This document shows, piece by piece, positions 1 through 64,000 of a DNA stretch of 64,000 bases. Source of the stretch: Alkalimarinus sediminis (GTDB taxonomy: Bacteria > Pseudomonadota > Gammaproteobacteria > Pseudomonadales > Oleiphilaceae); assembly GCF_026427595.1 (NCBI RefSeq), contig NZ_CP101527.1, positions 3,467,001 to 3,531,000 on the forward strand. The letters are read 5' to 3'. How positions within the stretch are numbered: position 1 is the stretch's first letter; each line of letters starts with the position of its first letter. Made by a program: the position numbers and the translations under genes. The notes below the pieces were generated by a model. It made no database searches. It was not told the DNA's origin and saw nothing but the letters and a program-made list of their open reading frames with translations.

Positions 1-1104
1 CATGAGGTGTTGTACGAGCTTGGTCAAGAGCTGTTAGGTCAAGCGATGCAAAGCGGTATGTTTATCTTTTTAGACTCCGATCTAAAGTTCAATAAACCCA
101 AAGCCGACATTAGCATTGACCGTAGCAAAGCTGCAGAGATGGGTATCAGCATGAAGGATATCGGCTCTGCACTCAGCACCATGTTGAGCGGCGGAACCGT
201 TAACCGTTTTAATGTCGACGGCAGAAGCTATGACATCATCCCCCAGGTTGAACGGGACGCTAGGCGCACCTCTCAGCAGTTAGATGACTACTACATTCGT
301 ACAGCTGAAGGCACGTTAATACCACTCTCTACTATCGCTAAGATTACTGAAGATGTAGAGCCAAATAAGCGCGGCCAATTTCAACAGCTCAACTCTATGG
401 TCATTGAAGGGGTTATGCGCCCCGGCGTGAGCCTAGGAGACGCTCTTGGTTACTTAGAGACAACGGCGCTTGAGACATTTCCTAAAGGCGTAGGGATTGA
501 TTATGCAGGTCAGTCGCGGCAGTTTATTCAAGAAGGTAGCGCGCTAATATTCACCTTCTTCTTCGCTCTGATCATGATATACCTTGTGCTGGCAGCTCAA
601 TTTGAGAGCTTCCGCGACCCCTTCATCATATTGATTAGTGTACCGATGTCGCTGCTGGGCGCTCTACTGCCTATCGCATTCGGTGCTACGTCAATCAATA
701 TCTACACCCAGGTTGGACTAGTCACTCTGATTGGTCTTATTAGTAAGCACGGTATCTTAATGGTGGAGTTTGCCAACAAGCTTCAGATCGAAGAAGGGCT
801 TGGCAAACGAGAAGCGATTGAGAAAGCGGCAGGTATTCGCCTCAGGGCAATCTTAATGACTACATCTGCGATGGTCGTCGGTGTTCTGCCGCTTATCTTG
901 GCGACAGGGGCTGGTGCAGCAAGCCGCTTTGATATTGGATTGGTAGTAGCCGCCGGACTTTCTGTTGGTACAATCTTCACGCTATTTGTAGTGCCAGCTA
1001 TGTATGTCTTCGTTGCTAAAGACCGCAGTAAAGAGGGAGGCCAACAAGCAGATGATACGCCCCCTATCATCGACAGCAAGGCAACACCCAATACGAGCAC
1101 TTGA
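1..1104 (+). CDS. RND efflux transporter, inner-membrane pump subunit (3' part, 5' end outside window)
   Basis: C-terminal 367 residues of an AcrB/MexB-type resistance-nodulation-division pump, which exports drugs or toxic compounds from the inner membrane and periplasm using the proton gradient, with an adaptor and an outer-membrane channel. The frame is open from base 1, so the gene starts upstream. Visible parts are the second porter domain (about residues 1-180) and the last transmembrane helices, including the family-typical LVLAAQFESFRDP loop, the GLVTLIGLISKHGILMVEFA helix and the SRFDIGLVVAAG segment. The short hydrophilic tail resembles MexK/OqxB-class pumps. Substrate cannot be told. 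The adaptor gene presumably lies upstream, outside the window. Confidence 0.93.
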   Translation, partial: HEVLYELGQELLGQAMQSGMFIFLDSDLKFNKPKADISIDRSKAAEMGISMKDIGSALSTMLSGGTVNRFNVDGRSYDIIPQVERDARRTSQQLDDYYIRTAEGTLIPLSTIAKITEDVEPNKRGQFQQLNSMVIEGVMRPGVSLGDALGYLETTALETFPKGVGIDYAGQSRQFIQEGSALIFTFFFALIMIYLVLAAQFESFRDPFIILISVPMSLLGALLPIAFGATSINIYTQVGLVTLIGLISKHGILMVEFANKLQIEEGLGKREAIEKAAGIRLRAILMTTSAMVVGVLPLILATGAGAASRFDIGLVVAAGLSVGTIFTLFVVPAMYVFVAKDRSKEGGQQADDTPPIIDSKATPNTST

Positions 1105-1518
1105 GGCACATTGCTTTAACCCCTAAAAGCACTCACTTTTATCTGCAAATACGGGCCAAGCGCCCGTATTTGCTAGTTCTCATTTCAACTCCAGCATAGT
1201 CAACGTCTATTTATAAGGTGTGCTTTCGCACCATTAGGTGTTGAAGTCGCAGCTATAAACTCTAAGCCTTCATCTCTTCAAGTTCTCAAACGGTGCGCAA
1301 GCGCACCCTATATAGCTTGTCCGGGTGCCTCAAATACGCAGCTAAGCAACAGTATTTCCTAGTTCTCACTTCAAACAAAGCCTACTTATAAGGTGTTTAG
1401 TCAGTGCGATTTTAATTGATCTAAGAGATCTAAATTACGCAGTGCTAGCCAATGGACATTATTTATATCAAGCATGTATGCTATCCCTACTTATGGATCA
1501 CACTAGACTGGACACTCT
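1105..1518. other. intergenic region with hairpins and imperfect direct repeats
   Basis: No credible gene in these 414 bases. It contains a perfect 12-bp hairpin at 1145-1173, a second at 1292-1307 (GGTGCG/CGCACC), and two related segments (1145-1221 and 1330-1396) sharing a CAAATACG start, a CTAGTTCTCAYTTCAA core and a TTATAAGGTGT end. Confidence 0.6.
1145..1173. terminator. hairpin downstream of RND gene, possible terminator
   Basis: Perfect 12-bp stem (GCAAATACGGGC / GCCCGTATTTGC) with a 5-nt loop, 41 nt after the RND stop codon. No U-tract follows, so it may stabilise the 3' end or belong to a repeat rather than be a canonical terminator. Confidence 0.45.
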
Positions 1519-1848
1519 ATGAAAAAAGTATCATCTTCAAAATTACTGATCTCGCTACCCATAATATCCGCGTTAGTCTCTGGTTGTAGCTTTGTTGAGC
1601 TCAAACCAGATGCGGATGCGGTGCGAGTTCTAACAGCAGATCAAGCGGCTAACTGCAAATCAGTAGGAAGCGTAACGACAAAGGTTGTTGACGAGGTGCT
1701 GCTGATATCACGCAATGAAGAAACAATGGCTGAGGAACTTGAGGTATTAGCACGTAACGAGGCTCTACATTCAGGCGCCAATGCTATCGTACCGATTAGC
1801 GATATAGAGGAAGGAAGGCGCACCTATAAGGCATATCTTTGCCCTTAA
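1519..1848 (+). CDS. DUF4156 family lipoprotein
   Basis: Small 109-aa predicted lipoprotein. A basic N-terminus (MKKVSSSK) and a hydrophobic stretch lead to a lipobox (VSGC, Cys23), so the mature protein should be lipidated and anchored facing the periplasm. The body, with the VRVLTADQAANCKSVG start and a C-terminal YLCP, matches my memory of the DUF4156 family, whose function is unknown. It is monocistronic: it follows a repeat-rich spacer and ends at a bidirectional terminator shared with the convergent fusA. Confidence 0.8.
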   Translation: MKKVSSSKLLISLPIISALVSGCSFVELKPDADAVRVLTADQAANCKSVGSVTTKVVDEVLLISRNEETMAEELEVLARNEALHSGANAIVPISDIEEGRRTYKAYLCP

Positions 1849-1869
1849 CTTTTCGTTTACTCTATAACC

Positions 1870-1904
1870 AAAAAAACCGATAGTTTTCACTATCGGTTTT
1901 TTTT
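1870..1904. terminator. bidirectional intrinsic terminator
   Basis: Stem CCGATAG/CTATCGG (1877-1883 and 1890-1896) with an A-tract before and an eight-T tract after, lying between the convergent DUF4156 gene and fusA. It can terminate transcription from both sides. Confidence 0.9.
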
Positions 1905-1928
1905 GTTGAAGCTAAAACTAAGGAGCTA

Positions 1929-4013
1929 TTACTTCTTAGCTTTTCTTTCTCTTTCTTCTGCAATAACTGTTTCAGCTACTGAGTTCGGACAAGGCATGTA
2001 GTGTGAGAACTCCATCGAGAACTGACCACGACCAGAAGTCATTGTACGTAGGCTTCCGATGTAACCAAACATTTCAGAAAGAGGAACATCTGCTTTGATA
2101 CGAACACCGGTCACACCAGCTTCTTGGTCTTTGATCATGCCACGACGACGGTTCAAGTCACCGATAACATCACCAACGTGATCTTCAGGAGTGAACACGT
2201 CAACCTTCATGATAGGCTCAATTAGCTGAGGACCTGCTTTTGGTATTGACTGACGGAATGCACCTTTAGCAGCAATTTCAAAGGCTACGGCAGATGAATC
2301 GACCGCGTGGTAACCACCATCAAACAACTCAACTTCAACGTCTAATACAGGGAAGCCTGCAAGAACGCCTTCAGACATCATTGTTTGGAAACCTTTCTCA
2401 ACCGCAGGGAAGAATTCCTTCGGTACGTTACCACCTACAACTGTAGATGAGAATACGAAACCGCTTCCTGGCTCACCAGGCTTGATACGGTAGTCGATCT
2501 TACCAAACTGACCAGAACCACCTGACTGTTTCTTGTGTGTGTAGCTATCTTCAACTTCTTGAGTGATAGTTTCACGGTATGCAACCTGAGGCTCACCTAC
2601 TTCTAGCTCGACGCCATAGGTACGCTTAAGAATATCAACTTTGATATCCAAGTGAAGCTCACCCATACCTTTAAGGATGGTTTCACCTGAGTCTTCATCA
2701 GTTTCAACACGGAAAGAAGGATCTTCAGCAACCATTTTACCGATCGCAATACCCATTTTCTCAGAACCACCCTTATCTTTAGGTGATACAGCAATCGAGA
2801 TTACTGGCTCTGGGAATACCATCGCTTCAAGTGTACATTCGTGCTTAGGATCACATAGAGTATGACCCGTTTGTACGTTCTTCATACCCACAACAGCGAT
2901 GATGTCACCCGCTTGTGCTGTGTCGATTTCATTACGGTCATCAGCCTGCATTTCAACCATTCGGCCGATACGCTCTGTTTTACCGGTGAAGCTGTTAAGT
3001 ACAGTATCACCTTTGTTCATCTTACCTGAGTAGATACGGATAAATGTAAGCGCACCAAAGCGGTCATCCATAATCTTAAACGCAAGAGCACGTAGAGGTT
3101 CATCAGCAGATACAATTGCTTTTTCGCCTGTTGGGTTACCTTCTGCGTCTGTTAGATCCTGAGGCTCAACTTCAGTTGGGCTTGGCAGGTAAGATACAAC
3201 CGCGTCTAACAATAACTGCATACCTTTGTTCTTAAATGCAGAACCACAGTATGTTGGGAAGAATGCTAGGTCACGAGTACCAATACGGATACAACGGTTG
3301 ATGTCTTCAATAGAAGGCTCTTCACCATCCATGTATGCCATCATTAGATCGTCGTCCATTTCAACAGCTGTTTCGATCAACTGCTCACGGTACATTTCAA
3401 CATCTTCAACCATGTCAGCTGGAATGTCTTCAACTGTGTAGTTTTCTGGCTGTCCAGTCTCATCCCAAACGTATGCTTTACGGGTAAGAAGATCTACAAC
3501 ACCTGTAAATTCATCTTCACGACCAATTGGCAGCACCATGATGAGAGGCTTAGCACCAAGAACATTAGTTACCTGGTCTGTTACACGCAAGAAGTCAGCA
3601 CCCATACGGTCCAACTTGTTTACGAAGATTATACGAGCAACTTCTGATTCGTTAGCATAACGCCAGTTAGTTTCTGACTGCGGCTCAACACCACCAGAAC
3701 CACAAAATACACCGATACCGCCATCAAGTACTTTTAGAGAACGGTATACTTCTACGGTGAAGTCAACGTGTCCAGGTGTGTCGATAACGTTGAAGCGGTG
3801 ATTATTCCAGAAACAGCTAACGGCTGCAGACTGGATAGTAATACCTCGCTCAGCTTCCTGTTCCATGAAGTCAGTCGTTGACTCACCTTCGTGAACTTCA
3901 CCAAGCTTATGGATCTTACCGGTAAGCTTCAAAATTCGTTCTGTAGTGGTGGTTTTACCCGCATCAACGTGCGCGAAAATACCGATATTTCTGTATTTGG
4001 ATAAATCTGTCAT
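1929..4013 (-). CDS. fusA: translation elongation factor G (second, stand-alone copy)
   Basis: 694-aa ribosomal translocase GTPase. The G motifs are AHVDAGKTT (residues 14-22), DTPGH (78-82) and NKLD (132-135), followed by EF-G domains II-V including the GGSGQFG region. The start is placed at [13 protein letters not shown]; an in-frame upstream extension of 18 residues lacks family similarity. No rpsL, rpsG or tuf gene is adjacent, and the sequence ([33 protein letters not shown]) looks like the second EF-G paralogue found outside the str operon in many gammaproteobacteria. Whether it is the main housekeeping copy cannot be decided here. It ends at the terminator shared with the DUF4156 gene. 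Confidence 0.95.
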
Positions 4014-4229
4014 TACGTTACTCGATAAGTCAGGGCGAAAATTGCGCGTAAGTATACAGGTTTTCAAAAATATTTTCGAAAAAAAACTGTAACTTTATGC
4101 ATAAAAATCGTACAAATATTCTAAAAAATAAAATTAGTACGGTTCTTAGTTTTAAAACGGTCTAATAATAGGGGGCAATAATAGGCTAAAAGAGGCTATC
4201 CCTGCCACATTTAATTCGTTAAAAATAGT

Positions 4230-4934
4230 CTAATAAGACTCATCGCTCAAATCTGATGAGCGCCCAAAAAGTCCAAAAAGAGCATCTTTTTCATCTTGAT
4301 TGACAGAAGAGCGATCCTCTTTTTCTTCTAACGGCGCAATACAAACCCGATTCCTACCTTCATGCTTAGCCTGATAGAGATAACTATCCGCTCTTTTTAC
4401 CATCTCTTCGGCGCATCCGGTTTCTGTTCCGGTATAGATATCAACACCAAAACTAGCCGTAAGGATTAACTCATTCTCATCAAAGGTGAGTGGCGTAGAA
4501 GCGATAGCCTCTCGCATTCTTTCGGCGACCATGAGCGTGTGTCGACGATCGGTGGAAGGCAGAATTACAGCAAACTCTTCTCCGCCATAGCGACAGGGTG
4601 CGTCCATTTTGCGCACACTCGCTTTAATGATTCGAGAGGCTAAAATCAACGCTTTATTGCCAACGTCATGCCCCCAGTCATCGTTGACCTTTTTAAAAAA
4701 GTCCAGGTCAAGCATGATCAGGCCGGTTGCATGACCTGTCCGACGAGTACGTTCCATCTCCTGCTCTAACGCCTGCATAAAATAACGAAAATTCGACAAC
4801 CCTGTAAGTGTGTCGGTATGCACCAGCTCTGATAGTTCAGATACCTGATCACGCAAATCTACCAGTTCGGTAATAATTTCACAGGCGTCTTGTTGAGCAG
4901 GGCATTGCGGGGGCGTTTGAGCAGTATGAGCCAT
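4230..4934 (-). CDS. GGDEF diguanylate cyclase
   Basis: 234-aa protein predicted to make cyclic di-GMP from two GTP. A short N-terminal helical region (about 1-40, possible coiled coil) leads to the family start DTLTGLSNFRYF. The active site is GGEEF at residues 117-121. RKMD (108-111) stands five residues before it and fits an RxxD inhibitory site, so product inhibition is likely. There is no membrane segment or sensor domain, so it should be cytoplasmic. The C-terminal 30 residues are charged and unassigned. It is transcribed alone. Confidence 0.92.
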   Translation of the reverse strand: MAHTAQTPPQCPAQQDACEIITELVDLRDQVSELSELVHTDTLTGLSNFRYFMQALEQEMERTRRTGHATGLIMLDLDFFKKVNDDWGHDVGNKALILASRIIKASVRKMDAPCRYGGEEFAVILPSTDRRHTLMVAERMREAIASTPLTFDENELILTASFGVDIYTGTETGCAEEMVKRADSYLYQAKHEGRNRVCIAPLEEKEDRSSVNQDEKDALFGLFGRSSDLSDESY

Positions 4935-5084
4935 ACAAGCAGGTCTATCCGGTGGCTAAAAGACATTCTATTAACGGTATCTATTAGTCTAAGCCACTGA
5001 TCATTACTGTCAATATTTAACGGCAACTTTCATTGATCACCCAGTAGAGCCATACCAATAGATACTTTTCGGGCTTTGAGCCAG

Positions 5085-5582
5085 CTAGTGAATTAAGACA
5101 CTTGCCTGACGATCTACCCCACCGGACAAATGGAACATACCTCTTATACGGCTATATTGGTCAACTAATAAAGCCGCCTCTGTCGCCAACTCATTGGTTT
5201 TATAATGAGAGAGCAGTGCCATATAGGTTCTGTTGAGCTCGGACAACGCTACCGATCTTAACTCTTCTGGGTAGCGGCCATCACGCACAATATCAATTAG
5301 CTTTTGATGAACCATCTCCATGTAATAGGTTTGTGAGATGCGAACCCCGTATCGCTGCCATAGATCAGCCATATTGTGATGTGACACCACCATCATCGAC
5401 ACCATCGCCAAACAGTTATCAACTGTTTTAACTCGCTCACAGGCGGTTTTTCGAAATAATTTTAGGAGTCGGTCTAACTCAGTAATCGATTGACTATAGT
5501 AGTCCCTCGCATCACTGTTACAGCGTTTCTTTAACGCGGTATTACCTTGGGTGACTAGCCTTTTCCACCTATGATCAAACAA
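5085..5582 (-). CDS. helical TPR-like protein of unknown function, second gene of a Fur-box operon
   Basis: 165-aa soluble, helix-rich protein. The N-terminal half (LVTQGNTALKKRCNSDARDYYSQSITELDRLL) reads like a TPR-type helical pair. There is no signal peptide or membrane segment. The start is TTG: an AAGGAGG ribosome-binding site lies 6 nt upstream. It is 35 bp downstream of a 42-aa membrane-peptide ORF, and a strong Fur-box match lies upstream of that, so both are probably induced by iron shortage. I do not recognise the family with certainty; Fur-associated FagA-type or DUF2753-like proteins are possibilities from memory only. Confidence 0.7.
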   Translation of the reverse strand: MFDHRWKRLVTQGNTALKKRCNSDARDYYSQSITELDRLLKLFRKTACERVKTVDNCLAMVSMMVVSHHNMADLWQRYGVRISQTYYMEMVHQKLIDIVRDGRYPEELRSVALSELNRTYMALLSHYKTNELATEAALLVDQYSRIRGMFHLSGGVDRQASVLIH

Positions 5583-5617
5583 TGCAAACCTCCTTTTAAT
5601 AGTGAATAATCGTTAAC

Positions 5618-5746
5618 CTAAACGCCTGTAGCAGGTGAATCGATCACCACAACCAGGACCAATGGAATTGCAACAATCAAAGGAGAGATAGCAACCCAAT
5701 ATTTATTTAGCCATTTATTCAAATCCCGAAGCCCGTTCATATTCAT
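5618..5746 (-). CDS. 42-aa predicted single-span membrane peptide
   Basis: Small open frame starting MNMNGLRDLNKWLNKYW, then a roughly 20-residue hydrophobic stretch (VAISPLIVAIPLVLVVVI) and the tail DSPATGV. The composition (amphipathic N-terminus, one membrane helix, short C-terminal tail) is what a real small membrane protein looks like. Its start is 52 bp from a 15/19 Fur-box match on the same strand and it is 35 bp upstream of the helical 165-aa gene, so they likely form an operon. The ribosome-binding site is only moderate (AGGCGGG 6-7 nt upstream of the first ATG). An in-frame ATG at 5740 is an alternative start. Function unknown. Confidence 0.6.
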   Translation of the reverse strand: MNMNGLRDLNKWLNKYWVAISPLIVAIPLVLVVVIDSPATGV

Positions 5747-5798
5747 GTGAGAACCCGCCTTTGTTTATTTAATATTAATAGCAACACTCAATATTAAT

Positions 5799-5817
5799 GA
5801 TAATGATTCTCATTTGC
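5799..5817 (-). promoter_or_regulatory. Fur box
   Basis: GATAATGATTCTCATTTGC matches the classic 19-bp Fur consensus (GATAATGATAATCATTATC) at 15 of 19 positions. It lies upstream of the minus-strand operon of the 42-aa membrane peptide and the 165-aa helical protein, within AT-rich promoter-like sequence. It is 184 bp from the divergent phosphatase gene, so repression of that gene is less likely. Confidence 0.75.
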
Positions 5818-6000
5818 ATAATTGTCAAGATAATAATCTCTATTTGCGCAACAAATAATTACTGCTACATTAGTGGACCTAGCTATCTCCTGGCGTCACT
5901 CGCATTTGACGCACAGAAACTTGCTAAAATGCAAATGCTTAGTAGCGGGAATATAACCCCAGTAACCGCTCAAAACCTTAACTAGGAAAGCCGTATCAAG

Positions 6001-6819
6001 ATGAGTAATGACACCATTCAAGAAATTTCGATATTTGCGGTTGATATCGCGATGCGGGCGGGCGAGATTATTCAACAGGAGCGAAGAAAGGGTGAGCTTG
6101 AGAAGCAATATAAATCTAACCAAGAACTAGTCACCAACGCTGACCTAAAAGCTGACGAGCTAATTACTAAACATATTCGAAGCGTCTACCCTGACCATAG
6201 AATACTCTCCGAAGAGTCCGCGCCAGATACTTTTAACATTAAAGATTTAGATCAACCCATCTGGATTATCGACCCTATAGATGGCACCGTTAACTATGCT
6301 CACGGACATCACCAAGTTGCAGTTTCAGTCGCGTATGCTGAAGCGGGTCAAGTACAAGTCGGCGTGGTCCACTGCCCTTTTCAGAACGAGACCTTTCAAG
6401 CAATTCGCGGTAAACAGAGTTTATTGAACCATAAACCCATTGAGGTTAGTCACAAACAAACACTTCGCAAAGCCTTAATAGGGACTGGTTTTCCATATGA
6501 TAAAAGCAATCTCGCCCCTTTGATTGATCGCTTGAGTGCGATCGTTAACCACTGTCAGGATATTCGGCGAGTAGGTTCTGCCGCCGTGGATATTTGCTGG
6601 GTGGCAATGGGGCGATTAGATGGTTTTTATGAGTCGTTAAGCCCTTGGGATTTCGCTGCAGCCCGGCTTATCGCAGAACAAGCAGGGGCAACATGCGGTC
6701 ATTTTAGTGAAGTACCTGCAAGTCAGTTAGAGCAACTATATGGTGAGGATATTTTGATTGCTACACCCGAACTCTACTCTGAGCTCAAGCGTTTATTGCA
6801 GAGCGCATCAGTCAAGTAA
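6001..6819 (+). CDS. inositol-1-monophosphatase family protein (SuhB-like)
   Basis: 272-aa Mg2+-dependent phosphatase of the inositol monophosphatase/SuhB/CysQ family. Metal-site motifs are present: EES (71-73), DPIDGT (91-96) and WDFAAARLIAEQAG near residue 220. Family members act on myo-inositol phosphate, 3'-phosphoadenosine phosphate or related substrates; SuhB also binds the transcription antitermination complex. The sequence alone does not pick the substrate, and divergence from typical SuhB makes a paralogue likely. AGGAAAG lies about 10 nt before the ATG. Monocistronic; its 3' end nearly meets the convergent solute-binding gene. Confidence 0.85.
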   Translation: MSNDTIQEISIFAVDIAMRAGEIIQQERRKGELEKQYKSNQELVTNADLKADELITKHIRSVYPDHRILSEESAPDTFNIKDLDQPIWIIDPIDGTVNYAHGHHQVAVSVAYAEAGQVQVGVVHCPFQNETFQAIRGKQSLLNHKPIEVSHKQTLRKALIGTGFPYDKSNLAPLIDRLSAIVNHCQDIRRVGSAAVDICWVAMGRLDGFYESLSPWDFAAARLIAEQAGATCGHFSEVPASQLEQLYGEDILIATPELYSELKRLLQSASVK

Positions 6820-6829
6820 GCCCAGGGAC

Positions 6830-7645
6830 TTACTCTCCATAGGCTCCACCTTCCACATAGACACCACTACTCATGGCGTCTAAATACCCTTTGAGTTCAC
6901 CGCTATCTTGCAAACGCTTGAGCCCTTGGTTGAACATATCGAGATAGCGTTTGCTTTTTTCATTATTTCTCGCAAATAAAAGATGCAGCGACTTGGTATG
7001 TATCGGGGCTGGATGATGAGTAATAAACTTCTGCTCTTCCTCTGAAAACAAACGGCGTATCATCGCGTATCCAACTTCTTTATCTTGAGGAAACACCTGT
7101 ATTCGCCCTTTCATTAACACCATAAAGTTAGTTTCATCACTGGCTATTCGCTGTACTTTAAATTGCTTTTCCCGCTCCGCCTTCTCAAAGGCCTCACCAT
7201 AGTAGTAGCCCAACGTACCACCAACATTCAGCCCCTTTAGGTCATCAATCGTGCGCCACTCAAACGGATAATCAGTACGATGAAAGTAGACTAACTGGCC
7301 ACTGACAATTGGCTCGCTGCAATAGAAATGCATTTCTCTTTCTGGCGAACAATAATAGGGCATAATGGCTTCCCAAATACCATCTTTTGCCATCTGATAA
7401 CCTCTGGCCCAAGGAAAGTAACCAAACTCAACATCGATTCCTTCGGCTTGATATATCGTTTCAATGACGTGCCCAATGGCACCATGATGCTGGTAGCTTT
7501 CAGACACATAAGGCACCCACTCTCCGGTAGCCACCTTCAGTGTTTCTGCATGAAGGTCTGAAAAAGCGATAAGCAGCGAGAATATAATACCTATATGGAC
7601 AACTATACGGTGTCGGCCAGTCTGCTTGAGAGGAGCAAAAATCAT
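6830..7645 (-). CDS. periplasmic solute-binding protein, family 3 (SBP_bac_3)
   Basis: 271-aa periplasmic protein resembling amino-acid/opine ABC-transporter binding proteins. The start is placed at MIFAPLKQTG, because this gives a signal peptide (hydrophobic IVVHIGIIFSLLIAFS, cleavage near DLHA-ETLKVA); a longer frame adds 40 residues without merit. The mature start LKVATGEWVPYVSES and the FGYFPWARGYQMAKDG motif are typical of family-3 proteins common in marine gammaproteobacteria. No permease or ATPase gene is nearby, so it may be an orphan sensor-like binding protein. The ligand is unknown. Confidence 0.82.
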   Translation of the reverse strand: MIFAPLKQTGRHRIVVHIGIIFSLLIAFSDLHAETLKVATGEWVPYVSESYQHHGAIGHVIETIYQAEGIDVEFGYFPWARGYQMAKDGIWEAIMPYYCSPEREMHFYCSEPIVSGQLVYFHRTDYPFEWRTIDDLKGLNVGGTLGYYYGEAFEKAEREKQFKVQRIASDETNFMVLMKGRIQVFPQDKEVGYAMIRRLFSEEEQKFITHHPAPIHTKSLHLLFARNNEKSKRYLDMFNQGLKRLQDSGELKGYLDAMSSGVYVEGGAYGE

Positions 7646-7794
7646 AACGCGGCATCCCAAATGTAAATAGTGGCAACCTCTAAAAGCAGGTTTATGTTTA
7701 TTATCATTAAAGTTAACTGTTAGTGGTCGCTTACTACCTATACTAGCAGAGTTGATGTTGGACACAACTTATGCTGACACTGCAGGCCAGCCAG

Positions 7795-8394
7795 TTAAAC
7801 CAACAGACCATTTGAGAGAAACTCCCACTGATCATTCCAGCCATCTAGCGGAGACTGTTTAAATTCAGTTCGTACAAACTGATGGACCCGACCTTCAACA
7901 ACCGCTACCAGTAAATTCGCTGCCTTACTGGCCACAATAGTAGAGCGTTTTCCTTCTCTAATAGCAGCTTCACGTAGAATACGCTTTATTTGGGCTTCAA
8001 GCCTTTCAAAAAACTGTGACACTCGAGTACGTAAACGATCTTTCTCACCCGCAAGAGCGTCCCCCATTAAAATGCGGCAGATCCCAGGATTCTTTTCTGC
8101 AAATGCCAACACTAGCGTTAGGATAGCTTCTATTTTACCCTGAGAAGTGGCTTCTTCTTGCATGATACGGTTGATTCGACTGAACACGCTATCTTCTACA
8201 AACTCAATCAACCCCTCAAACATTTTACCTTTACTAGGAAAATGACGATATAACGCAGCTTCGGTAACCCCGACCTCTTTCGCTAGTTTTGCAGTCGTTA
8301 TTCGAGCTCCGGGGCTTTGCTCAAGCATCAACGCTAACGACTCCAGTATCTGCTGGCGACGATTATTCCGGTCTTTGTTTGGTGAAGCAGCCAT
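7795..8394 (-). CDS. slmA: nucleoid occlusion factor SlmA (TetR family)
   Basis: 199-aa TetR-fold DNA-binding protein that blocks FtsZ-ring assembly over the chromosome. The N-terminal helix-turn-helix is visible at about residues 30-52 (ITTAKLAKEVGVTEAALYRHF). The body motifs GICRILMGDALAGEKDRLR and NLLVAVVEGRVHQFVRTEFK, and the near-standard length, match SlmA rather than a general TetR repressor. It is transcribed away from nothing metabolic that would suggest a local regulator. Confidence 0.93.
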   Translation of the reverse strand: MAASPNKDRNNRRQQILESLALMLEQSPGARITTAKLAKEVGVTEAALYRHFPSKGKMFEGLIEFVEDSVFSRINRIMQEEATSQGKIEAILTLVLAFAEKNPGICRILMGDALAGEKDRLRTRVSQFFERLEAQIKRILREAAIREGKRSTIVASKAANLLVAVVEGRVHQFVRTEFKQSPLDGWNDQWEFLSNGLLV

Positions 8395-8449
8395 CGCCTT
8401 TCTTCCCGATAATGATCTTTAGTGGATTGAATTACGTTAAACTATCGTT

Positions 8450-9256
8450 TTAAAAAAACGTACCGTCAATAGGCGATGATGCTGACGCATATAACTTACG
8501 AGGCATTCGCCCAGCTAAAAACGCATCACGCCCACACTCTACTGCGCCCTTCATGGCTCGCGCCATCAATACTGGGTCTTGCGCCGCTGCAATGGCCGTA
8601 TTCATCAATACACCATCACACCCCAACTCCATGGCAACTGTGGCATCAGAAGCAGTACCTACGCCAGCATCAACCAAAATAGGTACATTTGCATTTTCAA
8701 TAATCATGCGAATGTTATAAGGGTTTCTAATACCCAAGCCCGAGCCTATGGGCGCCCCTAGCGGCATAACCGCCACACACCCCATATCTTCTAGTCGCTT
8801 GGCTATAATCGGGTCATCTGTTGTATAAACCATCACTTTAAAGCCATCTTTTATTAGCTCTTCTGCCGCTACAAGCGTTTCAGTGATATCTGGATATAGT
8901 GTTTTCTGGTCGCCTAACACTTCTAGCTTCACCAGGTCATGCCCACCTAACAACTCTCTTGCCAGCCTACAAGTTCTCACCGCATCTTTGGCGGTATAGC
9001 AACCTGCTGTATTGGGCAAAATGGTATAGTTGTCTGGCGAAATAACATCTAATAAGTTGGGTTCATCAGCATTTTGGCCAATATTCGTTCGCCTTACTGC
9101 AACGGTGACGATCTCAGCGCCACTGGCCGCGATGGCGTCTCGAGTTTCATCAAGATCTTTATATTTGCCTGTGCCAACGAGTAATCTCGACTGATAGGTT
9201 TTCCCATCAATAATCAGTGGAGTGTCATTACCTGTTATGGAGCTGCTATTCGTCAT
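8450..9256 (-). CDS. thiG: thiazole synthase ThiG
   Basis: 268-aa enzyme that forms the thiazole ring of thiamine from deoxyxylulose phosphate, dehydroglycine and ThiS-thiocarboxylate. The catalytic lysine is probably K110 in VKLEVLGD; the glycine-rich phosphate-binding segment ([14 protein letters not shown]) and [11 protein letters not shown] are present. It is last in a minus-strand run behind thiS, 71 bp downstream, so the sulfur-carrier protein and its user are co-transcribed. Standard length, no oddities. Confidence 0.97.
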
Positions 9257-9327
9257 TTTTTTACCTGAATAATAATGTTTCTAATACTGCTCTACCGTGC
9301 ATTAAAGTGTGGAGGCACCGGTGTAAT

Positions 9328-9528
9328 CTAACCGCCTCCAATTGCATGAACTATCTCAAGATTATCACCTTGGTGTAAGATAGTTACCGCATGCTCACTT
9401 CGAGGCACTATTTCCATATTGAGTTCGACCGCAATGCGCTTACCTTCTAGCGCAAGCAATCGAATTAGATCGGCAATCGTTGCATCGTCGTCTAACGCTT
9501 TGGTATCACCATTAACTGTTACGTTCAA
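9328..9528 (-). CDS. thiS: sulfur carrier protein ThiS
   Basis: 66-aa ubiquitin-fold protein whose C-terminal GlyGly is adenylated and thiocarboxylated to donate sulfur for thiazole formation. It ends IVHAIGGG, so one more glycine than the usual GG is seen at the tip. The start is TTG with a good AGGAG site 7 nt upstream. It overlaps the DUF423 gene by 17 nt, suggesting translational coupling, and precedes thiG. No thiF is visible in the window. Confidence 0.93.
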   Translation of the reverse strand: MNVTVNGDTKALDDDATIADLIRLLALEGKRIAVELNMEIVPRSEHAVTILHQGDNLEIVHAIGGG

Positions 9529-9937
9529 TCTCGTCTCCTAATGTTCGAGCACTTAGGCCAAGCATCAACCAACCTATAAGAAAGCAAACACCACCAAAAG
9601 GCGTGATCATCCCTAGCTTTTTTATGCCGGTAAAAGCATATAAGTACAAACTACCTGAAAACAACAAAATACCAATGATAAACGTTACCGCCGAAATCGT
9701 AAGGTAGCGTTTATTAAACCTAAGTGGCAACACAGCCATCAATCCGACAAACAATAACCCAAGACTATGGTAAAACTGATATTGCACAGCGGTTTCATAG
9801 ATACCAAATAGGTGACTACTTAGCAGAGGTTTGGCGCCATGAGCACCGAAGGCTCCTGCTGCAACACTTAGAAATGCCAATGCTGCGCCCACTACAATAA
9901 TTCTGTGCCCTTTACTTTTTGAGCTCGAGCTATCCAT
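9512..9937 (-). CDS. DUF423 family membrane protein (YgdD-like)
   Basis: 141-aa inner-membrane protein with four predicted helices. The first helix carries the conserved FLSVAAGAFGAHGAKPLL motif of DUF423; a later FSGSLYLYAFTG segment is also typical. Function unknown. It starts one base inside the apaH stop (TAATG) and runs 17 nt into thiS, so it sits inside a tightly coupled apaH-DUF423-thiS-thiG transcript. Confidence 0.9.
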   Translation of the reverse strand: MDSSSSKSKGHRIIVVGAALAFLSVAAGAFGAHGAKPLLSSHLFGIYETAVQYQFYHSLGLLFVGLMAVLPLRFNKRYLTISAVTFIIGILLFSGSLYLYAFTGIKKLGMITPFGGVCFLIGWLMLGLSARTLGDEIERNS

Positions 9938-10773
9938 TACCCCTTCTCCACCGACACGCGCTCATCAAAGCGACAGTCACAACTAATTTTCTGCCAGGTG
10001 TCGAGGTTAAGAGCGGTTAATTTACCCCCCCAGACGCAACCGGTATCAACTGCAACCATTTGCGGGTTCGGAACATTGCCTTCAAGTGCAGCCCAGTGAC
10101 CAAAGATAATTTTAGTAGTACCTGGCCGAACGTAGTCATACCAAGGCTTATAACCTTCAGGGGCATTTAAGGGGCCTAACTTACTATCAAAGTCGAGCAC
10201 CCCGGAGGCATCAATAAAGCGCATTCGTGTGAAATAGTTAGTAATCACGCGCCAACGAGCAACACCTTCCAAACTATCACGCCACCCTTCCGGCTCATTA
10301 CCATACATCGCATTAAGAAAAGAGTCGCATTGATCGCCACGCAAAACAGATTCTAACTCTTTAGCGTGTTGCTTAGCCTCTCTTATTCTCCAGATATGTG
10401 GCACGCCTGCATGAGTCATAACAACTTTGCGAGCCTTATCTCGAACCATCATTTTTTGATGTCGCAACCAGTCCATCAACTCTTCAACATCAGGGGCGTC
10501 AAGAATATCGTTAAACGTATCTTTTCGTTTACGGGCTTGAGCACCTCGAGCAACGGCTAATAGATGTAAATCATGGTTACCCAACACCACCTTAGCTGAC
10601 TTACCCAATGACTTAATATAACGTAGCACTTTTAGAGATTCTGGCCCACGATTAACCAAATCCCCTGCTACCCATAACGTATCGTTGGCCGGGTTAAATT
10701 TAATTTCATTTAATAGACAGCAGAGGCTTTCGTAACAGCCCTGAATATCACCTATTGCATATGTGGCCAACAC
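9937..10773 (-). CDS. apaH: symmetrical bis(5'-nucleosyl)-tetraphosphatase ApaH
   Basis: 278-aa metallophosphatase that hydrolyses Ap4A to two ADP and also removes nucleoside-tetraphosphate caps from RNA. Phosphoesterase motifs are GDIQG (residues 8-12), GDLVNRGPES and GNHDLH, followed by THAGVPH. The GTG start has AAGGGGG just upstream. It lies 73 bp downstream of rsmA; apaG, usually between them in Enterobacteria, is missing. Confidence 0.96.
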   Translation of the reverse strand: MLATYAIGDIQGCYESLCCLLNEIKFNPANDTLWVAGDLVNRGPESLKVLRYIKSLGKSAKVVLGNHDLHLLAVARGAQARKRKDTFNDILDAPDVEELMDWLRHQKMMVRDKARKVVMTHAGVPHIWRIREAKQHAKELESVLRGDQCDSFLNAMYGNEPEGWRDSLEGVARWRVITNYFTRMRFIDASGVLDFDSKLGPLNAPEGYKPWYDYVRPGTTKIIFGHWAALEGNVPNPQMVAVDTGCVWGGKLTALNLDTWQKISCDCRFDERVSVEKG

Positions 10774-10846
10774 TATCCCCCTTGCGTTTTAACATCAGCT
10801 GAGCCCTCACAACCCTTAAACACATGCTCTAACTAAAGCAAGCACG

Positions 10847-11659
10847 TCATTTGGCTCTATCAGTAATGGAGTCACTTATTTTGACATAATCTGCGAGGGA
10901 TAAATTTTCAGGGCGCAGAGCGCTATTGATACCCAACGCGTCTAACTCCTCAGCACTGATCATTGCTGATAAGGCATTTCTGAGGGTTTTACGACGCATG
11001 GTAAATGCCGTTCTTACTACTTTTTCTAGGGTTTTGACCTCTTTTACCGGGTGAGGTAGCTCTTTGTAGGGGGTTAACCTCACAATAGCTGAGTCGACCT
11101 TAGGACGAGGGTCAAAAGATTCAGGCGGAACAATAAATAGTGGCTGTATCTGACAATAATATTGAGCCATGATACCCAGTCTACCGTAGTTGTTTTCACC
11201 GGGCCCTGCAGCCAATCGGTCAACCACCTCTTTTTGCAGCATAAAGTGCATATCGCGCATATTATCCACATGCTTTAACAGATGAAAAATAAGCGGTGTA
11301 GAAATATTGTATGGCAAGTTGCCCACTAGTCTCAGCGGTTGTCCTGGCGATGCTAACTGGTTAAAGTCAAATTTAAGTGCATCCGCCTCGTGAATGACAA
11401 AGTCAGGATAGTTAAAAAATTTGGTTCTGAGAATGGGAATGAGGTCACGATCCAGCTCGACAACATTCAACTTACCATCGGTGGCTGCTAATAACTCTTC
11501 GGTAATCGCACCGAGCCCTGGACCAATTTCTACCATGCACTCGTCAGGCTTGGGGTGAATGCTTCGAATGATTCGGTCTATCACGCCATGGTCTTGTAGG
11601 AAATTCTGACCAAATCGTTTTCTAGCCTGATGCCCTAAGTTGGACGATTGCTTTGCCAT
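10847..11659 (-). CDS. rsmA: 16S rRNA (A1518/A1519-N6) dimethyltransferase RsmA/KsgA
   Basis: 270-aa SAM-dependent enzyme that dimethylates two adenines near the 3' end of 16S rRNA late in 30S assembly. Motifs: KRFGQNFL near the N-terminus, EIGPGLGAITE (SAM-binding), and the catalytic NLPYNIS. Length is standard. It sits between pdxA (upstream on this strand, 68-bp gap) and apaH, the conserved order. Confidence 0.97.
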   Translation of the reverse strand: MAKQSSNLGHQARKRFGQNFLQDHGVIDRIIRSIHPKPDECMVEIGPGLGAITEELLAATDGKLNVVELDRDLIPILRTKFFNYPDFVIHEADALKFDFNQLASPGQPLRLVGNLPYNISTPLIFHLLKHVDNMRDMHFMLQKEVVDRLAAGPGENNYGRLGIMAQYYCQIQPLFIVPPESFDPRPKVDSAIVRLTPYKELPHPVKEVKTLEKVVRTAFTMRRKTLRNALSAMISAEELDALGINSALRPENLSLADYVKISDSITDRAK

Positions 11660-11727
11660 CTATTTGTTCTCTACTTTGATGGGAGTTGAAATTTAGTAGC
11701 GCGCGTTCTAATTCGTACGTCACAGAT

Positions 11728-12723
11728 TCAAGTGGCGGATAATGCCCCACCTGAGAGTCCAGCCATTAAAGCGGCCGACTTTATTGCTTGCTCTAGACTG
11801 CCTGTATCTGCCTTTCCCGTTCCGGCTAAGTCTAATGCAGTGCCATGGTCAACCGAAGTACGAATAATAGGTAACCCCAAGGTAATATTCACCGCAGACC
11901 CGAAACTTTGATATTTTAGCACGGGAAGCCCTTGATCATGATACATAGCCAATACAGCATCGGTATCCGCCAACCATCTTGGTGTAAACAGCGTATCAGC
12001 CGGCAGCGGACCAATCAGCGTCATACCTTGTTCGCGAAACTCTTCTAACACAGGCGCAATGGTGTCGATCTCTTCCATCCCCATATGACCGCCTTCACCG
12101 GCATGAGGGTTTAAGCCTGCTACTAAAATTTTAGGTTGCGCTATGCCGAACTTGGTTACTAAGTCATGATGCAAAATCGTAATAATCTGACGCAGCAGAG
12201 GTTTTGTTATCGCCGCCGACACATCTGCAAGGGGTAAATGTGTGGTTACCAGAGCCACCCGCATTTGCTCAGACGCCAGCATCATCACGACCCTATCAAC
12301 ATTACACAGTTCTTGTAGAAATTCAGTATGCCCTGTAAACGCAATACCAGCATCATTGATAACCCCCTTATGAACAGGTGCGGTTACCATGCCAGAGAAT
12401 AATCCGTTGATACAGCCTTCAGCTGCAAGGGTCAGGGTTTTTAACACATAGTTTGCGTTTTCAGCTGAGAGAATGCCAGGTTCAACGGTATCATCAAGGG
12501 AAACAGGGTATACCGATAAATGACCTGGTTTACAGGTAGCGGCAGAGCCAGGTGTCCAAAGCTCGGTGACCAGAGGCAGCCCTAGCGCCTCTGCTCGATC
12601 TTGCAACAGACTTGATGAACAAACCATAACAATAGGCTCAGCAAAGCCTTTTTGAGCAAGCTGAATGCATAAGTCGGGACCGATACCTGCTGGCTCCCCC
12701 GCAGTAATGGCAAGTGGTAACAT
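11728..12723 (-). CDS. pdxA: 4-hydroxythreonine-4-phosphate dehydrogenase PdxA
   Basis: 331-aa enzyme of pyridoxal phosphate biosynthesis, oxidising 4-phosphohydroxy-L-threonine with NAD. The start is placed at [18 protein letters not shown], the conserved N-terminus, although the frame extends 23 codons upstream. Metal-binding histidines are seen in [18 protein letters not shown] and [11 protein letters not shown]. It follows surA by 84 bp and precedes rsmA, the usual cluster. Confidence 0.96.
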
Positions 12724-12807
12724 TTGGCTAGCCTTTATACAGCAAGTGAACGGCATGCTTGCAACAAATAGTCTAGTTGCGATGCTTGCCAAAAAAATCC
12801 ATTAAAG

Positions 12808-14148
12808 TTAGTTTTTTAGATCTTCTGACTCGTCAGCTTCTTCCGGGTCTGTGCGATCCTTGAATTCGATATAGGCCTCTTCACGGATTTCACGCAACCA
12901 TAAATTTAGCTCTTCGTCGTATTTGCGACGGTGAATAACCTGTCTCGCCTGATTCGCCTGAATCCTGTTACCTAAGTCTTCCATGCGAGTATCTTGCACC
13001 TGCAAGATATGCCATCCAAAGTCAGACAAGAACGGCTCACTCACTTCACCGACCTTACTATTTTGCATAATGTCATCAAAAGCAGGAACCATCTCTCCCG
13101 GATTTACCCAATCGAGACTACCACCACTTATAGCAGACACAGGGTCTTCCGAGTGCGCCTTAGCTATGGTTGCAAAATCATCACCGCTAACAATACGTTC
13201 ACGTAGCTGCTCTATAATCTCTTTAGACTCTCGCTCTGTTCTAACTTCACTTGGTTTTATTAATATATGGCGAACATTAAACTGCTTAACCAGTTGCTCT
13301 TTTCCACCACGTTTATCAAGAACTGAGATAATATGAAAGCCACCAGACGTTCTTAACAGCTCAGAAGGCTCACCTACTTTAAGGGTCTGTACAATATCCG
13401 CAGCTATAGATGGTACTTCATTCTCTTTTCGCCACCCTATAACACCGCCTTGCAGGGCGTTTCTTCCGTCTGATTTAGCAACAGCGGTCTGCTTAAAATC
13501 TGCCCCCTCTTTAAGCTCTGCAATGATACGCTCTGCACGCTCTCGAGCATCTTCAACCACCAAAGGGTTAGCCGGGTCGGTGATCGTGATGAGAATATGG
13601 CCTAGATAGTACTCAGTCGCTGTTCTGTTCTTGCCTTCAGAAGACTCCAGAAAGGTTTTTATTTCGTTTTCGGTCACTCTGACCTTTCGATCAACCTGTC
13701 TCTGTTGCACTCGACTTAGCAGCAACTCTCTGCGTATCTGTTCACGAGCCTCACGATAGGTAACACCCTCAGACTTTATAGCCTCCTGAAACTGGTCCAA
13801 TGTCATGCCGTTTCGCTTGGCAATATTCTGCATCGTTTCATTCAACTGGTTATCGTCAACCCTTAAACCACTGCGTTCAGCCATCTGCAGTTGAATGCTT
13901 TCGAGAATCAGCTGATCTAGCACTCTTTCAGCCATAATATGGGCTGGAGGCAACGGTGTGCCCTGTGCTTTTAGTCGTGCGGTAATGGTGCGAATCCGGC
14001 CTTCGAGTTCAGAAGCCATAACAATATCGTCATCAACTATGACCAAAACATGGTCTAACGGTTCTACTTTGCCATGTGCTACCGAGATGGTTAGCGTTAG
14101 TAATATTGCTGATGCAAACCAGCGAAACAAGGTGTTCTTTAACAACAT
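12808..14148 (-). CDS. surA: periplasmic chaperone/peptidyl-prolyl isomerase SurA
   Basis: 446-aa outer-membrane-protein chaperone. A signal peptide (ends near SVAHG-KVEPLDH) is followed by the SurA N-terminal domain (VLVIVDDDIVMASELEGR), then two parvulin domains with the typical starts YYLGHILITI and FNVRHILIKP, and a C-terminal helix. The C-terminal tail is acidic (DPEEADESEDLKN). SurA escorts barrel proteins, LptD included, to the BAM machine, and lptD is next upstream. Confidence 0.96.
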   Translation of the reverse strand: MLLKNTLFRWFASAILLTLTISVAHGKVEPLDHVLVIVDDDIVMASELEGRIRTITARLKAQGTPLPPAHIMAERVLDQLILESIQLQMAERSGLRVDDNQLNETMQNIAKRNGMTLDQFQEAIKSEGVTYREAREQIRRELLLSRVQQRQVDRKVRVTENEIKTFLESSEGKNRTATEYYLGHILITITDPANPLVVEDARERAERIIAELKEGADFKQTAVAKSDGRNALQGGVIGWRKENEVPSIAADIVQTLKVGEPSELLRTSGGFHIISVLDKRGGKEQLVKQFNVRHILIKPSEVRTERESKEIIEQLRERIVSGDDFATIAKAHSEDPVSAISGGSLDWVNPGEMVPAFDDIMQNSKVGEVSEPFLSDFGWHILQVQDTRMEDLGNRIQANQARQVIHRRKYDEELNLWLREIREEAYIEFKDRTDPEEADESEDLKN

Positions 14149-14178
14149 AAATCAGCACTACCTAATAGTATTAAGTTC

Positions 14179-14202
14179 AAGACTGAGCGTGGAGTCAGTC
14201 TT
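14179..14202. other. 8-bp hairpin between lptD and surA
   Basis: AAGACTGA / TCAGTCTT stem with an 8-nt loop in the 136-bp lptD-surA spacer. There is no U-tract, so partial attenuation or mRNA processing is only possible. Confidence 0.3.
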
Positions 14203-14284
14203 TAAAAATCATATGTTATACGGTTGATAGACGATCATATCTACCTATCGAGACCTGAAGCTTTAGAGCACAAAAGCGACCATA

Positions 14285-16645
14285 TTAATGATATAAACGC
14301 TCTCGACCTAAATATCCTGGCACCTGCTCATCAATCTCTTCACCACTTTCGCCAAAGCCAGCCAGACCTTTTAACTCAATTCGAAATAAAATGGTGTGAG
14401 ATAACTCAGAGTCATCCGTTAAATAACTGCTTGATAACACCTGAGCACGCCAACAGCAACTGCGGTACTCTAAACCTGCCAATGTACCAGCGGTTCTCTT
14501 GTCGTTAAGATCATACAACCAGCGACCAAAGGCACTTATTTTTTTCGTCACAGGGACAATAGTAGAGATGTTAGCTTGCTCCAAAGGTGCATCATCGTCT
14601 TTGTAGGTGTGCCCTAGGTTTAGCACATAGCCATAATCCTGAGTGTGAAAGCTAAGATTACTATTACCTTCAACCGTTTTGCTCTCGCTATCATCCCATA
14701 AGCCGGTTACTTTTAAATCCAAGCCTTGTACCGGTGTAAGAATAAACTCGCCTGCAAAAGGCGACTCACTTTCCGAGTGACTACCCTCTCCATCGAGGTT
14801 TACATTTTGATCTTCTAAGTAGTAAATTTTACCAATACTGAAGACTGCACTATCTATACCGCTAGAAAGCTGAGTAAATCGTGATGTTAGACCTAGTGTG
14901 ACCCTGTTGTTGTCACCTACTCTATCACCTCCGACAAATCGATCGTCTGAGAATAACTGCGAGTAGCTAAATGACTTCACGGAGGTATCAAAATCTGGAA
15001 TATCGTCCTGTTTAACTTCTGGTGAGTAGACGTAAAATGCCCTTGGTTCTAATGTTTGATTGTAGTCTTGAGTGCCAAACTGAAAGGGTCGATCAAAATA
15101 GAGCCCGGTATCAAGAGTCGCAAATGGCACTGTACGACTAATATCATCATCACCTAACCCATTGTCCTCCAGAGCATAATTAGTCTGGTCAACTTTTAAT
15201 GAGGGCGTAAGGTACCCCCACAGCTGTTCCATTGGCATCGAGACTTCGGGCTTTATTCTAAGTCTATTACCCTGCACTTTATCATTACCCGTCAAGAGCT
15301 CATCATCACGAAAGAAGTAGGTATATTGAGAATCGACAGACCAGTCGAATACTTCATTATTCCAACTACCGATTAAGTTGAGCTCAGGCAGTCTAGAGTA
15401 TGGTTTGTTAGCCTCGGTAACAGTCGAGTCAACTGTTTGATAACCATGCACCGAACCATCAAACTGCCAGACATCACCGATATAATTCACCTTCCAAACT
15501 CGGTCCAGGTGGGTCTCGTTTTCTATACTCAAACTACGAGCCAAGTCTTCAAGATAATCATTATCGCTAACCACGTTATAGTCGATAGTAGACTTCCAAC
15601 CATCCGCTATTGTCGACTCATTCTCAAAGCTTAGCCCCCAGCGCTGGCCGTCTCTCCAAGGGTAGTCTTTAATATGCTCTTCATCTTCATGAATATAGCC
15701 AAGATTTATTCTTGACTCGCCAAAAGTATTTAAATGCCGCCCTTCAAGCTCTGTGTAAAGGCCTCGCCCATGTATATATGCGGGGGTTAATGTGGCGTCA
15801 TAGTTTGGTGCCAAATTGAAGTAATAAGGAGCCGTAAACGCAGCACCTCGCCCCACATTTGAGCTACCGATAGAGGGGTACAGAAAACCACTCTTTCGAT
15901 CATCGTTAATCGGGAACGTCACCCAAGGGAAGTAAAAAATAGGGACATCCTGAACCCTGAAACGAAAATGCTCGGCATAGCCAACACCTTCTGCCTGATC
16001 AAGGGTGATTTCACTGGCGGCAACGGACCATGATTTATCATGAGGGTCGCAGCGAGTGATGGTGCCATCTTCGATGATAACTATATTTTCTGAAGGCCTC
16101 TTGACCGAGGCAGACTGGCCACGAAACCCTTCTTTATGGGCCAAGTATGAGGACTCTTCAATGGTAAATGCCCCAGACTCAATATCATAATTAACTTTAT
16201 TTCCAGTCAACAACATCTCTGGGCTTCTTAAACGAATGTCACCATTCACCGTAACACTGTTAGCTTTCTGATCTAAATTGGCCGTATCACCATTTAATAA
16301 GAAGGGCGCTTGGTATATTTCAACTCCTCCTTCTATATAGGCATTTTGCTCAGCATCAAATGACGCTCTATCGGCCCGTACCCTCATAGGGTTTTGAGAG
16401 GGGTCTTGTGAAACAGGAGGACTGTCATCAGGTAGATAAGAAGGTACAACATAGCCCCCTTTGCAGATGGCAGACAACTTACTCCGCTCAGCTTCGCTCA
16501 TCAGCTCTTTGGGCCGCCAATCAATTTCTGCTGCGGTTTTAGCGCGCCCTTCACCTGAATTCGACTCGTCAGCCCATGCCTGCGTAGAGGCTATAGTCAG
16601 CGGCAGCACTAGTAAGTGTGCAAATTGATAAACCGTTTTAGTCAT
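14285..16645 (-). CDS. lptD: LPS-assembly outer-membrane protein LptD
   Basis: 786-aa translocon that, with LptE, places lipopolysaccharide in the outer leaflet. The start is taken at MTKTVYQFAHLL, which gives a signal peptide ending at QAWA. Next come a beta-jellyroll OstA domain (about 75-200) and a long beta-barrel. Cysteines sit where the essential disulfides form: one near the N-terminus (SAICKGG), one in the jellyroll (TRCDPHDKSW) and a CC pair near the C-terminus (EYRSCCWRAQ). Head of the lptD-surA-pdxA-rsmA-apaH run and divergent from amgK. Confidence 0.96.
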   Translation of the reverse strand: MTKTVYQFAHLLVLPLTIASTQAWADESNSGEGRAKTAAEIDWRPKELMSEAERSKLSAICKGGYVVPSYLPDDSPPVSQDPSQNPMRVRADRASFDAEQNAYIEGGVEIYQAPFLLNGDTANLDQKANSVTVNGDIRLRSPEMLLTGNKVNYDIESGAFTIEESSYLAHKEGFRGQSASVKRPSENIVIIEDGTITRCDPHDKSWSVAASEITLDQAEGVGYAEHFRFRVQDVPIFYFPWVTFPINDDRKSGFLYPSIGSSNVGRGAAFTAPYYFNLAPNYDATLTPAYIHGRGLYTELEGRHLNTFGESRINLGYIHEDEEHIKDYPWRDGQRWGLSFENESTIADGWKSTIDYNVVSDNDYLEDLARSLSIENETHLDRVWKVNYIGDVWQFDGSVHGYQTVDSTVTEANKPYSRLPELNLIGSWNNEVFDWSVDSQYTYFFRDDELLTGNDKVQGNRLRIKPEVSMPMEQLWGYLTPSLKVDQTNYALEDNGLGDDDISRTVPFATLDTGLYFDRPFQFGTQDYNQTLEPRAFYVYSPEVKQDDIPDFDTSVKSFSYSQLFSDDRFVGGDRVGDNNRVTLGLTSRFTQLSSGIDSAVFSIGKIYYLEDQNVNLDGEGSHSESESPFAGEFILTPVQGLDLKVTGLWDDSESKTVEGNSNLSFHTQDYGYVLNLGHTYKDDDAPLEQANISTIVPVTKKISAFGRWLYDLNDKRTAGTLAGLEYRSCCWRAQVLSSSYLTDDSELSHTILFRIELKGLAGFGESGEEIDEQVPGYLGRERLYH

Positions 16646-16839
16646 TTTGTGCTGACTACTCCGCAAATGAGTACATGTAAATAGTGACAAATAAACCCGC
16701 AATGATAAACGGTTATGACGATAGTCTCCATAGCTTTAACCTAATCACTTCACGGTTCTAAGCGACTGCAGGGGTTAAGGTTCCATCAAAGAGCATTGCG
16801 GGGCATAATAACGCACAACTAACTTGAGTAAACGGCACT

Positions 16840-17976
16840 ATGGATCTGAGATTACAACAGCTAAGTGAATGGCTAAAGCAATACTTTAATGGTGAAGCAT
16901 TCGACATCAAACCTGTCTCTGGAGATGCGAGCTTCCGTCGCTATTTTAGGATTGAGCAACACTCAGGGGGAGGAGCTGCTCCCAAACAGTGGATTGCAAT
17001 GGATGCACCACCAGAAAAAGAGAACAGCCTTCCTTTTATTGCTATTGCACGTCATTGGGCGTCTAAAGGTATTCAGGTCCCCCATATTGAAGCCTTCGAT
17101 TTGAGCCAAGGATTTATGCTGTTAGGGGATTTTGGTGACACCCTTCTACTAAGCGCCATTGCTGCAGATGCAAACAGAACCACCCCGCTTTACCAGTCGG
17201 CGCTCACAGCATTAACCGAGATTCAAGCATGCAGTTCACCTGCAGATTACAGTTTGCCACCCTATAATCGCGAGCTACTCGCTCGTGAGATGGAGTTGTT
17301 CCGTGATTGGCTGGTTTCAAATAAGCTCGGACTACCATTGAGCACAGCAGACCACAAACTACTCGACCATGCTTTCGATATTTTAATCGATGAAGCACTC
17401 GCCCAACCGACTGTTTGCGTTCACCGAGACTATCATTCTCGCAACCTGATGGAGCTCAGCGATCAGTCAATCGGTATAATAGACTTCCAGGATGCAGTCA
17501 TTGGCCCTATCACTTACGATGCAGTTTCACTGCTAAGAGACTGTTATATCGTTTTACCACCTTCATTTGTTGATCAGCGCCTAAAAGAGTTTCACCAAGC
17601 GACACTTGCAGCAGGCTTACACAGTGTAGATTTTGCACAATTTCAACGTTGGTTTGACCTAATGGGCGTACAAAGGCACTTAAAGGCGGCAGGGATTTTT
17701 GCTCGATTATCTTTGAGAGATGGCAAACATGATTACCTAAACGATATACCAAGAACCGTTCAGTATATCGAGAAAACTACTGCAAACTACCCGCAGTTGG
17801 CTGACTTCAACCACTGGCTTAACACCATTGTGATACCAGCCATTAACGACACTCTACTCTCGACCAACACCAACAACACTAACAACACCAACAACACTAA
17901 CAACACTAACACCAACAACACTAACACCAACAACACCAAGAATAACACTCAATCAACGGTCAGTCAGGACAGTTAA
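16840..17976 (+). CDS. amgK: N-acetylmuramate/N-acetylglucosamine anomeric kinase AmgK (aminoglycoside-phosphotransferase fold)
   Basis: 378-aa kinase of the aminoglycoside phosphotransferase fold. In Pseudomonas, AmgK phosphorylates the anomeric carbon of MurNAc and GlcNAc, feeding a peptidoglycan recycling shortcut that bypasses de novo UDP-MurNAc synthesis. The catalytic loop VHRDYHSRNLM and metal site IIDFQDAV are present. It sits divergent from lptD and 4 bp before murU, exactly the Pseudomonas arrangement. Odd: the last 38 residues are an Asn/Thr repeat (NT/NNT units) encoded by an ACC/AAC triplet repeat, absent from typical AmgK as I recall it. Confidence 0.9.
   Translation: MDLRLQQLSEWLKQYFNGEAFDIKPVSGDASFRRYFRIEQHSGGGAAPKQWIAMDAPPEKENSLPFIAIARHWASKGIQVPHIEAFDLSQGFMLLGDFGDTLLLSAIAADANRTTPLYQSALTALTEIQACSSPADYSLPPYNRELLAREMELFRDWLVSNKLGLPLSTADHKLLDHAFDILIDEALAQPTVCVHRDYHSRNLMELSDQSIGIIDFQDAVIGPITYDAVSLLRDCYIVLPPSFVDQRLKEFHQATLAAGLHSVDFAQFQRWFDLMGVQRHLKAAGIFARLSLRDGKHDYLNDIPRTVQYIEKTTANYPQLADFNHWLNTIVIPAINDTLLSTNTNNTNNTNNTNNTNTNNTNTNNTKNNTQSTVSQDS
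17863..17947 (+). repeat. in-frame AAC/ACY triplet repeat in the amgK 3' end
   Basis: About 85 bp of AAC, ACC and ACT codons coding for Asn/Thr runs (NTNNTNNTNNT pattern) with 6- and 9-bp periodicity. Length changes in codon-size steps would not shift the frame. It directly precedes the murU start. Confidence 0.85.
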
Positions 17977-17980
17977 TACT

Positions 17981-18727
17981 TTGAAAGCCATGATATTAGC
18001 CGCAGGACTCGGAACAAGAATGCGGCCACTTACCGATCACACACCAAAACCACTCTTACAGGCAGCGGGAAAGCCATTAATCCAGTATCACATTGAGCGG
18101 CTGGCAGAAGCAGGCATCCATGACCTAGTGATCAACACATCTTGGCTAGGTCACCAGATATCAGACTATCTCGACAACAACTCCTGTGCAGGCAGTGCAG
18201 TTCAGGTCGTCCACGAAGAGAGCCCCCTTGAAACAGCAGGAGGCATCATCAATGCACTTCCGCTGCTCACGGCAGGCAACAAACAAGCATTAATTGATGG
18301 CGAGCACGCGCCATATTTTGTAGTGGTCAATGGTGATGTGTGGACTGACTTTGACTATTCGGAACTGTTAAATATTGCGACCAACATTCCCTCAACAACA
18401 CTAGCGCACCTGGTTATGGTCGATAACCCACCACAACACCCAGACGGAGACTTTTATCTCTCTAAACACGGTGCAATATCAGATTCAGCGCCTAAATCTG
18501 AAACAAAAGCAGAAAAACTCACCTTTAGTGGTATTAGCCTTCTGAGCGCTAAGCTTTTTGACAGCTGTGCGCCAGGCAAACGCGCTCTTGCCCCGCTGTT
18601 GAGAGAGGCGATGAATAAACAGCACGTCAGCGGGCACAAAACTAACTGCACATGGATGGATATTGGCACCCCTGAGCGCTTACAACAGCTTGAAGATTAT
18701 ATTTTATCAAAGCTGCCAGTTAGTTAG
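17981..18727 (+). CDS. murU: N-acetylmuramate alpha-1-phosphate uridylyltransferase MurU
   Basis: 248-aa nucleotidyltransferase that makes UDP-MurNAc from MurNAc-1-phosphate and UTP. The N-terminus MKAMILAAGLGTRMRPLT is the nucleotide-binding motif; FVVVNGDVWTDFDY holds the metal-site Asp. The TTG start gives the conserved MKAM beginning, with AGGACAG upstream; ATG at 17990 is an alternative. Four bases after amgK, it forms the recycling operon. Its 3' end overlaps the convergent DUF3530 gene by 8 nt. Confidence 0.92.
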   Translation: MKAMILAAGLGTRMRPLTDHTPKPLLQAAGKPLIQYHIERLAEAGIHDLVINTSWLGHQISDYLDNNSCAGSAVQVVHEESPLETAGGIINALPLLTAGNKQALIDGEHAPYFVVVNGDVWTDFDYSELLNIATNIPSTTLAHLVMVDNPPQHPDGDFYLSKHGAISDSAPKSETKAEKLTFSGISLLSAKLFDSCAPGKRALAPLLREAMNKQHVSGHKTNCTWMDIGTPERLQQLEDYILSKLPVS

Positions 18728-19928
18728 CTTTATCTAAATGCATACCGGGTGCATTTACTTTTAACCAACCACGGACTCGCTGGGTTAACGTGCTTACATC
18801 CATTTGCGCGACATCCGTAATGGGCAATTTAACCAACGAGTACCCTGAATAACCATTACGCCTTGCTTGTCCTGCCCTCGCCTTACCCTCTGCTACCCGC
18901 TCGCGATAAGAAGAGTCAACAACATCAAGCATCTGCAGCGAAAACTCCTTACCCACAAGCTTACCAAAACTGGATTGCTGCTCATCTGTTAGCACCGCAT
19001 CCACCCAGACAATCGTCAACCCTTTGTCAGGTAAAAAACCCTTGTTACTTGCAAGGTAATTCAAAATACTCTGAGCGCCTTGCTGATAACCTAATAGCAC
19101 TATATTCTGGTAGTCCTTCTCAGCAACGTGATCTAGGGCGGCTTTCAGTCTCATTTGAAGCTTTTCGTCGAAGGGGATATCAGCGGAGGGGGCCGCTACA
19201 CGCTCATCGGCCGAAATATCTATTAACTCCTCGCCCGAGTCTTTTAATTCAAGGTCGGCAGCCGTTTCGGTAGGCTCCTCTTCCACAGCACTTGCATTTG
19301 CCTCTTCTGATAGTTCAGGCGCCTCGTCAGCTGCTTGACCTTCACCCGTTTCACTCTGATCACTCTCACCCTCTGCATCATCAGCGTTCTTTTCGGGCCT
19401 GGAATAGCGACCTGAAAAGCGGGGAGCAGCATCTGAAGCCATCACCGATTCATTCTGTTTAGCTTGCAAATCTCGACCGGGCGCAGGCTGATAGTACTCA
19501 TAAGGCAGCATAATCGATAAAGTGTACCAACCATCATCCGGTAATATCATACGAAGTGGCTTGATTACTTGAGGCCAATTAGGGTGTTGCTCTGCTCCGT
19601 GCACAAGCAGCACCGCACCCTGAGATTCTGCAGTGTTCTCGTAGAGTTCAAGCGCTAAAAACGAAGTAGCTCCGCTTTGACCGCCCTCTGAACTATCAAG
19701 CCAAATGAGTTGCTTTTTGACCGATTCATCTGCCAACGCAGTTTGCTCTAGTGATTCCGGCATTAAATGAACCCTTTCTTCAGCAGCCACACTCTCAGAG
19801 TTACCACTCACTTCTGCCTCCGAGGATGCTGCCTCGCCGTCAACAGGCGGCTCTTCTGCATGAAGAGAGAACGATAGAGACGACAACAGGCAGCAAACAC
19901 ATAATGAACGTAATAAATAAGCTGGCAT
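18720..19928 (-). CDS. DUF3530 family protein (alpha/beta-hydrolase-like, secreted)
   Basis: 402-aa predicted periplasmic protein. The start at MPAYLLRSLCVCCLL gives a signal peptide ending at SLHA-EEPP. The family parts are an N-terminal strand region (GAVLLVHGAEQHPNWP) and a C-terminal region (IVLLGYQQGAQSILNYLA, where GYQQG stands in the place of a nucleophile elbow but has Gln instead of Ser). A roughly 90-residue acidic, low-complexity insert (about 185-260, Glu/Ala/Asp-rich) separates the halves. The missing serine argues against ordinary hydrolase activity. Function unknown. Confidence 0.8.
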   Translation of the reverse strand: MPAYLLRSLCVCCLLSSLSFSLHAEEPPVDGEAASSEAEVSGNSESVAAEERVHLMPESLEQTALADESVKKQLIWLDSSEGGQSGATSFLALELYENTAESQGAVLLVHGAEQHPNWPQVIKPLRMILPDDGWYTLSIMLPYEYYQPAPGRDLQAKQNESVMASDAAPRFSGRYSRPEKNADDAEGESDQSETGEGQAADEAPELSEEANASAVEEEPTETAADLELKDSGEELIDISADERVAAPSADIPFDEKLQMRLKAALDHVAEKDYQNIVLLGYQQGAQSILNYLASNKGFLPDKGLTIVWVDAVLTDEQQSSFGKLVGKEFSLQMLDVVDSSYRERVAEGKARAGQARRNGYSGYSLVKLPITDVAQMDVSTLTQRVRGWLKVNAPGMHLDKAN

Positions 19929-20149
19929 CAGTATCGGGTCCCTTTTAAGAAATATCATTTTTACGGTTGTTTAAGCACTGGCTGAACGCGGTATTTGGCG
20001 CTTAAAGGATTACTATTCCGGCACATTCGGTTAGAATATCGCAAATTTCATCAGTAATGGAAAGCAACCTAGCACAACAGAGGGTGCTCATTTATTACCG
20101 ACACACTCAAGACTCATGCTTTCAACATCACTCAACAAAAGAGACGCTC

Positions 20150-20833
20150 ATGCCTGACTTTAAGATTGCACCCTCTATTTTATCGGCTGATTTTGCAAAA
20201 CTTGGAGAAGAAGTTGACACCGTACTGAGCTCCGGAGCCGATATCGTGCACTTTGACGTAATGGATAACCATTATGTTCCAAACCTGACCATCGGCCCAA
20301 TGGTCTGTGAAGCACTACGAAAGCATGGTGTAACCGCGCCCATTGATGCTCATTTAATGGTTAAACCTGTAGACGATATGATCCGGTCGTTCATTGATGC
20401 AGGGGCAACCTATATTACTTTCCACCCAGAAGCCTCTGAGCATATTGATCGTTCATTACAACTAATTCGCGACGGTGGCTGTAAAGCAGGCCTGGTATTT
20501 AACCCTGCCACCCCTCTCCATTATATGGACTATGTGATGGACAAGCTCGACATGGTGTTATTGATGTCTGTAAACCCGGGGTTTGGCGGTCAGAAATTCA
20601 TTCCTGGCACTCTCGACAAGCTTCGTTTAGCACGGGAGAAAATCGATCAGAGTGGTCGCGCTATCCGGCTTGAGATCGACGGCGGAGTAACGGTCAATAA
20701 TATACGTGAAATTGCAGAGGCAGGCGCCGATACATTTGTTGCCGGTTCAGCCATATTCAACACCGATGACTATAAAGCCACTATTGATGCAATGAGAGAG
20801 CAATTAGCACTAGCCAACAGTGCTCAGGCTTAA
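20150..20833 (+). CDS. rpe: ribulose-phosphate 3-epimerase
   Basis: 227-aa TIM-barrel enzyme of the pentose phosphate pathway interconverting ribulose-5-phosphate and xylulose-5-phosphate. The start is at [15 protein letters not shown]; a longer frame adds 31 unlikely residues. Motifs: [22 protein letters not shown] and EIDGGV. It precedes gph and the trp genes, as in Pseudomonas. Confidence 0.97.
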
Positions 20834-20889
20834 GATCAAAGGTAGGCAGCAACAAGCACTCTGCCGCGAACAGTTTTCAGGACATATAA

Positions 20890-21576
20890 ATGACGATACT
20901 CGACACCTTGTTCCCCAACTCCTCTCCTAAATTAGTGATGTTTGATTTAGATGGCACCTTGGTAGATAGCATCCCCGACCTGGCAACCGCCATCGATCAG
21001 ATGCTGCACCACTTAGACCGCCCTGCTGCAGGAGTCGACAAGGTACGTTTATGGGTAGGCAACGGTGCCGCTACGCTGGTCAAACGAGCACTAGCCGACA
21101 GCATGGGAACAACAGACCTTGAAAATATCCCTGCGGATATTTATGACGAGGGGTTTCGTCACTTTTTGATTCAATACCACAAAGTAAATGGCGACAAGAG
21201 CACGCTCTACCCTGGTGTGATCGAAGTAATGAAAAAACTGGCAGCAGACGAATGTATTCTGGCAGTAGTGACCAATAAGCCAGGTCGTTTCACTGATCAA
21301 CTACTGAATAAGTTAGGCATTCATTTCAATTACGTGATTAGTGGTGACACGCTGGAGAACAAAAAACCAGCCCCTGACCAACTCGTGTATTGCATGCAAG
21401 AAGCCAACTGCACCGCTGCCGAAACCGTTATGATTGGTGACTCAATCAGCGATGTTGCGGCTGCCAAGGCAGTAAATGTGCCGGTAATCTGTGTCAGCTA
21501 TGGCTATAATCATGGTGAGAGCATTCATGATGCTTCGCCAGACGCAGTTATTGATTCACTCATTGAGCTGCTGTAA
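20890..21576 (+). CDS. gph: phosphoglycolate phosphatase
   Basis: 228-aa HAD-family phosphatase that removes 2-phosphoglycolate. HAD motif I is MFDLDGTLVDS (nucleophile Asp), motif II is VVTNKP, motif III/IV is KPAPDQLVY...MIGDSISDV. It is 56 bp after rpe and upstream of the trp leader, the rpe-gph-trpE order known from Pseudomonas. A small hairpin follows the stop. Confidence 0.95.
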   Translation: MTILDTLFPNSSPKLVMFDLDGTLVDSIPDLATAIDQMLHHLDRPAAGVDKVRLWVGNGAATLVKRALADSMGTTDLENIPADIYDEGFRHFLIQYHKVNGDKSTLYPGVIEVMKKLAADECILAVVTNKPGRFTDQLLNKLGIHFNYVISGDTLENKKPAPDQLVYCMQEANCTAAETVMIGDSISDVAAAKAVNVPVICVSYGYNHGESIHDASPDAVIDSLIELL

Positions 21577-21581
21577 TCTAG

Positions 21582-21601
21582 AGGCTCTTGCTTAAGAGCC
21601 T
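21582..21601 (+). terminator. hairpin after gph
   Basis: AGGCTCTT / AAGAGCCT 8-bp perfect stem with a GCTT loop, 5 nt after the gph stop and before the trp leader. No U-tract follows, so it may be weak or Rho-assisted. Confidence 0.45.
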
Positions 21602-21643
21602 GATAAAACCCTTATAAAGACCTATTTTCTGGAGTATTCCGAA

Positions 21644-21712
21644 GTGCAGACCACAACAAATAACAACTTTAACTGGCTTAGCGATGAAACTATCGCTCGA
21701 TGGCGTTGCTAA
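21644..21712 (+). CDS. candidate trp leader peptide (22 aa)
   Basis: Short frame GTG...TAA encoding MQTTTNNNFNWLSDETIARWRC, with GGAG 9 nt upstream of the GTG. Two tryptophans in 22 residues, position 63 bp upstream of trpE, and a following short hairpin region (GCGAT/ATCGC at 21681-21696) fit a leader peptide whose translation senses charged tRNA-Trp. There is no clear U-tract terminator before trpE, so if it regulates, it may work through another mechanism such as Rho or start-site access. Confidence 0.6.
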   Translation: MQTTTNNNFNWLSDETIARWRC

Positions 21713-21775
21713 CACCAAATTTGCCTCAGCTATTACACCGTTAAAGTTCGATATTTAAGCACCGAAGGATACACC

Positions 21776-23257
21776 ATGACACCAGAACAGTTTGATCGCC
21801 TCGCCAAAGAGGGATTTAATCGCATACCCGTTACTCGAGAAGTATTAGCCGACCTCGACACACCACTTAGCAGCTACATGAAGCTCGCCAGTGGCCCATA
21901 CTCCTATCTACTAGAGTCGGTACAAGGGGGCGAAAAATGGGGCCGATATTCGATTATTGGCCTACCTTGCCGAAAAATACTCAAAGTTTCAGGGCATCAG
22001 ATTACCATCACACAAGATGGCAACGTTGTTGAGTCTTGTGAAGTTGAAGATCCGCTAGCGTTTATCGAAGCTTTTCAAACCCGTTACCGTGCTGCAGATT
22101 TACCAGACCTGCCACGTTTTAATGGCGGACTCGTAGGTTATTTTGGCTATGACACAGTTCGCTATATTGAGCCGAGATTATCTGGGAAAGCCCCTCAAGA
22201 CCCGCTACAAACGCCCGATATTCTGTTAATGGTATCTGAAGAGGTCGTTGTCTTTGATAATCTCAGCGGCAAGCTGATCTTAATCCATCACGCGGACCCG
22301 GCTGAAAACGACGCATACGATAACGCCCAGAAAGCACTCGACCAACTGGTTTATAAACTACGTACGGTATCGACGTCCTCCCTTGAGAAACAGGTATCAC
22401 CCACAGAAGTCACTGAAAGCGACTTTGTTTCGGGCTTCACACAAGATCGCTTTGAAACATCCGTTGATAAAATCAAAGAGTACATTCTGTCTGGCGACAT
22501 TATGCAGACGGTTATTGCCCAACGCATGTCGATACCTTTTGAGGCTGAGCCGCTAGATTTGTATCGCGCTTTGCGTTGCTTAAACCCTTCGCCTTATATG
22601 TACTTTTTAAACCTCGAAGACTTTTACATTGTTGGTTCATCACCAGAGATTCTGGCCCGAGTTGAAGACAATGAAGTCACCGTCAGACCGATCGCAGGTA
22701 CGCGTAAACGAGGCGCTACCGAAGAGCAAGACCAGGCGTTAGAGAAAGAGCTATTAGCAGACCCTAAAGAGATCGCGGAACACCTAATGTTAATCGATTT
22801 GGGGCGCAATGATGCAGGCCGAGTGAGCCAAACCGGTACGGTCAGAGTGACCGATAAAATGGTCGTTGAGCGATATTCCCACGTGATGCATATCGTTTCG
22901 AATGTTAAAGGCCAGCTAAAAGAGGGTGTATCTGCCATAGATGTACTCAAGGCAACCCTACCCGCCGGTACCTTAAGCGGTGCCCCTAAAATCAGAGCGA
23001 TGGAAATCATCGACGAGTTGGAGCCGGTTAAACGAGGTGTATACGGTGGAGCAGTTGGTTATCTGTCATGGAATGGCAATATGGATACAGCAATCGCTAT
23101 CCGAACGGCTGTTATTAAAGACAAGACTTTACATATTCAAGCCGGAGCAGGCGTAGTTGCAGACTCTATTCCACGGCTCGAGTGGAAAGAGACCATGAAT
23201 AAAGGTCGCGCTATTTTCAGAGCGGTTGCAATGGCAACCAAAGGGCTAGATGGTTAA
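21776..23257 (+). CDS. trpE: anthranilate synthase component I TrpE
   Basis: 493-aa chorismate-using subunit making anthranilate with TrpG. The N-terminal LLES motif ([17 protein letters not shown]) is the tryptophan feedback site. The catalytic C-terminal half has [26 protein letters not shown] and [19 protein letters not shown] lies 8 nt upstream of the ATG. Preceded by the candidate leader peptide and followed by trpG. Confidence 0.97.
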
Positions 23258-23359
23258 TAACAGAGTGCGCTCAGTCTATCTGTGCGCTGAGCGACATGTT
23301 ATTGAACTATCCCCAACTGAAACCTATTCTGTTGAAACTTATTGCTACTGGAGCAACTT

Positions 23360-23938
23360 ATGCTTCTCATGATCGACAATTATGACTCATTCACCTACAA
23401 CGTCGTGCAGTATCTCGGCGAGTTAGGGGCTGATGTGCAGGTTCATCGTAATGATGAAATCACCATCGAACAAATTCACGCCCTAAAGCCTGAGAAAATC
23501 GTTATTTCTCCTGGTCCCTGTACCCCAAACGAAGCAGGCATATCTATGGAGGTCATTAAAACCTTCGCAGGTAAGCTTCCCATATTAGGCATCTGCCTGG
23601 GTCATCAGAGCATCGGACAGGTTTTTGGCGCAAAGATCGTACGTGCAGGACAAGTCATGCACGGCAAAACGTCAATGATTCACCATAGTGATGCTGGCGT
23701 ATTCAAGGGCCTTAGCAACCCTTATGAGGCCACGCGATATCACTCATTAGTGATCTGTAAAAACCATATTCCTGACTGTCTGGAAGTAACAGCCTGGACC
23801 GAGAATCAAGATGGTAGTATGGAAGAGATTATGGGGGTTCGTCATAAAACCCTGGATATCGAAGGGGTTCAATTTCACCCTGAATCGATTCTGACCCAAC
23901 ATGGCCATGACCTACTGAAGAACTTTTTAGACAAGTAA
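23360..23938 (+). CDS. trpG: anthranilate synthase component II TrpG (glutamine amidotransferase)
   Basis: 192-aa class I glutamine amidotransferase that delivers ammonia to TrpE. Catalytic Cys79 is in GICLGHQS, and the His/Glu pair is in QFHPESIL. The start at [11 protein letters not shown] is chosen for the GGAG site 8 nt upstream and family N-terminus. Might also serve 4-aminobenzoate synthesis (PabA role), as in species with one subunit; not decidable here. Confidence 0.95.
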
Positions 23939-23990
23939 GCCTAGAGGCGTTAACTTGTATTCATCCAGAAACAGTTAGCTATTGTTTCCG

Positions 23991-24059
23991 CTGTCATTGC
24001 CGCTAACAAGGTGAATTGCTCTGCAAGAGAGAGCACCCTGAGGTGGGCAGGAATGACAG
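23991..24059. repeat. long imperfect palindrome between trpG and trpD
   Basis: Arms CTGTCATTGCC / GGCAGGAATGACAG enclose further pairing blocks (CAAGGTG/CACCCTG, TGCTCT/AGAGCA), forming a roughly 69-nt hairpin. The CTGTCATT...AATGACAG ends resemble known intergenic palindromic repeats of gammaproteobacteria. Confidence 0.6.
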
Positions 24060-24116
24060 TATAAATATTAGTCAGGATGAGCACTAACTAGAAAAACAAT
24101 GAATCAAGGAACTCAT

Positions 24117-25151
24117 ATGGATATCAAAGCTGCACTTAATGCTGTTGTTGATCACAGAGATCTCTCGACCGAAGAGATGCAAGCCGTCATGCAACAGATT
24201 ATGACAGGCCAGGCTACTGACTCACAGATAGGTGGCTTTTTGATAGGCCTTCGAATGAAGGGCGAAAGTATTAACGAGATTACCGGTGCAGCTCAGGTCA
24301 TGCGAGAACTCGCGACCAAGGTCGATATTAAAGGCGAACACTTGGTGGATACCTGTGGCACCGGTGGTGACGGATCTAACCTATTTAATGTTTCAACCGC
24401 TAGTGCTTTTGTCGTGGCAGCAGCCGGAGGCCAGGTTGCCAAACATGGTAATCGCAGCGTCAGCAGCAGTACCGGCAGCGCCGATGTACTTGAAGCCGCC
24501 GGCATAAATCTTAATATTTCTGCCGAACATGTGGCCCGATGTGTTGACGAAATTGGCGTAGGGTTTATGTTTGCTCCGGCTCACCATAGCGCGATGAAAC
24601 ATGCCATTGGCCCTCGTAAAGAGATGGGCTTAAGAACCATTTTTAATATGCTCGGCCCAATGACTAACCCTGCTGGTGTTAAAAACCAGGTCATTGGTGT
24701 CTTTAGCCAAGCTCTATGCAGACCAATGGCCGAAGTATTAAAGCGATTAGGTAGTGAGCACGTATTAATTGTTCACTCCGCTGATGGATTAGACGAGATC
24801 AGTATCGCCAACCAAACCCATATTGCCGAGCTTAAAAATGGCGAAATCACTGAATATACAATCAAACCAGAAGATTTTAACATTAAGAGCAACAGCCTCA
24901 TTGGGCTAAGCGTCGATAGTGCTCAACAAAGCCTCACGCTTATCAAGGCAGCTCTAGGTAAAGATGCTTCAGACAATGCAAGCCATGCGCGTGATATAAT
25001 CACCTTAAATGCAGGCGCAGCCATTTATGCGGCTAATTTAGCGGACTCGCTAGGCGAAGGTGTCGATATGGCCGCAGATGCTATTGGAAGTGGCTTGGCA
25101 CTCGCAAAAATCAATGATCTGGCCAGCTTCACAACGTTACTTAAAGACTAA
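24117..25151 (+). CDS. trpD: anthranilate phosphoribosyltransferase TrpD
   Basis: 344-aa enzyme joining anthranilate to PRPP. Motifs: [17 protein letters not shown] (PRPP-binding), [19 protein letters not shown], and [19 protein letters not shown]. The start at MDIKAALN follows AAGGAAC; a 6-codon-longer start is less likely. In operon with trpC, 16 bp downstream. Confidence 0.97.
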
Positions 25152-25167
25152 AGAGTTTAATCCCGTC

Positions 25168-25986
25168 ATGCACACCACTGATACGATACCAGACGCTACG
25201 CCGACTATTCTGAAAAATATAGTCGCTCGCAAGTGGCAAGAAGTAAAAGAGCGTCAAGAGACGTTATCATTAGCAAACTGCAAGGCAATGGCGTTTGATC
25301 AACCGCCGACCCGAGGTTTCGTAAACGCTATTGAAGCGAAAATCTCCGCAAACCAACCAGCGGTTATCGCAGAGATTAAAAAAGCGTCACCGAGTAAAGG
25401 CGTGATCAGGGAGAACTTCGTCCCAGCAGAGATCGCCACCAGCTATGAATCGGCAGGAGCCGCCTGCTTATCGGTACTGACTGACCGTGACTTCTTTCAA
25501 GGCCATGAAGATTATCTTAAGCAAGCGCGAGAAGCCTGCGCTCTGCCCGTTATTCGCAAAGACTTTATGGTTGATCCATACCAGATTTTTGAAAGTAGGG
25601 TCATTGGTGGTGACTGTATTCTGCTGATTGCCGCCTGCTTGAGCAAAGGGCAAATGCAAGATCTGTCTGGGCTTGCAAAAGAAGTCGGACTAGATGTGTT
25701 GGTCGAGGTTCACAACGCTCAAGAGCTAGAAAGTGCATTAACGCTCAACACCAAACTACTGGGTATCAACAACCGTGATTTGCACTCGTTTGACGTGTCA
25801 CTCAATACTACATTTGATCTACTAGATCGTATCCCTAACGATCGTATCGTCGTTACCGAAAGCGGTATTAACACCCAACAAGATGTTCAACAGATGCAAC
25901 AGCATAACGTTAACAGCTTCCTTGTCGGTGAATCATTTATGCGCGCCGATGACCCTGGTCAGAAGCTATCTGAGCTTTTTTTCTAA
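25168..25986 (+). CDS. trpC: indole-3-glycerol phosphate synthase TrpC
   Basis: 272-aa TIM-barrel enzyme converting CdRP to indole-3-glycerol phosphate. Motifs: [39 protein letters not shown]. Stand-alone (not fused to TrpF). The start at 25168 excludes a 36-codon overlap with trpD. Ends before a terminator; trpF, trpB and trpA are not in the window. Confidence 0.96.
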
Positions 25987-26015
25987 GCCATTTCATTTGT
26001 TAGCGTCATAATCTG

Positions 26016-26046
26016 GCGGCCACAAATATCGTGGTCGCTATCTTTT
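26016..26046 (+). terminator. intrinsic terminator after trpC
   Basis: GCGGCCAC / GTGGTCGC stem (one G-U pair) with a 7-nt loop and the U-rich TATCTTTTCGTT after it, 30 nt downstream of the trpC stop. Confidence 0.75.
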
Positions 26047-26142
26047 CGTTAAAAACCGTCTAATTCCCCTTCATCACCCGCAATCTGAACTATAGTTATC
26101 TATTAAGAGCGATCACAACACTTCCATTGTTTTGAACTTAAC

Positions 26143-29100
26143 GTGGTTTTTCGATTGTTATTCAAAGAAGCTAGAAAAAACCTATCCATAACGCTAAAAA
26201 TCGTCGTGATGACCTCCGTGATTGTCGCAATAGCGGTAGCACTGTCTGACTGGCTTGTTTTTAAAAGCGCAAAAGAACTACTACTTAACTCTGCCTTGCG
26301 TAAGATGGAGGGTACCCTATCGCTTGAAATCGAGAGAATAACAGGTGAGATTGATCAGGCTCGAGACCAGGCTGAACAGTTAGCCAGTTCGCCCATTGTA
26401 CAAGGTTTTTTGTACTCTCTGGAAAAGCAACATTATGACGCCACGACAAACACCACAGAAGGCGAATGGCGACGTCACTTAGAAGAGAGCTTCTCACGGC
26501 ACATTCAGTCGAGCCACTATTTACAATTACGACTTATAGATGCCGAAAGCGGAATAGAACTAGTGCGGGTAAATCGCCCTAAAAGCGGTTTGATTCCGGA
26601 GCCAGTAAGAGGCAGTAACCTACAAAACAAAAGCGATAGCGATTATGTAAAAAAAGGGCAGTTATTGAAGAATGGTGAAATCTACATTTCAGATATCACT
26701 CTTAACCGAGAAAACAACCAACTTGTCTCACCCTATCAACCAACTCAGAGAGTGGTTGCACCAATATTCTTTAATGCAGAGAAGTATACATCGGGCAGCA
26801 GCTATTCAGTTTTAGACTTGGCAGAACAGCTGCGCCGTTATGATCAACTGCGAACATTAGCCTCAATGCGTATAGCACAATCAGGGAATATCGCATGGCA
26901 AAACAGCTACAACCAAGCCGTCATGAAGCTCAGTACCATACTCAACAAACTAGAGTACCTTACCTCAGATGAAGATACCGAATTACTGGAAGCACTCAAG
27001 CAAGGAAACACAGCACTACAAGCGTCAGAACAACTAATTATTGAGAATGCCCGTGAAGGACTACTGATTGAGGCCACCCGAAAAATCATCGGTGATCGCT
27101 ATTGGGCACAGAAAGACCACTTTAAAAAGACGCTAGAAGAACTAATTTCATCTCTTGAAAGTGAATACATCACCACCAGCTATAAACGACAGCCAAAAGC
27201 TCTACTGGTGATCAATACTGATGCTACCGGGTTGCTCAGTACATTAGAATATAAGTCATCAGAAACCGCACTGCTGGTGAACAATCTTGGGCAATATATT
27301 TATCACCCAGACGAGAAAAAGCGTTGGAGATTCGAACTCAACCCCACAGCGGAAGATATACGTGTTGATGAACCCTGGGTATGGCAAGCCTTATCAGAAA
27401 CAGAAAAACCACAGTTGTCATTTGACGAACATGGTGAACTACATATTACGGGTAAAGTACTTTTCGCACACAATGACCGGCATCGTTTTATGGGGTTGGT
27501 GATCACGAATCAAGAAGAAGACATATTAGAACCAATTGAAACATTCAAAGAACACTCCATTTACTCTTCTATTTTTGCAATATTGTTATCAGGGTTCGCC
27601 ATTGCCCTTTTTACCCACCGTAAATTAAAGCCAATATCCGTTCTGACACAACAAGCAAAACTTATTACCGCCGGAGAAGATAACACGACACTAAAAATAT
27701 CTGACGCACAGGGCGAAGTTAAAACCATGGCAGACGCCTTTGAAACACTCATTAGAAAACTGCAACAGCAAACTCACGAAGCCAATGAAAATGCCCGCGC
27801 AGTTTCACAACTAGCCGAAACGCTAGAGCAAAGGGTTAAAAGTCGAACGTCTGAACTAGCCGATTCAATGCATAAAGCCGAAGCAGCCTCCATTGCGAAA
27901 AGTCAGTTTATGGCGACGATGAGTCATGAAATTCGTACACCTATGAACGGCGTATTGGGAATGGCTCAACTCTTAGCTAAGACCGAACTATCGAGCCAAC
28001 AGCAAGACTATCTCAACACCATCAACCAATCAGGACAGTCGCTACTCAGCATCATCAACGACATACTCGATTTCTCAAAAATAGAATCCGGTAAACTCGA
28101 TCTGGAACCCATTGAGTTTGACCTTGAACATATAGCCCACGAAGCACTTCAACTGCTGACGGCAACCGCTGAACAAAAAAATCTGGAGTTGATATTTAAC
28201 TACGGTATTCACTGCCCAAGGCATTTTAAAGGCGACCCTGGTCGTATTCGACAGATATTACTTAACCTGATTGGCAACGCGATTAAGTTTACAGAAAAAG
28301 GCTATGTTCAACTTAATATTCACTACGATAACAGCCAACCAACACCACTGCTAATTGAAGCCATAGATACCGGCATCGGTATCTCCAAAAAACAGCAAGA
28401 GAATCTGTTTGACGCCTTTACTCAAGCCGACGCGTCTACCACTCGACGCTATGGTGGAACAGGGCTTGGCTTGACGATATCTAAACGTCTGATTGATCTG
28501 ATGGGAGGTGACATCGGCGTCAAGAGTGCCCCCGGAAAAGGTTCAACCTTCTGGTTTCAACTACCACTACAACCTAGCAAAAGCCCTGCTCCGCTTGCTC
28601 ACGCGGACATTAAAAACATTCGAGCTTTAATCGTTGATGATAACCATATTAATCGCGTGATACTGGAAGAGCTTCTCAATCACTGGGAGGTTAAAACCAC
28701 TATCGCCAGCAGTCGAAAACAGGCATTAGAAGCACTGGAACAAGCCATGCGAGATAATACCCCCATTCAACTGTCACTACTTGACTACATGATGCCAGAC
28801 TGTGACGGACTAGAACTGGGGAAAGAAATTTATGAAACATACCGTATCCCCCAAATAATGCTCACCTCAGCATCAGACCATAACAACCCAGATGATTTGC
28901 GTGCTGCAGGTGTATCTATCTGCCTAACCAAACCCTACAGCTCAAAGACCCTCAAAAATGCACTAGAAGTTGCGCTAGAAAAGACCAATGACACCTTATT
29001 ACTCGAGCCTCGATCTCAGCACGAAATTGATGAACAGCGCGACAGCACCCCACTCAATGTCAAATTAACAGGCAGAATCCTGTTAGTAGAAGACAATACC

Positions 29101-29859
29101 GTTAATCAAGAAGTCGCTAATGGCTTTTTAAGTCAACTAGGGCTGACTGTCGATATTGCAGAGAATGGAGTTGCAGCCATTGAACTCTGGCAAAAAAACA
29201 CCTACGACCTTATTCTAATGGATTGTTTAATGCCTATTATGGATGGCTTTGAGGCCGCACGAAACATCAGAAAGCAAGAGCCAGATGACACCCACACGCC
29301 TATAATCGCACTAACGGCAAATGTTATGGCAAGTGATAAAGAAAACTGTAAAGCCGCAGGCATGGATGACTTTGTCGGCAAACCTATTGAGCAAGATGAG
29401 TTAGTCGAAAAGCTCAGCTTATGGTTAGACAGCTCACCAGAGCCATCCGCCGATTTCAACGCTTCACGCAATTCCAGCACCCCACCAAACAGCCCTGAGT
29501 CGGCAGATGATTTAGTGGTTGATGAATCCAAATTTAACAGTATGAGCATTCAACTAAAAACACGTTTTCAAACGATACTGTCAGCCTATATAGAAGAGAG
29601 CGAAGCCCTTATTGATGAATTTAAAATCGCAGGTAAACAACAAGATATTGAGACGATGGTGCGAGCAGTGCATAGCCTCAAGTCGAGTAGCGCAGTATTA
29701 GGTGCTCAGAAACTATCTCACCTAGCCGAAAAACTTGAGGCCTTATATCAGCAGGGACAGCTCGAAAGCTGGGAAGAAGACTCAAACAACCTCACTCTGA
29801 TCTACCAAACAACCAAGCGTGTAATGGAGTCGCTTAATGAGGCTCACTTAAATGATTAG
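26143..29859 (+). CDS. hybrid sensor histidine kinase with two receivers and Hpt (BarA-like architecture)
   Basis: 1238-aa membrane phosphorelay protein. Membrane helix at about 18-40, a large periplasmic sensor (about 41-470), second helix about 473-493, HAMP, then a coiled coil. HisKA has phospho-acceptor H595 ([11 protein letters not shown]), followed by the ATPase domain ([19 protein letters not shown]). Receiver 1 has Asp881 ([10 protein letters not shown]), receiver 2 Asp1027 ([10 protein letters not shown]), and a C-terminal Hpt has His1177 ([12 protein letters not shown]). The order fits a BarA-type relay to a separate regulator. Start GTG; no partner gene is adjacent, so the target is unknown. 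The periplasmic ligand domain is not one I recognise. Confidence 0.93.
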
Positions 29860-29893
29860 TTTGAGTCTAGTCGCGTTAACTTTAGCAATGCGG

Positions 29894-30382
29894 TTAATCT
29901 TTCTTTCTACCTTCCATTTTTTTCATACGTTTTTCCATTAGTGTCTGCATCTCCTGCTTTTGCTCTGCTGTTAATATGGCATAAACATCCTTCCTGACCT
30001 TCGCAAACGACAGCATTTTGGCTTTCACTTGAGATGCAACAACATCTGCCTGAGCTTCGACCTTAACCATAAACTCTGGGTCATCAGGGTTCAACATCAT
30101 CATCTCTTTTCTCATTTCACGTCGAGAGGTTTTATTAGCTTTGCTGTCGGCTTTGGCACTCTTTAAAATTTCTTTAAGCTGGATCTCTTGCTCGTCGGTC
30201 ATATCAAGTTTATCCGCTAGGTGTTCCATCTTTTCATAATGGCGTTCACCGCGATCATGCTTGTCTTTGCCGAACCAACCGGCATCAGCATTTGCTGCGC
30301 CTATGGTAAATAACCCTGCAGCCAAGATTGATGGTAAAACAACTGCCATTCGGGTTCTTTTATTCGTCATCAGTTTTTTCAT
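29894..30382 (-). CDS. Spy/CpxP family periplasmic chaperone-like protein
   Basis: 162-aa periplasmic protein of the Spy/CpxP family, which binds misfolded proteins and, for CpxP, restrains the sensor CpxA. Signal peptide ending near ANADA; the charged helical body has two LTxxQ-like motifs (LDMTDEQE and LTAEQKQE). It is divergent from a cpxRA-like pair, with CpxR-box matches in between, so Cpx-controlled expression is likely. Methionine- and lysine-rich C-terminus (MEKRMKKMEGRKKD). Confidence 0.85.
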   Translation of the reverse strand: MKKLMTNKRTRMAVVLPSILAAGLFTIGAANADAGWFGKDKHDRGERHYEKMEHLADKLDMTDEQEIQLKEILKSAKADSKANKTSRREMRKEMMMLNPDDPEFMVKVEAQADVVASQVKAKMLSFAKVRKDVYAILTAEQKQEMQTLMEKRMKKMEGRKKD

Positions 30383-30705
30383 GTTAATGTCCTACCTTGA
30401 TTGTTGATATTAATCACCGCTTTCAAACTCCGCTGCGTACCAAATGGTAACGAGTTGAAAGCTGCGTTTTGAATACGAAACCAGTTTACCAAGCCAGATG
30501 TAAAGCAACGTTTAGGGGGTGTAAAGAAGATGTAAAGATAGAGTGTAGAGGCCTTTACAGAGCATGGCCTATGCTAGAATCAAACTTGTATTTAACAGAA
30601 AAACCTAAAAGAGTAGATTTTCTACAGCGCGATGATGACCAAATACAAGCGTTTTTTTAGTCTGAATACGAATGAAACCAAACCACTACTATTTGATGAT
30701 GCATT
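30383..30705. promoter_or_regulatory. divergent regulatory region between spy-like and cpxR-like genes
   Basis: 323 bp without a convincing gene. It carries a CpxR box at 30521-30536 plus another GTAAA at 30500-30504. A 63-aa open frame across it overlaps these sites and has no family features. Confidence 0.7.
30521..30536 (+). promoter_or_regulatory. CpxR box
   Basis: GTAAA-N6-GTAAA (GTAAAGAAGATGTAAA) matches the CpxR consensus of two GTAAA half-sites. It lies between a Spy/CpxP gene and a CpxRA-like operon, as expected for autoregulation. Confidence 0.75.
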
Positions 30706-31422
30706 ATGACGAACACTCAACAGCAACTACTACTCGTTGAAGATGATTCTGAAATCAGTGAACTTTTAGTCACCCTGTTATCAAAAGAAGGCTTTAACAT
30801 CAGTTGCGCCTTTGATGGAGATAGCGGTTTGGATAAAGCGCTGCAACACCATTTCGATTTACTGATATTAGACATTATGCTCCCAGGCCGTGATGGGCTT
30901 GAAGTATTGCGGGAACTGCGAAAAACCAAAAACACTCCCGTATTAATGCTAACCGCCAGAGGGGATGATATTGATCGCATCGTTGGGTTCGAAATGGGAG
31001 CAGACGATTACTTGCCAAAACCATTCAACCCTCGCGAGTTAGTGGCGCGCATTAAAGCCATTTTAAGACGTGTAGGGTTAGATCAAGCAGAACCATCTGG
31101 CAAAAAATCTCCCACCCTATCAACCGGCGATATCGAGATCAGACCTCAGAGTAGACAGGTATTTCGTAACTTTGAGGAGATTGAACTTACAAACGCCGAA
31201 TACAACATTCTGGTTGAGCTATTAAATCATCAAGGGGAAGTAATCGAAAAGGCAACGCTAACCGAGCGAGCACTGGGAAGAAAGCTCACTATGTATGACC
31301 GCGCCATTGATATGCATGTCAGCAATCTCAGAAAAAAACTTGGAGACACTACCGAAGGGCAACCTCGCATTAAAACTATTCGGGGTGTGGGTTATTTATT
31401 TCAGGGTGTTGAAGGAGCATAA
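30706..31422 (+). CDS. cpxR: OmpR-family response regulator, CpxR-like
   Basis: 238-aa regulator. The receiver has the phospho-acceptor Asp in LLILDIMLPGRDG, the switch residues (LMLTARGDD) and Lys in YLPKPFNPRE. A C-terminal winged helix (about 130-236) ends IKTIRGVGYLFQ. Followed 8 bp later by its kinase. CpxR identity is supported by the CpxR box and the Spy/CpxP neighbour; it should control envelope-stress genes. Confidence 0.87.
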   Translation: MTNTQQQLLLVEDDSEISELLVTLLSKEGFNISCAFDGDSGLDKALQHHFDLLILDIMLPGRDGLEVLRELRKTKNTPVLMLTARGDDIDRIVGFEMGADDYLPKPFNPRELVARIKAILRRVGLDQAEPSGKKSPTLSTGDIEIRPQSRQVFRNFEEIELTNAEYNILVELLNHQGEVIEKATLTERALGRKLTMYDRAIDMHVSNLRKKLGDTTEGQPRIKTIRGVGYLFQGVEGA

Positions 31423-31429
31423 CCGCCAA

Positions 31430-32923
31430 ATGAATAATCAACAGGCAGAGAACCGTATCATCCCCAAAAAGCATCACAGGCTATTCCTGAAGATCATGGG
31501 CGTATTCTGGGCCACGCTCATCTTGACGACCATTGCCAATATCACCATCACCTCTCAAATCAGCAATATTGAGCATAAAGCCGATAAAGTCAGAAGCCAA
31601 ATTGAAAGCCTTGCCAATGACGGGGTCACCATCTACGAAACGTCTGGTAAAAAAGGCCTTAATAAGTGGTATGAGCGTATTTATGACGATTATGAAATTA
31701 GAGCGGTTCTCTATCTTCAAAGTAAACACGGCATCAAACAAAAACGCCAAAAATTAGGTTCTCCGATACGTCGAGACCGGGACGATGACCACGACAAGCA
31801 CGATGATGATGACCATAAACGGGACGATACGTCCGAAGCTCCCGTTTATAGCGCCCGTGATCAGAAAGGGCCAGAAAAAAGCTACGTTAAACAACATTTC
31901 GATTTTCGACGCCCGCCCATCAATACTCGAGTGTCGATCATATCGCCCAATGGAGATCGCTACCTGTTCAAACTATTACCATCTCCCTACTTGCACAAAG
32001 AGCTAGGGTCACCAAGTGAGTATCGCTGGCTTCGTCTGAGTGTCACGTTAGCCATCGTCCTGCTAGCCTCTCTATGGTTAAGCCGCCATGTCGTTAAACC
32101 CGTAATTACGCTCAAACAAGCCAGCCAGAGAATGGCAGGTGGTCAACTGTCAACTCGAATAGGAGACGCGATTGGCGCCCGAAAAGACGAACTGGGAGAG
32201 CTAGGTCGCTCATTTGACGATATGGCAGAGCAGCTAGAAAAGATTATCACTGGCCAAAAGCAGCTGCTAAGAGATATCTCTCACGAAATAAGAACCCCCC
32301 TCACCCGCCAACGAATCGCTATCGACTTAGTTAGGGAGCATCTGGAAGACAATCCGGCATCCGAGAACTTACTCAATAAAATCGAAGCCCAAAACAATAA
32401 ACTCAATGAGTTAATCGAGAACCTGCTAACACTCAACCGACTCAACGATGGCGCTAGTCAGCTAACCATAGAAACCGTCGATTTAGCCTCATTGATTAAC
32501 GAGCTGGTTGAGGATGCTGAAATAGAAGCCAGCACCAAGAAAATAACCATCATACAGCAGGGGCTTGAGGCTGCAGATGTTAAAGGTAATCGATTATTAC
32601 TGGCGAGAGCGTTTGAGAATATCGTCGGGAACACCCTTAAGTACAGCCCCGAAAACGCTATTGTCTCGGTCGATATATCAACAGCGGATAACGGTATTAT
32701 TATCGAAATTGCTGACCAAGGACCAGGGCTTAGTAAAGAAGAAATTAAACAGGTATTTACTCCGTTTTACAGAGCTGACAATTCGCGCACCCATTCAACA
32801 GGCGGTTATGGCCTTGGGTTGTCGATTGTTAAAAAGGTGGTTGATTTACACAACGGTGTAATTGAGCTCCATTCACCCGATACGGGAGGGCTTTGCGTTC
32901 GGGTTTATCTTCCTATCTCATAA
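31430..32923 (+). CDS. cpxA: envelope-stress sensor histidine kinase, CpxA-like, with an Asp/His-rich periplasmic stretch
   Basis: 497-aa membrane kinase. First helix about 22-42, periplasmic sensor about 43-200, second helix near 205-225, HAMP, HisKA with the acceptor in DISHEIRTPLTR, and an ATPase domain (NTLKYSPEN, GYGLGLSIV). In the same operon as the CpxR-like gene. Unusual: the periplasmic part (roughly residues 112-133) contains a run rich in Asp and His (RDDDHDKHDDDDHKRDD), which could bind metal ions. The start at MNNQQAENR is chosen over an upstream frame overlapping the regulator. Confidence 0.85.
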   Translation: MNNQQAENRIIPKKHHRLFLKIMGVFWATLILTTIANITITSQISNIEHKADKVRSQIESLANDGVTIYETSGKKGLNKWYERIYDDYEIRAVLYLQSKHGIKQKRQKLGSPIRRDRDDDHDKHDDDDHKRDDTSEAPVYSARDQKGPEKSYVKQHFDFRRPPINTRVSIISPNGDRYLFKLLPSPYLHKELGSPSEYRWLRLSVTLAIVLLASLWLSRHVVKPVITLKQASQRMAGGQLSTRIGDAIGARKDELGELGRSFDDMAEQLEKIITGQKQLLRDISHEIRTPLTRQRIAIDLVREHLEDNPASENLLNKIEAQNNKLNELIENLLTLNRLNDGASQLTIETVDLASLINELVEDAEIEASTKKITIIQQGLEAADVKGNRLLLARAFENIVGNTLKYSPENAIVSVDISTADNGIIIEIADQGPGLSKEEIKQVFTPFYRADNSRTHSTGGYGLGLSIVKKVVDLHNGVIELHSPDTGGLCVRVYLPIS

Positions 32924-32993
32924 TCTGTCATAAACAGTTCTGCCCTACCACAAAGGGTGTTTACGCAGCGATTGTCGCGCTCACTGTTAAGTG

Positions 32994-33716
32994 CTAATGA
33001 TCAAATACATAGCCTACCGAGCGCCTGCTTTTGAAGTACTCCGGGTGTTTGGGGTCATCTTCAAAGTATTTGCGAAAGCGAGCGACAAAGTTATCGACAG
33101 TTCGGGTCGTCAGGCTTTTTGAGAAGCCCCAGGCGGTTTCGAGTATCTCGCCTCGGGAGAGGACTTTTCCACGATTCGCGATAAACATTCTGAGCAGCCG
33201 TAGCTCTTGCTCAGTTAGCGATACTTCCTGCCCTTTGCAAAACGCTAGTGCCTGTTTGAAATCAATCTTGTTGCTCCCAAATGAGTAGCTATCCAGTGAC
33301 TCTACTGGGGCTGAATCGGGCTCGGGTTTTAACCAACTATCTCGTTTAAGCAAGCGATCAATGCGTAGTAGAAATTCATCTAAATTAAACGGCTTGGAGA
33401 GGTAGTCATCAACACCGTTGGCCAATCCGTTTACACGGTCTTCAGCAGAGCCTTTTGCTGACAGAATAAGTATGGGTAGGCGCTCATCTTCGAGTCGAAT
33501 GCTCTTTAATACGGTAATGCCATCAATACCTGGCAACATAATATCGAGCACAACCAAATCAGGCTGCCAATGTTTCCAATCGCTTAACCCTGCAGGACCA
33601 GTCTCAGAAATTTTAACATCATAACCCTGAAGCTGAAGGTTAACCCTTATACCTTCAGAGATATGCCGCTCATCTTCAACTACTAAAATACGCTTACGCG
33701 GTGTTGGCTTATCCAT
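32994..33716 (-). CDS. OmpR-family response regulator
   Basis: 240-aa two-component regulator, receiver Asp in LVVLDIMLPGIDG, Lys in YLSKPFNLDE, and a C-terminal winged helix ending FKSRRSVGYVFDH. It begins 4 bp after the kinase gene stops, so the two are one operon in the order kinase, regulator. Its target is unknown. Convergent with the CpxA-like gene, with a 70-bp gap. Confidence 0.92.
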   Translation of the reverse strand: MDKPTPRKRILVVEDERHISEGIRVNLQLQGYDVKISETGPAGLSDWKHWQPDLVVLDIMLPGIDGITVLKSIRLEDERLPILILSAKGSAEDRVNGLANGVDDYLSKPFNLDEFLLRIDRLLKRDSWLKPEPDSAPVESLDSYSFGSNKIDFKQALAFCKGQEVSLTEQELRLLRMFIANRGKVLSRGEILETAWGFSKSLTTRTVDNFVARFRKYFEDDPKHPEYFKSRRSVGYVFDH

Positions 33717-33720
33717 TGTC

Positions 33721-34689
33721 TTAGGTTCGCTCTCGCAGTTTACTAATAGGTAGGGTTACCAAAAATGTTGACCCTTGTCCTTTACCGCCACTTAACACTT
33801 TAATCTTGCCGTTATGAGCCGCAACAATATTTTGCACCAGATAAAGCCCTAACCCACTCCCCTTTGCTGACATGAGATTGGAGTCGCCGACCTGATAAAA
33901 CTTTTTAAAAATCTTCTGGCTCTGAGAGCGCTCTATGCCTATACCGTTGTCAGTAAACTCAATAGTGATGGCTTGGGTTGTTTTCTTAAATTGAACCGTT
34001 AACAACGGCTCCTTTGACTCATTATATTTAAAGGCATTGGTTGCCAAATTAATGAGTAGCATCTCAAACAATGAAGGGTTTAACGCAATCTCATAGTGCC
34101 CGCTTTGGGGCGGAACGACCGTCACTAAACCGCCTTGAAATAAGTGTGCATTTTGCTGATAAAAAGACGATACAAACGCTACCACATCTTGCTCAACAAA
34201 CTTACCCTTGAAAGGTTTACTCTCAATACGACCAAGGTCCAGAATGTTAGTAATATTCTCAGTTAAACGATGAACATCCTGCAACATATAGCTCACAAAC
34301 TTTTGTTGATCTTCTTTACTCAAATCATGTTTCTGAAAGGTTTCCAAATAGAGCTTTAAGGAAGTCACGGGGGTTTTGAGTTCGTGGGTGAAATTATTGA
34401 TGAAATTGTTCTGCAGGCGATAGAGCTGCTGCATTTTCTGATTGTATACGAAAGTCATCGACAACCCCGTTAGAATCATCCCGACTAGCAACGACAATAC
34501 CACAATGACCATGGCAGTCTGAGACTCAAAAACTTGTCTAGGGTCGATACCAAATTTTAAGACGACCTCATCTAAACCACTACTGATTTCAATATACCAG
34601 TAGATATAAAGTACAAACGAAGAGACCAAAGCGACAATAGAGAAGATAAAAATAAAGATCGCATTCGGCATTAGTTTATTTCGTTTCAC
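33721..34689 (-). CDS. sensor histidine kinase with short periplasmic loop
   Basis: 322-aa kinase. Two helices (about 10-32 and 58-80) frame a short periplasmic loop of about 25 residues, so it probably senses the membrane or a partner rather than a bound ligand. HisKA acceptor in FTHELKTPVTSL, N box NLATNAFKYNE, G boxes DNGIGIERS and GSGLGLYLV. GTG start with GAGGGACG upstream. First gene of the pair with the regulator downstream. Confidence 0.9.
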   Translation of the reverse strand: MKRNKLMPNAIFIFIFSIVALVSSFVLYIYWYIEISSGLDEVVLKFGIDPRQVFESQTAMVIVVLSLLVGMILTGLSMTFVYNQKMQQLYRLQNNFINNFTHELKTPVTSLKLYLETFQKHDLSKEDQQKFVSYMLQDVHRLTENITNILDLGRIESKPFKGKFVEQDVVAFVSSFYQQNAHLFQGGLVTVVPPQSGHYEIALNPSLFEMLLINLATNAFKYNESKEPLLTVQFKKTTQAITIEFTDNGIGIERSQSQKIFKKFYQVGDSNLMSAKGSGLGLYLVQNIVAAHNGKIKVLSGGKGQGSTFLVTLPISKLRERT

Positions 34690-34911
34690 GCACGTCCCTC
34701 AAAAAAGAAGACTTATGTAAAAGTTTTGTAAAAGCACCCGCCTATGCGGTACTTGATCAAGTGGTTCTACAGCTATTACAGCAAAATACCATCACAATAT
34801 AGCGCAACTAATAGCAAGGTATAGCGATACTGCTTTTAGAAGTCTTTAGGCAACATATGTCCTTAAGCAGCATCGGAATGATAACACGGGTTACAAGGGG
34901 GGTACTCCAAA

Positions 34912-35562
34912 GTGGTAAAATCTCAAGAAGCATTTAATTTTTACTCGCACCTAGCAGGCATGATTGCCGCAGTCGTCGGCACGATATTTCTAGTGAACCT
35001 AGCCACGGGTTCAGCCTCAATGCTCGCAACCGCATTGATTTATGGGCTTTCGGTTACATTCTTATTTTCAGCAAGTTCTCTCTACCACATGTTTAAAAAA
35101 CAAGAGAATGAGCTCTCGTTTTGGCGCAAGATGGATCGACTCGCCATTTTCTTTATGATTGCCGGCTCCTATACACCTATCTGCTACTTCTTTTTAGATG
35201 AAAACTGGCGTCTGCCGATGATCGCTATTCAGTGGGGGTTGGTAGCCTTTGGCGTTTGCTCGCAACTATTCTTCCCTCGTGCACCCAGAATGATCTATGC
35301 CGTTATCTTTTTAATTATGGGCTGGATGTTGGTCTTCCCGATGCAGCATGTACTTAGCATTATGACGTCTGAACAGGCGACACTGCTCTTTGCGGGTGGT
35401 ATAGCATTTACCATTGGCGCGATTGTTTATGCCATCAAAAAGCCGTTGATGCTTCCTGGTGTATTTAGCTTTCATGAGCTATTTCATGTCATGGTGTTGA
35501 TTGGCGGGGCTTGCCACTATGCGCTTATCTATAGTGCCTTTTCAGGGGCTGCTGTCGCCTGA
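34912..35562 (+). CDS. PAQR/hemolysin III family membrane protein (TrhA-like)
   Basis: 216-aa protein with seven predicted helices. Metal-site motifs of the family are seen: SASSLYH, KMDRLAIFFMIAGSYTP and FSFHELFHVMVLIGG. Bacterial members influence membrane fluidity and fatty-acid homeostasis; hemolysin activity is a historical label. GTG start. The stop overlaps the following hydrolase start (TGATG), implying coupling. Confidence 0.9.
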   Translation: MVKSQEAFNFYSHLAGMIAAVVGTIFLVNLATGSASMLATALIYGLSVTFLFSASSLYHMFKKQENELSFWRKMDRLAIFFMIAGSYTPICYFFLDENWRLPMIAIQWGLVAFGVCSQLFFPRAPRMIYAVIFLIMGWMLVFPMQHVLSIMTSEQATLLFAGGIAFTIGAIVYAIKKPLMLPGVFSFHELFHVMVLIGGACHYALIYSAFSGAAVA

Positions 35563-36506
35563 TGAATAGCAACCTAATAAATACTGAGGGCGAAAAAACG
35601 ACTCCGGTGTTGTGCCAACAGTTGCTCGACCAAGAACTGCAGCGATTTGAAGCAGACTATCAGCATCACTACCTTGAAGGTGAGACAAAGCCCAAGGCCA
35701 TCGGTAAGCCATACTTATTGCATAACCCCGAGTCGGCTCGGGGAGTATTGCTTATACATGGTTTGATGGCAGCACCTGAGGAAGTTAGGGAGTGGGCTGA
35801 CTTTCTGTTCTCGAAAGGCTATACCGTTTACGCCCCCAGAATGGCAGGGCACGGTACGTCAGCAGATGATTTGTCTAAACGCCAAATGGATGAGTGGGTT
35901 GAATCGGTCAACAGAGGTCACGAGATACTTAAAGCCTGCTGTGGCCACATCATCGTAGCAGGGTTTTCAACCGGTGGAGCCGTCGCACTCCATCAGGCGA
36001 CCACTAAGCCTGGTGAGTTCGAGGCGCTAATCAGTATCAGTGCGCCTCTTAAATTCAAGAAGTTCTCAGCCCACTTTGCCCGCCCTGTGAACAACTGGAA
36101 TCGGGCGTTGAAGCGACTGGACTCAGTCACCCCCTCCGCTATTAGCACAGCTCGATTGCGTAAAGAGTTTGTTACCAACCATGCAGACAACCCACATATT
36201 AATTATCTACGCTGCCCCGTGAGTAGCATTGTTGAAATCCAGCGTTTAATGAAAGGTGTGCAGCAAAACCTGGCATCTCTATCGATTCCTACACTTGTCA
36301 TTCATGGAACACACGACCCAAAAGTTGATGTGAAGAGTAGTCGTGAGCTATTTAAGCAATTACCTGATGGGCGTAAGTACTATAGGGAAGTCGACTTTCA
36401 TTTACATGGCATTATCAGAGGGAAGATTGCTCAGCAGGTGTTTCATGAGGTGGGTGAGTTTTTAAGTAAAAAATCGCGGCATAGAGCCGATCCTGCAAAT
36501 GGGTAA
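35562..36506 (+). CDS. alpha/beta hydrolase (carboxylesterase/monoacylglycerol-lipase-like)
   Basis: 314-aa hydrolase. Nucleophile elbow GFSTGG, oxyanion-region LLIHGLMAAPEE, acid Asp in THDPKVD, and catalytic His in FHLHGIIR. It resembles thermostable carboxylesterase/monoacylglycerol lipases that act on short-chain esters. No signal peptide. Overlapping start with the PAQR gene suggests a shared lipid-related role, which is inference. Confidence 0.87.
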   Translation: MNSNLINTEGEKTTPVLCQQLLDQELQRFEADYQHHYLEGETKPKAIGKPYLLHNPESARGVLLIHGLMAAPEEVREWADFLFSKGYTVYAPRMAGHGTSADDLSKRQMDEWVESVNRGHEILKACCGHIIVAGFSTGGAVALHQATTKPGEFEALISISAPLKFKKFSAHFARPVNNWNRALKRLDSVTPSAISTARLRKEFVTNHADNPHINYLRCPVSSIVEIQRLMKGVQQNLASLSIPTLVIHGTHDPKVDVKSSRELFKQLPDGRKYYREVDFHLHGIIRGKIAQQVFHEVGEFLSKKSRHRADPANG

Positions 36507-36633
36507 CAAACCGATATCATAGTAGGAGCAGCATTTTTACGCGAAGGTGGAAATGACAACGATGAAAGGAGTAAATAGTACCGAAAGGTCAGTTTTGAGT
36601 AAGCAGGTCGTCGTTTAGTTTGAGGGTAAATAG

Positions 36634-36648
36634 AAGGCGCTGCGCCTT
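36634..36648. other. small palindrome between convergent genes
   Basis: AAGGCGC-T-GCGCCTT between the hydrolase and the solute-binding gene. Could serve as a weak transcript end for either; no U-tract. Confidence 0.35.
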
Positions 36649-36660
36649 GAACCGGGTAAG

Positions 36661-37503
36661 CTAGTACTGAGGCTCAACAACCGTATACTGTTGGCTCTCG
36701 GTGTAACGATTGAATATATCAGCCAACTCACCGCTCATTCGAATAAGGTCAATAACTTTCCATATCTCCCAAGCGAGGTCTGGATTGTCTCGGTAAAACT
36801 GTTTAGAAAAGGCAATGTAATATGGCTTGCTGACAACCGCAGGAGTGGCTTTCTCGACAGTCATGCGTTTCGACGTATCAAGTGCTCTTATTTCGGCATC
36901 AATCATATTGTCTAGGCCAACAAGCGCATCAATTCTTTTCGCTAACAGTAGCTGAACCAGTTGAGCATCACGGTCAACCTCAAGTAACTGATGGCCTCGC
37001 TTTCGAATATTATCGGTAATAGAACCACCTCGAATCACACCAATAAGGATTGGCTCTTCTGATGCTTTAACAATACTCTCGCCTGTCCACTGCAGAGGTG
37101 CACCTTTTAGCTTATAAAGAGAGTATGAACGATTGGAGATACTATAGTTAGGGTCAGGTAATGATTGACCTTGCTCTATGGGGTAGGCCACAAAAGCCTT
37201 TCTCTCATCTTTGTAACTAAAGTGAAACCCGCCATCAAGCTTGCCGGTCTTTACATTTTGTACCACTCTAGCCCAAGGTTGTTTCAATATATTGAATTTC
37301 ACCTGGGTTCTTTTTTCTATCAGTTTGAGAATCTCTATAGTCACACCTGGGCGTTCTATCGAGATTTTTTCATCACCATATACATAGGGTGGGTCGTCAT
37401 TGATCCCCGTGGCAACAGTCACCTCTATCGCGCCCACAGGTATGACGTACAACATTAAAGTGCATAACATCAAACCATAATAGCGTTTGTTATCGATAGA
37501 CAC
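36661..37503 (-). CDS. periplasmic solute-binding protein, family 3
   Basis: 280-aa secreted protein of the same broad family as the one at 6830. Signal peptide ends near PVGA-IEVTVATG. The body has the family motif PYVYGDEKISIERPGVTIEI and the KQPWARVVQNVKTGKLDG segment. No transporter genes adjacent, so an orphan binder or sensory partner. GTG start. The ligand is unknown. Confidence 0.8.
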   Translation of the reverse strand: MSIDNKRYYGLMLCTLMLYVIPVGAIEVTVATGINDDPPYVYGDEKISIERPGVTIEILKLIEKRTQVKFNILKQPWARVVQNVKTGKLDGGFHFSYKDERKAFVAYPIEQGQSLPDPNYSISNRSYSLYKLKGAPLQWTGESIVKASEEPILIGVIRGGSITDNIRKRGHQLLEVDRDAQLVQLLLAKRIDALVGLDNMIDAEIRALDTSKRMTVEKATPAVVSKPYYIAFSKQFYRDNPDLAWEIWKVIDLIRMSGELADIFNRYTESQQYTVVEPQY

Positions 37504-37613
37504 GGAACAAAGGCTCCCCTGTCATTGAGGTTAGAGTTACCCCCCATCCACCTTAAAAAGTATAGCTCAATCTCACCCATAGCGTCAGAATAAAATATTT
37601 TATTGGCCAAGCG

Positions 37614-39611
37614 CTACTGAGTCTTCTTGGCAACTAACAGTTCATGAGGCTTAGTCGCATTACTCAACAGTGTTTCGGATACAAAAATCTTCTCAAAGTC
37701 GCGTAATAGCTGAGGCTCGCCTTCGCCTAACTTATGCTGGTATATTGCATCAAACGCCAATACATTTTTTACATATCGTCGCGTTTCATCATAAGGAATG
37801 GTCTCTACCCACACCTCGATTGGCAGGGCAGCGGAAGATTTTATCCACTTCTTCACTCTATGAGGGCCTGCATTATATGCAGCCGTCGCAAGTGCTCTGT
37901 TATTGTTAAAACGTTCATACATCGCTGCAAGGTATGTTGAACCCAAGGTGATATTTGATTGTGGGTCATAGAGTGAATTTTTGGACAGTTTCAACCCGAT
38001 TTTTTTAGCGGTTTGTCGTGCCGTTGCAGGCATCAGCTGCATCAAGCCTCTTGCGCCAGCACCTGATTTTACATTTTCAGCAAATGCGCTTTCTTGCCGT
38101 GCAATGGCAAACAACCACGAAGACTCAAGGTTCACTTGCTTGGCGGCCCTCATAAAGGCGTCTTTATGAGGGGTTGGAAACCGAATGGATAAATCGTTCC
38201 AATGATCAGCCGCTATTACCGCCGTAATCGCCTTATTGTGCCAACCCCATTGGTAGGCCAGTTTTGCCAGGAGCATAAGCCCTGCCTGGTTCTCTTTATC
38301 TCGCGCTAAGTATTGCCACTCTCGCTTTGCTGTATGGGTATGACCAATGTTGAGAAACTCTCTCGCCCGATCAATTTCAGGTACCTTCCCAAAGGTCTCA
38401 TAGGCATCAAGCTCAATGGGTAAGGGCGCATGCGTTAAGGTGAGCGGTTTGTTTAAAAACTCAGCGGCCAAGAAACCATAGTAGCTGCGTGTATCGGCTA
38501 GCTTTTCAAACTGTATTTGGTCTAGCCGAGGCACATCAAGCTGCAATGCTAAATAGGCCTTATGTTTCCAATAGTGCCACTTTTGTCTCATCCCATCGGT
38601 TTTTTCAAGCGCTCGAATCCACTTGAGGACTGAGCCCCAATCTCGGTTTCGCAGACTCACTCGAATCTGCCATTCAAGTACCTCACGGGAGTGACTCGCC
38701 ACCTGCGAGCTTTCATCAGTAGGCAGTGATGCTAGTAAGCTAGATGCTGACTCATCATACTGTCGAGCAAGCCCCAAATAGATTCTTTTTTCTAACTCAA
38801 CCACCTCTGCTGGCGTAAACTCAAACCGACTATTGTGTTTATTCCAATAAGTCAGCGCCGCATCTGGTCGCCGCCGAATGCGACGTTTTATTCCATGGGC
38901 TACGACCTCTTTCATATAAGGGTTGTCTGTCGGAAATAGCTTGGTACTCGCCAAAATATCAGGGTTTTTATGTACCCAGATCATCGTCGCAGCAGCCTTA
39001 TGCTGATCGCCTTTTAGAAAATTACTCGCATAACTCGCTAACGATGTATGCCCCCTACTCAGCGCCAGCTTTACCCGTTCATAGGCATAATCCGGTTTAA
39101 AATATGACGATTTGATCCAAATTCTAAACAGTGGATCACAAGCTTTTGGTGCCGAACCACTGATAGTCCAGGCGTCTGCCGTTAACCCTAGAGCTTTATC
39201 TTGCTCTCCTGATCGATATAGCGCTCTCAGGTAGTAACAGTTAAGGGTGCGGGATTGCAGTGTCTCATCATAGTGTTGAAGGAACATATCCCATTCACCC
39301 CGTTTGGGTAGACTGAGCAGCCATTCGTATTTCAAACGATTACTAATGGACTGATCTGGGTAATGTTCTAAAAAAGCCTTTATGCCGTCGGTATCTTGAT
39401 ACTTCCCGTGCCGAATACGCTCGTACTCTAAATAGGGGCTTAGAACATAGTCCGAAATAGACTCACTCAGTGACTTAAAAGTATCGACCTTCCCTTCATT
39501 AAGGGCGTCAAGTGCGGCCAAGTAAGTTTGCTGAGTAGTATTCAGTTGCGCCGCCAACGAAAATGGCAACAAGATGGCAACAATGGTCAGTAAAGTACGA
39601 TATTGGATCAT
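37614..39611 (-). CDS. slt: soluble lytic murein transglycosylase Slt70
   Basis: 665-aa periplasmic enzyme cleaving peptidoglycan to 1,6-anhydromuropeptides, which feeds the recycling route that AmgK/MurU serve. Signal peptide MIQYRTLLTIVAILLPFSLA, a superhelical U-domain (about 25-430), a linker, and the catalytic SLT domain with Glu507 (ARQESAFAENVKSGAGARG) and GLMQLMPATA. AGGGACG precedes the ATG. Transcribed alone. Confidence 0.95.
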   Translation of the reverse strand: MIQYRTLLTIVAILLPFSLAAQLNTTQQTYLAALDALNEGKVDTFKSLSESISDYVLSPYLEYERIRHGKYQDTDGIKAFLEHYPDQSISNRLKYEWLLSLPKRGEWDMFLQHYDETLQSRTLNCYYLRALYRSGEQDKALGLTADAWTISGSAPKACDPLFRIWIKSSYFKPDYAYERVKLALSRGHTSLASYASNFLKGDQHKAAATMIWVHKNPDILASTKLFPTDNPYMKEVVAHGIKRRIRRRPDAALTYWNKHNSRFEFTPAEVVELEKRIYLGLARQYDESASSLLASLPTDESSQVASHSREVLEWQIRVSLRNRDWGSVLKWIRALEKTDGMRQKWHYWKHKAYLALQLDVPRLDQIQFEKLADTRSYYGFLAAEFLNKPLTLTHAPLPIELDAYETFGKVPEIDRAREFLNIGHTHTAKREWQYLARDKENQAGLMLLAKLAYQWGWHNKAITAVIAADHWNDLSIRFPTPHKDAFMRAAKQVNLESSWLFAIARQESAFAENVKSGAGARGLMQLMPATARQTAKKIGLKLSKNSLYDPQSNITLGSTYLAAMYERFNNNRALATAAYNAGPHRVKKWIKSSAALPIEVWVETIPYDETRRYVKNVLAFDAIYQHKLGEGEPQLLRDFEKIFVSETLLSNATKPHELLVAKKTQ

Positions 39612-39911
39612 AACGTCCCTAAGGTAGCGTTCGTCCTCTTATTTACCCCATCACGTCTGATTTTAGACTGCTACAGTCAAACAATGGGCTCGAGAAATAC
39701 CGGTTAACGACTAATAGGACAGTAAAAAAAAGTAATGGTTAAAGAGTACTACTAATATTATGAATAACAAGGGGGGGATAGATGAAAAAGGCGATATTAA
39801 TTCAATTGTAATATAAGCAGGTATGGCCTAAGACGTTATGATCTAAGACAGTATCGTCTAATAAGGTATCGTCTGAGCAGACCGCTTAAGAGCGGTCTGC
39901 TGCAACATTAA
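39612..39911. other. intergenic spacer, about 300 bp
   Basis: No convincing gene. Contains CTAAGAC/GTATCGTCT-type short repeats around 39830-39875, a terminator hairpin at 39876-39901 and, on the plus strand, a 9-codon frame at 39782 with a good ribosome-binding site (not called). Confidence 0.5.
39876..39901 (-). terminator. hairpin downstream of glutathionyl-hydroquinone reductase
   Basis: Perfect 11-bp stem AGCAGACCGCT / AGCGGTCTGCT with TAAG loop, 11 bp past the stop of the minus-strand reductase gene. U-tract is poor. Confidence 0.6.
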
Positions 39912-40853
39912 TCAACCGCGGTTGTGAGGGCGGTCAAAATCTTCATTGGGACCAAGTGGAACAACCCCAGTCGGATTAATAGTCATATGACTGCCGTAGT
40001 AATGTATTTTGGTGTACTCTAGGTCAACCGTTTCTTTAACGCCTGGCACTTGGTACAGCTCTCTTACATATCCACTAATATTCGGAAACTCACTTAGTTT
40101 TTGGCGATTACATTTGAAGTGACCATGATAAACCGCATCAAACCGAATTAAGGTGGTAAACAAGCGCCAATCCGCTTCTGTAATACTATCCCCTACTAAA
40201 TAACGCTGGGTCGATAGTCTTTCTTCGAGCCAGTCAAGGGTTTCAAACAGTGCATAATACGCCTTCTCATATGCATCCTGTGCCGTGGCAAAGCCTGCTC
40301 GATACACCCCATTGTTGACTGTGTCATAAATCCGATCGTTGATCTCGTTAATCTCATGCTTTAACGCATCTGGGTAGTAGTCGTCGTGATTACCCGTCAG
40401 ATCATTAAATGCCGTGTTGAAAATCCTGATAATCTCTTGAGATTCGTTATTGACAATGGTTTGGGTCTGTTTATCCCATAATACGGGTACCGTCACTCGA
40501 CCTTGGTAGTCAGGTGAGCTTTTCAGATAGAGTTGATACATATAATCGGAGGCGTATAGCGAGTCGCCATTTTCACCGAACTCCCATCCATTCTCCAACA
40601 TTTTAGGCTCAACAATGCTAATCGATACGATATCTTCTAGCTGCTTGATCTTACGAAAGATCAACGTGCGATGAGCCCATGGGCATGCTAATGAGACATA
40701 AAGATGGTAGCGCCCTTTTTCGGGTTTGTAGATTGCATCTTCCTCGGTAGATATGAGGTTTCTGAAGCGACTTTCTTGACGAATAAACTCACCTTTGGTC
40801 TCTTCAGTCGGATACCATTTATCAACCCACTTGCCGTTTACAATTAAGCCCAT
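39912..40853 (-). CDS. glutathionyl-hydroquinone reductase (YqjG/ECM4-type, Xi-class GST)
   Basis: 313-aa cytoplasmic enzyme of the Xi-class glutathione transferases, which reduces glutathionyl-hydroquinones. Catalytic Cys57 is in LACPWAHRTLIFRK; WKDIVSIS-type region reads EDIVSISIVEP, and the C-terminal helical half has ADWRLFTTLIRFDAVYHGHFKCN. Length is standard. Transcribed alone; a role in quinone detoxification is inferred. Confidence 0.93.
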   Translation of the reverse strand: MGLIVNGKWVDKWYPTEETKGEFIRQESRFRNLISTEEDAIYKPEKGRYHLYVSLACPWAHRTLIFRKIKQLEDIVSISIVEPKMLENGWEFGENGDSLYASDYMYQLYLKSSPDYQGRVTVPVLWDKQTQTIVNNESQEIIRIFNTAFNDLTGNHDDYYPDALKHEINEINDRIYDTVNNGVYRAGFATAQDAYEKAYYALFETLDWLEERLSTQRYLVGDSITEADWRLFTTLIRFDAVYHGHFKCNRQKLSEFPNISGYVRELYQVPGVKETVDLEYTKIHYYGSHMTINPTGVVPLGPNEDFDRPHNRG

Positions 40854-41002
40854 ATCTCCTCCTAAATATATTTGATAACCGTCTCAAGCAAACCTGCTTG
40901 ATAACACTTACACCTATAATACATCTAATATAGCGATTATTTGACTTTCTTTTAGGACTATTTGATCAGCTTTTTAGATAATTATTCAGCTATCAACAGA
41001 AG

Positions 41003-41269
41003 TTAGATAAAACTCACGTCAGTGAATTTTGCATGGGGTGTTTCTACATGCATGGACTTTAACCTAAGCAATTCAATCTCTTTAACCTGTCCACCTTCAC
41101 AATCAACCACTAGCACCTCATATTTAACACCATCACGGTTTTTCGTAATGGTGGTTTTGGGCACACCTGAATATTGCTCCCCAGATGAAAGCACTAATGT
41201 CGTCTGATATTGGTAAAGACAGGCAATCTCCAAGTAGTCGTGTAAATCACAGCGTAAAATATTGCTCAT
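41003..41269 (-). CDS. rof: Rof/YaeO-like Rho-binding antiterminator
   Basis: 88-aa small protein. Rof binds Rho and blocks its RNA loading. Family pattern is visible: CDLHDYLEIACLYQ, LVLSSGEQYSG, and YEVLVVDCEGGQVKEIELLRL. The start at MSNILRC has AGAGGG 8 nt upstream; an 8-codon-longer frame is less likely. It is 38 bp downstream of trxC and probably co-transcribed. Confidence 0.82.
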   Translation of the reverse strand: MSNILRCDLHDYLEIACLYQYQTTLVLSSGEQYSGVPKTTITKNRDGVKYEVLVVDCEGGQVKEIELLRLKSMHVETPHAKFTDVSFI

Positions 41270-41306
41270 CACTTCGCCCTCTTGAAAGGCCACCTGCGGT
41301 CTGGGG

Positions 41307-41744
41307 TTAAATAACGCGCTGCTGAGACAACCACTTTTTTAACTGCGCCAATGGCACCGCACCAGATAACCGCGCCACTTCCTTACCTTGACGAAACAGA
41401 ATTAAAGTTGGAATCGACTGGATCTTCCAGCGTCCCGCAATCGGCTTTTGTGCTTCGGTATTGAGTTTAGCTAACCTCAAGTGAGGTTCAAACTCTTTAG
41501 CCGCTTGCTCAAATACAGGCGCAAAGCTTTTACATGGACCACACCAAGGAGCCCAACAGTCGACTAGCACGGGTATCTCATTATGGTTTAACACCGCCGC
41601 AACATTGGCACTGGTTAACTCCATGGGTTTACCAATAAAGATCGCCTTTTTACATTTACCACAATTCGGCTTATGAGTTAAACGATCAGTTGGCAGACGA
41701 TTAGTCGCATTGCATTTTGGGCAAGTGACGTTAGTGGTAGACAT
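41307..41744 (-). CDS. trxC: thioredoxin 2 (TrxC)
   Basis: 145-aa thioredoxin with an N-terminal zinc ribbon (Cys8, Cys11, Cys28, Cys31) and the active site WCGPC (67-71). TrxC reduces protein disulfides under oxidative stress; zinc loss tunes its activity. Upstream of the Rof-like gene. Confidence 0.95.
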   Translation of the reverse strand: MSTTNVTCPKCNATNRLPTDRLTHKPNCGKCKKAIFIGKPMELTSANVAAVLNHNEIPVLVDCWAPWCGPCKSFAPVFEQAAKEFEPHLRLAKLNTEAQKPIAGRWKIQSIPTLILFRQGKEVARLSGAVPLAQLKKWLSQQRVI

Positions 41745-42110
41745 AGCGCTCTTTTCTTTAGGAGTGAAGTGAAACGGTCATTATATTAAGAATAGCATGC
41801 TTAACAAGCACCGCTTAGCGCCGAACCTCACACCGATAGATACATCAATACAAATAACAATATGACGAGAGGGTTACTTGCTATAATTGCTTAACAATTC
41901 AAATACCTGAAAGAGTGGCCGATAAAGACTTTGTCAGACTTACATTACATGTTACTTTTGAATCAGTTGGTATCTATAGATTACACGGCAGTTATAAATT
42001 ACACGACACTTATAAACTATACTGTGCTTATAGCCTAGTCAGCACTTATAGACTAGCCAGTACGTTGCACCCTATAAACAGATGACTACTCACAGTTTAC
42101 GGTACCCTTG
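41745..42110. other. intergenic spacer with short tandem-like repeats
   Basis: No gene seen. At 41989-42060 four imperfect units of about 18-20 bp share a (C)ACTTATAnACTA-like core. Otherwise AT-rich promoter-like sequence for the divergent trxC and GGDEF-EAL genes. Confidence 0.5.
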
Positions 42111-44399
42111 ATGCTTCGATATTTCACTATCCGGCAATCCATCGGCATTATGTTGGTCGCCGTATTTTTGTTTACTAGCGCGATTATTTCTGCATATCTT
42201 GTTTACGATCGATACACCTCTAGCAAACAGCAGCTTAGCAACGAACTTATCCAAACCGTTCGCTCTGGAGCACAACAGCAATTTGCTATTTATTTCTCAG
42301 ACAAAGAGGTACTCCTACAAAGTATTGATAACCTACTGAAGCATTCAAGCGTCGAGTATGCGGCTGTTTATGACCGTTTGGGTACCATCATTACCAGTCG
42401 CACACGAGAAGAATCAAAGGAACTACCCACCGATTTCTCACAAATCCGCACGGACTTTTCTACTCTGGATGTTACCCAAATTGAGCGTGAAAGCCCCATT
42501 TCGGGCGGCAACGTGATTGAGATGTCGGCACCAATATTTTCACCCGTCAATCCCTATCAGAAGAATATTAGCCGCAACACGTTCGGCGCTCAGTTAGCCA
42601 ACGCACGAAACCAAGGAGCTCAAAATGTTTTGGGCTACTATGTGATTGGTGTGAGCACCGAGGCACTTCGAGGCAATGTCTATGGCTATGCTGCCAAGGT
42701 CGCCGCAGTCTGCTTTGTATTGTTTCTTGTTGTTATCTATCTCACCCTTATGGTCACTCATAAAATCACCGCGCCACTTGCCAATTTGGCACAACTGGCT
42801 GATGACATTGCAGACGGAAAGCTAGACAACACCTTTAAGACTCAAGGCTCAGGGGAGGCTCGTCGGATAGCCGGTATGTTGAACTTAGTTTTATCCGACT
42901 TAAGTTCCCATAAGGCCAAAATGGATGTCGAAAGCCAGCTACTCAATATGAAAGTAGATGAACGTACTGAACAGCTTTCGCGCCGCAACCAAGAGCTTAA
43001 CCAAGCAGTACAACAGGTGACACAAGCCAAAGATCGGATGCGTAAATTAGCCTACTACGACAGTCTCACCTCACTGCCTAATCGCCAGCTATTCACCGAA
43101 CAGTTAGAGCTACTGTTAAAAATTTCTAAGCGTGAGAAGTCTAATATCGCGCTGCTATTTTTGGACTTAGATAACTTCAAACGGATTAATGACTCTCTAG
43201 GCCATACCGCAGGGGACATGCTCTTACGAGAGGTAGGTGCCAGACTATCTAACTGCGTAAGAGAGAGCGACCTGATTTCACAATATTTTGATGGTGAGTC
43301 GAAGATCGATGTATCAAGGCTAGGTGGCGATGAGTTTACCGTCGTTCTCAATAAACTAGACGAAGCCAAAACAGCCGGCGTGGTCGCTGAGCGATTACTA
43401 GAGTCGTTACAGGCACCTATGTTGATTGAAGGTCACGAGATTGTCATCACCCCCAGTATCGGTATCGCAATAGCCCCCCAAGATGCCACCTCAGTAAAAG
43501 ACCTGCTCAAGCGAGCAGATACTGCGATGTATCATGCCAAGACCTCTGGCAAAAATAGTTTTAGTTTCTACTCAAGTGCAATGAAAGGCACCTCTGTCGG
43601 CCGTTTAAAACTAGAAGCAGATCTACGTCGAGCAGTTGAACGCCAAGAGATGACACTTTACTTTCAACCCCAGGTAAATATAGAGACGGGGGAAATCAGT
43701 GGGGCAGAAGCACTAATACGCTGGAACCACCCCGAACATGGGTTAGTCTCCCCTGCACGATTTATCCCCCTTGCTGAAGAGATGGGCCTGATCGTCCAGA
43801 TCGGAGCTTGGACACTATTAGAAGCATGCCGCCAGTGCAAAGCATTTCATGACAAGGGGCTTAAACTACCTAAGGTCGCAGTCAATGTGTCTAGCTTACA
43901 ATTTAACGCCGCTTTTATTGAGTTGGTTAAACAGGTGCTCATTGAATCACAGTTAGAACCTAAACTTTTGGAACTTGAGCTCACCGAAGGCGTTATCATG
44001 AGCAACGCTAAAGCGTCAATTCAAGCCTTACACGAGCTCAAGAGTCTCGGTTGTACCCTGTCGGTTGATGACTTTGGTACCGGTTATTCATCACTCAGTT
44101 ACCTCAGCCGATTCCCTCTAGATGAACTAAAAATCGACCGAAGTTTTGTGGTTGATTACGACAAAAGTGACAATAATGCGAGCTTGGTCAGCGCCATTAT
44201 CGCCATGGGTAAAAGTCTGAATTTAAGAATGGTAGCCGAAGGGGTAGATGATATTGCCCAGTTCCACTTTTTACGAGAACAGGGGATCCAAATTATCCAG
44301 GGCTATCTTTTCAGCCAGCCCGTCCCTAGTGATGAGTTTGCCCTGCTAATGGCAGATGCACCTTTCAAGCAGCAAATAGATGATATGATGAAAGACTAA
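42111..44399 (+). CDS. membrane GGDEF-EAL c-di-GMP enzyme
   Basis: 762-aa protein. Membrane helix about 12-35, a periplasmic sensor (about 36-195), a second helix near 197-218, HAMP, coiled coil, GGDEF (LGGDEF, 405-409) and EAL (EALIRW, from 533, with LELTEG, VDDFGTGYSS and KIDRSF). Both active-site motifs look intact, so it could make or cleave c-di-GMP, and its net activity cannot be told. ATG at 42111 is preferred to the adjoining TTG. Confidence 0.93.
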   Translation: MLRYFTIRQSIGIMLVAVFLFTSAIISAYLVYDRYTSSKQQLSNELIQTVRSGAQQQFAIYFSDKEVLLQSIDNLLKHSSVEYAAVYDRLGTIITSRTREESKELPTDFSQIRTDFSTLDVTQIERESPISGGNVIEMSAPIFSPVNPYQKNISRNTFGAQLANARNQGAQNVLGYYVIGVSTEALRGNVYGYAAKVAAVCFVLFLVVIYLTLMVTHKITAPLANLAQLADDIADGKLDNTFKTQGSGEARRIAGMLNLVLSDLSSHKAKMDVESQLLNMKVDERTEQLSRRNQELNQAVQQVTQAKDRMRKLAYYDSLTSLPNRQLFTEQLELLLKISKREKSNIALLFLDLDNFKRINDSLGHTAGDMLLREVGARLSNCVRESDLISQYFDGESKIDVSRLGGDEFTVVLNKLDEAKTAGVVAERLLESLQAPMLIEGHEIVITPSIGIAIAPQDATSVKDLLKRADTAMYHAKTSGKNSFSFYSSAMKGTSVGRLKLEADLRRAVERQEMTLYFQPQVNIETGEISGAEALIRWNHPEHGLVSPARFIPLAEEMGLIVQIGAWTLLEACRQCKAFHDKGLKLPKVAVNVSSLQFNAAFIELVKQVLIESQLEPKLLELELTEGVIMSNAKASIQALHELKSLGCTLSVDDFGTGYSSLSYLSRFPLDELKIDRSFVVDYDKSDNNASLVSAIIAMGKSLNLRMVAEGVDDIAQFHFLREQGIQIIQGYLFSQPVPSDEFALLMADAPFKQQIDDMMKD

Positions 44400-44437
44400 T
44401 AAGCCGCTAAATATCGGCCAACGCTGGGATTAATAGT

Positions 44438-44968
44438 CTAATCTAACTGCGACAGTAGCACTGGGTCATAATCATCCGTGCTAATCGTTAGGCCTAGCGC
44501 ATCAACTTTGGCATCAAACGCTTCAACCTCTTGTTTCAACTCCCCTAATGTCAAATCGTTATCATCCAGTTCATAGAGTTGAATGCTCGCCTTCAAATTG
44601 AAATTGGTAATAATTAACGCGTTAAGATTATTAGTCTCGGCAGCGGCCTTAATTTTAGCGGTGTTACGATAAATCCGATTAAGTTCTTGTTTTAGCCGCC
44701 ACACATACATGACCTCTCGCATATAGGGGTGAGCACTGACACGCCTCAAAATCAAACCCACAAGGCTTGCAGCCATCACAACACCAATAAGGTTGAGCAT
44801 AAAATTAGAACCGCCCAGTTCACCAAACAGTATGATCAACAGCGTAGAGCACCCTAGTGCTAATGCCATCAAGGTAACAATAACAGCCGCAATAACTCGG
44901 TTAAGGCGCTTACGGTAGAGTGCTTTATCAATCGGTTGTAGTTGCATAAAGTTGCTATCTATCGACAA
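44438..44968 (-). CDS. DUF3087 family membrane protein
   Basis: 176-aa protein starting with the family signature LQPIDKALYRKRLNRV, then two membrane helices (about 24-50 and 55-75) and a long helical cytoplasmic tail. Function unknown. Last gene of a likely operon with the methyltransferase-like and beta-barrel genes (21 bp downstream of the former). Confidence 0.82.
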   Translation of the reverse strand: MSIDSNFMQLQPIDKALYRKRLNRVIAAVIVTLMALALGCSTLLIILFGELGGSNFMLNLIGVVMAASLVGLILRRVSAHPYMREVMYVWRLKQELNRIYRNTAKIKAAAETNNLNALIITNFNLKASIQLYELDDNDLTLGELKQEVEAFDAKVDALGLTISTDDYDPVLLSQLD

Positions 44969-44989
44969 AAGAACGGTTGATTATACCTT

Positions 44990-46051
44990 CTACACCACTG
45001 ATAACCAATCAGCCACCAAGTGAAACCTCGGGTATGAACCTAGTTGGTAGAGTGCAGAGTACGAGAGATCTGCAGAAAGAAGTGAAACATCATAACACTT
45101 ATGAGGCAGGGTAATTTCAGACTCATAGTCCCCCAATACATAATCAGAGAAGACCTTAATACGGGTCAGCATTAACAGGTCATAATGCTCGAGGTTATCA
45201 ATTTCAGGTAACCGAAAAGTCTTCAGTTTAAGCTCTAAGACCGACGTTTCAGGATTAAGCAGGGCAGATTTCATCAAATTATTCACGCTTGAAGGTTGGA
45301 GTAGGAGCAGCTCTCCTAGCGAGTGCCTCATGCCAGAGCGTTCTAATGCGCCACTATCAACGCTACCACTAGCACGCAGTAGTGCTTTTTCATCTTCCCA
45401 ATGAGCCAGGCACAACTGCACCTCTATTTTTTCGGGGATGAAAATGCCCTGCTCGTAAAGTTGCGGTGCGAGGTTAGCGGTAGCGGCTACTTGTGGTTCC
45501 TGCTCCAGCGCCTTCTGCATAACTTCAGCGACGATAATATGTAGCTTATTGCCATGTTGATAACGGCAGGCATCACCTTGAATAAGGTTAACCTTATAAG
45601 ATTGAAGCCCGAATGCTCTTAATAGAGTCTCTACACTATCCAAAGACTGCTGATGAATATCCAAAAAGGACACCTCAAGCTCGTCAGGCTTAAACTTCAC
45701 CAACAAAGGCATCAACAATGTCGCAAAGGGTCCACAGCCTGCATATAGAATATTGATTCTAGTGGAAGGAAACTTGTTTTTGGCTTCTTTGATAGCAGCA
45801 TTTACGCCTCTAATAAACGCAATACTTCGTTGGTAATCTTTAATGCAATAAGCGGCTGCCTGTGGGTTTATCGCTACACCATTTTCGAGAAAAGAATCTT
45901 CAGCCCAGGCATCAAAGCTTGCATCCGGTGTGATAGCAGTTATGTCACTAAATAGCTGGGACAACTCATCTAAAGTAGCTTGAAGCGACTCCAGAGCCTT
46001 ACGTTCATCTAAAATAATATCTATGATGTTTGATAAACTACCGTTAAACAT
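44990..46051 (-). CDS. SAM-dependent methyltransferase-like protein
   Basis: 353-aa cytoplasmic protein. A Rossmann nucleotide-binding motif (INILYAGCGPFATLLMPLL, about 100-118), acidic motif II (LEVSFLDIHQQSL) and IVAEVMQKALEQEPQ resemble class I and PRMT-type methyltransferases. The C-terminal third has no recognised domain. It starts 4 bp after the beta-barrel gene and precedes DUF3087. Substrate unknown. Confidence 0.65.
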   Translation of the reverse strand: MFNGSLSNIIDIILDERKALESLQATLDELSQLFSDITAITPDASFDAWAEDSFLENGVAINPQAAAYCIKDYQRSIAFIRGVNAAIKEAKNKFPSTRINILYAGCGPFATLLMPLLVKFKPDELEVSFLDIHQQSLDSVETLLRAFGLQSYKVNLIQGDACRYQHGNKLHIIVAEVMQKALEQEPQVAATANLAPQLYEQGIFIPEKIEVQLCLAHWEDEKALLRASGSVDSGALERSGMRHSLGELLLLQPSSVNNLMKSALLNPETSVLELKLKTFRLPEIDNLEHYDLLMLTRIKVFSDYVLGDYESEITLPHKCYDVSLLSADLSYSALYQLGSYPRFHLVADWLSVV

Positions 46052-46054
46052 ACC

Positions 46055-46591
46055 CTAAAAATCAAGCCTAACACCAACACCCGCCATTGATGAATCAACA
46101 TCTGTATCAAAGACCAAGTACTCGGCATAAATATCAATCGTATCTAGAATATCAAAGGCTGCGCCAATCCCACCAAAAGCCTCTGTTCCATCAGCATCAC
46201 TTTTGCTTCCGTTAATATCCAAATCAACACTCACAGCAGCAACACCCGCCTTAGCGTAGATTTCAAAAAAAGGCCCTATTGGCAGGTAGCCAACCGCCGC
46301 CAATGTAAATGCAGATGCATCGATGTCGTATTTAATACCCTGCTCTGTTCCGTTATATCCACCTAAATCGTAATAACCCATCTCAGCAGACGCCATAAAT
46401 ATATTGGTATCTATAAAATTATAGCCAGCAAACAGTGCGGGCACGGTATCGCTATCATCAAAAATGCCTTCTTCAGCATAAGCTTGATAGACACCTGCGC
46501 CGATGTAAAACCCATCAGCATAAACACGAGAGGCATGACTTGTAATGCTAAGCAAGATAACCAACATCATTAAGCGAATAGTATTTTTCAT
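46055..46591 (-). CDS. outer-membrane beta-barrel protein (OmpA/Ail-like 8-strand type)
   Basis: 178-aa predicted outer-membrane protein. Signal peptide ends at RVYA-DGFYIGAG. The body has alternating aromatic strands (GFYIGAGVYQAYAE, YIGxG) and ends VGVRLDF with a C-terminal phenylalanine, typical of BAM substrates. Good AGAGGAATTC site. First of three minus-strand genes. Function unknown. Confidence 0.82.
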   Translation of the reverse strand: MKNTIRLMMLVILLSITSHASRVYADGFYIGAGVYQAYAEEGIFDDSDTVPALFAGYNFIDTNIFMASAEMGYYDLGGYNGTEQGIKYDIDASAFTLAAVGYLPIGPFFEIYAKAGVAAVSVDLDINGSKSDADGTEAFGGIGAAFDILDTIDIYAEYLVFDTDVDSSMAGVGVRLDF

Positions 46592-46666
46592 AAGAATTCC
46601 TCTCGATTGATTTAAAGCAGATTAAGGCGCTATACAACATATTGAGTGTAGTTTAAAAAATAAGAT

Positions 46667-46681
46667 ACGATTAGTAATCGT
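46667..46681. promoter_or_regulatory. perfect 7-1-7 palindrome, possible operator
   Basis: ACGATTA-G-TAATCGT between the divergent beta-barrel and cytochrome b561 genes, 75 bp before the former. The binding factor is unknown. Confidence 0.4.
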
Positions 46682-46820
46682 CTTCGTCTATTTATATCGC
46701 AAACCGCTGTCAATTTAATCTAACCAACTAATTTGTATTATATTGACTAATGGTGATGCCACAGCCTACAGGCAAAATTGGACTTATAAACAAGCTTAAT
46801 TAATGAAAGGGACAGAAATT

Positions 46821-47369
46821 ATGGCAATGCTAAACACTCAAGAGCGTTACGGGTCACTCTCTATTGCTATGCATTGGCTCATGTTAATATTAATGGTCTT
46901 AGTTTATACAACAGTAGAACTTCACGAGCTGTTTGACAAAGGAAGCGAGCCTCGTGATCTGTTGAAAAGCTTACACTTTATGTTTGGCATGTCGATCTTT
47001 TTTCTTGTCTGGATCAGACTAGCACTTCGTTTTATGGGGCCTTCGCCTGCTATTTCACCAACGCCTGCCAATTACCAAAAAAAGGCAGCAACGGTTATGC
47101 ATATCGCACTTTACGGACTAATGATCATCACACCGTTCATGGGGTGGTTGCTGCTCAGCTCTGTTGGCAGACCTGTCCCTTTTTTCGGCATAGAGCTACC
47201 GACATTAATCGCAGAAAATGAAGAAATTAAGCCACTCATCAAAGAAATTCATCAAACGATTGGCTCTACAGGCTATTACCTCATCGCCCTTCATGCCGTC
47301 GCCGCGCTATTCCACCACTACGTACAAAAAGACAACACGTTCACCCGCATGCTTCCAAGCAAAAGATAG
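46821..47369 (+). CDS. cytochrome b561
   Basis: 182-aa four-helix di-heme membrane protein that passes electrons from quinols. Family features: RYGSLSIAMHWLMLILM start, a paired histidine helix, SLHFMFGMSIF, and a C-terminal LHAVAALFHHYVQKDN. Start ATG at 46821 chosen for the AAAGGGAC site; ATG at 46803 is possible. Followed by a strong hairpin. Confidence 0.9.
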   Translation: MAMLNTQERYGSLSIAMHWLMLILMVLVYTTVELHELFDKGSEPRDLLKSLHFMFGMSIFFLVWIRLALRFMGPSPAISPTPANYQKKAATVMHIALYGLMIITPFMGWLLLSSVGRPVPFFGIELPTLIAENEEIKPLIKEIHQTIGSTGYYLIALHAVAALFHHYVQKDNTFTRMLPSKR

Positions 47370-47382
47370 TATCTCATCTTCT

Positions 47383-47421
47383 TTCTTCATTTTAGATTGT
47401 TTGACAATCTAAAATGAAGAA
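47383..47421. terminator. perfect 18-bp hairpin after cytochrome b561
   Basis: TTCTTCATTTTAGATTGT / ACAATCTAAAATGAAGAA stem with a 3-nt loop, 13 nt after the stop. AT-rich and without a U-tract, so it could also block 3' exonucleases or be a small repeat. Confidence 0.6.
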
Positions 47422-47540
47422 CTATATTGATCATTAATCATACAGCTGTAGTCGGTTCCAGAGCGGGCTCTTACTTACTACCGGAATGATCCCGCGCTGC
47501 ACCAAGCTGCCTTTCAATGGTTTTATATGGGAATATAAAA

Positions 47541-48194
47541 ATGAAAGATAAGTATTGGTTAATGGGCCCTATTTACGATGCACTTAGCTACCTCTTTGCA
47601 GGCAACTCCCTCCTTAAATGCAAATGCTCTATGCTCACCCCTGACTACCTTAAACCTGGAGACAAAATACTTTTTGCAGGGGTTGGTCACGGTAAAGAAG
47701 CTATTTTGGCCGCAGAGCAAGGGGCAGATGTTACGGTTGTTGATTTATCAGAAGCGATGTTGAACAAGTTTAGAGAGGGCGTAGCTAAATCAGACAAAAA
47801 GCTCAATATAAGAATTATTCATAGCGATATCATGAAGTTTGAGGAGTTTAACCGCTACGATATGGTCGTAGCTAACTTCTTCCTGAACTCTTTCGATGAA
47901 ACCTTTATGACATCTGTCTTTAATCATCTAATAAAACAAGGAAAGAGCGGTGCTCACATTGTAGTGGGTGACTTTGCCTACCCAGAAGGCAATATATTCG
48001 CCCGAGCCACCAAGAAGTTCTACTGGTACAGCGCGATCATCCTATTCTGGCTAACTACTGGTGCCTCTGTGCATCCCGTTTACAACCATGTTACGCAAAT
48101 GAAAAAAATGGGATTAAGGTTTATAGAAAAGAAACACAGCACACTTTTAGGGATGAATACGTACACCTCTTATTTGGGAAGGAAAACTCAGTAG
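47541..48194 (+). CDS. class I SAM-dependent methyltransferase
   Basis: 217-aa cytoplasmic enzyme. SAM-binding motif KILFAGVGHGKEAIL (about 42-56), acidic VTVVDLSEAMLNKF, and the VANFFLNSFDE segment of the fold. The C-terminal part has two hydrophobic patches, suggesting a lipid or quinone substrate, which is inference. The start at MKDKYWLMG has GGGAAT upstream. Ends at a terminator. Confidence 0.8.
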   Translation: MKDKYWLMGPIYDALSYLFAGNSLLKCKCSMLTPDYLKPGDKILFAGVGHGKEAILAAEQGADVTVVDLSEAMLNKFREGVAKSDKKLNIRIIHSDIMKFEEFNRYDMVVANFFLNSFDETFMTSVFNHLIKQGKSGAHIVVGDFAYPEGNIFARATKKFYWYSAIILFWLTTGASVHPVYNHVTQMKKMGLRFIEKKHSTLLGMNTYTSYLGRKTQ

Positions 48195-48202
48195 TTTGAG
48201 GG

Positions 48203-48230
48203 AGAGAGCCCACCGGATTGGGCTCTCTTT
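48203..48230 (+). terminator. intrinsic terminator after methyltransferase
   Basis: AGAGAGCCCA / TGGGCTCTCT stem (10 bp, 6-nt loop) followed by TT, 8 nt past the stop. Confidence 0.8.
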
Positions 48231-48250
48231 ATAGAACGCCTAATACTCGC

Positions 48251-49285
48251 TTAGAATGGGTTATATAGATAGTTAAGGATACTTTCTGACTGAATTTCAA
48301 TCATTCGAATGACCTGGACCAAGTCAATCGACTTACCTGTAAAAATAGCAGCCAGACCGCTGGCTCCAAACACCAGAGGTGTTTCACTAAAGTCTCCTAC
48401 CGGTTTCAATTTTACAAAAAATACTTCACTCGGCTTTAAACTCTTTTCGTTTGGCAGTCTTGATGAAAGCTGCAGTTGTGCTGCCCCAGTTGCTTGAATC
48501 AACTGATCTACTTCGGCATTAAAAATACGCCCAGGATACATGCTTAGGGCAAAGTGCACTTTATCTCCTGATCGCACCCATTGTGCAGCTCGCTGATCGA
48601 TAGCCGCTAACAAATAGGTTTCTTCAGTACTAACGAAACTGGCAACATGCTGTTTAAGACGAACAAATGCTCCAGGGCGCAACACAAAGTCAACTAAGTA
48701 GCCATCTTCAGGCGCCAACACGGTCGCATGCTCCAGGTTATGATTAGCTTCATCAAACTCCGCCTGCAAACCTGTTAACGAGCTATCTAGCGCCGCAATC
48801 TGAGCAATAACATCATCAACAGCATCATGCCTTAATGGCAACTCACGGGCCGCCATTACTTGTTTAGCCACCAGTTTTTTGGCTTCGTCCAACTTTAAAT
48901 TAGCTTCTGCTAGTTTAGCCTCTAGCGACTTTCTTTGATTTTTAGCTGTGTCTAACGCAGCTTGCGCCTGGTTTCGTTGATCTTGCCAAGTTTGGCTGTC
49001 CATCGAAAAAATCGGATCGCCTTTCTTAATCGGCATATTTGCTTGAGCATGAACCGCACTGACCAACCCTCCAAATTCAGGGGTTATTGGAATAACGTAT
49101 CGCTCGACTACCAGCTCTTTTGAATATGGCGTGGTCTGCCCTAATAAAACGACCTCTGACAGAACCGCAGATACATAGAGTCCAAAAACCACAAACTTCC
49201 ACAATAACGAGAATCGTAACCACTTAAACTTGAAAAATACCAACCAAACGAAACAGAAATAGGCAATCGTAACTAAAAGTTCCAT
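48251..49285 (-). CDS. yiaV: HlyD-family membrane fusion protein (YiaV/YibH-like)
   Basis: 344-aa periplasmic adaptor with two N-terminal helices (about 1-45), a lipoyl-type beta-barrel start (VIPITPEFGGLVSAVHAQANM), a long coiled coil (AQAALDTAKNQRKSLEAKLAEANLKLDEAKK...) and a barrel domain (VLAPEDGYLVDFVLRPGAFV). Such proteins bridge an inner-membrane partner and an outer-membrane channel. Encoded after a DUF3302 protein, the same pair as yiaW-yiaV of E. coli. Substrate unknown. Confidence 0.8.
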   Translation of the reverse strand: MELLVTIAYFCFVWLVFFKFKWLRFSLLWKFVVFGLYVSAVLSEVVLLGQTTPYSKELVVERYVIPITPEFGGLVSAVHAQANMPIKKGDPIFSMDSQTWQDQRNQAQAALDTAKNQRKSLEAKLAEANLKLDEAKKLVAKQVMAARELPLRHDAVDDVIAQIAALDSSLTGLQAEFDEANHNLEHATVLAPEDGYLVDFVLRPGAFVRLKQHVASFVSTEETYLLAAIDQRAAQWVRSGDKVHFALSMYPGRIFNAEVDQLIQATGAAQLQLSSRLPNEKSLKPSEVFFVKLKPVGDFSETPLVFGASGLAAIFTGKSIDLVQVIRMIEIQSESILNYLYNPF

Positions 49286-49287
49286 GT

Positions 49288-49635
49288 CTAAACCTCTCCC
49301 TGCTCATTAGTTACTTCAGATACATTTAAAACATCATCAGTACTTTCAATAATATCGTTCGTCTTTGGGGCGTTACTCAACTCACCTTCAACCACAGCAA
49401 CAGAGACCGTAAAAGGCTTTAAATAAGACCAAACGAGCGCAGCCATCCATAACGGAAAGACCAACAAACCCAACAATGACGTTATTTCAATAGCTTTAGC
49501 CTGCGGGTTACCGCGTTTTTCAGCGATTTTCCCAGGCATTGTATGTACAAAAATAATAAATAGAGTAATTACAATAACACAAGTAACAATGAGCCCTAAC
49601 GAAACCAAGAACAAAGTCGTTGATCCACCTTCCAT
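49288..49635 (-). CDS. yiaW: DUF3302 membrane protein (YiaW-like)
   Basis: 115-aa protein with two membrane helices. Family core: TMPGKIAEKRGNPQAKAIEITSLLGLLVFPLWMAALVWSYLKP. An acidic tail follows (IIESTDDVLNVSE). Located 2 bp before the HlyD-family gene, as yiaW-yiaV in E. coli. Function unknown, probably membrane partner of the fusion protein. Confidence 0.82.
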   Translation of the reverse strand: MEGGSTTLFLVSLGLIVTCVIVITLFIIFVHTMPGKIAEKRGNPQAKAIEITSLLGLLVFPLWMAALVWSYLKPFTVSVAVVEGELSNAPKTNDIIESTDDVLNVSEVTNEQGEV

Positions 49636-50132
49636 GCCGTTCTCCTAATAATTTTATTGGTGTCCTCATACACCCTATCAAAGACTTCAAAAGGACTAAC
49701 TTGAACTCAGGGTAATATGCACACCTATTTTTTATCTCTGGCCTGTCTATTAATCTTACAGGTACAGGGTAGTACTTCAACAGGCATAACCAAAGTGATT
49801 TATTATAATCCTATCTTTCAAGCGTATTAGATTTTTAGTCTTTTTTATAGCCCTATTATTGGTACAACTCGTAATGTCAAAATCCCCTTTTACTTACAAT
49901 GTCCTTTTGCCATCTATCTCGTTTAGTTTAAAACATTCATTGAGCAGCCTTTATTTAATAGTCCACCCTGCATCACGTTAATCCCTTGCAAATCGATATA
50001 ACATAGCCATTCAAGAGCTTGTATGACGGACTGTCACCTTAATCAGTCACAAATTTGGTCATACTGCAGCACTAACCCTAAAGATAATAATAAATTAGAG
50101 CTTAGACTTAACCGCTACAAAAGGTGCTCAAC
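49636..50132. other. spacer without recognisable gene
   Basis: About 500 AT-rich bases between the divergent yiaW-like gene and the lipoprotein. I see no credible frame, hairpin or operator beyond promoter-like AT content. Confidence 0.5.
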
Positions 50133-51296
50133 GTGAGAAACATACAACAAGAACCGTTAAATCTACTCAGTATGGTACCCCCAAAACTCAGTTTGCTATT
50201 AACATTCAGCGTCTTCCTATCGGGCTGTAGCTCGTTCCAATCAGTCATATCAAGCCCTCCTTCTGCCGCACCTGAAAACAATGAGTCAGTGACCCAACAG
50301 TCGACTCCCCCTAACCAGACAACCAATAAAAGCAACACTGAGTCAGACACGACAAAGCCCGGCAATACAGAAATTGGCACTACAGAGCCAACAACAACAG
50401 TTGCAAGCGAAACACCCACCATGCAGCCAAAGAGCCCAAACCTATCAAAGCCAAAAAAATCTGGTAAGCCGCGGGTAACACGAAGCGCTGAACAAGCCGC
50501 CAGTAACGTTATGAGGCCTGCTGCCGCCATAAACCAAACAATTGCAGTGGACCCGCAAGTCAGCGTCACAACCAAACCACTTGAAACAGATAACGCCGTT
50601 AAAATCAGTAATCAAACTATGAACACTGACGCACCTACTTTGGCCGCTATCTCTCAGGCAGCACCTCCAACAGAGGAGTCTGCAATTACCACTGTTGAAC
50701 AAATTAATCAGCTCACCGAAGAGACACCTACAGCAGCCGGTATTGCAGCTACAGATATTGCATTAGCAGACCCAGAACCAACCACTATTGAATCAATAGC
50801 AATTGCGTCAGAACAGACCTTAGCGGCTGAAGTAGAAGCAACCGAGCCACCTCAAATCAGACGCCCTAATCCCAATAAAATATTTAAACGAAAAGCCGTA
50901 GGAATCTGGACAATAGAGAAAAGCCAGGAAGGCGAGTATGCGGGTGTTTGCAGGGTGTCAACACCTACAAGACAGCTTAGCCAGCCCGACTACTCAACCC
51001 AACTTTGGCTAAATATCATTAACGATGAGCTGATTGTTAACACATCAACCAAAGTCGATATCAATCAACAAGGGGTTGGGGTAAAAGCCAATAATGAAAA
51101 GCTAACACCCTTTTCGAAGAGCCTATACCCAGATACAGTCGTCTGGTCGGGTAACCTGGCAGAAATTCTAAATAAGAGTGGTCAGCTAGACATCGTCATC
51201 GGCGGAAGTGAACTTGGCAAAAAAACAATTACGACATCATTTAACATGAAGAGTTTAAAGAACGCTTACTCAGCATATGACGATTGCAGATATTAA
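50133..51296 (+). CDS. predicted lipoprotein with long Thr/Pro/Ala-rich linker and unknown C-terminal domain
   Basis: 387-aa protein. A hydrophobic segment and lipobox (FLSGC, about residues 26-30) mark it as a lipoprotein. Next is a roughly 215-residue low-complexity Thr/Ala/Glu/Pro-rich linker. The C-terminal domain (about 255-387, KAVGIWTIEKSQEGEYAGVCRV start, ending in AYDDCRY) is folded-looking with two cysteines that could pair. The GTG start at 50133 has AAGGTG upstream; ATG at 50172 also gives a good signal peptide. No family recognised. Confidence 0.6.
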   Translation: MRNIQQEPLNLLSMVPPKLSLLLTFSVFLSGCSSFQSVISSPPSAAPENNESVTQQSTPPNQTTNKSNTESDTTKPGNTEIGTTEPTTTVASETPTMQPKSPNLSKPKKSGKPRVTRSAEQAASNVMRPAAAINQTIAVDPQVSVTTKPLETDNAVKISNQTMNTDAPTLAAISQAAPPTEESAITTVEQINQLTEETPTAAGIAATDIALADPEPTTIESIAIASEQTLAAEVEATEPPQIRRPNPNKIFKRKAVGIWTIEKSQEGEYAGVCRVSTPTRQLSQPDYSTQLWLNIINDELIVNTSTKVDINQQGVGVKANNEKLTPFSKSLYPDTVVWSGNLAEILNKSGQLDIVIGGSELGKKTITTSFNMKSLKNAYSAYDDCRY

Positions 51297-51327
51297 AAGC
51301 AGGCGGCTAAGTAACATAAAAATAGCC

Positions 51328-51358
51328 AGGGCGGAGTGCTAATATATTCCTCCGCCCT
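51328..51358 (-). terminator. terminator hairpin downstream of the lipoprotein and of a minus-strand relic
   Basis: AGGGCGGAG / CTCCGCCCT 9-bp stem with a 13-nt loop. On the minus strand it is followed by GGCTATTTTTA, a plausible U-tract. Confidence 0.55.
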
Positions 51359-51383
51359 AGAAAAACACACAGAAGCCTTGAGC

Positions 51384-51503
51384 TTAATCCAGTTGTTTTT
51401 TATCGCTGTCAGCTATGCTGACCAACCACATGCCCGCAATCATGCTAGGTACAAACAGAAAGCTCGCCATGTTTAATGATGCCAACGAAGAGATCCCATA
51501 CTT
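51384..51503 (-). pseudogene. 3' relic of a small membrane-protein gene, fused to a RAYT tail
   Basis: Last 39 codons of a gene (KYGISSLASLNMASFLFVPS... ending DKKQLD) whose 5' part is replaced by a RAYT-element fragment. The hydrophobic stretch suggests a membrane helix. Family not recognised. Confidence 0.45.
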
Positions 51504-51504
51504 T

Positions 51505-51624
51505 AAAGGGGTCAAAGCCCTTTTTGTCTGCTTACTTGGACGGCCACGCCTATCTTGCCCTACTTTCTTTACCAATGTATTTTCAATCATTTCCCTACCT
51601 TTAAGGGGTCAAAGCCCTTTAATT
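51505..51624 (-). mobile_element. deletion derivative of the RAYT element
   Basis: About 120 bp: the terminal repeat AAAGGGGTCAAAGCCCTTT, the last roughly 75 bp of the RAYT coding sequence, then another terminal repeat at 51601-51624. Coding similarity to the full copies (IENTLVKKVGQDRRGRPSKQTKRALTP) is nearly perfect. Non-autonomous. Confidence 0.85.
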
Positions 51625-51650
51625 CTCCAATTATTTGACCCTATTGATGC

Positions 51651-51671
51651 AAAAGGGCTTTGACCCCAATT
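51651..51671. repeat. RAYT terminal repeat, single degenerate copy
   Basis: AAAAGGGCTTTGACCCC followed by AATTA instead of TTTAATT. Confidence 0.7.
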
Positions 51672-51674
51672 ATT

Positions 51675-51903
51675 TTACCAATGAACACTAACTCCACGAC
51701 TCACAGCAGCCTGACACAATGCAGGTAAGTAATTAGGGTTATACTGAGCCATAAAATCAGCGATCGTCGTGCCTTGCCCTTCATCGGATCTTACAATCAA
51801 GCTGCTTTGCGGGTGATGTAATATCATACTTGCATATTCAAACTCTCTTTTTGGATGCAAATTTAGATCAAAAAATATCTTTGAGAAAATATAAGGCGCA
51901 TCG
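51675..51903 (-). pseudogene. 3' fragment of an unrecognised gene, cut by RAYT insertion
   Basis: Open frame on the minus strand from the RAYT element edge to a TAA, about 75 codons (…APYIFSKIFFDLNLHPKRE…, ending AVSRGVSVHW). The coding-like codon use and sharp edge at the insertion suggest the tail of an interrupted protein. No family recognised; in this neighbourhood it could be an immunity or toxin remnant. Confidence 0.45.
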
Positions 51904-51907
51904 AAAT

Positions 51908-52624
51908 TTAAGGGGTCAAAGCCCTTTTTGTCTGCTTACTTGGACGGCCACGCCTATCTTGCCCTACTTTCTTTACCAATGTATTTTCTATCATTTCCCT
52001 AAAGTAATCATTACCTAATGGAGTCCCTGTTAACCACGCGTCTGATATTTTTTTCATTGAGTCTTTATCTAAATGGCTCTCGAACAGTGCTTGATATGCT
52101 TTAGTACGACTTACCTTATCCACACCTAATAACTCATAAATTGAGTGACTATCAATTAGTTTTATATTTTGAACCCCCGTATTATGACAAAAACTAGACC
52201 AGCGATAATGCGATGGCGATTCAACCATATTTGCCCTAACTGGATTCAACTCTATATACACCATCACAGAAAGAAAGTAGGTATCCTCTTGAACTAAGCA
52301 GGCCTTATAACGTCCTTCCCAAATTGAACCGCTCTTACCATATTTATGATTGATATAAGGCACATAGCGTCGCCCTATATATTGCATAAACAAGCTAACA
52401 TCCTCGCCGAGCTTTGGTGTGACAAGTAGGTGCACATGGTTCGTCATTAAAACAAAAGCATGGATCGATAAGCTGTATTTTTCCGCGGCCTTCTTTAGCC
52501 AGTACAAATACGTTGAATAATCTTGATCTTCGAAGAAAACCGCTGAGCGTGAGTGTCCTCGATGCACTATATGCACAGGGACGTTTGGTAAGTAAAACCT
52601 AGGTTTACGTGGCATGAATTTCAT
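51908..52624 (-). CDS. REP-associated tyrosine transposase (RAYT, Y1/HUH type), copy 1
   Basis: 238-aa Y1-transposase-like protein that nicks single-stranded DNA at palindromic ends. The HUH motif is HVH (63-65, in FVLMTNHVHLLV) and the likely nucleophile is Tyr123 (VYIELNPVRA). The C-terminus (RRGRPSKQTKRALTP) is basic. Protein identical to copy 2. Surrounding palindromic ends are its probable targets. Such proteins are thought to spread REP sequences. Confidence 0.9.
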   Translation of the reverse strand: MKFMPRKPRFYLPNVPVHIVHRGHSRSAVFFEDQDYSTYLYWLKKAAEKYSLSIHAFVLMTNHVHLLVTPKLGEDVSLFMQYIGRRYVPYINHKYGKSGSIWEGRYKACLVQEDTYFLSVMVYIELNPVRANMVESPSHYRWSSFCHNTGVQNIKLIDSHSIYELLGVDKVSRTKAYQALFESHLDKDSMKKISDAWLTGTPLGNDYFREMIENTLVKKVGQDRRGRPSKQTKRALTP

Positions 52625-52692
52625 CCTTGAAATTAAAATTGCTATACGTCTGCTAAATGTAACCTTGTACCCTCTCTAAATCAAACTTGCCT

Positions 52693-52716
52693 AAAAGGGC
52701 TTTGACCCCTTTAATT
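52693..52716. repeat. RAYT terminal repeat (5' end of copy 1)
   Basis: AAAAGGGCTTTGACCCCTTTAATT preceded by a conserved CTCTAAATCAAACTTGCCT flank. Confidence 0.85.
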
Positions 52717-52720
52717 TCAG

Positions 52721-52884
52721 GGCTAAGTGGCCTAAATCTTTTATGGCCTGCGCTTTTACTTCTTCGTTTTCGCTGGTTAAACCCGCGACCAATGCTTTGT
52801 TTTCTGGGTTACGCAATAAATCGTTCTTTAACTGCGTCGCCAGTGCATTATTGTGAAGCGTCTCACCCAAGTTAAAGGCGCCAA
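52721..52884 (-). pseudogene. orphan CdiA pre-toxin fragment
   Basis: Minus-strand fragment coding GAFNLGETLHNNALATQ, then the same residues as the N-terminal part of the module at 57206 (LRNPENKALVAGLTSENEEV...). 132 of 133 bases (52721-52853) match 58991-59123. It carries 10 residues lost there, and both ends are cut by RAYT repeats. Confidence 0.75.
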
Positions 52885-52953
52885 TTTAAGGGGTCAAAGC
52901 CCTTTTTTGCCTCTAAATCAAACTTATCTATAAGGGCTTTGACCCCTTTAATT
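52883..52953. mobile_element. miniature RAYT-derived element (about 70 bp)
   Basis: Left repeat AATTTAAGGGGTCAAAGCCC, a 25-bp spacer (TTGCCTCTAAATCAAACTTA...) taken from the RAYT 5' flank, then the right repeat TAAGGGCTTTGACCCCTTTAATT. A near-identical copy lies at 55321-55391. Confidence 0.8.
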
Positions 52954-52976
52954 CGCCTCTAAATCAAACTTATCTA

Positions 52977-52999
52977 TAAGGGCTTTGACCCCTTTAATT
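52977..52999. repeat. RAYT terminal repeat, single copy
   Basis: TAAGGGCTTTGACCCCTTTAATT with the same TCTAAATCAAACTTATC flank upstream. Confidence 0.8.
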
Positions 53000-53023
53000 C
53001 CTTTAATTAAATCAAACCTACCT

Positions 53024-53073
53024 AAAAGGGCTTTGACCCCTTTAATCCAAAAGGGCTTTGACCCCTTTAATTT
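53024..53073. repeat. two tandem RAYT terminal repeats
   Basis: Copies at 53024-53046 and 53049-53073, direct orientation, nearly contiguous. Confidence 0.8.
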
Positions 53074-53076
53074 ACA

Positions 53077-53259
53077 TTGGGACGCTTATTTAACATTACT
53101 GTGGATGAGCTACTTGGCGAGCAAGCTACAAAAACGAACGGTAAACGAGGGCCTTCATCTAAACTGCAACAGCAGATTGAGCGGGTAAACCTACTACCTC
53201 GCTCTAAACAGAAGTTTGTTATTGAGATGATTGATACTGTGATTCAACAGCAGGCATAA
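53077..53259 (+). pseudogene. 3' fragment of an XRE-family regulator
   Basis: About 60 codons: LFNITVDELLGEQ, then KRGPSSKLQQQIERVNLLPR and KQKFVIEMIDTVIQQQA, the C-terminal pattern of a common XRE regulator family. The DNA-binding half is missing: the frame enters from RAYT repeats. Followed by a terminator. Confidence 0.7.
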
Positions 53260-53290
53260 AAAACCCAGCTCACGATGGCTGGGTTTTTTA
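53258..53290. terminator. bidirectional terminator
   Basis: AAAAAACCCAGC / GCTGGGTTTTTT with a 9-nt loop, between the XRE relic (plus) and the immunity gene (minus). Confidence 0.85.
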
Positions 53291-53297
53291 CACATCA

Positions 53298-53729
53298 TTA
53301 ACTTTCTCTGAACCACCAAACTTCTACACTATTGGGAGCGGAGTTAATTAACTCTATATCTTCCCGACTATCATCAAAGTCTGTTCCGTCAGCAAGTCGC
53401 GGGAAAGAAACATTATTGATAAATCGATCATACTTTGTTTCACCGCAAGATGGGCAAGGAGGTAAGCTCAACAAAAATCTATTCAGCTTATCCTGATAGT
53501 ATTTCCTATACTCATCCCCACTAGATGGAACGGAGTTGGGTCTCACTTCAGAAAGCACGGTGTTTTCCCGTGGGTTAACCCAAACTATTGTATTGCAACA
53601 GAAGCATTGACCTCCTGCCGCCTCACTATCGTGCCAAGTAAAAAAGCATAATCCATGCTGTTCCATACCTTTGACTTTTGCTGGCTGAATGCCAAGCTCA
53701 TCTGCATATCGCAAATTTAAATTACTCAT
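53298..53729 (-). CDS. probable immunity protein to RES-type toxin (unrecognised family)
   Basis: 143-aa cytoplasmic protein with two cysteine pairs (CFCC near residue 43, CPSC near 95), possibly a zinc site. It begins inside the stop codon of a truncated RES-like toxin tail (ATGA overlap), the usual toxin-then-immunity arrangement. No known family recognised. The toxin is cut but this gene appears intact. Confidence 0.6.
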   Translation of the reverse strand: MSNLNLRYADELGIQPAKVKGMEQHGLCFFTWHDSEAAGGQCFCCNTIVWVNPRENTVLSEVRPNSVPSSGDEYRKYYQDKLNRFLLSLPPCPSCGETKYDRFINNVSFPRLADGTDFDDSREDIELINSAPNSVEVWWFRES

Positions 53730-53941
53730 GGTTTGATCTGCCTATCTAAAATTAGCTTAATCGCATCAGAGTCATAACGACCGTCAAACAAAGTAATTGC
53801 TTGGTTATTTCCTGCCTTCCTACTACTCGGATACAAAATCCCGTTATAGCCAGCGTCATACGCTTGGTTAGAAACTTGATTGGTGTAACCATAAACCGCT
53901 TTTTGCTGAACAGGATTATCAACTCTCGCTGTTAATTTAAT
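53726..53941 (-). pseudogene. C-terminal stub of a RES-domain toxin
   Basis: About 71 codons without start, entering from the RAYT copy 2 edge (a stop codon lies at the junction). The tail AYDAGYNGILYPSSRKAGNN and ITLFDGR resembles the C-terminal RES motif (GYDGI-YPS-R ... LF), the NAD-degrading toxin fold. The immunity candidate follows with a 4-nt overlap. Confidence 0.6.
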
Positions 53942-54751
53942 TTAAGGGGTCAAAGCCCTTTTTGTCTGCTTACTTGGACGGCCACGCCTATCTTGCCCTA
54001 CTTTCTTTACCAATGTATTTTCTATCATTTCCCTAAAGTAATCATTACCTAATGGAGTCCCTGTTAACCACGCGTCTGATATTTTTTTCATTGAGTCTTT
54101 ATCTAAATGGCTCTCGAACAGTGCTTGATATGCTTTAGTACGACTTACCTTATCCACACCTAATAACTCATAAATTGAGTGACTATCAATTAGTTTTATA
54201 TTTTGAACCCCCGTATTATGACAAAAACTAGACCAGCGATAATGCGATGGCGATTCAACCATATTTGCCCTAACCGGGTTCAACTCTATATACACCATCA
54301 CAGAAAGAAAGTAGGTATCCTCTTGAACTAAGCAGGCCTTATAACGTCCTTCCCAAATTGAACCGCTCTTACCATATTTATGATTGATATAAGGCACATA
54401 GCGTCGCCCTATATATTGCATAAACAAGCTAACATCCTCGCCGAGCTTTGGTGTGACAAGTAGGTGCACATGGTTCGTCATTAAAACAAAAGCATGGATC
54501 GATAAGCTGTATTTTTCCGCGGCCTTCTTTAGCCAGTACAAATACGTTGAATAATCTTGATCTTCGAAGAAAACCGCTGAGCGTGAGTGTCCTCGATGCA
54601 CTATATGCACAGGGACGTTTGGTAAGTAAAACCTAGGTTTACGTGGCATGAATTTCATCCTTGAAATTAAAATTGCTATACGTCTGCTAAATGTAACCTT
54701 GTACCCTCTCTAAATCAAACTTACCTATAAGGGCTTTGACCCCTTTAATTT
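53941..54751 (-). mobile_element. RAYT element copy 2
   Basis: Same layout as copy 1, about 811 bp; outer repeat 53941-53963, inner repeat 54728-54751. The two copies differ at only a handful of bases (for example near 54275-54285 and in the flank before the 5' repeat), implying recent duplication. It splits a RES-type toxin gene. Confidence 0.88.
53942..54658 (-). CDS. REP-associated tyrosine transposase (RAYT), copy 2
   Basis: 238-aa protein with the same sequence as copy 1, HVH at 63-65 and Tyr123. Stop codon formed by the terminal repeat. Inserted into a toxin gene. Confidence 0.9.
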   Translation of the reverse strand: MKFMPRKPRFYLPNVPVHIVHRGHSRSAVFFEDQDYSTYLYWLKKAAEKYSLSIHAFVLMTNHVHLLVTPKLGEDVSLFMQYIGRRYVPYINHKYGKSGSIWEGRYKACLVQEDTYFLSVMVYIELNPVRANMVESPSHYRWSSFCHNTGVQNIKLIDSHSIYELLGVDKVSRTKAYQALFESHLDKDSMKKISDAWLTGTPLGNDYFREMIENTLVKKVGQDRRGRPSKQTKRALTP

Positions 54752-54810
54752 ATTAGAAAGGTAGTATGCATTGGGATCGCTCTTGTAGTGAGTTGTCGGT
54801 TTGGCGATTT

Positions 54811-54896
54811 ACAGCCTACCACTTGAGCGATATTTCTTTAACTAATTCAATCAATTACGCCTTAAGTAAGTGCCATTCGGCTTTGACCCCTTTAAT
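54811..54896. repeat. short conserved segment with a RAYT-type end
   Basis: ACAGCCTACCACTTGAGCG ... GTAAGTGCCATTC, then GGCTTTGACCCCTTTAAT. A homologous segment at 59564-59628 has the same body but a different end (TACTCTGACCCC). Confidence 0.7.
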
Positions 54897-54902
54897 ATTT
54901 TC

Positions 54903-55320
54903 CTAAACCAAACTTACCAAAAGGGCTTTGACCCCTTTAATTTCAAGAGTCATTTGATCTTGAATGCTTCTGGGGTTTCGACTGATAACATTTCCGAACT
55001 TATCTGTATGAGGTAGATGGATTACATCGTCTACCTTGTTTGTAACAACACTCCCACCAAGCATCCTAGCGCTATCACCAGAAGATTCAATCCCTCCCGT
55101 CAAAATATCACTGGCGACATTCCCACCAACTACATTTTCACTAGAACCAGCCTCACTTTTAACCTGCTTAACAACTCTCTCAAGTACTTCTTTTCCAGAA
55201 CTTTTCAGTACAGTCCCTGCACCAATCGTGGCAATAGTTACAACTACTTCAGCATCACCTATATATTCCGCTTTACTGATTTCTATAAGCGCATCTTTAT
55301 CACCTTGCGCTTCTGCACAA
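54903..55320 (-). pseudogene. orphan CdiA toxin-module fragment
   Basis: About 139 codons in an open minus-strand frame between RAYT ends: a helical pre-toxin part (ALIEISKAEYIGDAEVVVTI...), then GGSVVTNKVDDVIHLPHTDKFG and RNPRSIQDQMTLEIKG. The last motif recurs, as I remember it, near the start of CdiA/Rhs nuclease-type toxin tips. Both ends are cut; the C-terminal LVSLV is repeat-encoded. Confidence 0.6.
54919..54943. repeat. RAYT terminal repeat, single copy
   Basis: AAAAGGGCTTTGACCCCTTTAATTT, splitting the toxin fragment's end. Confidence 0.8.
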
Positions 55321-55405
55321 ATTTAAGGGGTCAAAGCCCTTTTTTGCCTCTAAATCAAACTTACCTATAAGGGCTTTGACCCCTTTAATTTTTGACCCCT
55401 TTAAT
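55321..55405. mobile_element. miniature RAYT-derived element plus extra half repeat
   Basis: ATTTAAGGGGTCAAAGCCC, the CCTCTAAATCAAACTTACC spacer, and TAAGGGCTTTGACCCCTTTAATT (55321-55391), nearly identical to 52883-52953; a TTTGACCCCTTTAAT half follows. Confidence 0.8.
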
Positions 55406-55420
55406 CCAGGGGGTACACTT

Positions 55421-55804
55421 ATGGGCACCACGATCTTTTGGATGCTTCCCATGGAATTTGTACAGAGACTAATTACACTGCGTAAAGAGCGCGGTTTGAC
55501 TCAACAAGCGCTAGCTAATGCTATCGATTTGCACGTCAATCAGATTAAGAGGTACGAGGCAGGTACAGCACAGCCCACCTTGGAAACTCTGGTCAGACTG
55601 GCTAAAGAACTCAGTACAACACTCGATGACTTGGTGTTTGGTGAAGACCAGCGCGACCCAATTGATGATTTACGTTTGCAGTTTGAAGCGCTCAGTCAGT
55701 TTGATGAATCTGAGATCATGGTGGCTAAAGAACTGTTAGAGAGTTTGATTCTTAAGCACAATGCCAAGCGGGCTTTTGCTAATCAACTTCAAGGGGGCAA
55801 GTAA
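55421..55804 (+). CDS. XRE-family transcriptional regulator
   Basis: 127-aa DNA-binding protein. Helix-turn-helix at about residues 12-65 (RLITLRKERGLTQQALANAI ... RYEAGTAQPTLETL). The C-terminal part (DPIDDLRLQFEALSQFDE... LILKHNAKR) is a known tail of this family. The start at 55421 has a G-rich ribosome-binding site; ATG at 55442 and 55451 are alternatives. It overlaps the kptA-like gene by 1 nt (TAATG) and probably autoregulates the pair. Confidence 0.8.
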   Translation: MGTTIFWMLPMEFVQRLITLRKERGLTQQALANAIDLHVNQIKRYEAGTAQPTLETLVRLAKELSTTLDDLVFGEDQRDPIDDLRLQFEALSQFDESEIMVAKELLESLILKHNAKRAFANQLQGGK

Positions 55805-56358
55805 TGCCCTCTTCCAAGCAACTTAATAAAACCAGTAAATTCCTCAGTTTTGTATTACGCCATAAACCGGAAGCAATCGATCTTACGCTTGATGATAATG
55901 GCTGGGCCAATATTGATGAACTCATCAGCAAGGGAAATGATTCTGGTGAAGCGAGCAATCTAAGCAGAGAGCTTATTCAAGAAGTCGTTGATACCAGCGA
56001 TAAGAAGCGCTTTATTATTTCCGGTGATGGACGGAGCATACGCGCCAACCAAGGACATTCTATTCAAGTTGATTTGCAACTAAAGCCAATGACACCGCCG
56101 GAGTTGTTATACCACGGTACGGCTACTCGATTTCTCGATAGTATTTTGGAGGAAGGATTAAAACCGCAAGAGCGTCAGCATGTACATTTATCAACGGATA
56201 TTGAAACGGCTACCGCTGTTGGGCAACGGTATGGAAAGCCTGTAATATTAACAATAAAAGCCCTGCTCATGCATGAACAAGGCTTTCAGTTTTATTTATC
56301 TGAGAATAGTGTTTGGCTTACTGAATCAATCCCTAATATCTACATAGACGAACGTTAA
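55804..56358 (+). CDS. kptA: RNA 2'-phosphotransferase (KptA/Tpt1 family)
   Basis: 184-aa NAD-dependent enzyme removing the internal 2'-phosphate left at RNA ligation sites. Motifs: SKFLSFVLRHKPEAI, LDDNGWANIDEL, YHGTATRFLDSILEEGL, HVHLSTDIETATAVGQRYGK. Length is typical. Its real bacterial role is unclear; ADP-ribose chemistry and the position beside toxin debris suggest RNA repair or protection, which is inference. Translationally coupled to the XRE regulator. Confidence 0.92.
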   Translation: MPSSKQLNKTSKFLSFVLRHKPEAIDLTLDDNGWANIDELISKGNDSGEASNLSRELIQEVVDTSDKKRFIISGDGRSIRANQGHSIQVDLQLKPMTPPELLYHGTATRFLDSILEEGLKPQERQHVHLSTDIETATAVGQRYGKPVILTIKALLMHEQGFQFYLSENSVWLTESIPNIYIDER

Positions 56359-56366
56359 TACAGGTA

Positions 56367-57209
56367 TCAGACTTTCCTAGAACAATTTTGAAGGGTTAGA
56401 CACTCACCAGATTCTCGTGGTAAAACCTCATTAGATATCAAACCTACCTGATCAGTGATTACTGTCATAAAACCTATTTCGTTAGACCTATCCCACTCAC
56501 CGATAGAGTATTTATTAATGGTTTTATCTTCCCCGCAATTAAATATCGCACGAGAGTCCTCAGCACCACTAAATGACGCATCCCAATAACTCATTCCTTC
56601 TGGGAATACTGTTTTTAATTGCTCTGAGGATAGTAATTCCGTGATTGCTTCAGAACGTATATTTGATGAAACCCACTTGCCATGCCAGAAAGCATAGGCA
56701 GCGGCTTCTTCATGATACACATCGCTAGCATAGTCCCACTTATCAACACCGAATGGGCGAGAAGCTAATAAGTCATCCACCTGCAAAAAGCTATCGTCTC
56801 TGATATTGAATTTAACCAGCTGTTGAAACACATGATATTGCCAGTAAAAAACCGGCGATATTGATACCCAACCAATTACAGCTTTGCCATAACCTAATGG
56901 GTTAACGGTCCTCACCATAAAGCTCAGCTCATAAGGATCAAACCAAATATCCAGCGGATCTGCATCCTGCGGGGGATACTTGGTTAGATAACACTTCGAC
57001 GAAGACCACGGAGAAGCCAAACGGAATCCGCCAGTCACATCACCTCCACCGATATACAGAGATAAAGCTTCTGCATGCAAATTCAATCCATATTTTTCTA
57101 ACGCTTCACTCAATTTCAAACCATTAGTATCAGAAGCACCTGCGCTCAAGTACTCTTGATACTTACTACACAAGTGAACTAATTTTTTTGCTTTGCTGTC
57201 ATCACTCAC
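56367..57209 (-). CDS. probable immunity protein for the adjoining CdiA toxin module
   Basis: 280-aa soluble protein with no family I recognise. Starts with MSDDSKAKKLVHLCSKYQEYL; contains YELSFMVRTVNPLGYGKAV and AAAYAFWHGKWVSSN. It overlaps the upstream toxin by 4 nt (ATGA), the classical CDI toxin/immunity arrangement, and no signal peptide is visible, fitting a cytoplasmic inhibitor. Larger than most CdiI. Confidence 0.6.
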   Translation of the reverse strand: MSDDSKAKKLVHLCSKYQEYLSAGASDTNGLKLSEALEKYGLNLHAEALSLYIGGGDVTGGFRLASPWSSSKCYLTKYPPQDADPLDIWFDPYELSFMVRTVNPLGYGKAVIGWVSISPVFYWQYHVFQQLVKFNIRDDSFLQVDDLLASRPFGVDKWDYASDVYHEEAAAYAFWHGKWVSSNIRSEAITELLSSEQLKTVFPEGMSYWDASFSGAEDSRAIFNCGEDKTINKYSIGEWDRSNEIGFMTVITDQVGLISNEVLPRESGECLTLQNCSRKV

Positions 57210-59128
57210 TGGGATTGCAACCTTTCTAATTGATTAATGTACTTTGCCCAATCATTAGCACCTTTAAAAGTGAAAGACGGCAATTCAGAACTACCCGTTA
57301 TTGGGAATTGACCAAATCGCTCTTGTTGCTGCAAAGACCTGATCATACCCGCCTGCCCCCAAGTTTCAGGCAAGTCACCTTTATAAAAAGATGTTCGGGT
57401 ACTTAAATCAGAGAATGCAACAGGCGATTCAAAACTTGAGAATCGTCCAGACTGAGTAAATGAAGTAGGCAATAGCTCGTCAAAGCCATGAATATTACCA
57501 GGTATTTTATCAAGTCCAGCCCAGTCAGCTGCAACTAAACGACGATGATCCAAAGTCATGAAACCATCATCCAGTCGAATAAGGTCTGGAGTTCCCTTAG
57601 AGAGATCCCAACCATTTAGCTTCATTTCAGAAGCAATATTCAAGACCGGAGTGCCATCACCTGTTTTAATCGAAACTGTAGCTTGGGTATATTTAATATC
57701 GCTTAAATTCACCAAATCCGGGCCATTACTGTTTGGAACAACATTTCCAACCCGCGTCGTACTTATACTTCTCTCTGTAACATCCCCATCCAATATCCTA
57801 ACACTATCACCCCCCACTTTCGATAAAGGTTCTCCACTCCCCCCATCCGGCAATACCTTTAATAACTTAACTCCCCCAACAACCTCCGCAAGCATGGTCA
57901 CCGAGTCAACAATATTCTCCTTCTCATGCTGAACCAGTGCGACTCGATCCCCTTGCAGCTCTGCAATAATCTTATTCCCTTCAGAGCCCTCTTTAGGCAA
58001 TTCGGTAATAGATCGATAGAGACCTGACAACGAATCAGCAATCAGGTCTATAACCTTTGTCTCATGCAACAGTACATTTACATCTTTACGGAGCTGCTGA
58101 GTAGCTTCTCCCATTACACCATTTTCAACCCAAGGTGATCGACCCTCTTCTGTGGCGTAGTTTGTTAGCCATCCTTTTTCGACCCGGTGATCGATTCCGT
58201 CACTCACGCCATTTTTTTCTATTTCTTTAACATGGCTATTGTTTAACTCACTGTTTTGATAATCTTCAGGCTTTGCCAACTCAAACGCTAAATGCATCCC
58301 GCCATTCGCATCTCTATGCATTTCACCGTCTTGTTTAGCCGCATCAATCAAATATGCTTTAGCAACAACATCTTCTTCAATATGCGTTTGGTTCGCCCAC
58401 GTCTCATCGATCATCGACAAAGCTTGTTGAGTTAAGGTGCGTCTTGCTTCTTCTGGTGTTATTTTTTGCTGCTCTGCGTAAGCATCTGCAATACGGTCTA
58501 TCAGTAGGATTTCACCCTTAGTCGCTTGTCGGTAATCGACCTTTGCATTCCCTACCTGATTTGCCGCTTGCGTACCTTTTGCGACGGCTTGGCTATTTTT
58601 GAGGTTTAAGTTGGACTGACGCGTATAAGAGGCATTCAGGTTGCCGCCATTTTCGCTGACCGCTTGAGTGATTCGGTCGGCAAACTGGCTGCCAAACACG
58701 CTTCCTAATGCTTCTTGCGTTGCATTATCATTCGGGCCAAAGAATAGCCCATCTTGACCTTGGTAAGCCTGTGTTTCTAGCACTTCATGACCTAATGTGT
58801 TCATGAGGTCTGTGCCGGTTAAGTTCTTATTGCCTACATCAAGCAGGATGTTACCGGCCTGTGCATGGCCAGGGTCGATAACCACACCGCCCTTGACGTC
58901 ACGGAGCCTGCTATCTGCCAGTGAAACGCTTGTGGTTTTTTCTCCGTCATAGAGGTTTATGTCAGATAAATCTAAACCAAATTTAGATTGGGCTAAGTGG
59001 CCTAAATCTTTTATGGCCTGCGCTTTTACTTCTTCGTTTTCGCTGGTTAAACCCGCTACCAATGCTTTGTTTTCTGGGTTACGCAATAAATCGTTCTTTA
59101 ACTGCGTCGCCAGTGCATTATTGCGAAA
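57206..59128 (-). CDS. displaced CdiA C-terminal module (5' truncated): pre-toxin plus unknown toxin tip
   Basis: About 640 codons open from the edge of a miniature element; a stop codon sits at the junction, and a TTG at 59086 is the only plausible internal start, so native translation is doubtful. The N-terminal part (ALATQLKNDL ... AQSKFGLDLSDINLYDGEKT, GHEVLETQ) is pre-toxin-like. The C-terminal 170 residues (SDIKYTQATVSIKTGDG, DLIRLDDGFMTLDHRRLVAA, GNIHGFDELLP, ETWGQAG) may be a toxin domain I remember from CdiA/Rhs tips with a 'DHRR/DNRR LVAA' motif, of unclear activity. An immunity candidate overlaps its end. Confidence 0.65.
   Translation of the reverse strand, partial: FRNNALATQLKNDLLRNPENKALVAGLTSENEEVKAQAIKDLGHLAQSKFGLDLSDINLYDGEKTTSVSLADSRLRDVKGGVVIDPGHAQAGNILLDVGNKNLTGTDLMNTLGHEVLETQAYQGQDGLFFGPNDNATQEALGSVFGSQFADRITQAVSENGGNLNASYTRQSNLNLKNSQAVAKGTQAANQVGNAKVDYRQATKGEILLIDRIADAYAEQQKITPEEARRTLTQQALSMIDETWANQTHIEEDVVAKAYLIDAAKQDGEMHRDANGGMHLAFELAKPEDYQNSELNNSHVKEIEKNGVSDGIDHRVEKGWLTNYATEEGRSPWVENGVMGEATQQLRKDVNVLLHETKVIDLIADSLSGLYRSITELPKEGSEGNKIIAELQGDRVALVQHEKENIVDSVTMLAEVVGGVKLLKVLPDGGSGEPLSKVGGDSVRILDGDVTERSISTTRVGNVVPNSNGPDLVNLSDIKYTQATVSIKTGDGTPVLNIASEMKLNGWDLSKGTPDLIRLDDGFMTLDHRRLVAADWAGLDKIPGNIHGFDELLPTSFTQSGRFSSFESPVAFSDLSTRTSFYKGDLPETWGQAGMIRSLQQQERFGQFPITGSSELPSFTFKGANDWAKYINQLERLQSQ
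58991..59123 (-). repeat. duplicated pre-toxin DNA segment (second copy at 52721-52853)
   Basis: 133-bp segment with one mismatch to 52721-52853. Evidence for displacement of CdiA C-terminal modules by recombination at shared pre-toxin sequence. Confidence 0.85.
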
Positions 59129-59255
59129 TTAAAGGGGCCGTAATGATTTATTTTTAACCAGTTACTGGCCTACCTCTTTTCATACTCCCTAGTCGCCTAT
59201 TTAAAGTTCAATCATCTAAGAGTGATCAATTTTAAATCGTTACGCCCCCTTTAAT
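59128..59255. mobile_element. 128-bp miniature inverted-repeat element
   Basis: ATTAAAGGGGCCGTAATGATTTA at the left and its inverted partner at the right (21 of 23 bases match). No coding content. It terminates the open frame of the CdiA module exactly at its edge. Ends are related in style (AAAGGGG) to the RAYT repeats. Confidence 0.7.
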
Positions 59256-59293
59256 CAGATGTTGACGGAAGATGATCACTTAAAGTAAAAAGT

Positions 59294-59537
59294 AATAATT
59301 GGGGTCAGAGTAACATTTATTAGTGAGTACTCTTTTAACCATCCCGCGTACGCGGCTAACTATTCCTCAGAGCAAAAGCAAATTTGACGATTATTTCCAC
59401 GTTGGATGATATGCTGTGGAATGCCCTCGGGGCATAGTCTAGGTAATCTTGGCATGGCTGCTTCCTTGCAACCAAATAAGATAGTAAGATTATTAGGCGG
59501 TTCATAAGGAGTAAATGTTACTCTGACCCCAATTATT
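59294..59537. mobile_element. miniature element derived from a second RAYT family
   Basis: Perfect 26-bp inverted repeats (AATAATTGGGGTCAGAGTAA... and complement) enclose a gutted transposase gene. Terminal GGGGTCAGAGTAA is typical of RAYT-linked repeats that I recall from gammaproteobacteria. Confidence 0.8.
59320..59455 (-). pseudogene. gutted RAYT transposase N-terminus
   Basis: ATG at 59455 opens MPRLPRLCPEGIPQHIIQRG then NNRQICFCSEE, the RAYT N-terminus, followed by TAG (59360-59362) and, in frame, LAAYAGWLKEYS, the next family motif; the coding sequence then stops abruptly at the inverted repeat. About 75% of the gene is deleted. Confidence 0.75.
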
Positions 59538-59563
59538 AAACCCCTTTGCCCCCTTTAATTCGT

Positions 59564-59642
59564 ACAGCCTACCACTAAAGATATTTTTTAATTAATTCAA
59601 TTACTTAACTCTTAAGTAAGTGCCATTCTACTCTGACCCCGA
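59564..59642. repeat. short conserved segment, second copy
   Basis: ACAGCCTACCACTAAAGAT ... GTAAGTGCCATTC, then TACTCTGACCCCGATTAT. Homologous to 54811-54896 but with the end of the other repeat family. Confidence 0.65.
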
Positions 59643-59654
59643 TTATTTATTCTT

Positions 59655-60068
59655 CTATGCAATCTCTATAGAAAGGTGCTTCAAAGCCAATTTACCATCC
59701 ACACACCATATAAAACCTACAGTCCTGCCATTTACAAGAAATTCTGCGCATCTCTCTACACCATCGTTCCATTCTTCAACTGGCTCACCAAAAATTGAAG
59801 CAACTTCATCAAACGAAGTATTCTGCTCCAAATGAAATTCTTTGCCACTAAAACAAATAGAGCCCTTGTAAGACTTAAAACCTTCATAATCTGTCATGAA
59901 ACAAATAAAAATTGCCGAAATGACGGAACCCAGCACATAAACAGCATACCCATAATCAAAATTTGTAATATTTTGACTATGGGCTTCAGTAGGCACTTGT
60001 TGCCCCACCTCATAACCTAAGAGCGAGCCCTTTTCTATGTTTAGCTTCAACGCATCAATATCCATCAT
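59655..60068 (-). CDS. probable immunity protein for the deaminase-type CdiA toxin
   Basis: 137-aa protein with a central hydrophobic helix (VYVLGSVISAIFICFMT) and no signal peptide. Starts 11 nt after the CdiA stop with an AAGAG site, so co-transcribed as the immunity gene. No known family. The likely membrane helix is unusual for an inhibitor of a cytoplasmic deaminase; another identity is possible. Ends FIWCVDGKLALKHLSIEIA. Confidence 0.6.
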   Translation of the reverse strand: MMDIDALKLNIEKGSLLGYEVGQQVPTEAHSQNITNFDYGYAVYVLGSVISAIFICFMTDYEGFKSYKGSICFSGKEFHLEQNTSFDEVASIFGEPVEEWNDGVERCAEFLVNGRTVGFIWCVDGKLALKHLSIEIA

Positions 60069-60079
60069 ATCTACTCTTG

Positions 60080-63000
60080 TTATTTACTGACACCTATTTC
60101 TTTTGGAATTACACTTGCACCTTTCTCCGCTGCATGTCGAGCTGCTGTCTTGGGTGAGCCTGTTGGGTTTCCTGGTTTTGAAGGGATAATAACCTTATCA
60201 ACATTATTATTAATAAGCTCAGGAGAACAGTTAGAGCAAGGCACCTGATCTACAGCAACAGTATGTGGTTTCGGTTTACCGTCTAAATCCTTTAGAACTT
60301 GTAGTTCTGCATGAATATCACCGGCTGCTGTTTTTCCTGGGATACTTTCTCGAACTGGAGTTAGGTTACCACCTCCATCTCGACCAACGGCAAAAGTTGC
60401 CTGCCCTGAAGCATTTTTTGCCGCCCGCTCTCTAACAAGCGAATCAACCATATCCTGATCAGATGCGGCACCGTGACGACTTGGGCCATTATTCCCATCT
60501 GTAGAATAACCACCCTGCCCGCTTCCTTGTGAAGTACTCCCCCCTTTGCGACTACCTACACCTATTCCCAGTATAGTACCTGCTGCAAAACGAACACCGT
60601 CACTTATATCTATTGATGAGGTGCCTAACACAGGGTTATCATCAGGATATTCATTCTCAAAAGCAATTAATTTTGAGAATGTTTCACTATCAGATTTGCT
60701 TATGTAGCCGCCTGCCGCATGGTTAATAGCTTCATCGACTTGTTGTATGTGATCGCCTACCACATGCTCGATACCATAATTAAAAGCATAGCTAACACCT
60801 TGTTTTAAAGGGCCTCCTGTCGCAAAACCAATAGCATACTCCAAAGCAGTGGCTGCGCTTGGGTTCGTGTTAGTTAAGTCATCTATTTCTTGCTTAACTT
60901 TACCAAGCCCAGCTACTCCAACTTCCAATCCGCTCGGGTCGCGAGCATTAACAGTTATAACAAGCTCACCTGGCTCCGATAATTCGGATATAGTATTGAC
61001 TGGCGGCTTAATAGAACTAGCTTCACCTAGGTGACGTTGTGCTAACTCAGGATTCACTGCAAGCTTTTGATTACCTCGCTCTATGCCTTCGATCGCGTAC
61101 TGCAATTTTTCTCTTGCAATAATTTCATCGATTTCATCTTGACTGAGATCTGCCCGAATCAGTTCATCAATGACTTTCTCACCTGTTTCACCAAGCCTAC
61201 TCAGCTCTTCAGGTAAGTTTGTGCCTAGCACCTGTATTTCGTCATGTACAAAGTCAGCAGCATCTACAACTGCCTGACCTGCGTCTAAGGCGAGGTCTAG
61301 AGTTTGTTCAAAATTACTAGCTATATCCCCTCGACCCTCTTCACTAAACACCCGATGATCAACCGTCACACTCGCATTCAGCCCTCCAATTTCAATATCC
61401 TGAGTGATCTCCTGCGCATTACTAATATCTCGATTCAGGCCTGTAATATCAGTTTGTGATTCTCCCCCAACAGTGACCTTTCCATTACCAACCGTCGCGT
61501 AAGTGGTCTGAGCTTTTTCATGCCCGTTATAATGCCCACCGATGGTCGTTTGGCCGGTTTGTGGGCCGGCGCTATCATTGGCGGGTTTGTCTGTATTAGA
61601 AGCTTGACCATCAATATTGACGCTGACACTGAGGTTAAACCCTTCTGATTTTGCCGTATCGGTGTCATATAGATGATTAGCGGTGAGGGTGTCGGTATTG
61701 AGTGTCAGGTTGCCTTGATCGACCCATTGCCCCTGCTCATCGTATGTTGCATTGGCAATAATTGCGCCGGTTAGCGTGGTATCTTTGGCGTTGATAACAA
61801 CCGATTCGCTGCCGATAATTTGAGTTTGGTCATCGACCCAGCGTCGTTCGCTTTCGCTGTCAGACTTTTCTAGGCCTGCATTAATAGAGGTTAAGCCGCT
61901 GCTACCAAACCCTGCGCCGGCATTCGCGCCTCTGGTTTGACTATTGCTTCGGTCGTAGTTTTGCAGGCTTTCTACCACTAACGTGTCGGTGGCTATATTG
62001 ATCTGGTCTGCCTGTAGCGCTGCGCCTGAAACAGTTAATGTGTCGCTTTGACTGCTTAGGTTGGTGGCGACAATTTGGCTATTTCGATAATGCAGACTTT
62101 CGCTGTCTGCGTCGCTATTTTTGAACCCTGCTTGTATATTTCCGCTTAGGCCTTTGGCGCCATAACTCACGCTAATGCTTTGGTTATCTGAGTGAGTTTC
62201 GCTTTTGCTTGATGCGGTGCTCTCTCCGGCATTAATGAGGATGTTTTGACTGCTGAGGTCTGCATTGCCGCCCACCCATAGGTCTGACCCCGTCAATGCG
62301 AGCTGTTGACCGCTTGAGAGTGCTGCATTTCCGCCTGCGATCATCTGACTGCCATTCCACTCACCGGTTTGGGTTTGTGTGACGGTTTCTGTTTTTTCGC
62401 GTACGGCACTTCCGCTCGCATAGAAGCCGGCGGTTGCGGTAGAGCCTGCAGCGGTTGCGCCACTTAAACCTAAGGCGATGACGGCCTGACCTAAGTTAGC
62501 CGTGGCTGCCGCAAGGTTCATCTCATAGTATTTGATGTCTTTTTCTCTTAGCTTGCCATCTTTAACTTTTTGTTTGGCTTCGCTTAGTGATTTTCGGGCT
62601 TTTGATACCCCTTTTTCGGCTTCAGCCACGGCATCAACTGCGAAGCCAACATCAACATAGGCGTTTCGAACGGCGGCGGTGATCGTTTGCGTTTCTTTAC
62701 TGTATTTATCAGTGATCGCTTGCTGGTCTTGCTTACCTGTCACCGTGAGACTGTCTGCGGCGTTGAGTTCAAGGTCTTGCTCGGTTGTGATTTGAGCCGC
62801 CGTAATGTCGATATTTTTATCTGCGTTCAGGCTGATATTGCCTGCGCTGAGTTGACTGCCCTTCCAAGTGGTAGTGGTCACTGACTGGCTTTCTTTTTCT
62901 TTGGCGATCTCGATACCGCCTAGCGATACTTCATCTTTGTTTAACGCCATGCCCAGGCTTTTTATAGACTCTGACGTTGATGATTGATAGCGCTCACTGC

Positions 63001-64000
63001 TATCGGCCACGGCATCAATTTGAATATCACCTGAGTTTATGATCAGGTTTTCAGTGACATTGACCTCTGCTCCGGCAAGGCGAGTTAGTCCTTCACTTTC
63101 AATAGATAGATTCTCGGCCGCGATGTATGAGCCGTTTTGGATCGTTTGCTGAGTTCTTAATTCTTGGCTACTCGCAACCTCCATTGCAGGTGCATCAATC
63201 ACGCCCCCCATCATCATGGCAAAGCCAATAGATGCCGCCTTAATAAGCTCTTTAACCGGCCCTTTAAAGCCTTTACTTTTTTCGTGCCATTGCTCATTAG
63301 TGAGTTCGATGGTATCGACAATAACGTTCTCTGCACCCGATCCTGTGGTGGTCACTGTTGCTTGAGATGCCTTTGTAAGGATATTGCCGCCGATGATCAT
63401 ATCGCCTTCTGCCTGCAACTCAGAACCTAATAGGTGTATGTTACCCGCAGTGTTTAGGCTTAAATCGCCACCACTATTAACGCTTGATGAAATGGCGTTT
63501 TGTTGTTGATACCCGTGAGACTCATTACTGTACTTTACGGCGTTTTCTTTTTTCTCCTGATAGGCGTAGTTTTCTTGGTCAACGGCCGCGATCAGCTTAA
63601 TATTCTCAGCAGCATCGATAGTTACATTACCCCCTGCCTGAACCGTTGAGCCATAAGCCAGAAGGTTTTGACCGCTACTCAGTGTTAAGTCAGCACCCGA
63701 AATAAGCGCAGTGCTTTGATGATTAACCGCACTAGACTCTGATGACGTACGTTTATCTGAGCTCCCATAACTACCTTTTCGGCTGTAGCTAAATGATGCC
63801 TCTTGGGTATCTGCTACGGCCAGTAAATTGATATTGTCAGCCGCATTGATAACTAGGTTATCTGCCGCGTTTACCGACGCACCTTCTAGCAGAATATTAC
63901 CGCCAGAGGCGACCGTTAAATCGCCTCCACTTTGCAGTTCGCTCGTTAAATGATCTCGACGATCTAACGTTTGATAGTGAGAGCCGCCACCGAATTGATA
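60080..64000 (-). CDS. cdiA: CdiA/FhaB-like two-partner exoprotein, C-terminal part with deaminase-like toxin tip
   Basis: At least 1306 residues; the frame is open to the window edge, so the 5' end lies beyond (the earlier TTG at 63418 is not a real start). Most is a repetitive beta-helix of hemagglutinin repeats (GGNxxLxA, LTLSSGQNLLAYGS). After about residue 900 come helical pre-toxin regions (VNARDPSGLEVGVAGLGKV, ATGGPLKQGVSYAFNYGIEH). The C-terminal 120 residues hold HAE (DIHAELQVL) and PCSNC, the zinc-binding signature of nucleic-acid deaminase toxins. The protein is secreted through a CdiB-type channel and inhibits neighbours. The immunity candidate follows. Confidence 0.88.
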   Translation of the reverse strand, partial: YQFGGGSHYQTLDRRDHLTSELQSGGDLTVASGGNILLEGASVNAADNLVINAADNINLLAVADTQEASFSYSRKGSYGSSDKRTSSESSAVNHQSTALISGADLTLSSGQNLLAYGSTVQAGGNVTIDAAENIKLIAAVDQENYAYQEKKENAVKYSNESHGYQQQNAISSSVNSGGDLSLNTAGNIHLLGSELQAEGDMIIGGNILTKASQATVTTTGSGAENVIVDTIELTNEQWHEKSKGFKGPVKELIKAASIGFAMMMGGVIDAPAMEVASSQELRTQQTIQNGSYIAAENLSIESEGLTRLAGAEVNVTENLIINSGDIQIDAVADSSERYQSSTSESIKSLGMALNKDEVSLGGIEIAKEKESQSVTTTTWKGSQLSAGNISLNADKNIDITAAQITTEQDLELNAADSLTVTGKQDQQAITDKYSKETQTITAAVRNAYVDVGFAVDAVAEAEKGVSKARKSLSEAKQKVKDGKLREKDIKYYEMNLAAATANLGQAVIALGLSGATAAGSTATAGFYASGSAVREKTETVTQTQTGEWNGSQMIAGGNAALSSGQQLALTGSDLWVGGNADLSSQNILINAGESTASSKSETHSDNQSISVSYGAKGLSGNIQAGFKNSDADSESLHYRNSQIVATNLSSQSDTLTVSGAALQADQINIATDTLVVESLQNYDRSNSQTRGANAGAGFGSSGLTSINAGLEKSDSESERRWVDDQTQIIGSESVVINAKDTTLTGAIIANATYDEQGQWVDQGNLTLNTDTLTANHLYDTDTAKSEGFNLSVSVNIDGQASNTDKPANDSAGPQTGQTTIGGHYNGHEKAQTTYATVGNGKVTVGGESQTDITGLNRDISNAQEITQDIEIGGLNASVTVDHRVFSEEGRGDIASNFEQTLDLALDAGQAVVDAADFVHDEIQVLGTNLPEELSRLGETGEKVIDELIRADLSQDEIDEIIAREKLQYAIEGIERGNQKLAVNPELAQRHLGEASSIKPPVNTISELSEPGELVITVNARDPSGLEVGVAGLGKVKQEIDDLTNTNPSAATALEYAIGFATGGPLKQGVSYAFNYGIEHVVGDHIQQVDEAINHAAGGYISKSDSETFSKLIAFENEYPDDNPVLGTSSIDISDGVRFAAGTILGIGVGSRKGGSTSQGSGQGGYSTDGNNGPSRHGAASDQDMVDSLVRERAAKNASGQATFAVGRDGGGNLTPVRESIPGKTAAGDIHAELQVLKDLDGKPKPHTVAVDQVPCSNCSPELINNNVDKVIIPSKPGNPTGSPKTAARHAAEKGASVIPKEIGVSK

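Follow-up and report, generated by a model that had tools for sequence, protein, structure and literature searches.

The window analysed here is a stretch of 64,000 nucleotides of the Alkalimarinus sediminis genome (contig NZ_CP101527.1, positions 3,467,001 to 3,531,000). It contains a cluster of transposase elements and their derivatives that extends from 51503 to 55408, which is broader than the range of 51904 to 54751 given in an earlier note on this DNA (Table 1). As judged from the sequence, the cluster lies downstream of a complete cdiB-cdiA pair, among small ORFs and truncated remnants of toxin tails, in a contact-killing (CDI) locus that the earlier note had overlooked. The constituents of an orphan CDI module array are found together, namely a CdiA fragment, a RES piece and full cdiBA, with immunity roles assigned from position only. 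The whole CdiA (2857 aa) and CdiB extend past the window; in locus L072, CdiA contains a TPS domain (1.5e-46) and haemagglutinin repeats, and CdiB contains a ShlB domain (1e-50). At the cluster edge, a DUF6691 gene is cut, the whole counterpart of which is found in the sister species (L059:11184-11606; DUF6691, 9.9e-44).

Table 1. Features of the element cluster and its CDI surroundings (window coordinates; G001, sister species).
Feature	Position	Strand	Evidence
Last 39 codons of DUF6691 (YeeE-like) gene, cut at cluster edge	51387..51503	-	84% (76 bp) against the intact gene of the sister species, L059:11184-11606
95-bp 3' transposase-gene fragment with one terminal repeat	51503..51597	-	98% to both full copies
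Miniature inverted end pair, about 70 bp	51600..51668	.	End reading, folding
76-aa open fragment that stops at element 1; position alone suggests a toxin tail	51678..51905	-	No Pfam family above cut-off
Element 1, full TIRYT with both terminal inverted repeats	51905..52717	-	Copy comparison
Transposase gene of element 1, 238 aa, NHVH/WE/YIELNP	51908..52624	-	Pfam Y1_Tnp 3.3e-14; fold nearest 4er8
CdiA fragment; 32 aa recur in orphan CdiA piece 57206-59086	52721..52882	-	100% over 32 aa
71-bp miniature (right end 26 bp, left end 45 bp)	52883..52953	.	100% to G001 L059:8957-9027, 71 bp
Tandem single ends, cores at 52978, 53026 and 53051	52954..53075	.	Core search
143-aa ORF, immunity-like by position only	53298..53729	-	No Pfam family
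RES-domain protein, C-terminal piece, broken at element 2	53729..53938	-	Pfam RES 3.5e-05, profile 95-137 of 157
Element 2, full TIRYT with both terminal inverted repeats	53939..54751	-	99.5% to element 1, 813 bp
Transposase gene of element 2, protein as in element 1	53942..54658	-	Translation identity
One truncated end and one single end	54882..54944	.	End reading
Open fragment of 125 aa with ends on either side; position alone suggests a pretoxin	54945..55319	-	No Pfam family over cut-off
71-bp miniature with extra truncated end	55320..55408	.	98.8% to G001 L059:8942-9027, 86 bp
Orphan CdiA piece	57206..59086	-	32 aa common to 52721-52882; no Pfam family
CdiA part, listed from in-window start codon	60080..63418	-	Fil_haemagg_2 4.6e-30

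The two full elements, described earlier as encoding identical transposases and differing at a handful of bases, are indeed of this kind. Each is 813 bp long, the pair differs at 4 bases, and both ORFs yield the same 238-aa translation. An in-register comparison of 816 bp, starting at 51904 and 53938, shows seven differing positions, three of which are the outermost bases. The terminal inverted repeats read AATTWAAGGGGTCAAAGCCCTT. Likeness between the elements stops at these ends, and the flanks cannot be aligned apart from other element pieces. No tnpB-like ORF was found inside the element.

The end core AAGGGCTTTGACCCC occurs 15 times in the window, every copy being exact in a search that allowed up to two mismatches, while 100 shuffled windows gave a mean of 0.12 and a maximum of 2. 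The genome-wide count proposed in the earlier note was run with this 15-base core; all 15 exact copies in the 4.23-Mb genome fall between 51508 and 55383, that is, within 3.9 kb, and a single copy with one mismatch lies elsewhere. When two truncated ends are included, GGGGTC/GACCCC is counted 17 times, which fairly agrees with the 16-odd terminal repeats noted before. The 70-bp miniatures are also recovered, as the inverted pair at about 51600-51668 and as two 71-bp units at 52883-52953 and 55320-55390, in which the right end is placed directly beside the left end; the same miniature is found between three different flanks, in two species. Of the proposed 120-bp deletion derivative, the gene remnant with one end stands; its size does not, since 51503-51597 comprises 95 bp, with a further end of like orientation coming next. 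The left end by itself folds barely better than shuffled sequences (z -1.58).

Across the collected elements, an own end core in the same orientation lies within 30 bp beyond the element end at 22 of 174 ends, compared with an average of 2.58 across 12 control windows and with 3 in the opposite orientation. On this statistical evidence, the element would prefer to land beside its own ends, which would explain the local build-up.

The transposase is better called a TIRYT, of TnpA_REP subclass 2.1, than a GTAG-REP RAYT. The terms TIRYT and TIRtron are those of Di Nocera 2013 (PMC3733652), and subclass 2.1 is equated with Bertels group 1 in Quentin 2018 (PMC6006769), as far as the parts consulted of both papers go. 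The 238-aa protein carries NHVH at 62, WE at 102 and YIELNP at 123, as Table 1 of the latter paper, within the portion seen, gives for this subclass, and its terminal repeat GGGGTCAA agrees with GGGGWSAS at 7 of 8 positions. The designation RAYT used in the earlier note is not upheld in its usual, REP-associated sense, because the ends carry GGGGTCAA and not GT[AG]G, the left end folds weakly, and the repeats are 15 and local as opposed to many and dispersed. The NCBIfam models point the same way for RAYT (NF047646, 69.4 bits, cut-off 80) and for the IS200 transposase (NF033573, 25.5 bits, cut-off 55), the Y motif YIELNP being without Q. The nearest solved structure, both by sequence and by fold of the predicted model, is 4ER8, E. 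coli TnpA_REP. The model places helices at 187-199 and 206-216 after the core, and Pfam assigns no HTH family. Inverted repeats scoring at least 12 were found at 96 of 144 near-full-length homologs with flanks, as against 8 of 294 random placements; 90 of the 96 contain GGG, and the commonest core is GGGGTCAG (41 cases). The catalytic H, H and Y are retained in 150 of 152 homologs outside a clpV-linked group.

That related clade is located behind clpV in type VI secretion operons. Its ends and the first HUH histidine are lost in seven of seven members, and dN/dS indicates strong purifying selection on six of seven genes, L153 missing. A further clpV neighbour, L172, at 3.1 kb from clpV, is outside the clade count.

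The two outcomes that the earlier note had named as speaking against mobility, both copies at the same sites in all relatives or divergence revealing one old tandem duplication, were looked for in one sister species and three other congeners. The sister species carries a single element, 97.9% identical over 810 bp (dS 0.063), elsewhere in the same CDI locus, and all 5 of its end cores lie within 1.4 kb around it. For three neighbouring chromosomal genes, dS between the two species is 1.87 or saturated; along cdiA it falls by quarter from 0.81 through 0.29 and 0.28 to 0.20 toward the toxin end.

Comparable patterns are met in other lineages. The blocks in L210, L174, L184/L185 and L100/L103 end at repeats on both sides and show no other flank likeness within 1.5 kb except element pieces, apart from one extra match of 51 bp (78%) in L174. 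Four copies or remnants occupy different places in one locus of G022. Two Thiodiazotropha genomes share a 947-bp block that has the element to one side of it in one genome and to the other side in the second; the far junction bears a whole element in L173 and one 30-bp end in L170. Element-sized blocks without a repeat at both ends were seen in L182/L199, L208, L152/L154 and L139/L156. Several relatives are fixed: in all six of the clpV-linked g5 pairs, and in seven g12 pairs, the alignment continues across both flanks. When the flanks of 138 elements were compared with the collected loci, 84 pairings were obtained, none of which, by reading, joined both long flanks into an empty site. None was found in Marinicella L174 either, where one copy directly adjoins an IS3 orfB-like ORF that breaks off at about 100 aa and whose remainder was not found across the element, nor among the tubeworm endosymbionts L197/L212. 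One flank of the g12 element in L140 is found next to an end pair without transposase in L121, L124, L125, L128, L141 and L149. Plasmids gave no match at the DNA level and 16 protein records at E 1e-30, all below 60% identity; a single viral contig matched. An integron-like array of gene cassettes was considered for g12, end pairs in loci such as L124 and L141 being about 40 bp apart and some about 800 bp spaced, and was discarded, as repeats in L123/L126 stand between longer, ordinary-looking genes and look like usual dispersal.

Summarizing, the cluster is probably the footprint of a young and recently active IS-like TIRYT element that likely arrived with an exchange of the cdiA 3' part and multiplied locally. 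Near-identical whole copies end at terminal repeats at different sites, as expected of a mobile insertion sequence. The suggestion of the earlier note that the gene moved recently, together with its ends, is well supported: the flanks differ here, the 97.9% sister copy occupies another site, and like patterns exist elsewhere. The mobile unit would be 813 bp long and consist of a single HUH/Y1 transposase gene bounded by terminal inverted repeats. It is very young and is shared with the sister species, where it occupies this CDI locus as well, and it would most likely have come in together with the cdiA 3' part and the toxin/immunity region; between species, it may be carried with cdiA. Local multiplication would then have given rise to the two full copies, the truncated copy, the 71-bp miniatures as internal deletions, and the solo and stub ends. 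Single-strand cleavage and joining at the ends would be catalyzed by the HUH/Tyr site, by analogy with IS608, ISDra2 and TnpA_REP.

Recombination can also multiply copies, and the element might have been carried along passively whenever homologous or illegitimate recombination duplicated or exchanged toxin/immunity modules, without moving by itself. Orphan modules are known to shift in this way, according to the parts consulted of PMC3150448 and PMC5361080. In G002, the repeated unit consists of an Rhs tail, an immunity-like gene, an IS110 gene and the TIRYT; the identity of one copy pair continues 400 bp into the flank, and another pair shares a 227-bp block nearby. In G022, one copy and a new gene lie between 525-bp direct repeats, and the flanks in the L197/L212 endosymbiont pair are themselves shared, reshuffled modules. 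Such passive copying is nevertheless considered unlikely for the window, where the copies have no common flank and identity stops at the repeats, as it does in L210, L174, L184/L185 and L100/L103; two-end miniatures would, moreover, be hard to derive by module exchange. We give scarcely any credence to an early-phase RAYT/REP system, in which a newly arrived domesticated transposase spawns REPs nearby. The local repeats would fit the formation of new REPs near a rayt gene after transfer, as proposed in the portion consulted of Nunvar 2010 (PMC2817692); that reading is weakened already by the second full gene copy with ends, and the missing GT[AG]G foot, the weak single-end hairpin and the RAYT model score likewise speak against it.

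The link with toxin loci bears on a further alternative, in which module exchange makes active use of the TIRYT and its ends, the transposase moving or excising end-bounded toxin/immunity cassettes. Both here and in a Hahella-type genus, the copies do not spread beyond a single CDI or Rhs locus, where they occupy the orphan toxin/immunity region; in four Hahella-type genomes, a copy is bordered by an Rhs-type gene on one side and by a row of small genes on the other. FHA (PF13332) was sought in five genomes of the genus and Rhs cores in the 22 of 53 family genomes with a match, which were chosen for closer homologs; of the 47 homologs there, 10 are no more than 5 kb away from an Rhs-core or FHA match. 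In the 8 of these 22 genomes that are in one main contig, 8 of 20 homologs are toxin-near, as against 0.17 expected from the genome fraction, the family homologs not being independent of one another. Toxin-linked copies fall in four separate parts of the drawn tree, which includes 6 of 7 clpV-linked proteins. Within 5 kb, rve controls gave 5 of 69 and TIRYT 10 of 21 (Fisher p 9e-5), a biased comparison, as the nine genomes were picked for showing the link. Still, by reading, no adjacent inward-facing end pair in the window encloses a gene other than the transposase. A general TIRYT-toxin link was rejected on a wider set of 80 named loci, many on short contigs, of which 2 have an Rhs match and none a CdiA match within 9 kb. 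Movement of cassettes is judged highly improbable. The further proposal that TIRYT elements settle in the orphan part of CDI/Rhs loci and help to turn it over, their landing beside own ends creating a nursery where toxin modules are cut, trimmed and exchanged, is held to be quite doubtful.

Relatives thought immobile show signs of whole-unit movement. If the preferred reading of a recently mobile TIRYT element holds, the window and its relatives would present one family that lives in three ways: some members move and have ends, some are fixed but keep their ends, and some are fixed and have neither ends nor the first catalytic histidine. The step from selfish element to resident gene would become accessible to direct study, and single-strand transposition that involves long terminal repeats could be examined in a concrete system.

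Among known systems, TIRYT / subclass 2.1 proteins come closest, with the same length of 238, NHVH, W[EQ] and YIELNP, and with GGGGWSAS-type terminal inverted repeats that are repeated and grouped in some genomes. The sections consulted of PMC3733652 and PMC6006769 describe that family as low in copy number (mean 1.9) and about 49% identical among members, and give no sign of mobility of the gene or the whole unit; the present locus differs in its near-identical whole copies with different flanks, its miniatures and its confinement to one locus. With the E. coli RAYT/TnpA_REP (4ER8), the element shares the HUH/Y1 fold, but it lacks GTAG-footed hairpins, its repeats are few and local, and the C-terminal part is longer. 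IS200/IS605 members (IS608, ISDra2) have in common with it the Y1 transposase fold, IS-like copy behaviour and the lack of a target repeat visible by eye, whereas here the Y motif ends in NP and not Q, the terminal inverted repeats are long, and a tnpB-like ORF is lacking. The surroundings resemble the orphan cdiA-CT/cdiI and rhs-CT arrays of Poole 2011 (PMC3150448) in that a full toxin gene is followed downstream by small genes and truncated toxin tails; IS elements have been recorded in those arrays, and in the portion consulted the interrupting elements are termed IS elements or transposon genes, a TIRYT not being named among them.

The two elements of the window (51905-52717 and 53939-54751), each carrying one HUH/Y1 transposase gene between terminal inverted repeats, are 99.5% identical over 813 bp with four inner differences, and the similarity stops at the inverted repeats; the twin elements with identical transposases and few differing bases proposed in the earlier note are thereby borne out. 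In coding orientation, the layout is AATTAAAGGGGTCAAAGCCCTT, gene, AAGGGCTTTGACCCCTTWAATT, with the stop codon of the transposase falling inside the right end. The 15-base core of the element ends is present in 15 exact copies, all within 51508-55383 (shuffle mean, 0.12), which account for all 15 exact copies in the 4.23-Mb genome; two further truncated ends sit among them. Compared with the miniature of the sister species, one of the 71-bp miniatures is 100% identical over 71 bp, and for the other the identity is 98.8% across 86 bp. Taken by itself, the left end shows hardly more folding than shuffled sequences (z -1.58), whereas within a miniature the two ends pair with one another (z -7.14). 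The DUF6691 gene, which is intact in the sister species, is cut at the cluster edge of the window. Another miniature (51600-51668) contains, within ends of its own genome, GACCCTATTGAT (51634-51648), the outer end of a Hahella-type element; it is possibly a mosaic of two types of TIRYT (i.e., a transposase kind with terminal inverted repeats), or a product of chance.

Coordinates of transposase genes, miniatures and remnants in the window and of clpV-linked TIRYT-like genes at other loci
Feature	Locus	Position	Strand	Remarks
Transposase ORF of element 1	window	51908-52624	-	238 aa
Transposase ORF of element 2	window	53942-54658	-	238 aa, protein same as element 1
71-bp miniature	window	52883-52953		right end (26 bp) beside left end (45 bp)
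71-bp miniature	window	55320-55390		right end (26 bp) beside left end (45 bp)
Transposase-gene 3' fragment with one end	window	51503-51597		adjoins last 39 codons of DUF6691 gene
clpV-linked TIRYT-like gene	L069	9070-9768
clpV-linked TIRYT-like gene	L117	9663-10355
clpV-linked TIRYT-like gene	L143	9580-10278
clpV-linked TIRYT-like gene	L145	9715-10413
clpV-linked TIRYT-like gene	L146	9671-10369
clpV-linked TIRYT-like gene	L147	9670-10368
clpV-linked TIRYT-like gene	L153	9645-10346

The element cluster is located downstream of a complete cdiB-cdiA pair of contact-dependent killing (CDI). The encoded CdiA protein (2857 aa) contains haemagglutinin repeats as well as a TPS domain, and the CdiB protein contains a ShlB domain. 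Between the ends are found a CdiA fragment sharing 32 residues with the orphan CdiA piece 57206-59086, a RES-domain protein that is interrupted at element 2 and represented by its C-terminal part, and small ORFs without family that are immunity-like by position only. In the sister species, this locus contains a single element and a single miniature, and its small ORFs differ from those of the window. In the stretch 55376-56358 (+), which adjoins the orphan toxin region, an HTH_3-type regulator ORF precedes a KptA/Tpt1-type RNA 2'-phosphotransferase (Pfam, 5.9e-50).

The element has 97.9% identity across 810 bp between the two species, with a dS of 0.063, whereas the dS of three chromosomal neighbour genes is 1.87 or saturated. 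Along cdiA (60080-63418 (-) versus L059:2780-8176 of the sister species), dS is 0.81 in the first of the compared quarters and decreases to 0.20 in the quarter at the toxin end. Such a gradient would be expected if the 3' region had been exchanged; we take the exchange of the toxin end to be recent, and the element to be younger still. The low dS of the element, together with blocks ending at repeats elsewhere, upholds the earlier proposal that the transposase gene has recently moved with its own ends. These sequence comparisons give good support to a genuine TIRYT element that has been mobile recently and is situated among the orphan modules of a CDI locus. No empty site for the element is shown in the flank comparisons of homolog loci.

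Among 170 homolog matches, pairs of at least 85% identity were compared, with the ends inspected for 16 pairs and 1.5-kb flanks for 18 pairs. At the loci L210, L174, L184/L185, and L100/L103, the block is bounded by repeats on both sides, and the 1.5-kb flanks are unlike except for element pieces and, at L174, an additional 51-bp match. Four copies or remnants lie within one Rhs locus of the family genome G022. In Thiodiazotropha (L170:8923-12145 versus L173:7933-12248), the side of a shared 947-bp block on which the element is found differs between the two genomes; at the far junction, one genome has a whole element and the other just one 30-bp end. Against these cases stand the blocks of L182/L199, L208, L152/L154, and L139/L156, which do not have a repeat at both ends, and the family genome G002 and L197/L212, which have flank blocks in common. 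In the latter pair, from tubeworm endosymbionts, TIRYT ends are dispersed among repeated modules (~1900-14800), and the element flanks themselves are therefore shared and reshuffled.

In G002 (L061:13855-18115; L062:172-6125), a repeated unit consists of an Rhs tail, an immunity-like gene, an IS110 gene, and a TIRYT, and the three TIRYTs found within 12 kb are nearly identical. The tail of the L061 unit is Endonuclea_NS_2, and its small gene encodes a SUKH protein. The TIRYT copy of Marinicella gelatinilytica (L174:8634-8945) adjoins an IS3-family transposase ORF terminating there, the remainder of which was not found across the copy on the opposite side. In the genus g12, the gene bordering the whole element in L140 (left flank) borders a transposase-less end pair in L121, L124, L125, L128, L141, and L149, as if element and end pair were mutually replaceable. 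At the TIRYT loci L141:5566-14187 and L124:1051-11263 of this genus, end pairs ~40 bp apart surround small genes, which we take to be PIN-like and nucleotidyltransferase-like.

Confinement of ends is also seen in the Hahella-type genus g5 with the end sequence CAATAGGGTCAGAGTCATTG, of which all eight exact copies in the 7.0-Mb genome of G022 are found at a single Rhs locus, in a stretch of 9.4 kb. Both exact copies of G027, both of G037, and the single one of G032 are likewise at the Rhs loci of these genomes. With up to two mismatches allowed, 22 places were found in total, including, besides the exact copies, four one-mismatch copies remote from the element (G022, one; G032, three) and, with two mismatches, three in G008 and two at elements of G032 and G037. 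Up to two mismatches, none was found in G044, a member of g5 that over 1269 bp is identical to the Hahella sp. record L166. Among 174 ends of 87 elements, 22 are accompanied, at most 30 bp outside the repeats, by another copy of the element's 6-base core pointing the same way, and for 17 of them the distance is 12-20 bp. The mean of 12 control windows is 2.58 (range 1-7), and in the opposite orientation 3 such cores were counted. In our reading, the second cores stem from elements that landed beside ends already present; repair or slippage could also give rise to them.

Mobile copies (pairs from the two Alkalimarinus genomes, g5, Thiodiazotropha, and the endosymbionts) have dN/dS values of 0.12-0.29, and fixed copies with ends in g12 of 0.03-0.08. 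In type VI secretion operons, the genes of a further clade follow clpV at a distance of 9-120 bp, with TssF, TssG, and Clp ATPases as neighbours (Pfam, loci scanned); their dN/dS within g5 is 0 to 0.024 (six pairs). The alignment extends through both flanks in each of the six clpV-linked g5 pairs and in seven pairs of g12. Terminal repeats are present in 0/7 clpV-linked genes, 22/24 of g12, 77/118 others, and 8/294 random placements. The first HUH histidine is replaced by Glu in all seven clpV-linked genes and the second is lost also in four; H, H, and Y are kept in 150 of the 152 remaining homologs. The clpV-linked gene appears to be an exapted, catalytically dead transposase.

A match is present in 53 family genomes; in 22 of these, chosen for closer homologs, the distance to an Rhs-core or FHA hit is at most 5 kb for 10 of 47 homologs and at most 10 kb for 13. 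These counts are not independent, the g5 loci being one orthologous site and the two Alkalimarinus genomes another. In the eight of these genomes that consist of one main contig, 8/20 homologs are within 5 kb versus 0.17 expected from the genome fraction, and the toxin-linked genes are spread over four separate places of the drawn tree. In the wider named set, the link fails (2/80 loci); it is therefore a feature of elements of the Alkalimarinus family, or of hot spots, and no rule.

Passages of PMC3150448 already describe orphan modules containing IS elements, and for this transposase class section 30 of PMC6006769 and the relevant parts of PMC8266576 and PMC2817692 state that evidence of mobility is lacking. 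In literature mostly without subscription papers, searches on TIRYT, on RAYTs with toxins, and on type VI secretion with such transposases found, among the papers listed, no earlier report of mobile TIRYT units, the RAYT-toxin setting, or type VI-linked transposases.

The window transposase belongs to the Pfam family Y1_Tnp and scores below cut-off with the NCBIfam models for RAYT (69.4; cut-off 80) and IS200 (25.5; cut-off 55). Its predicted structure (mean pLDDT 83.9) is nearest to 4ER8, a REP transposase in complex with a REP hairpin, followed by ISDra2 and IS608; the sequence search for solved structures agrees on 4ER8. What concerns mechanism beyond the HUH fold and the motifs, we infer. 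With subclass 2.1, as listed in Table 1 of PMC6006769, the protein has in common the length and the motifs NHVH, WE, and YIELNP; according to the part of that paper concerned, this subclass probably corresponds to the TIRYTs of PMC3733652, to many ends of which GGGGWSAS is common.
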